Shown: piece by piece, positions 1 to 35,515 of the stretch
How the letters are laid out: each line of letters begins with the position of its first letter
How positions within the stretch are numbered: the first letter of the stretch is position 1
Source of the DNA: a virus
Virus record (IMG/VR): IMGVR_UViG_3300021371_000050
Location: 1-35,515 of that record
Strand: one strand, 5' to 3'
Length of the DNA stretch: 35,515 nucleotides
Notes under the pieces: generated by a model
Seen by the model: the letters and a program-made list of their open reading frames with translations, nothing else
Told to the model about the DNA's origin: nothing
Databases searched by the model: none
Translations under genes and position numbers: made by a program

Positions 1-2
1 CG

Positions 3-1151
3 GCATCTTATAAGTTTGAGTACTTGTTCAAGTTATACCAACAATATGAGAACTTAATTATCAATGAAAATAATCAAGATGGCGCTCACCGTGTTATTAT
101 GCATTTCAGTTATGATTGTGCGCCCCCACAGCTATATGACCAGAACTTGATCAACCAGTCGAAGGCTACTATGAGCCAAGCTCAATTTGATCGAGAGTTT
201 GGTGCTTTGTTCACAGATGACAGTTCAGGTTATTTCAAGGTTAGCAAAATGGCCAGTTGTACACTACCTGATGGCGAAGGTCAGTGTGTGGAAGTTGTAG
301 GAGATCCCAAGTCCCAATACATACTCTCATTTGACCCTTCTTGGTCCGAGAGTGAAAGCTCAGACGATTTCGCCATGCTTTTGGTAAAGGTCCACCCAGA
401 GACTAGGAAAGGCACTATAGTGCATAGCTATGCGGTTTCTGGGACAAGTTTACAAAGCCATATAAAATACATGGCATACCTTTTGATGAACTTTAATATC
501 GAAATGGTGGTGGGTGACTACAACGGAGGTTTGCAATTTCTTAATGCGTGTAATGAAAGTGGCACATTTAAGAAGTTAAATTTAAAGATGACCCAGATAG
601 ACGCTGAGTTGGATAACCAAAAGGAGTATGAGAAAAACTTACGTAAATTAAAAAACAATATAAATAAAAAAGAGCGCAAGTTTGTATTCCTAAGAAAACC
701 TAGTTCTGTATGGATTAGATTTGCAAATGAGAATCTACAGGCTGCATTCGACCATAAACGTATCTATTTTGCTGGGGCAGCTATGGATGATAATTATAAT
801 ATGCAAAGAAAGGCGAATATCCCTATTGAAAAGCTTAAGTTTTTAAGAAATCAAGATATGGAGGAAAAGAACAAAGGAGCTAGAATGATCGACTTTGTAG
901 AGCATCAAAGGGATATGATGGACCTTATCAAGGTCGAGTGCGCTCTGGTCCAAGTTACTACATCCCCACAAGGAACCCAAAGTTTTGATTTGCCACCTAA
1001 CCTCCGTAAACAAAAAGGTGCTGATAAAGCCAGAAAAGATTCTTACTCTGCGCTAGTTTTAGGGAACTGGGGCATGAATGTTTATTTCGATATGCTTGAA
1101 GATAAAGGTGGTGATGTGCAGACAACTTTCACCCCAATGTTTATTTCTTAA
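3..1151 (+). CDS. terL: Terminase large subunit, C-terminal part (5' truncated by window)
   Basis: The large terminase is the DNA-packaging motor: its ATPase pumps DNA through the portal and its nuclease cuts the concatemer. The reading frame is open to the window edge, so the TTG at 24 is not the true start and the ATPase motifs lie upstream. About 382 residues are visible. They carry the RNase H-like nuclease pattern: an Asp in LSFDPSW (near nt 333), a second Asp in VVGDYNGG (near nt 516) and a late Asp in KDSYSAL (near nt 1038), matching the metal-binding acids of this family. The stretch FDREFGALFTDD lies in the linker between motor and nuclease. The portal gene follows 45 bases later, the usual phage order. 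The family call is confident; the subfamily and packaging mode are not determined. Confidence 0.88.
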   Translation, partial: ASYKFEYLFKLYQQYENLIINENNQDGAHRVIMHFSYDCAPPQLYDQNLINQSKATMSQAQFDREFGALFTDDSSGYFKVSKMASCTLPDGEGQCVEVVGDPKSQYILSFDPSWSESESSDDFAMLLVKVHPETRKGTIVHSYAVSGTSLQSHIKYMAYLLMNFNIEMVVGDYNGGLQFLNACNESGTFKKLNLKMTQIDAELDNQKEYEKNLRKLKNNINKKERKFVFLRKPSSVWIRFANENLQAAFDHKRIYFAGAAMDDNYNMQRKANIPIEKLKFLRNQDMEEKNKGARMIDFVEHQRDMMDLIKVECALVQVTTSPQGTQSFDLPPNLRKQKGADKARKDSYSALVLGNWGMNVYFDMLEDKGGDVQTTFTPMFIS

Positions 1152-1176
1152 CTTTTAAAAGTTAGAAAGTTACTTT

Positions 1177-1196
1177 GTGTGTAATATAATATTATA
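1177..1196 (+). promoter_or_regulatory. Candidate phage promoter, GTGTA-type, before portal gene
   Basis: An AT-rich block with GTGTAATATAAT ends directly before the portal ATG. Similar blocks precede other genes here on both strands, so it is probably a promoter. No Shine-Dalgarno sequence lies between it and the ATG. Confidence 0.4.
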
Positions 1197-3167
1197 ATGG
1201 CACGGAGATATACAAAGAAATCAGATTACTGGCAAAAGTTTGACAAGAAACAAAGTCTTGCAGATTTGGTCCAGCCAAGCAGCCCGGATGAGTCTTACTC
1301 ACCGGACCTAGTAGGAGAAGCGTTTTATACATCTGACGCTTCTTATAGTAAGGTTTCTAAAGCTAGAACTAATAGCAGTCCTACCAATAGGGCCACTAGG
1401 GTTAATGCTGCAGCAGTAAGAACCACTATAGATAGATTCTCAAGTATTCGTAAAGGTTTACTGCCTTACGAATATGCTAGTGACGGAGTTCACGTACGTG
1501 AGGGTATAGAGCTTTGCCAGAAAGCATACGCTAATGTTTCTGTATTTAGGAATGCTATAGACATTATGTCTGAGTTTGCCAATACAGATGTGTATCTTGA
1601 AGGAGGTACGAAGAAGAGCCGAGAATTCTTCACAGAGTTTTTTAAGAGAATTAATCTGATAAACCTTAAAGACCAGTACTTCCGTGAGTACTACCGTAGT
1701 GGTAATATTTTTATATATCGTTTCGATGGTGAGTTCAAAGCTGACGATTACGCAAGGCTTATGAATCAAGTTGGGGCTATAAACCCTACTGCAAACAAGG
1801 TTCCTGTAAAGTACGCTGTGTTGAACCCGTTTGATATCGTCGCCAAAAGAGCTTCTACTTTTAATATAGGGGCATATGAAAAAGTTCTTTCTGAGTATGA
1901 GCTTTCTAGGCTGCAGAACCCTCAGACTGAAGAAGATCAGCAAATTTATGACTCCCTAGATGACGATCTTAAAAAGGTTGTTGACGAAGGTGGTTACTAC
2001 ACTGATGGGGTTAAGATAAAACTAGACCCGAAAAGATTAAGCTTCTCGTTCTACAAAAAACAAGATTATGAGCCTTTTGCTATCCCTTTCGGCTACCCAG
2101 TCCTAGAAGACATCAATGCCAAGCTTGAGTTAAAGAAAATGGATCAAGCTATCACTCGCACTGTGGAGAATGTGATCCTTCTTATCACTATGGGCGCTGA
2201 ACCAGAGAAGGGCGGTATCAATGGCAATAATATAAATGCAATTCAAAATCTATTTAAAAACGAATCAGTCGGTCGTGTTTTAGTCTCTGATTATACAACC
2301 AAAGCGGATTTCGTCATTCCAGATCTTAATAAAGTTCTTGGACCTGCCAAGTATGAAATACTCAATCAAGACATAAAACAAGGATTACAAAATATTGTTT
2401 TAGGTGAAGAAAAGTATAGCTCCACACAAGTAAAAGCTCAAATCTTTTTGGACAGACTTCAGGAAGCCCGCCAATCATTTTTAAACGACTTTCTGCAAAA
2501 AGAAGTTAAAAGAATAGCGAAGAGTCTTGGATTTAAATCTTACCCTACTGTATGTATGAAGGATGTCGATATGCGTGATGAAGTGCAACTTATGCGTGTC
2601 GCAACTCGACTTATGGAGGTTGGTGTACTCACACCACAACAAGGTATGGATATGTTCCACACTGGCAGATTTCCCAACCCAGAGGACATTGCTCCAGCTC
2701 AAAAAGACTTTATTGAGAAAAGAAAAGAGGGTTATTATAACCCTATCGTCGGTGGTGTGCCAATGATTGAAGATGAAGTTTCTGTAGACCCAAAAGGGAA
2801 TACAACACCCAAATCTGCTGGCAGACCTCATGATACCACGACTACAGAAGCCAACTACTCCAGATCAAATATCCAAACTACAATTTACGAAGTCGAAGCA
2901 TTGGTGTCACAGGCCAAAGACCAATTAAAGGAAAAGTTAGACTCTGAAGTACTTAATGACCAACAGAACGATATGGTGACAAAGCTTTGTGAATCTATTG
3001 TTTGTGCCTCTGATAAGAAAAATTGGGGCCAAACTTTATCAGCTTGCATACAAGATTTTAACGCTATTGAAGATTTAAATACATTAGACAGCATTTTAAG
3101 TGTAAGCAATAGGCATAACTTAGATGTTTACGCATCAGCAATTTTATATCATAGCAATGAAAATTAA
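1197..3167 (+). CDS. Portal protein
   Basis: The portal forms the ring at one capsid vertex through which DNA enters and to which the tail joins. The 656-residue product follows the terminase directly, has the usual portal length, and contains portal-like stretches: an N-terminal segment with NVSVFRNAIDIMSEFANTDV, the QYFREYYRSGNIFIYRFDG segment, and a long helical region near residues 300-440 with KMDQAITRTVENVILLITMG and a Gln-rich helix ending in an Arg/Lys-rich LNDFLQKEVKRIAK segment. The C-terminal 110 residues are polar and helical and less family-typical. Expression is probably driven by the AT-rich element just upstream. The call rests on position, size and general pattern, not on a catalytic motif. 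Confidence 0.8.
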   Translation: MARRYTKKSDYWQKFDKKQSLADLVQPSSPDESYSPDLVGEAFYTSDASYSKVSKARTNSSPTNRATRVNAAAVRTTIDRFSSIRKGLLPYEYASDGVHVREGIELCQKAYANVSVFRNAIDIMSEFANTDVYLEGGTKKSREFFTEFFKRINLINLKDQYFREYYRSGNIFIYRFDGEFKADDYARLMNQVGAINPTANKVPVKYAVLNPFDIVAKRASTFNIGAYEKVLSEYELSRLQNPQTEEDQQIYDSLDDDLKKVVDEGGYYTDGVKIKLDPKRLSFSFYKKQDYEPFAIPFGYPVLEDINAKLELKKMDQAITRTVENVILLITMGAEPEKGGINGNNINAIQNLFKNESVGRVLVSDYTTKADFVIPDLNKVLGPAKYEILNQDIKQGLQNIVLGEEKYSSTQVKAQIFLDRLQEARQSFLNDFLQKEVKRIAKSLGFKSYPTVCMKDVDMRDEVQLMRVATRLMEVGVLTPQQGMDMFHTGRFPNPEDIAPAQKDFIEKRKEGYYNPIVGGVPMIEDEVSVDPKGNTTPKSAGRPHDTTTTEANYSRSNIQTTIYEVEALVSQAKDQLKEKLDSEVLNDQQNDMVTKLCESIVCASDKKNWGQTLSACIQDFNAIEDLNTLDSILSVSNRHNLDVYASAILYHSNEN

Positions 3168-3516
3168 TCCTGAAGATATTGAAGTACCTCTCGAAAGTGA
3201 GATGACCGTCAAAGACGGTGAAATCGAATTGTCAATTGCCAAAAAATACGGTGACGCTGAAGCCGGGCTCTACAAATCATATATGAGTGTCTGCGCTGCA
3301 GATGATAAGTGTATGGTAGATACCAAGGGTATGGACAAAGAAAACACTATGAAATCTTGCGCCACCCAGTATGGGAAGATGAGGGCTATGATGATGGATG
3401 ATAGTAAGGGAGAACTTACCGATAAACAAAAAAAACTTCCACCTGCTATACAGAAGGTGATTATCGAGAAGATGAAAAAAGCAGGTAAGTACAAACAAGA
3501 AAAAGAAGAAGATTAA
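3157..3516 (+). CDS. Hypothetical protein between portal and protease
   Basis: This 119-residue product is not recognised. I chose the ATG at 3157, which overlaps the portal stop by 11 bases and suggests translational coupling; an ATG at 3124 would overlap more and add an unlikely N-terminus inside the portal gene. The protein is acidic at its start (repeated Glu/Asp) and strongly basic at its end (KKAGKYKQEKEED). It holds three Cys residues, in VCAADDKCM and KSCATQYGK, and Met-rich stretches such as MRAMMMDD. Its place between portal and protease suggests a head assembly or minor head role, which is inference only. Confidence 0.7.
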   Translation: MKINPEDIEVPLESEMTVKDGEIELSIAKKYGDAEAGLYKSYMSVCAADDKCMVDTKGMDKENTMKSCATQYGKMRAMMMDDSKGELTDKQKKLPPAIQKVIIEKMKKAGKYKQEKEED

Positions 3517-3522
3517 TAACTG

Positions 3523-5016
3523 ATGCCTTACAAATATACAACGTTTTTTGAATCAGAGATTTGCGCTCGTAAAATAAACGAGTCCTTTGTTTCAAAAGCT
3601 TCTTTGGAAGAACTTGCATCACTTGTACCTGATAATATAGATTTTGAGAAGAATATTGATCTGTTAGGCGTATCATTTAACGCCGCAGTTGTCAACATGT
3701 TCAACAAGAACGGTGACGGTCTAAGCACCGAAACAGCTTTAGCCTACACAGATCAATTCATTCACAAACCAACCAACATCGAACATAATAAAGAAAAAGT
3801 TGTCGGTCATATTGTAACAGCGGGGTTTAGTGATTACGGCTCTAATCGTATATTATCTAAAGAAGAAGCTAGAAATATTGAAAAACCTTTTAATATAGCT
3901 TTAGGGGCTGTTGTTTATAAATCAGTTAATAAACAATTTGCTGAACTTATTGATAGGTCTACTGACCCAGATGATGAGTCTTACTATGGTAAGATATCAA
4001 CGAGCTGGGAAGTTGGATTTACTAATTATGTTTTAGCGGTTGGTAGTAGTAAACTAGAAGAGGCTACTATCATTCGTGATCCTGATAAGATCAAAGAAAT
4101 GGAACCTTATTTAAGAGCTTATGGTGGATCCGGCCAAACAGAAGAGGGGCAACCTATCTATCGTTTGATAACTGGAAACATCTATCCTCTTGGAGTTGGT
4201 TTTACTGCTAAACCAGCGGCGGATGTCTCTGGGGTGTACTCTCCTAAACATTCTAAGAAATCTGTGTTAGCTAATGATAATACAGATATTATTTCACAAA
4301 ATAAAGAAAAAAACGTAAACAAAGAAAAGATTATTGCTATGGATACAGAAAATGTCATTTCAGAACTTAAGGAGCTTCTCGTCGAAAAGAAATTTTCGGA
4401 AGAGGCTGTTGCTTCCATGACTAGCAATTTCGCTGATGCAATTCGTGAGAGCGATGAGAAATACCGTCAGGATATCGAAACTGCCAAGTCTGAAAAAGAA
4501 GCTGTTCAGAAGGAACAGGAAGACCTTAAGTCTTCTGTTGCTGAACTTCAAGAAAAGCTAGAAGAAGCCAATGAGCGCTTGTCTGTCTTTGAAACCGAGA
4601 AAAAGGCTGAAGAGGCTGTTGCTCGTTTCAATGCTCGTATGGACGAACTCGACTCTAAGTTTTCTCTCGCTGATGAGGATCGGGAGTTCCTTGCACAAGA
4701 AATCAAGTCGCTCGATGAGACTGAAGAAGCTTTCGCTTCTTTCTCTGAAAAACTGGAAGTTCTTTGGAAGCACAAGAGCAATGCTCATAAAGAGGCTTTC
4801 GAAGCAGAAATCCAAGCTCGTATCGACGAGGAAGTTGCTAAGCGTGTCTCTAAAGCTTCATCTGAGGATGTTGATGTGGAAGACGCACTTGACAATGCTG
4901 AGCAAACCGATGCTGACGTTTCTAACGTTAACGAAACAGTTGCTTCTTCCAACGAGTCATTCGTAGACAAATTTAAAAACGCATTCTCACGGGAGAATGT
5001 AACAATCTCAAGATAA
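3523..5016 (+). CDS. Prohead protease fused to coiled-coil scaffold
   Basis: The 497-residue product appears to join a head maturation protease (residues about 40-240) to a scaffolding domain (about 273-480). The N-terminal part has His88 in NIEHNKEKVVGHI and Ser residues 159 and 161 in GKISTSWEVGF, in the order of the His and Ser motifs of herpesvirus/HK97-like prohead proteases, then PLGVGFTAKPAADVSGVYSP, resembling the end of that fold. The second half is a long Glu/Lys-rich coiled coil (SVAELQEKLEEANERLSVFE) ending in an acidic then basic tail, as in scaffolds. In-frame Met273 (ATG at 4339) sits exactly at the junction and could start a separate scaffold. The gene lies just before the decoration and capsid genes. 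Catalytic residues are assigned by eye. Confidence 0.7.
   Translation: MPYKYTTFFESEICARKINESFVSKASLEELASLVPDNIDFEKNIDLLGVSFNAAVVNMFNKNGDGLSTETALAYTDQFIHKPTNIEHNKEKVVGHIVTAGFSDYGSNRILSKEEARNIEKPFNIALGAVVYKSVNKQFAELIDRSTDPDDESYYGKISTSWEVGFTNYVLAVGSSKLEEATIIRDPDKIKEMEPYLRAYGGSGQTEEGQPIYRLITGNIYPLGVGFTAKPAADVSGVYSPKHSKKSVLANDNTDIISQNKEKNVNKEKIIAMDTENVISELKELLVEKKFSEEAVASMTSNFADAIRESDEKYRQDIETAKSEKEAVQKEQEDLKSSVAELQEKLEEANERLSVFETEKKAEEAVARFNARMDELDSKFSLADEDREFLAQEIKSLDETEEAFASFSEKLEVLWKHKSNAHKEAFEAEIQARIDEEVAKRVSKASSEDVDVEDALDNAEQTDADVSNVNETVASSNESFVDKFKNAFSRENVTISR
4339..5016 (+). other. Possible nested in-frame scaffold start
   Basis: An ATG at 4339 is in frame with the protease-scaffold gene and falls between the protease-like and coiled-coil domains. 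It would give a 225-residue scaffold, like the nested Nu3 scaffold of phage lambda. The upstream AAAGAAAAGA is only a weak ribosome-binding match, so this remains a hypothesis. Confidence 0.3.
4982..4999 (+). other. RNA hairpin at the 3' end of the protease-scaffold gene
   Basis: CATTCTC and GAGAATG form a perfect 7-bp stem around the 4-base loop ACGG, 15 bases before the stop codon. No T tract follows, so it is not a simple terminator. It could be a processing or stabilising hairpin ahead of the decoration and capsid genes. Confidence 0.35.
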
Positions 5017-5025
5017 AAAAACAAC

Positions 5026-5037
5026 TATTATAATATT
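5026..5037 (+). promoter_or_regulatory. AT-rich candidate promoter before decoration gene
   Basis: TATTATAATATT lies directly against the ATG at 5038 and contains TATAAT. It lacks the GTGT start of the other elements, so support is weaker. No Shine-Dalgarno is visible. Confidence 0.3.
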
Positions 5038-5649
5038 ATGTCACTTCGTATTCTACCATTTAGACAATACAGTGAAGAGGATGTTGTAAACCTTTACCGT
5101 CTGAAGGATGGTGGCGAACTCGCTGCCACCACTGATAGCGGTACTGGAGACGCTGGTGTTTTTGTTAAAGTTTCCAATGGTGACTTCAACGCTGACCCAG
5201 TTGCTTACGCATCTGATTCTTACCTTGGAAAAACTGATTACCCATTCGTGGGACGGGCGCAATACCCGAAGGTCGGTCTCCAAATGGAAGCTGCAACCAC
5301 TGGTTCTGCAGTTTTAGGTATCTCCCTTCTCCAAACCGCTAAGGCTGACGAGAATGGCGAAAAACTTCTTTACAACCCACAGAAGGCTGCTGAACTTCAG
5401 GCTGTTCTTCCCGGTCAAGCTGTTCCAGTTGCTACTAAGGGTGTTTTCACCGTTTCTGCTGCTGCAGTTGATGGTACCCTTACTCCCGGAACTAAATTCC
5501 AAATCTCTGCTAACGCAGGGAAGATTACTGGTGCTGCTGTAGACGGCGCACTTGCTATTGGAACTGTTATTGGAACTGGATCTCGTACCTCTCAAAATGG
5601 AGAGACTGACTCACTTGCAGGTAACTACTACGTAATCAAACTTGGCTAA
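5038..5649 (+). CDS. Probable capsid decoration/stabilisation protein
   Basis: This 203-residue protein is rich in Ala, Gly, Thr and Val and looks like an all-beta structural protein. It sits between protease-scaffold and major capsid genes, where many phages encode the decoration protein that binds the expanded capsid. The C-terminal half resembles the small beta-barrel of such proteins: GVFTVSAAAVDGTLTPGTKF, then GALAIGTVIGTG, and a closing NYYVIKLG strand, as in proteins that track relative permeation of values along beta strands. Codon use looks like the capsid gene (many GCT, CTT, GGT codons), consistent with high expression. The role is inferred from position, size and composition; a minor head protein is the alternative. 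Confidence 0.55.
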   Translation: MSLRILPFRQYSEEDVVNLYRLKDGGELAATTDSGTGDAGVFVKVSNGDFNADPVAYASDSYLGKTDYPFVGRAQYPKVGLQMEAATTGSAVLGISLLQTAKADENGEKLLYNPQKAAELQAVLPGQAVPVATKGVFTVSAAAVDGTLTPGTKFQISANAGKITGAAVDGALAIGTVIGTGSRTSQNGETDSLAGNYYVIKLG

Positions 5650-5673
5650 TAACCCCAGAAAGGAACTAATCAA

Positions 5674-6804
5674 ATGAAAATTACTTTAAAACGTACCCCA
5701 GAACAAATCGAGTTGGTTAAAGCTATGGCTTCTCGTAATCGCACTGTCGCTTACGAAGCTCAAGTTGCTCTTGCTGAGTTTATCGGACCTGTGCTTGCAG
5801 AGGTTATTAACAACGCTCCAACTATTTCGAATCTTTTCACCTCTCTTCAGTTCAACGCTGACGACAACCCTTCGATTCCTCTTGATCTCTATTATGACAT
5901 CAACGACGAAGACTATGTGAAAGTTTACAGCCAGTCTCACGCTGGTGGTCTTCCTACAAACCAAGTCCTTCCTACAGCTTCCGAGCTTAAGGTTGCTACT
6001 TACAGCCTCGACACTGCAGTCAGTTTTGATCGCCGTTATGCTGCTAAGTCTCGCATGGACGTTGTTTCCAAGACCTTCACTCGTGTTGCTCAAGAAATCC
6101 TTGCTAAGCAGGAAACTACTTCTGCTTCTCTCGTCATGGGTTCACTCGCTGACGCTGAGACTAACAGCACTAAGCACGTTCGTGCTTCTTCGACTGCTAC
6201 CGGTAAGCGCTTTTTGCTCGATGACATCAATAAGATGATGACTCTTTCGAAGCGCATTAACGGATCTTTCCTTGGTGGAACTCCTGCTGCTGGACAAGCT
6301 CGTGGAATTACTGACTTAATTGTCTCTCCTGAGGTTGTCGAAGAGCTTCGCTCGATGGCTTACAATCCTATCAACACAAAAGGTTCTCCTGCTGGTGGTT
6401 CTCCTGCTGATGGTATTGCAGCTACTGATGAGCTTCGTAACGCTGTTTACAATTCTGCTGGACTTCCTGAGTTCTACGGCATTTCCATTATGGAAATCCT
6501 TGAGCTTGGAGTTGGCAAGAAGTTCACTAGCTTGTTTAGCACTGCTGCTGGAAGCACCGATTATGGTTCTGCTGGTGATGGTCAGTGGGACACTACTGAC
6601 GATCTTGTTGTAGGACTTGACCGCTCTCGTGAGTCTCTCGTCCGTGCAGTTGCTGTCGATGCTGACAATGGTGGTGAGTTTAACCTCATCGCTGACGATC
6701 AGTATAGCATCCGTCAACAGAAGATTGGATACTTTGGTTCTCTTGAAGAGGGACGTATGGTTCTTGATAACCGTGCGCTCGTCGGAACTATTATTCAAGC
6801 TTAA
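5674..6804 (+). CDS. Major capsid protein
   Basis: The 376-residue product is the best candidate for the HK97-fold shell protein. It follows protease-scaffold and decoration genes, has typical capsid length, and is followed by a strong terminator. It has a helical N-terminal segment (residues 1-50), then ISNLFTSLQFNADDNPSIPLD, a spine-like helical stretch near residues 125-150 (RMDVVSKTFTRVAQEILAKQ), a beta-strand with DLIVSPEVVEELRSMAY near residue 210, and a C-terminal strand ending in DNRALVGTIIQA. It has one of the few clear Shine-Dalgarno sequences here, AAAGGAA, about 10 bases before the ATG, and strongly biased codons, both fitting the most abundant virion protein. No cleavage site is assigned. 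Confidence 0.82.
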   Translation: MKITLKRTPEQIELVKAMASRNRTVAYEAQVALAEFIGPVLAEVINNAPTISNLFTSLQFNADDNPSIPLDLYYDINDEDYVKVYSQSHAGGLPTNQVLPTASELKVATYSLDTAVSFDRRYAAKSRMDVVSKTFTRVAQEILAKQETTSASLVMGSLADAETNSTKHVRASSTATGKRFLLDDINKMMTLSKRINGSFLGGTPAAGQARGITDLIVSPEVVEELRSMAYNPINTKGSPAGGSPADGIAATDELRNAVYNSAGLPEFYGISIMEILELGVGKKFTSLFSTAAGSTDYGSAGDGQWDTTDDLVVGLDRSRESLVRAVAVDADNGGEFNLIADDQYSIRQQKIGYFGSLEEGRMVLDNRALVGTIIQA

Positions 6805-6822
6805 TTGACTCAGATAATTTAA

Positions 6823-6853
6823 AGGGCCACCCTTCGGGGTGGCTCTTTTTTTT
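6823..6853 (+). terminator. Intrinsic terminator after major capsid gene
   Basis: A 10-bp stem (one G-T pair) closes on the extra-stable C(TTCG)G tetraloop and runs into eight T residues. It ends transcription of the head operon, 19 bases after the capsid stop. Confidence 0.92.
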
Positions 6854-6870
6854 GCATTTTAATAAAATAA

Positions 6871-6884
6871 GTGTATAATATAAT
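6871..6884 (+). promoter_or_regulatory. Candidate phage promoter, GTGTA-type
   Basis: GTGTATAATATAAT ends exactly at the ATG at 6885, just after the capsid terminator, so a new start of transcription is needed here. If TATAAT (6874-6879) acts as a -10 box, the transcript would begin at the ATG and be leaderless. Confidence 0.5.
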
Positions 6885-7253
6885 ATGGACAATAAATTTG
6901 AACAAGTTTCTTACGGTGATGGCGAGACAAATTTCTTCGGGGTTAAAAGCACCGCAGAGCTAAAAGATAAGCTGGAGGACATTTCGAAAGCAGAGATTAG
7001 AGGTTTGGCATCCAAGGTCGGTCTAAATCCCAACAGGACGAGGAGAGACTTAAAGCAGATGTTGCTAGATGAATTTAGATCTTACCAAGCTAGGAACTCT
7101 CATATCCCTGCCCCGAAACAAATGTTTGCTAACGCTTCTGAAGATGTTATCGATATGTTGAAGTCTGTAGGTGATATAGCTTCAGAGAAGCGAGAAGAAA
7201 GAATGAAGGAAGATCAGAACAAAAGAACTTCTTTTGGTAAGTTAGAAGATTAA
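6885..7253 (+). CDS. Hypothetical protein, SAP/HeH-like helical motif, head-tail region
   Basis: The 122-residue product lies between the capsid gene and the tail block, where head-tail connector genes usually sit. Residues about 26-65 (ELKDKLEDISKAEIRGLASK, then NPNRTRRDLKQMLLDEF) resemble the helix-extended loop-helix of SAP/HeH DNA-binding motifs, a weak match made by eye. The C-terminal third is charged and probably flexible. It is the first gene after the terminator and has its own promoter-like element, so it can be expressed separately from the capsid operon. A connector or minor head role is inferred only from position. Confidence 0.7.
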   Translation: MDNKFEQVSYGDGETNFFGVKSTAELKDKLEDISKAEIRGLASKVGLNPNRTRRDLKQMLLDEFRSYQARNSHIPAPKQMFANASEDVIDMLKSVGDIASEKREERMKEDQNKRTSFGKLED

Positions 7254-7254
7254 A

Positions 7255-7268
7255 GTGTAAGTTATTAC
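7255..7268 (+). promoter_or_regulatory. Candidate phage promoter, GTGTA-type
   Basis: GTGTAAGTTATTAC lies between the stop at 7253 and the ATG at 7269, with GTGT again 14 bases before the start codon. There is no Shine-Dalgarno sequence in the gap. Confidence 0.4.
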
Positions 7269-7733
7269 ATGAGTATTATTAGTGATTTAGCTGTTGATGT
7301 ATTTCAAGATGAGTTTGATAGTGATTCTTCAGTCATTACCTCAGGCTCTATTCAAGCTTGGATGGAGAACAATCTGGGCCAATTAAATACTTTGATTCAT
7401 CAAGACTTTAGTGGTACAGGTGCTGTGTTAGATACAGAAGCCCAATCCATCCATAAGGAGCTATATCTCAGTAATTATTATAGTAAACAATCTAGAAATG
7501 CTCTAAGAGGTATTACCAACGCATCTAACGATTCTAGCATATTGTCTTTAAAGGACGGAGAATCCGCTGTGACGTTCGTTAACCGTAACGAGGTGGCCAA
7601 GGTCTATAAAGGTCTTGCAAGCGATTCTAAGGCCAAGCTAGACGACCTAGTGGCTAAATATAATATATATGAAGCTAAACCCCAACAAGTGGGCGGCTTT
7701 GAGGGTGAGATCTACACTGGAGACCCCTCTTAA
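7269..7733 (+). CDS. Hypothetical head-tail connector-region protein
   Basis: The 154-residue protein is not assigned to a family. The N-terminal half is acidic and helical (SDLAVDVFQDEFDSDSS), with SGSIQAWMENNLGQLNTLI resembling the helical start of head-tail adaptor proteins. The middle holds YLSNYYSKQSRNALRG, and the end is acidic. It is the last plus-strand gene before the inverted tail block, and a bidirectional terminator follows. Its position after the capsid makes an adaptor or neck role plausible, but no diagnostic residue supports it. Confidence 0.7.
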   Translation: MSIISDLAVDVFQDEFDSDSSVITSGSIQAWMENNLGQLNTLIHQDFSGTGAVLDTEAQSIHKELYLSNYYSKQSRNALRGITNASNDSSILSLKDGESAVTFVNRNEVAKVYKGLASDSKAKLDDLVAKYNIYEAKPQQVGGFEGEIYTGDPS

Positions 7734-7765
7734 TTATTTAATTTAAAAACATATAAACGTACATA

Positions 7766-7794
7766 AAAAACCCCACCTTTTCGGTGGGGTTTTT
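7766..7794. terminator. Bidirectional intrinsic terminator
   Basis: AAAAACCCCACC and GGTGGGGTTTTT form a perfect 12-bp stem with a TTTTC loop. It carries a T tract on both strands and sits between converging genes ending at 7733 (plus) and 7816 (minus), so it can stop transcription from both sides. Confidence 0.92.
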
Positions 7795-7815
7795 GTTTGA
7801 TTAATCTCTTAAATA

Positions 7816-8934
7816 TTAGCTTTGTGCGCCTGAGAAGAAAACATTGTTGTCGTTATCAGCTGGGCCACCGATAGAGCATGAGAATGTCAAGTCTACACTC
7901 TTGTTGGAGCCGATAGATGAACTGAATGACTCAGAGTCTAGCTTGGCATTTTTAAGTTGGTAAGCAGATTGTGCTGTTCCTCCGGGGTTTTTAAACGTGA
8001 TGGTTATATCTGAACCAACTTCATCGTCTATAATAGCGTTAAGGGAAGCTGCTGTAATATCGTTAACGATTGCACTAATTGACAGTGAAGCAGTAACAGG
8101 GAAGTCTGCGGGTCTAGCGAAAGCGAACCTAGAGCCTAACCTCTCGATAGGTGTTCTAGAAACAGATGTGTTCAAACTCAAACTTTGGATGTGGGAGGCT
8201 GAGGCATCAGAGCCCAATGTTGCGATTGGCCCCTTTGTACCACTAGTGGCAGCTGTGCCGAAATTGATAACAATATCTCCCGGACGCAAGGCTGCTACAG
8301 CAGAATCTAAATCACTCGGAGCTGGCAATGCAGCTAGGGTTGTAGTGAAGTTTGCCCCGTCTTCCCTTTTAACGGCAGGAGAGGAAATCCCACTAATCCC
8401 AGCGTCACTTCCACTTACTTGGGCATCTCCGTTTATATTCAAACCTTCCATACTTACTGAGACAGTTGGTATGGAACCTACTGAAGCCTCCAAGGAATAG
8501 TCTGTCAAGTATGCGTTTCCTATTCCGATAGTCGAATAACCTGTCGATGTTTCAGTTTGTATATTGACATCTTGTCCCTCAGGGGAAGTAACAATATAAA
8601 GGTTTTTACCTGAACCTTCTACAAAGTGTCCAGAAAGAAATCCTACTGAACCATTTGCTGAAAAACTGGTGCTATCCGCAAAACCTAGGTTTACTTCGTT
8701 AGTCCCGTCATGCAGGTAATAACTGAAGTCTACACCCACAGTCGGAGACTCAAGAACGATTGAATCCAAGCGTCCTAGTTGTCCGTATTGGTTGATATCT
8801 GTACGTGCGATACTAAAGTTGTAGTTAGCGCTCTGCACTCGATGGAGCTGCTTGTGATTTGCATGAGCTGTGCTAGACGCATCATCACTGATGTATAACG
8901 CCTCCGATTGGTAAATAACTCTGTTTCTGGCCAT
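7816..8934 (-). CDS. Tail tube-like protein, paralogue 1
   Basis: This 372-residue Ser/Gly-rich beta protein shares clear similarity with the genes at 21,288-22,376 and 19,558-20,343. The shared core is NAYLTDYSLEASVGSIPTV (residues about 140-158) and, further on, the pattern RTPIERLGS followed by PVTASLSISA. This fits a repeated tail-tube or tube-adaptor fold. It is the last gene of the inverted neck-tail block, the usual place of the major tail protein, so it is the most likely main tube subunit; the paralogues may form the tail end. The upstream gap of about 47 bases is AT-rich, with no clear Shine-Dalgarno. Function is inferred from context and paralogy. Confidence 0.65.
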   Translation of the reverse strand: MARNRVIYQSEALYISDDASSTAHANHKQLHRVQSANYNFSIARTDINQYGQLGRLDSIVLESPTVGVDFSYYLHDGTNEVNLGFADSTSFSANGSVGFLSGHFVEGSGKNLYIVTSPEGQDVNIQTETSTGYSTIGIGNAYLTDYSLEASVGSIPTVSVSMEGLNINGDAQVSGSDAGISGISSPAVKREDGANFTTTLAALPAPSDLDSAVAALRPGDIVINFGTAATSGTKGPIATLGSDASASHIQSLSLNTSVSRTPIERLGSRFAFARPADFPVTASLSISAIVNDITAASLNAIIDDEVGSDITITFKNPGGTAQSAYQLKNAKLDSESFSSSIGSNKSVDLTFSCSIGGPADNDNNVFFSGAQS

Positions 8935-8981
8935 AATAGTTTATTTTTTAATGTTTACAATTTTTTTGGGTAAATGTGAAA

Positions 8982-9830
8982 TTAAGAAAATCTATGCCTA
9001 TGCACTTGAATGTCGAAATCTACGAATCCGACATATAGTTCATTGGCTAAGTTTTTCATTGCTTTTTGAGTGAGTTTAGAAGTTTGTGTATTCTTCACAA
9101 AGAATGGATGGCCACCCGTATGTTCAGAAGCTAAACCTGTGTATGTGTAATTCTCTCCACTTTTGAGATCTCCATTTTCATCTATAGGGTGTCCACTCAT
9201 AGGTATTTGATTAAACACCTCATCCTGAGAATCTGCGAAGATAGAAAGAACCCCGTCTAATTGGAAAGGGTCTTCTGCTAAAATTACTGCCTTTGCCCTA
9301 ACTGTTGTCTCTTGTTCTCCTCCGAAAGCAAATGGGTCATTATCAACCGCATTTACTGACAGGAAAGCAGCAGGGACAGCAAGATCGTATGGAGCGATAG
9401 CTCCAGTATCATTTACACCAAAATCATACTTTCGGTCAACAATAATGTCTTCTTCTGTATCATTTGTGAAATATACGTTAAATTCTTTCCTAAGGTAACC
9501 TGTTGGCAAAGTTGTCACTGGGGAGGTTAACGATATAGTGTCAGGTACCAAAGCCCTGCCATTGTTAAAATCAAAGACAACACCATCACTACGATCATAT
9601 GTGTTGTTATTGGCGTCCTTTACCCCGGTAGGAATATTGCCATGCCCACTTTCATAAACCCATTCTTTGAATGAGCTTGTGTATACATTGTAGTCGCTAT
9701 CAACACGATAGTCGGTAGTAGGGTATAATTGTCCTGAAACCTCCTGATAAGCTTGACCCTTTGTTGTTAAAAAGTTATCGAACCAAAGTAAAAAGGAGTT
9801 CGTAAATTTATGTTGGAATTGTTCAATCAT
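8982..9830 (-). CDS. Tail or neck structural protein
   Basis: The 282-residue protein begins with a helical segment (MIEQFQHKFTNSFLLWFDNF) and continues as an acidic, beta-rich protein with VYFTNDTEEDIIVDRKYDFG and a C-terminal VGFVDFDIQVHRHRFS. I do not recognise a family. Its start overlaps the stop of the upstream neck-region gene by 4 bases, so the two are probably translationally coupled. Position between the completion-type protein and the tube-like protein suggests a tail terminator or connector role; this is inference. Confidence 0.7.
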   Translation of the reverse strand: MIEQFQHKFTNSFLLWFDNFLTTKGQAYQEVSGQLYPTTDYRVDSDYNVYTSSFKEWVYESGHGNIPTGVKDANNNTYDRSDGVVFDFNNGRALVPDTISLTSPVTTLPTGYLRKEFNVYFTNDTEEDIIVDRKYDFGVNDTGAIAPYDLAVPAAFLSVNAVDNDPFAFGGEQETTVRAKAVILAEDPFQLDGVLSIFADSQDEVFNQIPMSGHPIDENGDLKSGENYTYTGLASEHTGGHPFFVKNTQTSKLTQKAMKNLANELYVGFVDFDIQVHRHRFS

Positions 9831-10414
9831 TTTAGTTTATCAAATCTTTTTTCGTACTTCTTTATTAGGGCAGATATATATTGAACGTTCTTGAACCTAC
9901 CGCTCCTAACTTTATTGTTACTCTGTATAGCTACACCTGATCTGCTGTTTTGTGAGCTTTTTCTTAAAAGATAACCTAATCCAGATATACCAGTTTCAAT
10001 ACCTCTGGCCCAACTTCTGCCTGTGGCCCAAGGCATAGGTGTGGCCGAAAATATATCTTTTGCAGTAGGCATACTTATGTCATACTTGCGACCTACTCCA
10101 TATGTTGTCTGCTCTATATCTTTCGTTATTTTTATATCCTCTAGTATATCAAGTATTGGTTGCACTGGGTTATCTCCATCATCAAAACCAATAAATGCGT
10201 ACAGATTCGTGATGCCATTTAGTGTTCCACTTATATTTACCCCATCTGGACCCTGAAGCAACTCTTGGGTAACAGGATGCGACATGAATTCGTTGATCAT
10301 ATCTTTTTTGACATCTTTGAACTTGTCATCGATGCTTTTTCTAAACTTTTTCTTTACTAGTTTAGGTACTTGCGCTCTTATTGCAGCCTGAACGTCTAGT
10401 GGTAATTTAGCCAT
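9827..10414 (-). CDS. Probable neck / tail completion protein
   Basis: The 195-residue protein is basic, with a Lys-rich N-terminus (KLVKKKFRKSIDDKFKDVKK) and a C-terminal segment with PWATGRSWARGIETGISGLG followed by a basic helix (QYISALIKKYEKRFDKLK). Small basic proteins of this type are common head-tail or tail completion proteins. Its ATG overlaps the upstream stop (position 10,414) and its stop overlaps the next start, so the minus-strand genes form a tight operon. The family is not confirmed; the role is inferred from location and composition. Confidence 0.65.
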   Translation of the reverse strand: MAKLPLDVQAAIRAQVPKLVKKKFRKSIDDKFKDVKKDMINEFMSHPVTQELLQGPDGVNISGTLNGITNLYAFIGFDDGDNPVQPILDILEDIKITKDIEQTTYGVGRKYDISMPTAKDIFSATPMPWATGRSWARGIETGISGLGYLLRKSSQNSRSGVAIQSNNKVRSGRFKNVQYISALIKKYEKRFDKLK

Positions 10415-10863
10415 TAGATTTCGTCCAATGGGACTAGGTAGAATATAAAAAACTGGTTGTCTGTAAACCCATATGGGCTAGCTTGACTGGCGATACTGAA
10501 CTTGTTCTCATCAAAAGTTATATTTTTTGCTTCTCTAATATAAGCGTAAGCAGTCTCATCTACGATTATCTTAATAGAACCCTTGGGTAAGAAAACCTTG
10601 TCTTGGGCCTCTGTGATCTCCTCTTGATCTGAATCAACATAATAGATCCTAGCTTTGAAGGTTTGAGATACAACTGTTTCCTGCTCCACCTTCCTCCCTT
10701 GGTTGGTTCGACCGTAGATTGGATTATACTTTGTGTTTGTAGACACAATAACTTCCTGCTTACTGACCTTGAAAACAACTATATCTCTTGCGAAAGTTGT
10801 ATGCAAAGTACTGAACTTGGACCTGATGGATGTGATAGTATCACTAGATAAAAACCCTGACAT
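10414..10863 (-). CDS. Probable neck protein, first gene of inverted tail block
   Basis: The 149-residue product looks like a small beta-barrel head-tail joining protein: FARDIVVFKVSKQEVIVSTN and NPIYGRTNQG at the N-terminal side, then FKARIYYVDSDQEE, then a strand-rich C-terminus ending FFIFYLVPLDEI. The pattern of a Tyr-Asn-Pro-x-Tyr-Gly loop is frequent in phage neck proteins of this size. It is the first gene of the minus-strand operon (10,863 to 7,816) and has a promoter-like element ending exactly before its ATG. The exact family is not proven. Confidence 0.65.
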   Translation of the reverse strand: MSGFLSSDTITSIRSKFSTLHTTFARDIVVFKVSKQEVIVSTNTKYNPIYGRTNQGRKVEQETVVSQTFKARIYYVDSDQEEITEAQDKVFLPKGSIKIIVDETAYAYIREAKNITFDENKFSIASQASPYGFTDNQFFIFYLVPLDEI

Positions 10864-10877
10864 GTTGATAATTACAC
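10864..10877 (-). promoter_or_regulatory. Candidate phage promoter, GTGTA-type, minus strand
   Basis: Read on the minus strand, GTGTAATTATCAAC ends directly before the ATG at 10,863, with the same 14-base spacing as the elements at 6,871 and 7,255. It sits back to back with a plus-strand element at 10,885, forming a divergent control region between the two tail operons. Confidence 0.5.
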
Positions 10878-10884
10878 TTTTTTT

Positions 10885-10898
10885 CGTATAATTATATA
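10885..10898 (+). promoter_or_regulatory. Candidate promoter before 10,908 gene
   Basis: CGTATAATTATATA contains TATAAT and is followed by TTTAAGG and the ATG at 10,908. It faces away from the minus-strand element at 10,864-10,877. Confidence 0.4.
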
Positions 10899-10907
10899 GG
10901 TTTAAGG

Positions 10908-11195
10908 ATGAATGCTAAAAAAAATTTAAATAGAAGGTCTAATGAAGAGGTGGGATCTCTCTTTAAAATGATGCTTATGATGGTTGAGGACATGAAACAA
11001 GACCATGATTTTCATTATGAGAAGTTGTATAAAGAGCTACCAGAAGAGTACCATTCTATAGTTAGGGCCGCAGATCATTTCACACCCGAAAAAGTAGCTT
11101 GGATTCGTAAAAGGATCTTAGATTACGGGAATGAAAGCCTTAGAAACATGCAAAATGAAATAGAAAATTACAGCGTTCAATTTATATTTAAATAG
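10908..11195 (+). CDS. Hypothetical small helical protein
   Basis: This 95-residue protein is not recognised. It is helical and rich in Met, Glu and Lys, with KMMLMMVEDMKQDHDFHYEK near residues 20-39 and a C-terminal helix. It has a Shine-Dalgarno-like TTTAAGG just before the ATG and is the first gene of the plus-strand tail operon, 10 bases before the next gene. A tail assembly accessory role is possible from position only. Confidence 0.65.
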   Translation: MNAKKNLNRRSNEEVGSLFKMMLMMVEDMKQDHDFHYEKLYKELPEEYHSIVRAADHFTPEKVAWIRKRILDYGNESLRNMQNEIENYSVQFIFK

Positions 11196-11205
11196 GGAAT
11201 AAGCT

Positions 11206-11961
11206 ATGGAATTTAAAACATTGTACCAATTTACCATCGACAAAGAGGAGATGGTGGACAAAGAGAGTAAGCGCACCAATAAAAAAACTGGTGAGGTGAC
11301 TATTACCAAGAAAAAGGTAAAACAAAAAGTCCCAATCGAAATTAAAATCAAGCGTCCGTCTCGACGCCAACTAGAAGATGCAGAGCTTCAGTACTCTATC
11401 GAGATCAGTAAGTGTGTCAAACAAGGCATACTTACAAAAGCTATGTTAGCTAAGAAGTATGCTGATACCGGGGGAACCTTTTCGGAGGATGGGTTCAAAG
11501 AGTACGGGAAACTTTACACAAGAATTTTAGAGCTTCAGAATGAATATATGAAGCTTGACACTGTAGACAAACCAGATGCTAAGCAAAAGAAACGTTTAGA
11601 GCAGTTAAAATCTGAGATCGCTGAAGTAAAAAGGGAACTCGTTAATGTTGAATCTGGTCTACAATCTCTCTTCGATCACACGGCTGATGTAAGAGCGCAG
11701 AATAAATTACTTTTATGGTATGCAGTCAACTTGACATACATTCATGGAGAAGAAGATGAAGAACCTATTCCCTATTTTCTTGGGGACGATTTTGAAGAAA
11801 AGACTGAAGATTACTACTCTAAAGAAGAAGAGTCCTCAGATTTTTACCAGAAAGTAATCAAGAAAGTTTCTACGGTACTCGCTTTCTGGTTTTATAATCA
11901 AGCCTCATCCCCGTCCGAATTTGAGGAGTTGATTAAAAAGGTAGAATCTGGTGAACTATAG
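11206..11961 (+). CDS. Probable tail assembly chaperone, first of pair
   Basis: The 251-residue protein sits two genes before the tape measure, where tailed phages encode the chaperones that coat the tape during tail assembly. It starts with a short beta part and a Lys-rich hairpin (TKKKVKQKVPIEIKIKRPSR), then is strongly helical and charged, with LEQLKSEIAEVKRELVNVES as a likely coiled coil. Aromatic and acidic patches follow (EPIPYFLGDDFEEKTEDYYS). The end overlaps the next gene by 11 bases in another frame. No sequence motif proves chaperone function; position, composition and pairing support it. Confidence 0.6.
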   Translation: MEFKTLYQFTIDKEEMVDKESKRTNKKTGEVTITKKKVKQKVPIEIKIKRPSRRQLEDAELQYSIEISKCVKQGILTKAMLAKKYADTGGTFSEDGFKEYGKLYTRILELQNEYMKLDTVDKPDAKQKKRLEQLKSEIAEVKRELVNVESGLQSLFDHTADVRAQNKLLLWYAVNLTYIHGEEDEEPIPYFLGDDFEEKTEDYYSKEEESSDFYQKVIKKVSTVLAFWFYNQASSPSEFEELIKKVESGEL

Positions 11962-12946
11962 CGACGAGTTCTACATTTCTTTAATAGGAGAAGTGTTTGA
12001 CGGGTACAGCACTGACTTTTTCGAAGGTCAGGAAGTATTCGTCAAACACTTGAATATTAGGGACCAAAGATATATACATAATTACTACGAGAAATACAAG
12101 AATATAGCCTTAGTTAAAGGTATAGATTCTGAGAGCGCTATGTTGGAGCGTCTCAAAAAAGATGGGATGTGGGATGCGGAAGACGACTTAAAGATCTCCT
12201 CCTTGGAAAGCGAGATCTCTAACTTGAAGAAGACTAGAGATGCTATATTTTTACCCTCCCAAAAAGAAGTTTTCACAAAGAACATAGAGGACAAGTCAAA
12301 AGAGTTCTACGGTTTAAAGTCTAAGAGAGCAGAGGTTGTCGGTGTTACAGCGGAATCTTACGCCACCTCAAGATGTGGGGATGAGATGTTAAGATTCTCT
12401 TTGTTCAAAGACAGTAGTTTTCGAAATTATTTGTTCTCTGAAGAAGAATTTGCTGAGTTGGAGGTTCACCAAGTTATAAACCTAGGCAATATCGTCAATG
12501 GTAGTGCAAAAAGGCTTGGGGAAGAAAATATAAAATGGGCTGTCCTTAGACCATTTTTTAGTATGTATCTCAGTAATTGTGAAAATATTAATGATTTTTA
12601 TGGTCAAGCTGTTGTAACTCTTTCTGTTTACCAGCTTAAAGTTGCTATGTATGGGAAAGTTTTCCATAGTATATTCCAGTACACAGATGACATTCCAGAC
12701 AATATAAAGGAAGACCCTGACAAACTTATGGCTTTCTCAGAGAACCAAAGGAACAAAGACTCAGGAAAGGTAAGTTCTGGAATAAGAGATGATGCTGACG
12801 CTTCTGCTGTCTTTGGTGCAACAAAAGAAGATATGCAACAGATAGCTTCTGATGGTAAGACTGTCTCCCTTTCTGAAGAAATGGAAAAGGCTGGTGGCAA
12901 GCTTAATATGGAACAAATGATGAGATTAGCAGGTCATGATGTCTGA
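11951..12946 (+). CDS. Probable tail assembly chaperone, second of pair (GTG start)
   Basis: The 331-residue protein starts at GTG 11,951, preceded by AAAAAGG, with the start inside the end of the previous gene, so coupled initiation is likely. Codon 1 is also where a +1 shift could enter this frame, but I prefer restart. The N-terminus (SDEFYISLIGEVFDGYSTDF) is followed by a coiled coil with SLESEISNLKKTRDAIFLPS near residues 80-100 and a helical region with FSMYLSNCENINDFYGQAVV. The C-terminal 50 residues are polar. It lies directly before the tape measure, the expected place for the larger chaperone. Assignment is by context. Confidence 0.6.
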   Translation: MNYSDEFYISLIGEVFDGYSTDFFEGQEVFVKHLNIRDQRYIHNYYEKYKNIALVKGIDSESAMLERLKKDGMWDAEDDLKISSLESEISNLKKTRDAIFLPSQKEVFTKNIEDKSKEFYGLKSKRAEVVGVTAESYATSRCGDEMLRFSLFKDSSFRNYLFSEEEFAELEVHQVINLGNIVNGSAKRLGEENIKWAVLRPFFSMYLSNCENINDFYGQAVVTLSVYQLKVAMYGKVFHSIFQYTDDIPDNIKEDPDKLMAFSENQRNKDSGKVSSGIRDDADASAVFGATKEDMQQIASDGKTVSLSEEMEKAGGKLNMEQMMRLAGHDV

Positions 12947-12947
12947 T

Positions 12948-12972
12948 CTTTGTGTATATACTATATACAAAG
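12948..12972 (+). promoter_or_regulatory. Imperfect palindrome and candidate promoter before tape measure gene
   Basis: CTTTG and CAAAG flank GTGTATATACTATATAC, making an imperfect inverted repeat over 25 bases. The GTGTA motif matches the other candidate promoters. It lies 10 bases before the tape measure ATG, and AAAGGTAAAGG gives a ribosome site. It may serve as promoter, operator, or both. Confidence 0.4.
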
Positions 12973-12982
12973 GTAAAGGATT

Positions 12983-15900
12983 ATGCCACTTCAATTACAA
13001 GTAACACAAACAGGATTAGAGAGAAGCATTCAAGAAGGCATGAAGAAGGCCGGAAGGAATCTTAAGCTCAACTTAGGGAACACCCGAAACATTGATGCCT
13101 TGTCTCAACCATTAGGTAGGTTGACTGGAAAGGCAGATGAATTTACCAAATCTATGGAAGCTGCTAACGCTCGTGTGTTAGCTTTCGGTGCTTCTGTAGG
13201 TGTTATAGCTGCCGTTACTAAAGGTATGCAAGAGTTGGTTAGGACGACCATTGAGGTCGAAAAGAGTATGGCCAACATTAACTCTATTTTGCGGCAAACT
13301 GACGCTCAAATGAGTACTTTCAAAGACACTCTGTTTGATGTAGCTAGGAACACAGAGCAGACTTTCGGGGCTGTCGCCGAGGCTGCTTTGGAACTGTCTC
13401 GCCAAGGCTTAAAAGCTGAACAGGTCACCCAACGATTAAATGATGCTTTGGTTTTATCTCGTTTATCTGGGCTAAGCGCTGCTGACTCTGTTTCAGGTCT
13501 TACAGCGGCAATAAACTCTTTTTCCAAGTCTGGTATAACTAGTGCGGAGGTTCTTAACAAGATATCGGCTGCTGCCGCTAGCGCAGCTGTTTCAGACAGA
13601 GATTTAATTGAAGGTTTGAAACGGTCTGGTGCTGTGGCTGTTTCTACAGGGGTGGGATTTGACAAATTGCTAGGCATAATAGGGGCTTTGCAAGAAAAAA
13701 CAGCTCGTGGTGGAGCTGTGATAGGTAACTCTCTTAAAACTATATTCACAAGAATCCAAGATGTAGACAGACTTAAAAGCCTACAGAACCTAGGGGTTCA
13801 GGTGACAGACTTGGAAGGTAACGTTTTGTCTGCTGATAAAGTCATTGAGAACTTGGCCCCAACATTTGCTAAGTTAGACCAAGTGTCTAAAGTTAATTTA
13901 GCGGATAATCTCGTTGGCAAATTTCAAATTGCCCCATTTTTGTCTTTGCTTGAGCAATACAACGCAGAAGTAGTAAGGAGTAATGAGATAGCTAAAACAT
14001 CATTCGGCGCTACCAATGAAGCTTACGAAAGAAATATAGCTCTGAATGATACTTTGTCAGCAGCCTTAAATTCTGCTGTCATCAACATGAAGGAGTTGGG
14101 CAATACCCTTGGGGAGATAGGTGTAACAGACAACCTAAAAAATGTCCTTGGGTTTTTTAATAGCATAGCTGAAAGTTTGCAAGGGACTTTAGATGGGGAG
14201 GGTGCTGGCAGTACTTTCGCAAAAGGTCTAGTCAAAGGCATTGGTGCTATATTAAGTGGGCCGGGATTAGTTTTATTAGGAGCTGTTGTCACCAAGTTAG
14301 CTTTTGGTTTCGTCAAGTTCGGAACATCCTCCCTAAAAACATTTTTCGGTTTAAATCAAGCAGCAAAAGAACATGCCAATTTACAAGGCCAGATTACAGC
14401 AGCTTTGTTGAATGATTCTTCTATCAGGCAGGATATTCTATCTATAGAGAATAAAAGTATCAGTGTAGAGGAAAAGCGAAAGCAGCAAGCTGAAGCTATT
14501 GCTGCAGCTATGAACGCTCAGCTCACAGTGATGAAGCAGATGCAGTCAATCTCCAAGGGTATAACTCCGAGTGTGGCAGCGAACACCAAAGCTGCACGTT
14601 CTAAGAGCGCAGCGGGAGGGTTCCTGCCTATTGGGGCTGAGAGTGCTGATATATCTCGTGGTGTGGGTGGCGCACCTTCTTCTGCTAAACCTGTTGTTAT
14701 ACCTAACTTTGCTTTTGGTGGAGGCAAAAGAGGAACTATGGTTGCTAACAGTAGCGAGTATATTGTACCTAATTATGCTAATGGTGGTGATGCTATTTTT
14801 AATCAGAATATGGCATCTTCGATGGGCCTTCCTGCTAATGCTAAGAAGGTGAGAGCTGCTAGTGGGTATATCCCAAACTTCGCCCAAGGCGACCCTATAA
14901 ATTCCAAAGGTAGGTATATTATGCTCCACGGTGAGCATGGGAAGACTAACGCCAATAAAATGGCGTACTACCACCCGGAGACTGGAAAGTACAATGTAAC
15001 TGACCAAGAAGGAGCTTTGGCCATTCGTGTCCCTGTTTATGGCCTTACTGATGCCAACAAGGGAAATACAGTCAACGAGTACATAAAAGAGTATGAGGAT
15101 TTCGCAATAGACCAAGGCTTCAAGAAGTCTAGAGAGCTGACAAAACACCTGCCTACTAAGCAGGTAGAAAGCGCTATCAAGGCAAAAGTTAATAGCGGAG
15201 CTGTAGCAGGTTTTGCTGGTAGCATATACGAGCTAGCTTTAGCTTCTATGTTGACAGATGAAGAGTTTAAAAACTATGCAGATCAGGCCGAGACTTCTAA
15301 TTTTGATTTAAACTTGAAGGGTCAGGAAAAATTGCTAAAGCTGTATGGTATTGGAACTAAACCCTTGCATGGGGAAGTTAAGGGAAAAAACAATCCTGAT
15401 AATGTAGCATCTGCTGCCGCCAAGATACACAGGGTTATGGGTGTAGAGGGGCAGAAGAAACAAGCTCCTCAGACAGGTAAGTTGATAGGTAAGAAATTAT
15501 CCAGAAACGATGCTAAAAGGTTTGGCATAATTTCCGACTCAAAGATTCACACAATAACTGCAGGCGACATAGAAAAAATAAATGCCAATACACCAGAAGG
15601 AAAAAGACCTTCCTTTGCTGCAAAAACTGGCGTGTTTAGCGGTTTCGTCAAGCGTAGTGCTTCCGGCTACATCCCAAACTTCGCAGACCCTCTCCAAGAT
15701 GCTATCGGAAGGGAGCAAGCTGCCGGGTTACCTGTCAGCCAGATTAGAATAAATCAGAGCGGCAAACTTAGAAACTCGCAGAACCCAATGGGCCTTGCTG
15801 TTACCAATACTAGAGATGAACCCACTGGTGCTATCCCTAACTTTGCAAAGGGTGATTTAGAGATGTCAGATTTCGGAACTAAATCCAGACCTGTAGAAGC

Positions 15901-18900
15901 CAGCCTTAAAGGTTTGAATGCTGAAATAAGATCTCTCAACAAAGCTCTTAAGAAAGGCACGATGACTAGGGGAGAAGCTGAGAAAAGTTTAAAATCTTTC
16001 ACAGCTCAGATTAAGACAAACAATTCTGTAAGGAAGAAAGTTAACAGCAAAGCTCTTGATTCATTAAAAATAGAGGACAAGACTCAGAAGGGCCAAAGAG
16101 ATAAATTAGGAATGATATTCGGCCTACAAGCTGGATTGACAGCTCTTACAGCTATAACTGGGGATTCTGAAAGCAAATTCGCTCAGTTAACTAATGCAGT
16201 GTCTGATGCTGCCTCCACAGCTACAAGCTTTGCTTTTGCTGGTTCAGCGTTGAAAGACATGGGTGAAGGCTTAGAGGAGGCTGGTGGAGCTATAACCGGA
16301 AAACTGGGTGGTCTTATGGGTAAACTAGGTTCGCTTGGTACGGTTGTGGGTGTAGCTGTTGGTAGTTTTGAATTGGTCAAGAATGTAGTGGCAGAATTGG
16401 ATGGGACAAACGACGGGATAAGAAATGAAAGCTTAAAAACTGTCAGCGCTATGGCTAGGCTGGAAAAAGCTTCTGATGACTTAACTTTTGCTTTTGGTTT
16501 GGTGGGTAAAAGTGCTAAGATAGAAGGAGATATAGAGGCAAAAAATATTGTTGGCCAGAGAGGTCCAAGCGAGTTTCTTTTAGACAGTATGTCCCCTGAA
16601 TTTGCTAGGAAAAGGAATATAGAGAGGCGGGCTTTGCAAGCCGAGAAAGGGCAAGAACAAAGAGATATTTATAGTATAAACCCAGACACAGGGGAGGTAA
16701 GGCAGCTTGTGGATAGAACTTTTGCTGGGGACGAATCTTCCCAAGCTGAATTAAAAAAGAGTTTCACAAGTATTGCATCTGGCTTCAAATCTTTGGGCAA
16801 AAGTTCTGCTGAGATTGATAAGATACTAGACAATTATAAGAGCGAACTTGATGCTAGTGAATTAGATCTATTTAGGTTAGCTTTCCAGAACTTTGCCAAG
16901 GTGGTCAGAGTAGGGGCTAAAAACTTCCAGAGCGCCCTAGATGGACTCAGTCTTGATGAGTTAGAAGCTTTAGCCCAAGGACCACTACCCGTCGGCAAGT
17001 CACTTGTTGATAGGGATCTTGATCGTGTTGGCGGTGACCCAGCCTCGTCTGCTTTTTTTAAAACAGCTGGTATAGCTCCAAATCTTAGGGAGGATCAGAG
17101 AAAGAATCTAATTCAAGAAACTCTTGACGAAAGAAAAAAGAAAAACGCATCCCAGATAAAAACTATCAATGACGATATTGCCAAGGCTGAAATAGCTCAT
17201 GCCATTAAAATGAAAACACTCCGGCTGGATGAAAAGAATGATGCTGAAAATTTCCTAGAACAGCAGAAAGCTTTGAATAATTTAGGAGCTGTGACCATTT
17301 TAAAAATGGAGAGGAAAATAGCTCTTGATCGAAAAGACATCGAGCTTGAGAAAGAAATGCTTAAGCTGGTCGGAGAAGAAGGTTTGAAAATAAAAGGTAT
17401 CGCAATTAGCAAGGAGGGTGTAGCTGAACTTACTAAAAAAATACTATCTGGTAATACAGATACAATTGATTCGCTAAAAAGCATATTAGAACTACAAGGT
17501 TTTCAAGGTGATCTGGGGGCAGCTCAGGTTGACAACTTGCAAAAGGCTATAGAACGTTTAAAAGAAGTTTTCGGCTTAGAAAAGAAGATATTGGATCAGA
17601 GGTTTGTGAACCAAATTGGTGTTGGTCAAGGTGTTTTTGCAGACAAAACTACTAATCAACTTTACAACGAAGAAATTGAGATGCAAGGTCTCAAAAGATC
17701 GGCTGACGCAGGGAAAATAATTTCTGACTTGCAAACTCAAAACATTAGAATAGGTCAGAGTTTGCAGTTCGGAGGTTTTAGCTCCGTTGGGATGGCTGAT
17801 GCGAGAAGCAAAGTTAATTCTAATAATTTGACCATAGAAGAACAAAATAGAGCTAAACTAGTATCAAATCAGACGGTAGCTATGGAGAAATTAACAGAAT
17901 CCATACGTACAGCTAATTCAGATCAAAAGCCCGGTTTAGAGAGTGATAGAAGGTTGCTATTAAAGAGGCAAGCAGAGGAAAGAAGGTTAGCTGACGTAAA
18001 AGTTCAAAACGCTAGGGAAAAAGCAAACCTTCCTGACCCTGATCTTGCAAAGCTAAACAGGTCTATGGGGCAGAGGGTGTCTGACAAGTTTGGGGATTCT
18101 CTGAAAACAAGCTCTCAACTAAAAGACAATCTAATAGATTCATCGTTTCAGTTTATGATGAATATGGATCAAGCATTTAGAAATGCAATTGGTGGCGCAG
18201 ATGACCTAGGTGAAGCCTTACTTGGTATCGGAAAACAATTTTTAAGTGATATCACAGGGGCTTACAGTAAAAAGTTCTTGACTGATTCTTTTGCTGGCGT
18301 TTTTGGCAAAGGTCTTAAAGATGAAGTCCAAGTCAAAACTGCTGCAGCAGGTGGTTTTATTTCTGGAGGTTCTGGCAACAAAGACGATGTCCCTGCTATG
18401 CTGATGGGCGGCGAATTTGTTATGAGGAAAAGTGCTGTTCAAAAGTATGGCGCAGGTTTCTTTAATGCTTTGAACAATGGTGGGGTTTCAGGTTACGCTT
18501 CGGGAGGTTCTGTAAGGCAGAGAAGAGATAATGAAGGTATGTTTAGAACCCCATCATCATCTTCTGGTTATATAAGTGGAGCTGCCGACCTTATGTCTTT
18601 TGCCACCCAATCTCCTAACAGGATGGGTGGGGATAGCTTCATAAAGGGAGGTGCTACAGCAGCTTTTCTAGATCCTGAGAGTGCTAGGTTAAGCATGTTC
18701 GGTCGTAGGAACAGTCAGCAGTTCGAACAGATCCAAGGGGCTAAAAGACAAGCCTTCGATCTGGCTATTGCAGAAATGGCGCAGGAAGATGAGGCAAGAA
18801 GGGCCGCCAAGAAATCCAAAGGGCAGTTCTTAAAAGATATCCTCTCTGCTGGAATAAGTGCTGGGGCAGGTTACCTAGGGGCGCAGTTTGCGACAACTCA

Positions 18901-19558
18901 AGGACTAGGAAAAATCGCAAAAGGTTTAACCGGGTTTGGAGCTAACATACTTGGGACTGCAGTTACTGATGGTGGGTCTAGTGGTTTTGGAAATTTCGGA
19001 GCTGGTTATTTTGGGAACAATATCCCTAAAGGGGTGCCAGTATTCGATGATGAAATCGGGAATGGTTACATTTCCTCCTTCGGAAATGAACAAGATATCT
19101 TAGATAGTCTTCCCGGAGGTCCAGTAATGTATGGACCTGATGGTGTATTAAGAGGTGCATCGAATACTAGTTTACCATTCAGCTTCGCTACCGGAGGAAT
19201 GGTCTCCAACGCTTCAGGTGTAGACACTGTCCCGACCATGCTATCAGGAGGAGAGTTTATTATGAACGCTGCTGCTACTAAGAGACTAGGCGCTGGAAAT
19301 TTACAAGCTCTTAACTCAGGGTCTGGTGGAGGTGGAGATAATTCTCAGTTAGTAGGAAAACTAGATGAGCTGATCAGTGCTACTGAAGATGCTACTGGAG
19401 GCGAAATTAATATCACTATAAATAGCGAAGGAAAAGAAAACGTCAAGACCTCTGAGGGTGCTTCTGAAGACCAGAAGAGGCTGTCAGAAAGAATCAAAAC
19501 AGTAGTTAAACAAGTCATCACAGACGAAAAGAGATTGGGAGGCCAACTTAGGAAGTAA
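12983..19558 (+). CDS. Tape measure protein with embedded PD-(D/E)XK-like domain
   Basis: The tape measure sets tail length and passes through the tube; 2,191 residues fits a long tail. The N-terminal 400 residues match the TP901-type tape measure core (VEKSMANINSILRQTDAQMS, then AALELSRQGLKAEQVTQRL and GLSAADSVSGLTAAINSFSK). A hydrophobic stretch near residues 419-443 may contact or cross membrane. Five PNFA/PNYA motifs occur at residues 571-577, 593-599, 627-634, 894-901 and 949-955. Between the third and fourth lies a globular insert (about 640-890) with Glu750, Asp775 and Glu798-x-Lys800, the order and spacing of a PD-(D/E)XK nuclease core. Long helices (1150-1730) follow. Two C-terminal copies of a VPAMLMGGEFVM-type motif (near residues 1800 and 2080) are typical of tape measures. 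It overlaps the next gene by 1 base. Confidence 0.92.
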   Translation: MPLQLQVTQTGLERSIQEGMKKAGRNLKLNLGNTRNIDALSQPLGRLTGKADEFTKSMEAANARVLAFGASVGVIAAVTKGMQELVRTTIEVEKSMANINSILRQTDAQMSTFKDTLFDVARNTEQTFGAVAEAALELSRQGLKAEQVTQRLNDALVLSRLSGLSAADSVSGLTAAINSFSKSGITSAEVLNKISAAAASAAVSDRDLIEGLKRSGAVAVSTGVGFDKLLGIIGALQEKTARGGAVIGNSLKTIFTRIQDVDRLKSLQNLGVQVTDLEGNVLSADKVIENLAPTFAKLDQVSKVNLADNLVGKFQIAPFLSLLEQYNAEVVRSNEIAKTSFGATNEAYERNIALNDTLSAALNSAVINMKELGNTLGEIGVTDNLKNVLGFFNSIAESLQGTLDGEGAGSTFAKGLVKGIGAILSGPGLVLLGAVVTKLAFGFVKFGTSSLKTFFGLNQAAKEHANLQGQITAALLNDSSIRQDILSIENKSISVEEKRKQQAEAIAAAMNAQLTVMKQMQSISKGITPSVAANTKAARSKSAAGGFLPIGAESADISRGVGGAPSSAKPVVIPNFAFGGGKRGTMVANSSEYIVPNYANGGDAIFNQNMASSMGLPANAKKVRAASGYIPNFAQGDPINSKGRYIMLHGEHGKTNANKMAYYHPETGKYNVTDQEGALAIRVPVYGLTDANKGNTVNEYIKEYEDFAIDQGFKKSRELTKHLPTKQVESAIKAKVNSGAVAGFAGSIYELALASMLTDEEFKNYADQAETSNFDLNLKGQEKLLKLYGIGTKPLHGEVKGKNNPDNVASAAAKIHRVMGVEGQKKQAPQTGKLIGKKLSRNDAKRFGIISDSKIHTITAGDIEKINANTPEGKRPSFAAKTGVFSGFVKRSASGYIPNFADPLQDAIGREQAAGLPVSQIRINQSGKLRNSQNPMGLAVTNTRDEPTGAIPNFAKGDLEMSDFGTKSRPVEASLKGLNAEIRSLNKALKKGTMTRGEAEKSLKSFTAQIKTNNSVRKKVNSKALDSLKIEDKTQKGQRDKLGMIFGLQAGLTALTAITGDSESKFAQLTNAVSDAASTATSFAFAGSALKDMGEGLEEAGGAITGKLGGLMGKLGSLGTVVGVAVGSFELVKNVVAELDGTNDGIRNESLKTVSAMARLEKASDDLTFAFGLVGKSAKIEGDIEAKNIVGQRGPSEFLLDSMSPEFARKRNIERRALQAEKGQEQRDIYSINPDTGEVRQLVDRTFAGDESSQAELKKSFTSIASGFKSLGKSSAEIDKILDNYKSELDASELDLFRLAFQNFAKVVRVGAKNFQSALDGLSLDELEALAQGPLPVGKSLVDRDLDRVGGDPASSAFFKTAGIAPNLREDQRKNLIQETLDERKKKNASQIKTINDDIAKAEIAHAIKMKTLRLDEKNDAENFLEQQKALNNLGAVTILKMERKIALDRKDIELEKEMLKLVGEEGLKIKGIAISKEGVAELTKKILSGNTDTIDSLKSILELQGFQGDLGAAQVDNLQKAIERLKEVFGLEKKILDQRFVNQIGVGQGVFADKTTNQLYNEEIEMQGLKRSADAGKIISDLQTQNIRIGQSLQFGGFSSVGMADARSKVNSNNLTIEEQNRAKLVSNQTVAMEKLTESIRTANSDQKPGLESDRRLLLKRQAEERRLADVKVQNAREKANLPDPDLAKLNRSMGQRVSDKFGDSLKTSSQLKDNLIDSSFQFMMNMDQAFRNAIGGADDLGEALLGIGKQFLSDITGAYSKKFLTDSFAGVFGKGLKDEVQVKTAAAGGFISGGSGNKDDVPAMLMGGEFVMRKSAVQKYGAGFFNALNNGGVSGYASGGSVRQRRDNEGMFRTPSSSSGYISGAADLMSFATQSPNRMGGDSFIKGGATAAFLDPESARLSMFGRRNSQQFEQIQGAKRQAFDLAIAEMAQEDEARRAAKKSKGQFLKDILSAGISAGAGYLGAQFATTQGLGKIAKGLTGFGANILGTAVTDGGSSGFGNFGAGYFGNNIPKGVPVFDDEIGNGYISSFGNEQDILDSLPGGPVMYGPDGVLRGASNTSLPFSFATGGMVSNASGVDTVPTMLSGGEFIMNAAATKRLGAGNLQALNSGSGGGGDNSQLVGKLDELISATEDATGGEINITINSEGKENVKTSEGASEDQKRLSERIKTVVKQVITDEKRLGGQLRK
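14690..15847 (+). repeat. PNFA-type repeats in the tape measure gene
   Basis: Five degenerate copies of the core PNFA (variants VIPNFA, IVPNYA, SGYIPNFA twice, AIPNFA) occur at about nt 14,693, 14,759, 14,861, 15,662 and 15,827. They lie at the edges of Gly-rich linkers and flank the embedded domain, so they look like punctuation between modules. Confidence 0.75.
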
Positions 19559-20343
19559 TGTTTGGAGCAAGATACAATGACGAAGTAAGGGTTTTCATCT
19601 CTGGGCAAGAACTGTCCGGGATTGAAAACTTCGATATGTCCTACTCAAGTGCCAAAGGTTTGGTCACCCCACTTGGGACTAGCAAAGGCATGACCACTAC
19701 TGCTGGGCCTACTCAACAAGAGGTCTCATTCTCTAGATATTTGATTTATAATGATCCCATCCTGAGCTACACAGGTGATGTTAATATGTCTGGCAGCATG
19801 CATTACAATGGCAGTGCGTATGGTTTTGAGAGTGGTTACCTTTCTAATTACTCAGTTAATTGCGCTGTTGGTTCTGTGCCAAAGGTGAATGCTCAATTCT
19901 TTGTTGTTGATGAACTTAGGAGTGGAGAAAGCGCATCAGGTGTAGTAGCTCACCCAACTATAGACATACCAAGTCAGGGGAGCATCTCTATAACATGCGA
20001 CAATGTGACAACAAACCGTGTTATAGGTTTCGATTACTCATTGGCTTGCAAAAGAAAAGGGAACTATACTATAGGTCAAGAATCAGCAGTTAGTGTAGAC
20101 TTCATTCCACCCATACAATACTCAGCTAGTGTTCAAATAGAAGTGGATGATGCTTTCTTGGAGAGTGGATTTAATTTCTTGAACTCTAGGGAGGACAAGA
20201 CGGTAAGCTTCGACATAGATGGAAGGACAGGGGCCAACATCCAAGCTTTAACAGTCCCCAATGCTTCCCTTGTTTCAGAAAACCTAAGTATGTCTGCTGA
20301 TGGATCTTTACGTTTAAACCTTAGTTATGTCGGTCATGAGTGA
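19558..20343 (+). CDS. Tail protein, paralogue 3 (short form)
   Basis: The 261-residue protein starts on the last base of the tape measure stop codon (TAATG), so translation is coupled. It carries the core shared with the 7,816 and 21,288 genes: SGYLSNYSVNCAVGSVPKV near residues 92-110, then a second half with FDYSLACKRKGN and IQYSASVQIEVDD, corresponding to RTPIER/PVTAS parts in the others. Genes right after the tape measure usually encode the distal tail, so this may be a tube-like ring at the tail tip. Function is inferred from paralogy and location. Confidence 0.65.
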   Translation: MFGARYNDEVRVFISGQELSGIENFDMSYSSAKGLVTPLGTSKGMTTTAGPTQQEVSFSRYLIYNDPILSYTGDVNMSGSMHYNGSAYGFESGYLSNYSVNCAVGSVPKVNAQFFVVDELRSGESASGVVAHPTIDIPSQGSISITCDNVTTNRVIGFDYSLACKRKGNYTIGQESAVSVDFIPPIQYSASVQIEVDDAFLESGFNFLNSREDKTVSFDIDGRTGANIQALTVPNASLVSENLSMSADGSLRLNLSYVGHE

Positions 20344-21286
20344 TTTATTTTATAATAGAGATGAGAATATATCAGGGGTAGCCTTGCAGTCTGCTTTATC
20401 AGGAATCGGTACTCCTAGTTACGGTTCCTCAGTTTCGTTCAACTCTAAACTATTCCAATACGATACTAAAGACTCTTACACAAACACACTCCCTAATTCG
20501 TTGAATAACTTAGAGGCTACTTTCAACCTAAGGTATGAGACAAATGAAATCAATGCTCAAAAAGCCGCCGTCTTTTTTGAGGACAAACATGGTGACCAGA
20601 TGTTCCCAATATCCTTTAATGACACAACTTACAATACAGTTAGTGGGATATGCGACAGTTACTCTATTAACCATGTTAATAATCAGCATTACGAACTGGA
20701 TGCTTCTATAGTTGTAGACCAATCCCCAAACCTTTTGAATTGGTCGGGGATGAATTTTATTAATTACACACTAGTGAACTGGGCAACATCAACCTCTTAT
20801 GACAAGTTCGATATAATCTACAGTGGCGTCAATACAAACAAATTAAATAACTTCTATTATTGCACCGAAGACCACACTTCGTCATCTACTAGTGCTGATG
20901 GGCCTACAGGGTCTTCTAGTAAGTGGAGTCAAGAGTTTTTCTTTGAGCCTGATATTGGGTTTAATAACTCTGTTAATTTTAAGAACGAGCAGTTGGAATT
21001 TAAAAACTCCTTTAGACAAAGAGTGAAGTCTAATGACAACAATGCAACCTTCCCAGTAGACTACTCCTTTAAAAACATATCGAACAAACAACTAAAGGCT
21101 ATGGTCCACTTCCTAGAAACGAAAGGTGGTTATAGAAACTTTAGACATCAAATACCATCTATTTATAATAGGCCAAAGGTTTTCTACTCCCCTTCTTGGA
21201 CCCACACTTGGAACTATTTTAACTCAAACGATTTACAAGTAAGCCTAGTAGAAGACGTTCTAGGTATAATTCCAACAGATACTTAA
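20327..21286 (+). CDS. gpM-like minor tail protein with duplicated domain and carbohydrate-binding-like insert
   Basis: The 319-residue protein contains two similar units. Residues 239-310 (TFPVDYSFKNISNKQLKAMV, then GGYRNF and VFYSPSWTHTWNYF) match the lambda gpM minor tail family. Residues 62-130 show the same plan (ATFNLRYETNEINAQKAAVF, then a DSYSINHVNNQHYELDASIV strand pair), so an internal duplication is likely. Between them, residues about 146-208 resemble a chitin-binding-type module: NWATSTSYDKFDIIYSG, FYYCTEDHTS and SSSKWSQEF, with the typical Trp/Tyr/His spacing. The gene overlaps its upstream neighbour by 17 bases; ATG 20,336, three codons later, is an alternative start. A tail-tip protein contacting host sugars is inferred. 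Confidence 0.75.
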   Translation: MSVMSDLFYNRDENISGVALQSALSGIGTPSYGSSVSFNSKLFQYDTKDSYTNTLPNSLNNLEATFNLRYETNEINAQKAAVFFEDKHGDQMFPISFNDTTYNTVSGICDSYSINHVNNQHYELDASIVVDQSPNLLNWSGMNFINYTLVNWATSTSYDKFDIIYSGVNTNKLNNFYYCTEDHTSSSTSADGPTGSSSKWSQEFFFEPDIGFNNSVNFKNEQLEFKNSFRQRVKSNDNNATFPVDYSFKNISNKQLKAMVHFLETKGGYRNFRHQIPSIYNRPKVFYSPSWTHTWNYFNSNDLQVSLVEDVLGIIPTDT

Positions 21287-21287
21287 T

Positions 21288-22376
21288 ATGGCCAGAGATA
21301 TATTAAAAAGTAATAACTCTCTTGTGATTGCTGGGCAAAGACCAGCTTTTACTACATCAGATAGGGATGGAGCAACCATGAGTGGGGCTTTTATGAGTGC
21401 CGTTCAAAGTGTGTCTATAGGGTTCTCCCAAGATAGGCAGAAATCTAAACAGATTGGCTCTCAAAGTTTAGCTGTAAATGATATAACCCGTATGCCAGAC
21501 GTAGACTTGAGTATCGACTACTACTACACACCTGCCATGCTCAATGAAAATCTGCTAGGACTGTCTAATTCAAACCCCTCCTATGTTGGTACTGGTTTTT
21601 TTGAAGGCTACACTAATGATGATCAGAATTTTTACATTGTTAACCATGAGGATCAAGGTTCTGACTTAATTGTTGATAATGCTTCTACTGTGGCGAATTT
21701 AACAGCAGCATCCGAAGCTTTTTGTGTAGGCAACGCATTTCTGACAAGTTACTCGCTTGGGTTTTCAGTAGGATCTCTACCTGTGGTATCTACTTCTTAT
21801 AAATGCTCTAATCTCACTGTAGTTAACGGTCCATTCACTGGGGTGGAGAACCCAGCTATCAATCTTAACTCAGGCAACAACAATAATGTTGGTGCTGTTG
21901 ACCTAAGAGACGCAAGAGTAAGTGGTTCTGACTACTACAACAACATCAACAGGTTTGACCCGCCTTTATGTGGGCCAGATCATGTTGAACTAACCCTACA
22001 GAACTTAGAAGTCGGTGGTGCGCCTATAAGTGGCGATGCTCATATACAATCTTTTGCTTTTGATATCCCCATTCAAAGAACAGACCTTCATGGGCTGGGT
22101 AGTGACTATGTGTATGGAAGAAAAATACAATACCCTATAACAGCATCTGTAAGTATGGACCTTCTGGTTTCTGGTTTTGCTACTGGTGAATTGGCGGCAC
22201 TGATGAACACAGAATCAAGTTATGATTTTGACGTAAAGATACAAGATAGAAGCGGGGAGTATCAGAATACATTCTCTTTTGATTCTCTGAGATTAGAAAG
22301 TTCTGCCTACTCTATGGATGTTAATGACAACATGAATTACTCACTCAGCTTCAGTTTTGAAATAGAAAATCAATAA
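21288..22376 (+). CDS. Tail protein, paralogue 2
   Basis: The 362-residue protein is the closest in size to the minus-strand tail protein at 7,816-8,934. It shares the MAR- start, the core NAFLTSYSLGFSVGSLPVV (residues 149-167), FAFDIPIQRTDLHGLGSDY, and PITASVSMDLLVSG. It starts one base after the preceding stop and ends one base before the LamG-like gene. Being downstream of the tape measure, it is more likely a tail-tip or adaptor ring than the main tube subunit. No enzymatic motif is visible. Confidence 0.65.
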   Translation: MARDILKSNNSLVIAGQRPAFTTSDRDGATMSGAFMSAVQSVSIGFSQDRQKSKQIGSQSLAVNDITRMPDVDLSIDYYYTPAMLNENLLGLSNSNPSYVGTGFFEGYTNDDQNFYIVNHEDQGSDLIVDNASTVANLTAASEAFCVGNAFLTSYSLGFSVGSLPVVSTSYKCSNLTVVNGPFTGVENPAINLNSGNNNNVGAVDLRDARVSGSDYYNNINRFDPPLCGPDHVELTLQNLEVGGAPISGDAHIQSFAFDIPIQRTDLHGLGSDYVYGRKIQYPITASVSMDLLVSGFATGELAALMNTESSYDFDVKIQDRSGEYQNTFSFDSLRLESSAYSMDVNDNMNYSLSFSFEIENQ

Positions 22377-22377
22377 A

Positions 22378-23049
22378 ATGGGTTTAAAAATAAAAAACAG
22401 CAAAAACATTGTTACTGATAATCTAGTTCTAGCACTAGATGGTTCCGATAAGCTATCTTATTCTGGAAGCGGTTCGACTTGGCATGACAGAAGTGGTCAA
22501 GGTAATAATGGAACAATAGTTAATGCTTCATTTAGTAATGATTCTATTGTTTTTGATGGTACGGAAGATAGAGTTAGCACTAATTACGGTTCAGGAAAAA
22601 ACCCAACAACTCAAGATTTAACTTATGAAGTTTGGGCTAAAAAGTCTGGGACTTCTGCCGAAGAGTTTTTATTCTTTAATAGTCGATGGTCTGATAATAG
22701 AAGAGTTTACGTTGGGCGTAAAGGTGGAAACTTAGCTTGGGGAATCCAAGATAGGGGCTGGCATCAAACCGATACAGATTTCTCTATAACAGCTAATGAA
22801 TGGTTCCATACTGTTTTGACTTTTAGCGGATCTTCAGCAAAATTATACGCAAATTCAGAACTTAAAGCTACTGATACAATAACTAGTTATCAATTTTCTC
22901 ACGATCTAGTTGTAGGTAGTGCTAGAACTTATTCAAGCATTCAAGATTGGACAGGAAATATCGCAAGCTTTAGAGTGTATGAGAAAGCTCTTACGCAAGC
23001 AGAGATACTGCAAAACTACAATGCTACCAAAGGTAGATTTGGTCTTTAA
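22378..23049 (+). CDS. LamG/ConA-like domain protein, probable receptor-binding or tail surface protein
   Basis: The 223-residue product is almost entirely one concanavalin A-like (laminin G type) beta-sandwich. Landmarks are NLVLALDGSDKLSYSGSGST near residues 15-34, WHDRSGQGNNGTI, the strand QDLTYEVWAKKSG, NEWFHTVLTFSGSSAKLYAN, and NIASFRVYEKALTQAEILQN near the end. In phages such domains decorate tail tips or capsids and bind sugars. The gene is more AT-rich than its neighbours, suggesting later acquisition. Its stop overlaps the stop of the converging minus-strand gene by 4 bases, leaving no room for a terminator. Confidence 0.82.
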   Translation: MGLKIKNSKNIVTDNLVLALDGSDKLSYSGSGSTWHDRSGQGNNGTIVNASFSNDSIVFDGTEDRVSTNYGSGKNPTTQDLTYEVWAKKSGTSAEEFLFFNSRWSDNRRVYVGRKGGNLAWGIQDRGWHQTDTDFSITANEWFHTVLTFSGSSAKLYANSELKATDTITSYQFSHDLVVGSARTYSSIQDWTGNIASFRVYEKALTQAEILQNYNATKGRFGL

Positions 23050-23429
23050 TCGTAATCAACCTTGACATTCTTACTCTCGTAAGTTTTTAGTTCTGAAACG
23101 TGTCGCTGACCATTTCTTTTCGCAGCGTAATCGTCGAAGTATTTTTTCTTAACAGGGTCTTCTCCTCCAGCTTTCTCAGCCCTACGTTGGCTCATCTCCT
23201 CTGAGTAGTCTAACATATTACCCACAGTACCTTTCTTTGCCCCTGTGCTGTCCCTGAATTGACTTTGGCTAAAAGGGTCTATGTTTGAGTCAATTGATGC
23301 GTGAGGGACAGTAAACACCCTTTTCCACTCAAGGCCGAACTCGTCAATATAGATATGCTCATCATTCATTGATTGGAGAAGATCTTTCTCCTCTCCTGTG
23401 TCTGGATGACGGTAAGTGTAAAGAGGCAT
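23046..23429 (-). CDS. FmdB-like protein without zinc ligands
   Basis: The 127-residue protein starts MPLYTYRHPDTGEEKDLLQS, the signature start of FmdB-family zinc-ribbon proteins, followed by EWKRVFTVPHASID. The family's two Cys pairs are absent; there is no Cys in the protein. Similar Cys-less versions are frequent in cyanophage and other marine phage genomes. The C-terminal half is helical and charged (GNMLDYSEEMSQRRAEKAGG). It is the last gene of the minus-strand operon. Function is unknown; family name does not imply transcriptional control here. Confidence 0.75.
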   Translation of the reverse strand: MPLYTYRHPDTGEEKDLLQSMNDEHIYIDEFGLEWKRVFTVPHASIDSNIDPFSQSQFRDSTGAKKGTVGNMLDYSEEMSQRRAEKAGGEDPVKKKYFDDYAAKRNGQRHVSELKTYESKNVKVDYD

Positions 23430-23440
23430 ATGTTATTATA

Positions 23441-23469
23441 AATAAAAACGGGGGCGTTTCCACCCCCGC
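23441..23469 (-). terminator. Intrinsic terminator after Hsp20 gene
   Basis: On the minus strand a GC-rich stem (CGGGGG paired with CCCCCG) is followed by TTTTTATTT. It separates the Hsp20 gene from the FmdB-like gene, which then needs its own start; TATTTATAATAAC lies just before that ATG. Confidence 0.8.
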
Positions 23470-23472
23470 TGT

Positions 23473-23787
23473 TTAATTGACCTTAATCTTAGAAGGTTTA
23501 ACCACCCCCTTTTTAGGTAACTCTACGAGGAGTAACCCTTTCTCCATCTTACAAGTTATGTTTTCTGTGTAAACTTTTTTCATTAATTTTACAGAAAATT
23601 TCTTTTTAGATTCCTTAGGTTTGGTCTCAATGTTTAGCAGATCGTCAGTTACCTCTACCTCAACATCATCTTTAGAGAAACCGGGAAGCTCAACCTTTAG
23701 TTGGTAAAAGTCTCCTTTGTCTCTAATGGTGCTATATGGTCTAACTGAATAATCTTCGAATATATTGTCAAATAATGTATTAATCAT
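23473..23787 (-). CDS. Small heat-shock protein (Hsp20 family)
   Basis: The 104-residue product is a compact alpha-crystallin domain: KGDFYQLKVELPGFSKDDVE (residues about 24-43), VEVTDDLLNIETK, then NITCKMEKGLLLVELPKKG, the conserved G-L-L-x-V-x-x-P ending. The N-terminal arm is short. Small heat-shock proteins hold unfolded proteins in soluble form; in marine phages they are thought to help virion assembly or protect host proteins. It lies between the glycosyltransferase and the FmdB-like gene on the minus strand, with a strong terminator behind it. Confidence 0.9.
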   Translation of the reverse strand: MINTLFDNIFEDYSVRPYSTIRDKGDFYQLKVELPGFSKDDVEVEVTDDLLNIETKPKESKKKFSVKLMKKVYTENITCKMEKGLLLVELPKKGVVKPSKIKVN

Positions 23788-23816
23788 AACATACTATTAA
23801 CATAACACATGCCACT

Positions 23817-24881
23817 CTAGAAATCGTTGGAAATACGGGACATAATCACATCCACAGTGTTAGAATAAGTCAGCTTGTCTGCCAATTTTTGTCCCTCTGT
23901 GTTAGTCTGTCCCACTTTCTTTTCGGATTCTTCCATAGCTGCCAACACCTGATCCTCATCCCAAGAATAAAAAGTTCCTTGGTTAAAAGGTGAGCCCTTC
24001 TTAAAAAACACATTGTCAACACAATCTACTTCTCCATTAGGCTCTATCAGGATAGAGTTTTCTTTCGTAGCCCAATCTTTGTGAGATGTGGCGTTTAAAA
24101 CAATACTCCACTTCCCTAAACAAGTTGCATTAAATGAAGGAAGGTTCCAACCCTCTGCTCCAGAAAGACCTGTTAAATCAACATCTATTGCATTTAGAAA
24201 CTCATTCACTTCTGAATTTTTCTCTAGATGAGGGAGGAAGTTGATATTTGTGTATCTTTTCCCACCAAGAACAGCGCCCAAAGTTTTTTGCATGTCTTCC
24301 GGTTTGTAAAACGGATTGTTCACTAAACAAGATAACTGGTACTTAGGGTTATTCCCATATTTCTTTAGCCAAGTTCTAATAATAGCAGCTGTATGCTTCC
24401 TATGCTCAAACTTGCCCATCAAACCAAAGTGAATAACATCACTCAGGTATTCTTTTTTTGTTTCTTTGAAGTCTTTGTCGAAACCCAAAGGGCTGAAGCT
24501 GCTGCCAAACAGGTTAGCAGCGTGTTCAGAACTAAAGAATGTTTCAGTTTGGGCATCGCAAATTTGTTCTTCTACTTCCGTAGGGTTATTACACTCATAA
24601 AACGAATACAGGTATTGTTTTTCATTTTTACGATTTTCAGAACCATTGAGATGCCAAACTTTTAAACAGGGAATTTCTTCACCTAAGTAGGAGTACCTAT
24701 CATTGATTGAGTTCTGGATCTTAGACTTCAATTCATCTGGAACATCATATGCTTTAAGGTCTATATTTCCGATAGGCCAAATAGCAACATCATGTCCTTT
24801 CTCAAACAACTCCCTTATAATGTTATAGCTAACATTACCAAGGCTGAGAGAATTAATAGGTGCTTCTACTAGGATCTTCAT
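23817..24881 (-). CDS. GT-B fold glycosyltransferase
   Basis: The 354-residue product resembles group 1 (GT4-like) glycosyltransferases. It has the N-terminal MKILVEAPINSLSLGNVSYN, a central linker FGLMGKFEHRKHTAAIIRTW that matches the start of the nucleotide-sugar domain, and the donor-binding motif GLSGAEGWNLPSFNATCLGK near residue 240, like the E-G-F-G-L-P motif of the family. Its ATG overlaps the SSB stop by one base (TAATG), so it is translated with the sigma-SSB operon. The acceptor is unknown: glucosylation of phage DNA, virion protein or host sugar are all possible. It is separate from the glycan cassette at 29,732-32,965. Confidence 0.8.
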   Translation of the reverse strand: MKILVEAPINSLSLGNVSYNIIRELFEKGHDVAIWPIGNIDLKAYDVPDELKSKIQNSINDRYSYLGEEIPCLKVWHLNGSENRKNEKQYLYSFYECNNPTEVEEQICDAQTETFFSSEHAANLFGSSFSPLGFDKDFKETKKEYLSDVIHFGLMGKFEHRKHTAAIIRTWLKKYGNNPKYQLSCLVNNPFYKPEDMQKTLGAVLGGKRYTNINFLPHLEKNSEVNEFLNAIDVDLTGLSGAEGWNLPSFNATCLGKWSIVLNATSHKDWATKENSILIEPNGEVDCVDNVFFKKGSPFNQGTFYSWDEDQVLAAMEESEKKVGQTNTEGQKLADKLTYSNTVDVIMSRISNDF

Positions 24882-25255
24882 TAGAATGGTACTTCGTCAT
24901 CTCCTGCACCTACTGGCACTGGAGTTTTAGAATCGTCATCCTTCTTATCTTTGGAACCAGAATTAAGGAATTGGATATCACGCCCCTTAATGTAGTACTT
25001 GGTGAAGTTCTTACCATCTTTTTCCCAAGAATCCATAGCAAGTTCACCACTGAAGACGAACTCACGGCCCTTGGAAAGGTATTTACCTGCTACTTCAGCA
25101 GTCTTATCCCATACTTCAATGTCAATGAAGCATTTTGTTTTTGCATTGCTTGGAGAAATGCCAACCCGAAGTCGGGTTACGGTTTTCCCACTATTTGTCT
25201 GCTTCATCTCTGGGTCTTTAACCAGATATCCTACTGCTGTTACTGTATTATACAT
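24881..25255 (-). CDS. ssb: Single-stranded DNA-binding protein
   Basis: The 124-residue protein is a bacterial-type SSB. It has an OB fold with NTVTAVGYLVKDPEMKQTNS, TRLRVGISPSN, CFIDIEVWDKTAEVAGKYLS and GRDIQFLNSG, then a short charged linker and the acidic tip DDEVPF, which in this family recruits replication partners. It coats single-stranded DNA during replication and recombination. The start overlaps the stop of the sigma-like gene by 8 bases and its stop overlaps the glycosyltransferase start. Its partners are likely the RecA-like protein and DnaB-type helicase encoded at the right end. Confidence 0.92.
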   Translation of the reverse strand: MYNTVTAVGYLVKDPEMKQTNSGKTVTRLRVGISPSNAKTKCFIDIEVWDKTAEVAGKYLSKGREFVFSGELAMDSWEKDGKNFTKYYIKGRDIQFLNSGSKDKKDDDSKTPVPVGAGDDEVPF

Positions 25256-25811
25256 AATTACTAACTTTCTTGAATTGTGATAAACATCTATTGTGGATAT
25301 TTATCGTTCCTTGAATACTCATACCTATTTTACCAGCTATGATTCTCCAAGGAGTTGTTTTATTAAGGCACTGATTGTATCTCATGTCAATAACCTTTTT
25401 TGTTTTTTCGTCACACTCCTGTTTTACAAACGATTTAAACAGAGATAGAACCTCCTGTTCTTGCATTGAGGTTATGCCATTCTCCGAAGATGGTTCTGAT
25501 CTGACCTCATTAAGAGAACATTGCGTGAACTTCTTCCTCTTGTTTAGTGTATTCAAACACTTCCATTTTGTATCGTTTGCTAGGTATGTGGGAAACTTTG
25601 TGTTTCTCTCTGGGTCGAAGTTTATTGCGGAGTTGTAAATTGCCAAGCTCTTGTCTTCTAAGAAATTTTGTTTATCACTACAATTAGTCGGGCCAGATAG
25701 GAAACGGTCTACCATAGTATGGTATATACCAGAATGCCTGTCGATCAACTCTAGCAGAGAGTCTTGGTCGGCGTCATCCTTAATCTTTAGAATCAATTCC
25801 TCATCCTTCAC
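25248..25811 (-). CDS. Sigma-70-like RNA polymerase sigma factor
   Basis: The 187-residue protein has two parts typical of small sigma factors. Residues about 20-90 resemble region 2 (LLELIDRHSGIYHTMVDRFL, then IYNSAINFDPERNTKFPTYL), and residues about 130-180 a region 4 helix-turn-helix (KKVIDMRYNQCLNKTTPWRI, then AGKIGMSIQGTINIHNRCLS). It would direct host polymerase to phage promoters, probably the GTGTA-type elements here. A strong sigma-70 promoter drives it. GTG at 25,811 would make the message nearly leaderless; the in-frame TTG at 25,796, preceded by AAGGA with 7-base spacing, is an alternative start. It is the first gene of the minus-strand operon. Confidence 0.75.
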   Translation of the reverse strand: MKDEELILKIKDDADQDSLLELIDRHSGIYHTMVDRFLSGPTNCSDKQNFLEDKSLAIYNSAINFDPERNTKFPTYLANDTKWKCLNTLNKRKKFTQCSLNEVRSEPSSENGITSMQEQEVLSLFKSFVKQECDEKTKKVIDMRYNQCLNKTTPWRIIAGKIGMSIQGTINIHNRCLSQFKKVSNYV

Positions 25812-25818
25812 AATTGTT

Positions 25819-25846
25819 ATTGTATACGATTTTATCCAATTGTCAA
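25819..25846 (-). promoter_or_regulatory. Sigma-70 promoter for sigma-ssb-glycosyltransferase operon
   Basis: On the minus strand TTGACA (25,846-25,841) and TACAAT (25,824-25,819) are spaced 16 bases apart. The -35 box matches consensus fully and the -10 box at five of six bases, so host polymerase could use it early. The predicted start is near 25,812, next to the GTG codon. Confidence 0.75.
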
Positions 25847-25887
25847 CTTATTACAGTATATTATATATATTATAATATAATTATAAG

Positions 25888-25946
25888 AACGTAACCTGTA
25901 GCTATAACGTATACTGTATCAAAGGCTTCTCTGCTTCTGTTACGTT
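25888..25946. repeat. Inverted repeat AACGTAAC ... GTTACGTT
   Basis: Two perfect 8-base arms are separated by 43 bases, within the divergent region between the sigma-like gene and nrdB. The spacing suits a protein-binding site pair or a stem with a long loop. Confidence 0.65.
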
Positions 25947-26055
25947 TCTTTCGATTTTCTTAACCGTTCCCGGTTATTATAGTGTAATAAGGGGTCGTGT
26001 CAATAAAAAAAAATCACAATATTTTCGCTCGACTGAAGACCAAAACAGGGATAAG

Positions 26056-26073
26056 GTGTAATTATTACTTGTT
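26056..26073 (+). promoter_or_regulatory. Candidate phage promoter, GTGTA-type, before nrdB
   Basis: GTGTAATTATTACTTGTT ends at the nrdB ATG. Its first ten bases, GTGTAATTAT, are identical to the minus-strand element at 10,864-10,877, and the next base groups resemble that at 7,255. Confidence 0.5.
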
Positions 26074-27045
26074 ATGATCTTCACAGAACAAATGTCACGA
26101 AAGCCAGACCACTACCCGTGGACCCAAGATTTTATCGAAGCAATGCACAACGGGTTTTGGACCGATAAAGAGTTTAGTTTTACTAGTGACGTTCAAGATT
26201 TTAAGGTTAATTTAAGTGAAGACGAGAGGCAGATCAATGTGAGAGCCTTATCTGCTATTGGTCAGATTGAGGTGGCGGTTAAGAAATTTTGGGCTAAACT
26301 AGGTGATAACTTGCCCCACCCATCTTTGTCTGATTTGGGGTATGTCATGGCTAATACAGAAGTCATTCATAATAATGCTTATGAGCGCCTACTAGAAGTC
26401 TTGGGGTTGCAGGATGTTTTCGAGGAAAACTTAAAATTAGATTTTATTGAAGGTAGGGTGAAGTACCTTCGAAAATACAACCATAGATTTTACAAAGACT
26501 CAAAAAAGCAATATGTTTATGCTTTGATCCTCTTCACACTTTTTGTGGAAAACGTATCGTTATTTTCTCAGTTCTACATAATCAACTGGTTTAACAGGTA
26601 TAGGAATGTGTTGAAGGATACTGGGCAACAGGTAAAGTACACGAGGAATGAAGAGAATATTCACGCACTAGTTGGTATTAAGATTATTAATACTATCCGT
26701 GAAGAACACCCTGAGCTTTTTGATAAGGAGTTAGAAGCCCGTATTCTCCACGAAGCACACGAGGCATTCAACGCTGAATCTAAAATTGTTGATTGGATGG
26801 TGGGGGGCTATAACAAGAAGGGGCTCAGTAAAGAGATCTTAAAAGAGTTTATTAAGAATAGAATAAATGATTCATTGGATAAAATTGGCTTTGAATCTGC
26901 ATTTGATATTGACAAAACCTTACTTCAGAATACAATCTGGTTTGAGGAGGAGTTGTTGGGTAATAATATGACGGATTTTTTTCACTCAAGACCAGTGGAA
27001 TACTCAAAGAATTCCCAATCTTTTGATGTCGAAGACCTATTCTAA
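26074..27045 (+). CDS. nrdB: Class I ribonucleotide reductase, small (beta) subunit
   Basis: The beta subunit makes the radical used by the alpha subunit to reduce ribonucleotides to deoxynucleotides for phage DNA synthesis. The 323-residue sequence keeps the di-metal ligands in order: Glu66, Glu96 and His99 (TEVIHNNAY), Glu159 (FVEN), Glu194 and His197 (ENIH). Tyr103, seven residues after Glu96, matches the radical tyrosine of E. coli NrdB, so a tyrosyl-radical enzyme is expected. The C-terminal DVEDLF is the likely alpha-binding tail. It is shorter than E. coli NrdB (376). nrdA follows after 7 bases. The promoter-like element upstream fits early or middle expression. Confidence 0.95.
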   Translation: MIFTEQMSRKPDHYPWTQDFIEAMHNGFWTDKEFSFTSDVQDFKVNLSEDERQINVRALSAIGQIEVAVKKFWAKLGDNLPHPSLSDLGYVMANTEVIHNNAYERLLEVLGLQDVFEENLKLDFIEGRVKYLRKYNHRFYKDSKKQYVYALILFTLFVENVSLFSQFYIINWFNRYRNVLKDTGQQVKYTRNEENIHALVGIKIINTIREEHPELFDKELEARILHEAHEAFNAESKIVDWMVGGYNKKGLSKEILKEFIKNRINDSLDKIGFESAFDIDKTLLQNTIWFEEELLGNNMTDFFHSRPVEYSKNSQSFDVEDLF

Positions 27046-27052
27046 ATAATAA

Positions 27053-28699
27053 ATGAAAAACTACTATTGGCTTAATGAAGATTCAAGGACTTTTCTTGAG
27101 AATGGTTACCTACTAGAAGGTGAGACCGTAGAGCAAAGAATTAATCAGATAGCTCAGACTGCTGAGGATTATTTAGGTATAGCGGGTTTTGCTGACAGCT
27201 TTGAATCTTATATGGCTAGAGGTTTCTTCTCTTTAGCAAGTCCTGTTTGGGCTAACTTTGGCAGAGAGCGGGGGTTGCCTATTTCTTGTAATGGTGTTTA
27301 TGTGGCTGACACTATGGATGCTATTCTAGAAAAACAATGTGAGGTGGGGATGCAGACTAAGCATGGCTCTGGAACATCTGGTTATTTCGGAGATATCCGT
27401 GGTCGTGGAGCCTCTATAAGTTCCGGTGGGGAGTCATCAGGATCAGTTCATTTTATGGAATTGTTTAGCACTGTCACCTCTGTTGTTTCTCAGAGTAGTG
27501 TCAGGCGGGGCAGTTTTGCAGCTTACCTACCTATTGACCATCCAGATATTAAAGAGTTCCTAAGAATACGTGGTGAAGGGCACCCTATTCAAGAAATGTC
27601 TTTCGCAGTGACGGTGACAAACTCTTGGATGAAGGAGATGGTTGATGGAGACATGGGAAAGCGGCAGCTCTGGGGGAGTGTTATAAAAAAGAGGTACGAG
27701 ACAGGTTACCCCTACATCTTTTTTCAAGATAATGCTAATGAACAAGCCCCCGACTGCTATAAAGATAAGGATATGAAGATATATGCTTCTAATCTTTGCA
27801 ACGAGATCAGCTTGCCATCAAAAGAAGATGAGTCTTTTGTTTGTTGTTTGTCTTCAATAAACCTTTATCGTTGGGACGAAATTCAATACACGGATGCTGT
27901 TCAGGTACTAACTATGTTCCTAGATGCTGTCATGGAAGAGTATGTTCAGAAAACAGCTAAGATACCATTCATGGAAGCCTCTCACAATTTTGCTAAAAGG
28001 CATCGGGCTATCGGGATGGGTGTATTAGGTTGGCATTCTCTGTTGCAAAGTCGTATGATACCATTTGAGAGTATGGAGGCTAAGTTACTCAATAGTCAGA
28101 TATTCTCACACATTCGCCGTTGTAGTGATAAGGCAACTAAGTATCTATCTGAGAAATTAGGGGAACCTATGTATTGTGAGGGTTATGAACGTAGGAATAC
28201 AACTACCTTGGCTGTAGCTCCTACAACAAGTAGCTCTTTTATACTTGGTCAGGTTTCTCCTTCTATAGAACCTTTGAATTCTAATTACTTTACTAAAGAT
28301 TTAGCAAAAGGTAAATTTCGTTACAGAAACCCCGAGCTTGAAAAACTTTTAAAGGAAAAGGAAAAGAACACAGATAGTGTTTGGAAATCAATTCTAGTCA
28401 AAGGGGGTTCTGTCCAGCATTTAGATTTTTTATCTAGGGAAGAAAAGGATGTTTTCAAAACATTTGGTGAGATTTCTCAGAAAGAAGTGGTGATACAAGC
28501 TGTTCAACGTCAGAAGCATATTGATCAAGGTCAGTCTCTCAATATTATGGTCCCACCAGAAACGCCCTTCAAGGAGGTCAACCAGCTTATGGTTTATGGT
28601 TGGGAGAATGGAATCAAGGGGTTTTACTACCAGAGAAGTGCTAACCCTAGTCAAGAGCTTGCTAGGTCAATACTTACATGTACATCCTGCGAGGGTTAA
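27053..28699 (+). CDS. nrdA: Class I ribonucleotide reductase, large (alpha) subunit, compact
   Basis: The alpha subunit is the catalytic part. At 548 residues it is much shorter than the 761-residue E. coli NrdA because the N-terminal ATP-cone is absent, so dATP feedback inhibition by that domain is probably lost. All key residues are visible: Cys79 in SCNGVYV, the Asn247-Leu-Cys249-Asn-Glu251 triad in SNLCNEI, Cys265 in FVCCLSSIN, the radical-transfer pair Tyr525-Tyr526, and the C-terminal Cys543-x-x-Cys546 (CTSCEG) that accepts electrons from thioredoxin or glutaredoxin. There is no sign of an intein or intron. It pairs with nrdB as a two-gene operon. No reductant gene lies nearby, so a host one is probably used. 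Confidence 0.95.
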   Translation: MKNYYWLNEDSRTFLENGYLLEGETVEQRINQIAQTAEDYLGIAGFADSFESYMARGFFSLASPVWANFGRERGLPISCNGVYVADTMDAILEKQCEVGMQTKHGSGTSGYFGDIRGRGASISSGGESSGSVHFMELFSTVTSVVSQSSVRRGSFAAYLPIDHPDIKEFLRIRGEGHPIQEMSFAVTVTNSWMKEMVDGDMGKRQLWGSVIKKRYETGYPYIFFQDNANEQAPDCYKDKDMKIYASNLCNEISLPSKEDESFVCCLSSINLYRWDEIQYTDAVQVLTMFLDAVMEEYVQKTAKIPFMEASHNFAKRHRAIGMGVLGWHSLLQSRMIPFESMEAKLLNSQIFSHIRRCSDKATKYLSEKLGEPMYCEGYERRNTTTLAVAPTTSSSFILGQVSPSIEPLNSNYFTKDLAKGKFRYRNPELEKLLKEKEKNTDSVWKSILVKGGSVQHLDFLSREEKDVFKTFGEISQKEVVIQAVQRQKHIDQGQSLNIMVPPETPFKEVNQLMVYGWENGIKGFYYQRSANPSQELARSILTCTSCEG

Positions 28700-28720
28700 T
28701 TTCATTTTTAATAAAAAAAA

Positions 28721-28737
28721 GTGTATTATAAAGTATA
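28721..28737 (+). promoter_or_regulatory. Candidate phage promoter, GTGTA-type
   Basis: GTGTATTATAAAGTATA follows a poly-A run and ends at the ATG at 28,738, in the 38-base gap after nrdA. No Shine-Dalgarno sequence is present. Confidence 0.45.
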
Positions 28738-29712
28738 ATGGAGTTCGATTTTTCAAAAGAAGCGAAGGATTTTTTAGAAAGTTCTCAGGCGGCTAAGCGT
28801 CCCGGTAAAAAGGGGGCGGCTCAAACACCTGCTAAACCTTCTGAAAGGAAGAAAGGGTCTAGTAAAAATGAAAAAGGTTCTGCTGGCAAAGGTGGTAAAT
28901 CTATTACTTTTTCAGAGAAGGTCGTAACATCTTTGAAAAACAAGGTAAAAGAACATAACGAAAAACACTCCAAAAAAGTTACTTTGGGCCAATTAAAGAA
29001 AATCTACCGCCGTGGCGCTGGAGCTTTCTCATCTTCTCACCGTCCCGGCAAAACTAGGGGACAATGGGCTATGGCCCGTGTAAACATGTTTTTAAAAATG
29101 GTTCGTGGTGGAAACGTCAAGAAATCCTACAGGGCTGCTGACCAAGATGTAGCTAAAGGCTCTGAAGAGTACTACCTAGAGGAGCAAGGGGGAGCTTTTT
29201 GGGCGTTTGAGGAAATTGATTTTGTTTTAGCTCGCCTTGAAATGCTTGAAGCGTCTATTACTGATGAAGAGTCAGATCAAGAGATTGAAGACCTTGAATA
29301 CTCAGACGCAGAAAAGAAAACTTTAAACAAGCCCTTTAGATTAAAAGGCGGAAAGAAGAAGTATGGGGTTTACGTCAAAAACCCAAAGACTGGCAATATA
29401 GTCATGGTTAAGTTTGGTGATCCAAATATGGAGATCAAACGTGACGATCCAGCTCGTCGCCGAAGCTTCAGGGCTAGACATAAGTGTGACACAGCTAAAG
29501 ATAAGACAACTCCTCGTTATTGGAGCTGTAAGTTCTGGTCTAAAAAACCCGTCAGCAAGATGGTCTCTAACGAAGTCCTAGCTTGGGATGAAGAAGAGGT
29601 TTATAGTGAGTGGAGTTGGGATGATGAAGGGTTTGCAGAGCATCAAGACCTACTAAATGCCTACCCATTTCTGACTGAGATTAAATTGGTGGTTGAAGAA
29701 GAGGAACTTTAA
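28738..29712 (+). CDS. Two-domain conserved phage protein of unknown function
   Basis: The 324-residue protein has a low-complexity Lys/Ser/Gly-rich N-terminus (residues 20-55), then two blocks that I recognise as recurring in phage structural proteins and polyproteins. Block 1 (about 57-122) contains KKVTLGQLKKIYRRGAGAFS and HRPGKTRGQWAMARVNMF. Block 2 (about 195-268) contains RLKGGKKKYGVYVKNPKTG, VKFGDPNMEIKRDDP, RARHKCDTAKDKTTPRYWSC, with two Cys. The C-terminus is acidic. Neither block has a known activity; basic residues suggest nucleic-acid or capsid contact. It lies after nrdA, outside the head module, with its own promoter-like element. It may be a DNA-binding or virion-associated protein. 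Confidence 0.75.
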   Translation: MEFDFSKEAKDFLESSQAAKRPGKKGAAQTPAKPSERKKGSSKNEKGSAGKGGKSITFSEKVVTSLKNKVKEHNEKHSKKVTLGQLKKIYRRGAGAFSSSHRPGKTRGQWAMARVNMFLKMVRGGNVKKSYRAADQDVAKGSEEYYLEEQGGAFWAFEEIDFVLARLEMLEASITDEESDQEIEDLEYSDAEKKTLNKPFRLKGGKKKYGVYVKNPKTGNIVMVKFGDPNMEIKRDDPARRRSFRARHKCDTAKDKTTPRYWSCKFWSKKPVSKMVSNEVLAWDEEEVYSEWSWDDEGFAEHQDLLNAYPFLTEIKLVVEEEEL

Positions 29713-29714
29713 GG

Positions 29715-29731
29715 TATAATCATGCAGTAGC
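29715..29731 (+). promoter_or_regulatory. TATAAT box before glycan cassette
   Basis: TATAAT (29,715-29,720) sits 11 bases before the ATG at 29,732. No clear -35 box is visible, so it is only a weak promoter candidate for the glycan cassette. Confidence 0.3.
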
Positions 29732-30523
29732 ATGAGGGATACCATAGCTGTTTACTCTTTATTTAGAGATAGTGAGCCTCACTTAGCTAGAACTCTAGCT
29801 CAGTTTGAAGACTTGGAGTCTCTAGATTACAATTTCGAGTATTATTTTTACGAGAATGACTCTAAAGATAATACTGTGGATGTATTAAAGAAGTGGATGG
29901 AGGGTAGGCAGGGTGAGTTTTTGTATGAAACTCTAAATGCAAAAAAGTTTGGGAGCGTGACAGATGTGGAAAGGATGCAGCTTCTATGTGAATGCAGAAA
30001 TAAGTGTAAAAAACTCTTAGAAGGTTCGAAAAGTAAATACACAATTCTAATTGACTCAGATGTCATCTTTGATAAAAACAACTTAGAGCAGCACATTGAA
30101 AAAATAAACAAACTAAAAGATTGTGTCTTGTTAACGCCCAATATCAGACAAAACATACCTGACTATTACTCCGATAGGTCGCAGGACTCTTATTATGATG
30201 TTTGTCCACTTTTTGATGCGAATAGACAAGATACGTTAATGGTCTCAGACTGCCCATTTAAAAATGGTGTAGATAGGATGAAATGGTATTTAGGGGAACC
30301 TGTGAAGTGTTCGTCTGCCTTTGGGGGTTTTGCTCTAACTTACACAGATGTGTTTAAAAAAGTAAAATGGTCAACAGATGGTTTATGTGATCATGTTAAT
30401 TTTTGCGTAGAATTAGGTAGTTACGGTTTGGTTTATGTTGACCCTAAAAATATAGTAAGGGTAGAGTTAGATTTGAAAAATTTAAATCTTGCACACTTTA
30501 AAAAATACGCTAAAGAACAATAA
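29732..30523 (+). CDS. GT-A fold glycosyltransferase (GT69-like)
   Basis: The 263-residue protein looks like the GT69 (cryptococcal mannosyltransferase) type. It has FEYYFYENDSKDNTVDVLKK near residues 35-54, the Arg-Asn-containing helix of the family (LLCECRNKCKKLL) and the metal-binding Asp108-Ser-Asp110 in ILIDSDVIFD. The C-terminal part carries SAFGGFALTYTDVFK. It is expected to transfer a nucleotide-activated sugar, possibly mannose-type. It starts the glycan cassette and ends one base before the next gene. The cassette is visibly more AT-rich than the flanking genes, which suggests acquisition from another source. Confidence 0.8.
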   Translation: MRDTIAVYSLFRDSEPHLARTLAQFEDLESLDYNFEYYFYENDSKDNTVDVLKKWMEGRQGEFLYETLNAKKFGSVTDVERMQLLCECRNKCKKLLEGSKSKYTILIDSDVIFDKNNLEQHIEKINKLKDCVLLTPNIRQNIPDYYSDRSQDSYYDVCPLFDANRQDTLMVSDCPFKNGVDRMKWYLGEPVKCSSAFGGFALTYTDVFKKVKWSTDGLCDHVNFCVELGSYGLVYVDPKNIVRVELDLKNLNLAHFKKYAKEQ

Positions 30524-30524
30524 A

Positions 30525-31316
30525 GTGATAACAAAAAAAGATATTTCTGTTGTAATACAGGGGCCACTTGATTTATTAAGTATTCAGAACCTTGATGTTT
30601 ATGAAGATTTTGGAGAGATCATAATTTCTTCTTGGGTAGATTCTGATTTAGAAAAACTATCCAAGCTTCCAAAGAAGCCTGTTAATATTGTTATTTCTGA
30701 TTATCCCGAAAAACTAAAAGATACTTATAACTATGGTAATTTTTATCTACAATGTTTAAGCACGTTAAATGGAATTAAGAAAAGCTCATTTGATTACTGT
30801 TTAAAGTTAAGGTCAGATGAATTGTATCCAGATATAAATGCTTTGGTTGAAAAGTTAGTTAAAAATCCTGATAAAATTATCAATACTAACATTCATTTTC
30901 TCAAAAATAGCGTAAGCACTTTTCATTGCTCAGACCATGTGGTTTTAGGAGAAGCAGAAAAGCTTTTAGCGGCTTTTACTTTATGTAAAACTTTATGCGA
31001 GGAGCCTGAAAAATTTCAATTTAAAGTCAAAGGTGATTATCTGGTTTCTCCTGAGAATCTTGAATTACATGCCGAAAGACTTTTGGGATACATGTTTTGC
31101 AAACATAAAATTTCGACTGAAAACCTCGATGGAGAAATTAACATTAGAGACTTAATGAAGAGTGTTTTCGAGGTTGTTCCTTTGTCTGATTTGAAGGATT
31201 TTACATTTAGTTGTAATTCTTCTAGAGCCAACAAAAATGCTCCATACCATAAATATGTTAAAAATGATTGGTTTACAGGAGGACTAGATATTTGTAGCCA
31301 CATTCAAGAATTATGA
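30525..31316 (+). CDS. WavE-like glycosyltransferase (GTG start)
   Basis: The product (263 residues) begins at GTG 30,525, one base after the preceding stop; an ATG at 30,489 would overlap the upstream gene by 35 bases and add an unrelated start. It resembles WavE-type lipopolysaccharide glycosyltransferases: ISVVIQGPL at the N-terminus, FGEIIISSWVDSDLEKL, FDYCLKLRSDELYPDINALV and FHCSDHVVLGEAEKL. Proteins of this family make outer sugars of surface polysaccharides. The Asp pair in LRSDELYP may bind the sugar-nucleotide metal. The last 4 bases overlap the next gene. Confidence 0.8.
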   Translation: MITKKDISVVIQGPLDLLSIQNLDVYEDFGEIIISSWVDSDLEKLSKLPKKPVNIVISDYPEKLKDTYNYGNFYLQCLSTLNGIKKSSFDYCLKLRSDELYPDINALVEKLVKNPDKIINTNIHFLKNSVSTFHCSDHVVLGEAEKLLAAFTLCKTLCEEPEKFQFKVKGDYLVSPENLELHAERLLGYMFCKHKISTENLDGEINIRDLMKSVFEVVPLSDLKDFTFSCNSSRANKNAPYHKYVKNDWFTGGLDICSHIQEL

Positions 31317-31933
31317 AAACATATGCATTTATCCCAATCAAAGCTTTTAGTGAAAGAGTTGAGAACAAAAATTTTCGGATGTATAACGGAAAGAAGCTTT
31401 ATGAACACATTCTATTAGCAACCAAGAAAGCTGATTGTTTTGACAAGATTTGTGTCGATACCGACTCTTCAGAGATTTGCGAATTCGCAGCATCGCACGG
31501 AATGAACACTATTTTGAGAAAAGCCTTTTTAGCTCAAAATGATGCTAATGGCAACGATTTGTTGAATTACCATGCGTCAATTTATAATTGTGATTATTAC
31601 TTTCAGTTATTTGCTACAGCACCAAATTTAAAAGCGGAGTCTATTAAAATTTGTGTAGAAAAGCTACGAGAATCCAGTAAACACGATTCCATTTTTACCG
31701 TCGAAAGAGATAAGGGATGGTATTGGTATAATGGATTGCCAGTGAATTACAGGCCCAGTGTTTTACCAAGGTCACAAGACACAGAGGGTATTCTTAAAGA
31801 AACCACGGGTTTATATGGAATTAAAAAGGAAGCTCTTTTAAAATATAAATGTAGAATAGGGGCAACACCTTATATGCATGAGTTATCTGGCGAAGAGACT
31901 AAAGATATTGATTGGCCAGAAGATTTAAAATAA
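31313..31933 (+). CDS. CMP-sugar synthetase-like nucleotidyltransferase
   Basis: The 206-residue product matches the acylneuraminate cytidylyltransferase (NeuA/KdsB) fold: AFIPIKAFSERVENKNFR at the start corresponds to the nucleotide-binding loop, then VDTDSSEICEFAASHG, FQLFATAPNL, and a C-terminal TGLYGIKKEALL, DIDWPEDLK ending. It would activate a sialic-acid-like or other sugar with CTP for the neighbouring glycosyltransferases. It overlaps the WavE-like gene by 4 bases and lies just before gmd. The exact sugar and nucleotide cannot be read from the sequence. Confidence 0.8.
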   Translation: MKTYAFIPIKAFSERVENKNFRMYNGKKLYEHILLATKKADCFDKICVDTDSSEICEFAASHGMNTILRKAFLAQNDANGNDLLNYHASIYNCDYYFQLFATAPNLKAESIKICVEKLRESSKHDSIFTVERDKGWYWYNGLPVNYRPSVLPRSQDTEGILKETTGLYGIKKEALLKYKCRIGATPYMHELSGEETKDIDWPEDLK

Positions 31934-31936
31934 AAA

Positions 31937-32965
31937 ATGAAAAAAGTAATTATCACAGGAGTCACAGGTCAAGACGGCAGCTTTATGGCTGACTATCTCT
32001 TGGAGAACACAGAACATACTGTTATAGCTGGTGTTCGTAGGCTAAGTGTCAAGAACCACGTTAACATCCAGCATCTTCTAGACCACCCTAGATTTAGGTT
32101 GATAGACCTTGATGTCGCCGATCAAGCTAATACTGAGTTAGTTATTTCCGAAGAGAAGCCTGATTACTTTATCAATTTTGCTGCTAATTCTTTTGTTGGT
32201 GTGAGCTGGAAGATGCCAGTTAATCACATGGAGACTAATGCAATGGCTGTTCTGTATCAGCTTGAGGCTATTCGTAAGCACCGCCCCGACTGCAGATATT
32301 ACAATGCTGGCTCTTCAGAGGAGTTTGGAGATGTTTTGTATTCCCCTCAGTCAGAGCTTCACCCCATACGTCCAAGAAGTCCGTATGGCGTTTCTAAAGC
32401 TAGTGCGAGGCACATGGTTAAGGTGTGGAGAGACTCCTACGATCTATTTGCTATTCAAGGCTGGTTATTTAACCATGAAGGAACTCGCCGTGGAGAGGAG
32501 TTTGTTACCCGAAAAATCACTAAGAATGTGGCTCGTATCAAGAACGAATATGTATTAGATAACTTCAAACCTCTTGAGTTGGGGAACGTTGATGCGAAAA
32601 GAGATTGGAGTGACGCTGAAGATTTTGTAGAAGGTGTTTGGTTGATGCTGAACCAAGAAGAGCCTAGGGAGTATGTCCTATCCTCTAATAACACTCATAC
32701 CATTAGAGGGTTTGTGGAACAAGCTTTTAACTTTGCGGGTTTTGCGTTGGAGAAGTGCGAATGGGTGGGGGAAGGCGTGGATGAGAAATATATACATGAA
32801 GGAAAAGTGTTAATGTGTGTGAATCCAGAGTTCTACAGACCAGCCGAAGTGGAGTTGTTATGGGGGGATTCTTCGGAAGCTCGCAGGAACCTTGGGTGGA
32901 AGCCCAAGACAGACTTCTTAGGACTTGTAAGAAAAATGGTTGACCATGACATGAATAAGGGTTAA
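31937..32965 (+). CDS. gmd: GDP-mannose 4,6-dehydratase
   Basis: The enzyme turns GDP-mannose into GDP-4-keto-6-deoxymannose, the first step to GDP-fucose, rhamnose or perosamine. The 342-residue protein is a full-length extended short-chain dehydrogenase: NAD(P)-binding Gly8-x-x-Gly11-x-x-Gly14 in ITGVTGQDGS, the SSEEFGD segment (126-132), catalytic Tyr150-x-x-x-Lys154 (YGVSK), NHEGTRRGEEFVTRKIT and GNVDAKRDWSDAEDFVEG, all diagnostic for Gmd. It ends the glycan cassette and is less AT-rich than the genes before it. No reductase follows to finish a deoxysugar, so a host enzyme may. Confidence 0.95.
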   Translation: MKKVIITGVTGQDGSFMADYLLENTEHTVIAGVRRLSVKNHVNIQHLLDHPRFRLIDLDVADQANTELVISEEKPDYFINFAANSFVGVSWKMPVNHMETNAMAVLYQLEAIRKHRPDCRYYNAGSSEEFGDVLYSPQSELHPIRPRSPYGVSKASARHMVKVWRDSYDLFAIQGWLFNHEGTRRGEEFVTRKITKNVARIKNEYVLDNFKPLELGNVDAKRDWSDAEDFVEGVWLMLNQEEPREYVLSSNNTHTIRGFVEQAFNFAGFALEKCEWVGEGVDEKYIHEGKVLMCVNPEFYRPAEVELLWGDSSEARRNLGWKPKTDFLGLVRKMVDHDMNKG

Positions 32966-32966
32966 C

Positions 32967-32984
32967 TTGGCCATGAATGGCCAA
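32967..32984. repeat. Palindrome over a start codon
   Basis: TTGGCCAT and ATGGCCAA form a perfect inverted repeat with a 2-base centre, between gmd and the 32,977 gene. It covers that gene's ATG, so a hairpin with a 6-base stem could hide the start, or it may be an operator. Confidence 0.55.
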
Positions 32985-33324
32985 ACCTAAGAAGATAAGC
33001 AAGAGAAACATCTTGATTAGATTAGTGGACGTTCCCGAAAAAGGGAAGCGTCCATTTTACGCTAGGGAGATGAAGTTCTTAAACACCCTCTGTGAGAGGT
33101 ATTCTTTAGAGTTTATGAATATAGTAAACTTTCAGAAGAAGTTCTATTCATTGGCTTATCTAGTCAGCCCTAAGCTCAAGGAGACTTTAGACAGGAAGTT
33201 CAGAGCTTTTAATTATGTTGTTGACAACTCCCGCTATCCAGATTATGATCTGGGTGAAAAGTCGGGACAGGACATCAGTTTTGCCCCAAAAAGAAAAACC
33301 CTAAAAGATTTTTTAGATGAGTAA
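32977..33324 (+). CDS. Hypothetical protein before recA-like gene
   Basis: The 115-residue product is not recognised. It is basic at the start (MAKPKKISKRNILIRLVDV), contains KRPFYAREMKFLNTLCERYS and a helical FNYVVDNSRYPDYDLG, and ends in an acidic TLKDFLDE. The last 8 bases overlap the recombinase gene in another frame, implying translational coupling with replication-recombination functions. A palindrome covers its start codon. A DNA-binding helper of the recombinase would fit its basic start, but that is speculation. Confidence 0.65.
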   Translation: MAKPKKISKRNILIRLVDVPEKGKRPFYAREMKFLNTLCERYSLEFMNIVNFQKKFYSLAYLVSPKLKETLDRKFRAFNYVVDNSRYPDYDLGEKSGQDISFAPKRKTLKDFLDE

Positions 33325-34432
33325 AGAACAGAACCCAAATACAATGCTGAAAGGTTTCCTCAAGGAAACAAAGGACGATCACTACAACTTTGAAGATGAG
33401 ATTAACTATAAAGTTTCTAGCGGGTCACTTCAGTTTGATTTACAGCTTGATGGGGGGTTTGGACCCGGACTACATAGATTCGTAGGCATGAACGAAGGAG
33501 GGAAAACCTCTGAATCACTAGAGGTGATGAAAAACTTCTTAAAGATGCCGGGCGCTAGAGGGGTGTTCATCAAAGCTGAAGGTAGGCTTTCTCCAGAGAT
33601 GAGGAAAAGATCAGGAATCAATTTTGTATTTAACGCTGACGATTGGGTTGATGGCACTTGTTTTGTATTTGAGTCTAATATTTACGAGGTTGTGGTTGAT
33701 CTCATGAGAAGGCTCGTACAATTCAATAATGACAAGACTAAATATTGTTTTGTCTTAGATTCTGTGGATGGGCTTATCCCTAAGAATGATGTGGATAAAA
33801 ACTTTGAAGATTCTACTAAGGTTGCAGGGGGTGCTGTGATAGCAGGTGTATTCATGAAGAAGATGTCTATCGCCCTGCAAAAGAGGGGGCATATGGCTAT
33901 ATTCATTTCCCAAGTCAGGGCTGATATCAAACTTGATCCATACGCCAAGGGTCCGGTTAGACAGACTACTGCTACAGGGGGCAACGCTTTGCTCCACTTC
34001 GCCAATTGGATTATACAGTTCGAACCCCGGTATAATGGGGATATGATTCTTAGGAACCCTTCTGTAAAGAAGATAGACCCAAAGACAAATCCACCGATAG
34101 GACACTTTGCAAAAGTAACTGTAAAGAAGTCACCGAACGAAAAGACTAACATGTCTATCAGTTACCCTGTAAGATATGGGCAGGAAGGTGGAAGGTCGAT
34201 ATGGGTTGAGAAAGAGGTTGTGGATTTATTATCGGCTTGGGAGTTTGTCAAAAAGAGTGGGTCTTGGATTAGTATCACAGAAGATTTTAAAGAAGTTCTA
34301 TCGGAAACAGACTTTAGTTTGCCTGAAAAAGTTCAAGGGGAGAACAATCTTTTCAAACTTATTGAGGAGAACCAAGGGCTGTGTGAATTCCTTATTGGTT
34401 ATTTTAAGAATGCCATTCAGGAGTTTTCATGA
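33317..34432 (+). CDS. recA: RecA/UvsX-like recombinase
   Basis: The 371-residue protein is a RecA-fold strand-exchange ATPase. Visible motifs are Walker A Gly57-MNEG-Gly62-Lys63-Thr64, the catalytic Glu88 in FIKAEGRLSPEM (equivalent to the FIDAEHALDP motif of RecA), and Walker B with Asp148 in CFVLDSVDGL. A Gly-rich loop-2-like region occurs in RQTTATGGNALLHFAN. The C-terminal 100 residues lack the usual RecA domain and are probably phage-specific, so it may be closer to UvsX. It would pair DNA ends for recombination-dependent replication with SSB. It overlaps both neighbours, with ATGA at the next gene. Confidence 0.9.
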   Translation: MSKEQNPNTMLKGFLKETKDDHYNFEDEINYKVSSGSLQFDLQLDGGFGPGLHRFVGMNEGGKTSESLEVMKNFLKMPGARGVFIKAEGRLSPEMRKRSGINFVFNADDWVDGTCFVFESNIYEVVVDLMRRLVQFNNDKTKYCFVLDSVDGLIPKNDVDKNFEDSTKVAGGAVIAGVFMKKMSIALQKRGHMAIFISQVRADIKLDPYAKGPVRQTTATGGNALLHFANWIIQFEPRYNGDMILRNPSVKKIDPKTNPPIGHFAKVTVKKSPNEKTNMSISYPVRYGQEGGRSIWVEKEVVDLLSAWEFVKKSGSWISITEDFKEVLSETDFSLPEKVQGENNLFKLIEENQGLCEFLIGYFKNAIQEFS

Positions 34433-34836
34433 AGTTTTACACTGTGGATGGTAAACTAAGAAACCTTAAGAACCCCAAGAAGTACCATATAAAATGGGGG
34501 GCTTCAAGCTTAAGTAAGTTCCAAAAAGGAGTAAAGGATTTTCTGTTCCCATTTTGGAAGAACGATGTTGTCTTTGAAGAATTTAGAATAGTAGGTAGTA
34601 GGCTCTCCTTGGATTTTTACAACGCCAATAGAAGGGTGGCTGTAGAGGTCCAAGGGGCGCAACATACCAAGTTTGTCAAGCATTTCCACAAGAATAGGTT
34701 GAGGTACTTAGAACAGTTGAGGAGAGATCAAAAAAAGCTGGACTTCTGTGAAATGAACGATATAACGATGGTAGAGATTTACCCAGAGGATACTGTGGAC
34801 AAAGCTCTATTTGAGAAGCAAGGTATATATTTATGA
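34429..34836 (+). CDS. PD-(D/E)XK nuclease-like protein
   Basis: The 135-residue product looks like a small Vsr/DUF559-type endonuclease. Candidate core residues are Glu50/51 (VVFEEF), Asp62 in SLDFYNANRR and Glu73-Val-Gln75 in VAVEVQGAQH, the E-x-Q variant of PD-(D/E)XK, followed by a His/Lys-rich helix (TKFVKHFHKNRL). Start overlaps the recombinase stop by ATGA and its end overlaps the following start by ATGA. Its place in the replication operon suggests DNA repair or recombination (for example resolving branched DNA), but a free-standing homing nuclease is also possible. Confidence 0.75.
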   Translation: MKFYTVDGKLRNLKNPKKYHIKWGASSLSKFQKGVKDFLFPFWKNDVVFEEFRIVGSRLSLDFYNANRRVAVEVQGAQHTKFVKHFHKNRLRYLEQLRRDQKKLDFCEMNDITMVEIYPEDTVDKALFEKQGIYL

Positions 34837-35069
34837 ACGAAGAAGAGTTTCCATTCACCATCCCAGAGCAATTAGTATCTAAGATCTATGACCTGTCTGG
34901 AGATTCAGATAAGTACAAAGGTGTTATACTTGCGGTAGCGTCTGAAGATGGCAGTCCGATGGTTTACTCTAAATTTGATTCCACCATTATGGAGTTGGGT
35001 CTAAGGAAAGCGCTGGAAGATTGGGTTAAAGGAACATCAGAAATGCAAGGATTAACAGATGATTTATAA
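34833..35069 (+). CDS. Hypothetical small protein in replication operon
   Basis: This 78-residue acidic protein is not recognised. It starts on the ATGA overlap with the nuclease and its end overlaps the helicase start by 11 bases, so it is part of the same translationally linked operon. Visible features are EEEFPFTIPEQLVSKIYDLS, a central VILAVASEDGSPMVYSKF strand pair and a helical ELGLRKALEDWVKG. A helicase partner role is possible but only from position. Confidence 0.65.
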   Translation: MNEEEFPFTIPEQLVSKIYDLSGDSDKYKGVILAVASEDGSPMVYSKFDSTIMELGLRKALEDWVKGTSEMQGLTDDL

Positions 35070-35515
35070 TTACGAACTAGAAAAACAGCTGTTGGCGGGA
35101 CTCTTAAAAGATCCTGAGAGTTACATAGATATAAGCGACTTTATCGGGAACGATGACTTCTACTCAGAAGATACATCGCTTCACTCCGCTGTATTTAGGG
35201 TCGTACAGCAAGCTATTTCTAACGGAGATGAGATAGATGAGATCATTATTGCCCAGCGTGTCAGCGATATAGGTCTATCATTCCAAGATAACCTTAACCC
35301 TTCTGATTACATCAAGTCTTTGGCAATGCGAAAGGTTCCAAAAGGCAATCTTGTAAAGACTGCCAAGGAGCTTAAGAAGTTCACAGTCAGAAGGCAAATG
35401 CTTAACTCTTGTGAAGAGATAGGTAGAAAAATGAGGTCTATGCCAGCAGATGCAGCCTACTCCCAGATCATAGAGGAGGCTGATAATATTTATAACGCTC
35501 AGGTCAACCTCTTTG
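35059..35515 (+). CDS. dnaB: Replicative DNA helicase (DnaB-type), N-terminal part, cut by window
   Basis: The gene starts at ATG 35,059 and runs off the window after about 152 codons. The translation begins MIYNYELEKQLLAGLLKDPE and continues DFIGNDDFYSEDTSLHSAVF, the DnaB N-terminal helical bundle that mediates hexamer and primase contacts. Later it shows NPSDYIKSLAMRKVP and ELKKFTVRRQMLNSCEEI, matching the linker to the RecA-like motor domain, which lies outside the window. It unwinds DNA at the replication fork. It overlaps the previous gene by 11 bases in another frame. The ATPase motifs cannot be checked here. Confidence 0.88.
   Translation, partial: MIYNYELEKQLLAGLLKDPESYIDISDFIGNDDFYSEDTSLHSAVFRVVQQAISNGDEIDEIIIAQRVSDIGLSFQDNLNPSDYIKSLAMRKVPKGNLVKTAKELKKFTVRRQMLNSCEEIGRKMRSMPADAAYSQIIEEADNIYNAQVNLF

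Follow-up and report, generated by a model that had tools for sequence, protein, structure and literature searches.

The tape measure protein (TMP) of an uncultured phage carries, between two SGYIPNFA motifs, a cassette that has defined boundaries, is exchanged and spreads horizontally between phages, evolves under purifying selection and keeps a conserved active site. We consider it fairly probable that this cassette is an exchangeable nuclease effector of the PD-(D/E)XK type, which would be carried in the tail, ejected, and turned against nucleic acid belonging to the host or a competitor (the fold, the catalysis, the ejection and the target being what we infer). The phage is represented by the IMG/VR virus record IMGVR_UViG_3300021371_000050 (35.5 kb), and "the window" below denotes the whole stretch of DNA that was analyzed, 35,515 nt long. 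The family of TMPs to which it belongs has many exchangeable cassettes besides that of the window, a point that was missed by the first-pass annotation of this sequence.

The tape measure protein and the boundaries of the cassette

The terminase-, portal- and lambda gpM-like genes encoded in the window mark it as a phage genome, and the location of the gpM-like minor tail gene (PF05939) downstream of the TMP gene suggests a siphovirus. The assignment of the TMP (Table 1) includes a Pfam match to PhageMin_Tail at residues 121-312 (E 1e-25). Hydropathy analysis revealed hydrophobic segments on both sides of the cassette, with counterparts upstream of it in 96 out of 98 related TMPs and downstream in 81 out of 98; a role of the upstream segment of the window TMP in membrane insertion is possible.

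Elsewhere in the window, four ORFs of 372, 282, 195 and 149 aa are encoded on the minus strand (7816-10863) within the plus-strand structural gene region. They form a moron-like island, and those scanned gave no Pfam or PHROG match. The interval 23473-34432 contains host-like genes (HSP20, SSB, glycosyltransferases, a cytidylyltransferase, GDP-mannose 4,6-dehydratase, the small and large chains of ribonucleotide reductase, and RecA/UvsX), of which the sugar genes suggest glycan synthesis.

The first-pass annotation described a distinct insert between the two SGYIPNFA motifs of the TMP and singled out E750, D775, E798 and K800 within it. Our analysis confirmed both the insert, delimited here as residues 635-893, and the location of all four residues. 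Variants of the motif occur in the window TMP at residues ~573, ~595 and ~951, including a further form, EYIVPNYA, at residues ~592-599 upstream of the cassette. Downstream, a conserved linker containing NPMGLAVTNTRDEP comes after the last cassette across the TMP family; the linker of the window (15686-15847) gave no match in a Pfam scan. An intein or another self-splicing element was considered and rejected: the insert begins with Gln635 and ends with VKRSA, without HN, whereas a Cys/Ser start and a His-Asn end are required.

Table 1. Coordinates of the TMP, the cassette and associated features in the window.
Feature	Position (nt)	Strand	Residues and evidence
TMP, carrier of the cassette	12983..19558	+	ORF of 2191 aa; PHROG tape measure families; Pfam PF10145
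Hydrophobic segment upstream of the cassette	14237..14293	+	residues 419-437; hydropathy
PVVIPNFA, upstream motif variant	14690..14713	+	sequence
Left SGYIPNFA, left boundary of the cassette	14861..14884	+	residues 627-634; DNA similarity of L125/L126 stops
Exchangeable cassette with nuclease-like domain	14885..15661	+	residues 635-893; AlphaFold pLDDT 92
G746-S-I-Y-E750, invariant Gly and proposed first metal-binding acid	15218..15232	+	conservation; helix 104-121 (model)
D775, proposed metal-binding acid	15305..15307	+	131/131; short strand (model)
E798-V-K800, proposed (D/E)xK motif	15374..15382	+	conservation; strand (model)
Right SGYIPNFA, right boundary of the cassette	15662..15685	+	residues 894-901; DNA similarity of L125/L126 restarts
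Conserved linker, DPLQDAIGREQAAG...NPMGLAVTNTRDEPTGAIPNFA	15686..15847	+	downstream of the cassette; evolves with the flanks, r 0.77
Hydrophobic segment downstream of the cassette	16106..16162	+	residues 1042-1060, another at 1108-1126; hydropathy

Conserved residues and the domain family

The close relatives of the insert were few (L002 and L003) and too similar to it to be informative, and relatives were therefore gathered by other routes: via the GYIPNFA DNA pattern, via the TMP N-terminus, and from bacterial genome assemblies. The latter contributed ten contigs from MAGs labeled as Verrucomicrobiales, Neomarinimicrobiota, Flavobacteria, Halobacteriovorax and Proteobacteria, the actual host of which is uncertain because of the binning of phage contigs. 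Comparison of the segments between GYIPNFA motifs among the collected TMPs identified the window insert as one member of a large and very diverse family. When the GYIPNFA flanks were part of the profile, iteration drew in almost every protein via the motifs; a profile of the core without flanking motifs was used instead, and its iteration yielded 89 domains with a mean pairwise identity of 23% (computed on the nonredundant 80).

All 89 of these domains retain G746, D775 and K800, the residue equivalent to E750 is E in 85 and D in 4, and position 798 is occupied by D (53) or E (36). The pattern persisted in an enlarged set of 131 aligned domains from 125 loci: G746, D775 and K800 are present in 131 out of 131, E750 is conserved as E in 126 and replaced by D in five, and position 798 holds D in 73 and E in 58, with nothing else observed. 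G746, E750, D775 and K800 are the only columns with more than 90% identity. Overall, the family displays the catalytic signature of PD-(D/E)XK enzymes, that is, an acid on a helix, a D, and then (D/E)xK. The four positions had been chosen from a single sequence, so that their conservation in relatives provides an independent confirmation, and a lack of conservation among homologues is excluded as an objection to the original assignment. Profile searches favor sequences that keep the strongest profile columns; the matches nevertheless extend over the entire domain, many of them with E values from 1e-16 to 1e-28, and the iteration was started from sequences linked by ordinary BLAST.

The family has several hundred members in the viral collection, with at least 574 TMPs confirmed in one scan. 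Searches of the insert against Pfam, PADLOC, PDB sequences and annotated phage records gave no convincing match, and neither did Pfam and PADLOC scans of 64 family members. A search for the domain outside phages, covering 595 genomes of Bacteroidota and Proteobacteria and run without a positive control, returned one weak match (L357), which resembles an outer-membrane SusD-like protein and was taken as a chance similarity.

Predicted fold of the cassette

The AlphaFold model of the insert (64 sequences) is confident, with a pLDDT of 92 and a pTM of 0.79. It places E750 on a helix (104-121) and E798-x-K800 on a strand (162-166) that is followed by another helix (171-185), giving the order helix(E)-strand(D)-strand(ExK)-helix, in which the first strand is represented by a single bridge residue and the D775 strand by two residues. 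The core topology of PD-(D/E)XK proteins is alpha-beta-beta-beta-alpha-beta. The shortness of the D775 strand and the presence of a helix between D775 and E798 in the model differ from the textbook hairpin.

A Foldseek comparison of the window model with PDB and BFVD found no significant neighbor, and none of the 50 chains listed for it was recognized as PD-(D/E)XK. L243 is a more compact relative, joined to the family via the core profile (E 2.8e-4) and modeled with a pLDDT of 67. Its model also gave no significant match in PDB, and 17 of the 50 chains listed as its weak matches come from what we take to be PD-(D/E)XK-containing proteins of seven kinds, although in the large chains the matched part possibly lies outside the nuclease domain. 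These kinds are, presumably, the influenza B polymerase PA chains, a bunyaviral cap-snatching endonuclease, LHK exonuclease, the resolvase 1ob8, a Cas4-like protein, the Nt.BspD6I nickase, and RecB. Comparison by hhalign with profiles of YraN, Mrr_cat, PDDEXK_1 and TnsA_N, built from genome searches, gave nothing, in a setting where known pairs also failed to match each other.

A confident model lacking a significant structural neighbor in PDB or BFVD, together with the lack of a sequence match to any nuclease family, would also be compatible with a different enzyme or binding domain that has a conserved acidic/lysine site, e.g. a metal-dependent hydrolase of a new fold. We regard this as unlikely because E, D and (D/E)xK follow one another in the right order and at the right distances, each on the type of secondary structure where it is expected, because only D and E interchange at position 798, and because PD-(D/E)XK enzymes are among the weak neighbors of L243. 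We hold a PD-(D/E)XK fold of the insert to be likely, a view to which the weak matches of L243 lend indirect support. Of the initial proposal of a PD-(D/E)XK-like domain, the part concerning the signature is upheld by its conservation, while the part concerning the fold did not receive a significant structural match.

Exchange of the cassette between phages

The clearest case of exchange is provided by L125 and L126, two different contigs from different samples. Their DNA is 99.3% identical over 1841 bases to the left of the cassette and 96.8% identical over 6438 aligned bases to the right, whereas the intervening stretches of about 808 and 781 bases have no DNA similarity and encode products with 27% amino-acid identity. 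The breakpoints fall in or beside the codons of both SGYIPNFA motifs, and all signature residues are present in both cassettes. Within the approximately 8.3 kb compared, the cassette is the only part that lacks DNA similarity; no protection or immunity gene changing along with it was found in this interval (both contigs are incomplete). With respect to the window, both contigs have an N-flank identity of 92%, but the insert identity is 22% for L125 and 88% for L126. An assembly artefact is judged unlikely as the source of the swap because both types of cassette recur across samples and with different flanks (window/L002/L126 versus L124/L125).

The same decoupling is observed across the family. 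Over 3081 pairs from 79 TMPs, the identity of the N-flank correlates with that of the linker (r 0.77) far better than with that of the cassette core (r 0.22), and even at 80-90% N-flank identity the cores are less than 35% identical in 72% of pairs. Together with the L125/L126 swap, this comparison bears out the expectation of a variable insert within constant flanks. Shared cassettes are younger than their flanks: at fourfold sites, the divergence between the window and L002 is 0.13 for the cassette as compared to 0.33 for the flank (p 8e-5), and the corresponding values for L125 and L124 are 0.10 and 0.31 (p 7e-6). Among close pairs, the dN/dS of the cassette is 0.17-0.25. The decoupled identity, the younger age of shared cassettes and the low dN/dS lead to the conclusion that the cassette moves between phages and stays functional.

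Other domains in the same kind of slot

A window-type core is present in the region of the cassette in 104 out of 127 nonredundant TMPs (82%), and in 50 out of 63 TMPs that were found through the N-terminus alone. Several of the TMPs without this core hold different sequences that appear PD-(D/E)XK-like by eye. Altogether, 239 inter-motif segments include 130 with the core and 109 that fall into 54 other groups. For example, a segment between GYIPNFA motifs in the TMP of L099 (8763-9341, minus strand) contains a staphylococcal nuclease (SNase) domain (Pfam PF00565, E 1.8e-9, above the cut-off), so that a nuclease unrelated to the window core sits there in a comparable slot. Acetyltransferase (GNAT) cassettes were found in GYIPNFA-type proteins of L054 (2072-2653, minus strand; Pfam E 1.3e-4, above the cut-off) and L049 (262-693, plus strand; Pfam E 0.0024).

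P-loop ATPase-like domains gave weak but repeated Pfam matches. Such cassettes (GPAGSGKST, ~155 aa) stand beside the nuclease-like cassette in many TMPs, e.g. L086 (9835-10302, minus strand), L116 (2783-3250, minus strand) and about 16 similar segments, and may possibly represent a kinase or ATPase cooperating with it. HAD-phosphatase-like motifs (YDWDGT, DYDYT, DLDET) were read by eye in L092 (618-1040), L116 (932-1528) and L038 (2212-2718), all on the minus strand; the joint occurrence of HAD-like and P-loop cassettes would recall polynucleotide kinase-phosphatase. Protein-kinase-like and ADP-ribosyltransferase-like cassettes were likewise suggested by motifs seen by eye, and Pfam gave no support for the HAD-like, kinase-like or ADP-ribosyltransferase-like assignments. 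A single TMP can hold the nuclease core together with P-loop and other cassettes (L019, L116); the window TMP has one cassette.

This repertoire bears on the possibility that the cassette is a homing-like selfish element, which would cut the TMP genes of co-infecting phages that have a different cassette and be copied in during repair, the benefit going to the cassette itself and not to host takeover. Such behavior could account for cassettes being younger than their flanks and for a precise swap within one gene, and passages of a published study report nuclease genes at the boundaries of genetic exchange between phages (PMC10448857). On the other hand, the domain forms an in-frame part of a virion protein and has no intein signature, slots of this kind also hold domains other than nucleases, the family is old and close to universal among these TMPs, and an exchange mediated by repeats requires no dedicated nuclease. 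We therefore hold a homing-like cassette to be decidedly improbable.

Proposed function and delivery

According to the reading that we favor, a tail-carried nuclease effector, E750, D775 and E798 would hold a metal and K800 would aid catalysis in a putative metal-dependent nuclease. Recombination at or beside both SGYIPNFA repeats would swap the cassette, leaving the tape unchanged while changing the enzyme. The TMP, stored in the tail tube, would exit before the DNA, and its hydrophobic parts would enter the inner membrane; the cassette would then refold at or across this membrane and, at an early stage of infection, cut nucleic acid of either the host or a competitor residing in it. There are precedents for individual steps of this scheme. 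While lambda injects its genome, its TMP is found near proteins of the inner membrane (PMC13190303), active enzymes can reside in TMPs, as described in passages on TM4 (PMC1796659), and the tape-measure-like proteins of contractile particles are packaged and ejected with exchangeable modules (PMC13277306). An exchange of cassettes would fit a conflict in which targets or protections differ from host to host.

The diversity of the cassette could also be driven by escape from host proteins that recognize the TMP, with any activity of the domain being secondary. Siphovirus TMPs are contacted by defense of the SNIPE type (PMC13190303), and variation of their surfaces can therefore be selected for. 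However, the catalytic residues are kept throughout this diversity, and an intact active site would be needless for escape alone; moreover, the changes that confer escape from SNIPE are located elsewhere, at residues 100-150 and 300-400 of the TMPs of other phages (PMC13190303). This explanation appears to us very improbable. Least probable of all is a housekeeping role in the virion, in which the domain would bind or trim the end of the phage's own DNA in the tail or during ejection: the TMP is the protein nearest to the leading end of the genome and 82% of TMPs have the window-type core, but the domain is decoupled from its flanks over 3081 pairs and can be replaced by unrelated sequences while its surroundings stay 97-99% identical, which is unexpected for a housekeeping enzyme.

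Extended to the whole family, the tail-carried effector reading would make the TMP a general recombination platform with GYIPNFA-marked slots, in which nuclease, acetyltransferase, P-loop and other domains are swapped and delivered by the tail together with the DNA or ahead of it. In this view, the nuclease slot would be nearly universal, and its exchange would be much more rapid than that of the remaining tape. On this broader generalization we are evenly divided.

TMPs are usually regarded as rulers and pores. In most TMPs of this family, however, a conserved site resembling that of an enzyme is found in a slot whose swapping does not depend on the tape, as though the tail served to carry interchangeable enzymes that are delivered during infection. 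If delivered, these domains would provide every virion with an early-infection effector route comparable to those of polyvalent proteins and contractile-system effectors. Two questions that have been hard to reach become testable in this system, namely which components precede or accompany the genome into the cell and how soon a phage turns on its host or rivals, and the GYIPNFA boundaries offer a simple handle for finding further cassettes in unannotated phage sequence.

Comparison with known systems

In the open-licence literature, we did not find a description of this arrangement when looking for a nuclease domain, effector or domain insertion in a TMP or for IPNFA (weak evidence of absence). 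The nearest analogies are with the polyvalent proteins of phages and conjugative elements (Iyer et al. 2017, PMC5512222) and with the tape-measure-derived effectors of contractile systems.

Polyvalent proteins are large and multidomain, are thought to be co-delivered with DNA, and contain interchangeable nucleases, acetyltransferases and ATPases (PMC5512222); varied effector domains are a feature shared with the TMP family, and a delivery of the TMP into the host with DNA would be a further one, judging from the general behavior of TMPs. Their carrier, in contrast, is not a TMP (the word "tape" is absent from PMC5512222), whereas here it is a TMP with slots marked by GYIPNFA. In addition, polyvalent proteins pervasively have a self-processing metallopeptidase, while the window TMP has neither HExxH nor any HE dipeptide.

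The Sle1/Tme effectors of actinobacterial contractile injection systems (Nagakubo et al. 2026, PMC13277306) resemble the present case in having a tape-measure-like carrier, packaged in the tail tube, with exchangeable functional domains that vary from one relative to another. They belong, however, to a bacterial particle and have a C-terminal functional domain, as compared to a phage and an internal cassette here, and the paper mentions no nuclease and no GYIPNFA repeats (PMC13277306). Their genes are part of contractile injection clusters, where they neighbor a DUF4157 partner, and not of a phage genome; no DUF4157 was detected among the window proteins scanned. An enzymatic module inside a siphophage TMP, as in the window, is exemplified by the peptidoglycan hydrolase of TM4 in the passages that describe it (PMC1796659). 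TMP enzymes of this type are cell-wall hydrolases that aid entry, in contrast to the nuclease-like site considered here, and those passages contain no exchange bounded by repeats.

With the PD-(D/E)XK superfamily the cassette shares the strictly conserved order of E on a helix, D, and (D/E)xK on a strand. It differs in that no sequence similarity to this superfamily was detected and no match of the fold reached significance, and in having a short helix with a conserved F/Y-G between D and (D/E)xK. SNIPE resembles the cassette as a nuclease that acts at the TMP during genome entry; yet SNIPE is encoded by the host and targets phage DNA, while the nuclease-like cassette belongs to the TMP of the phage (PMC13190303). 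Overall, the mode of action of a TMP with cassettes would be that of polyvalent proteins (PMC5512222) or of effectors derived from tape measures, from which it is distinguished by its carrier and by slots bounded by repeats.
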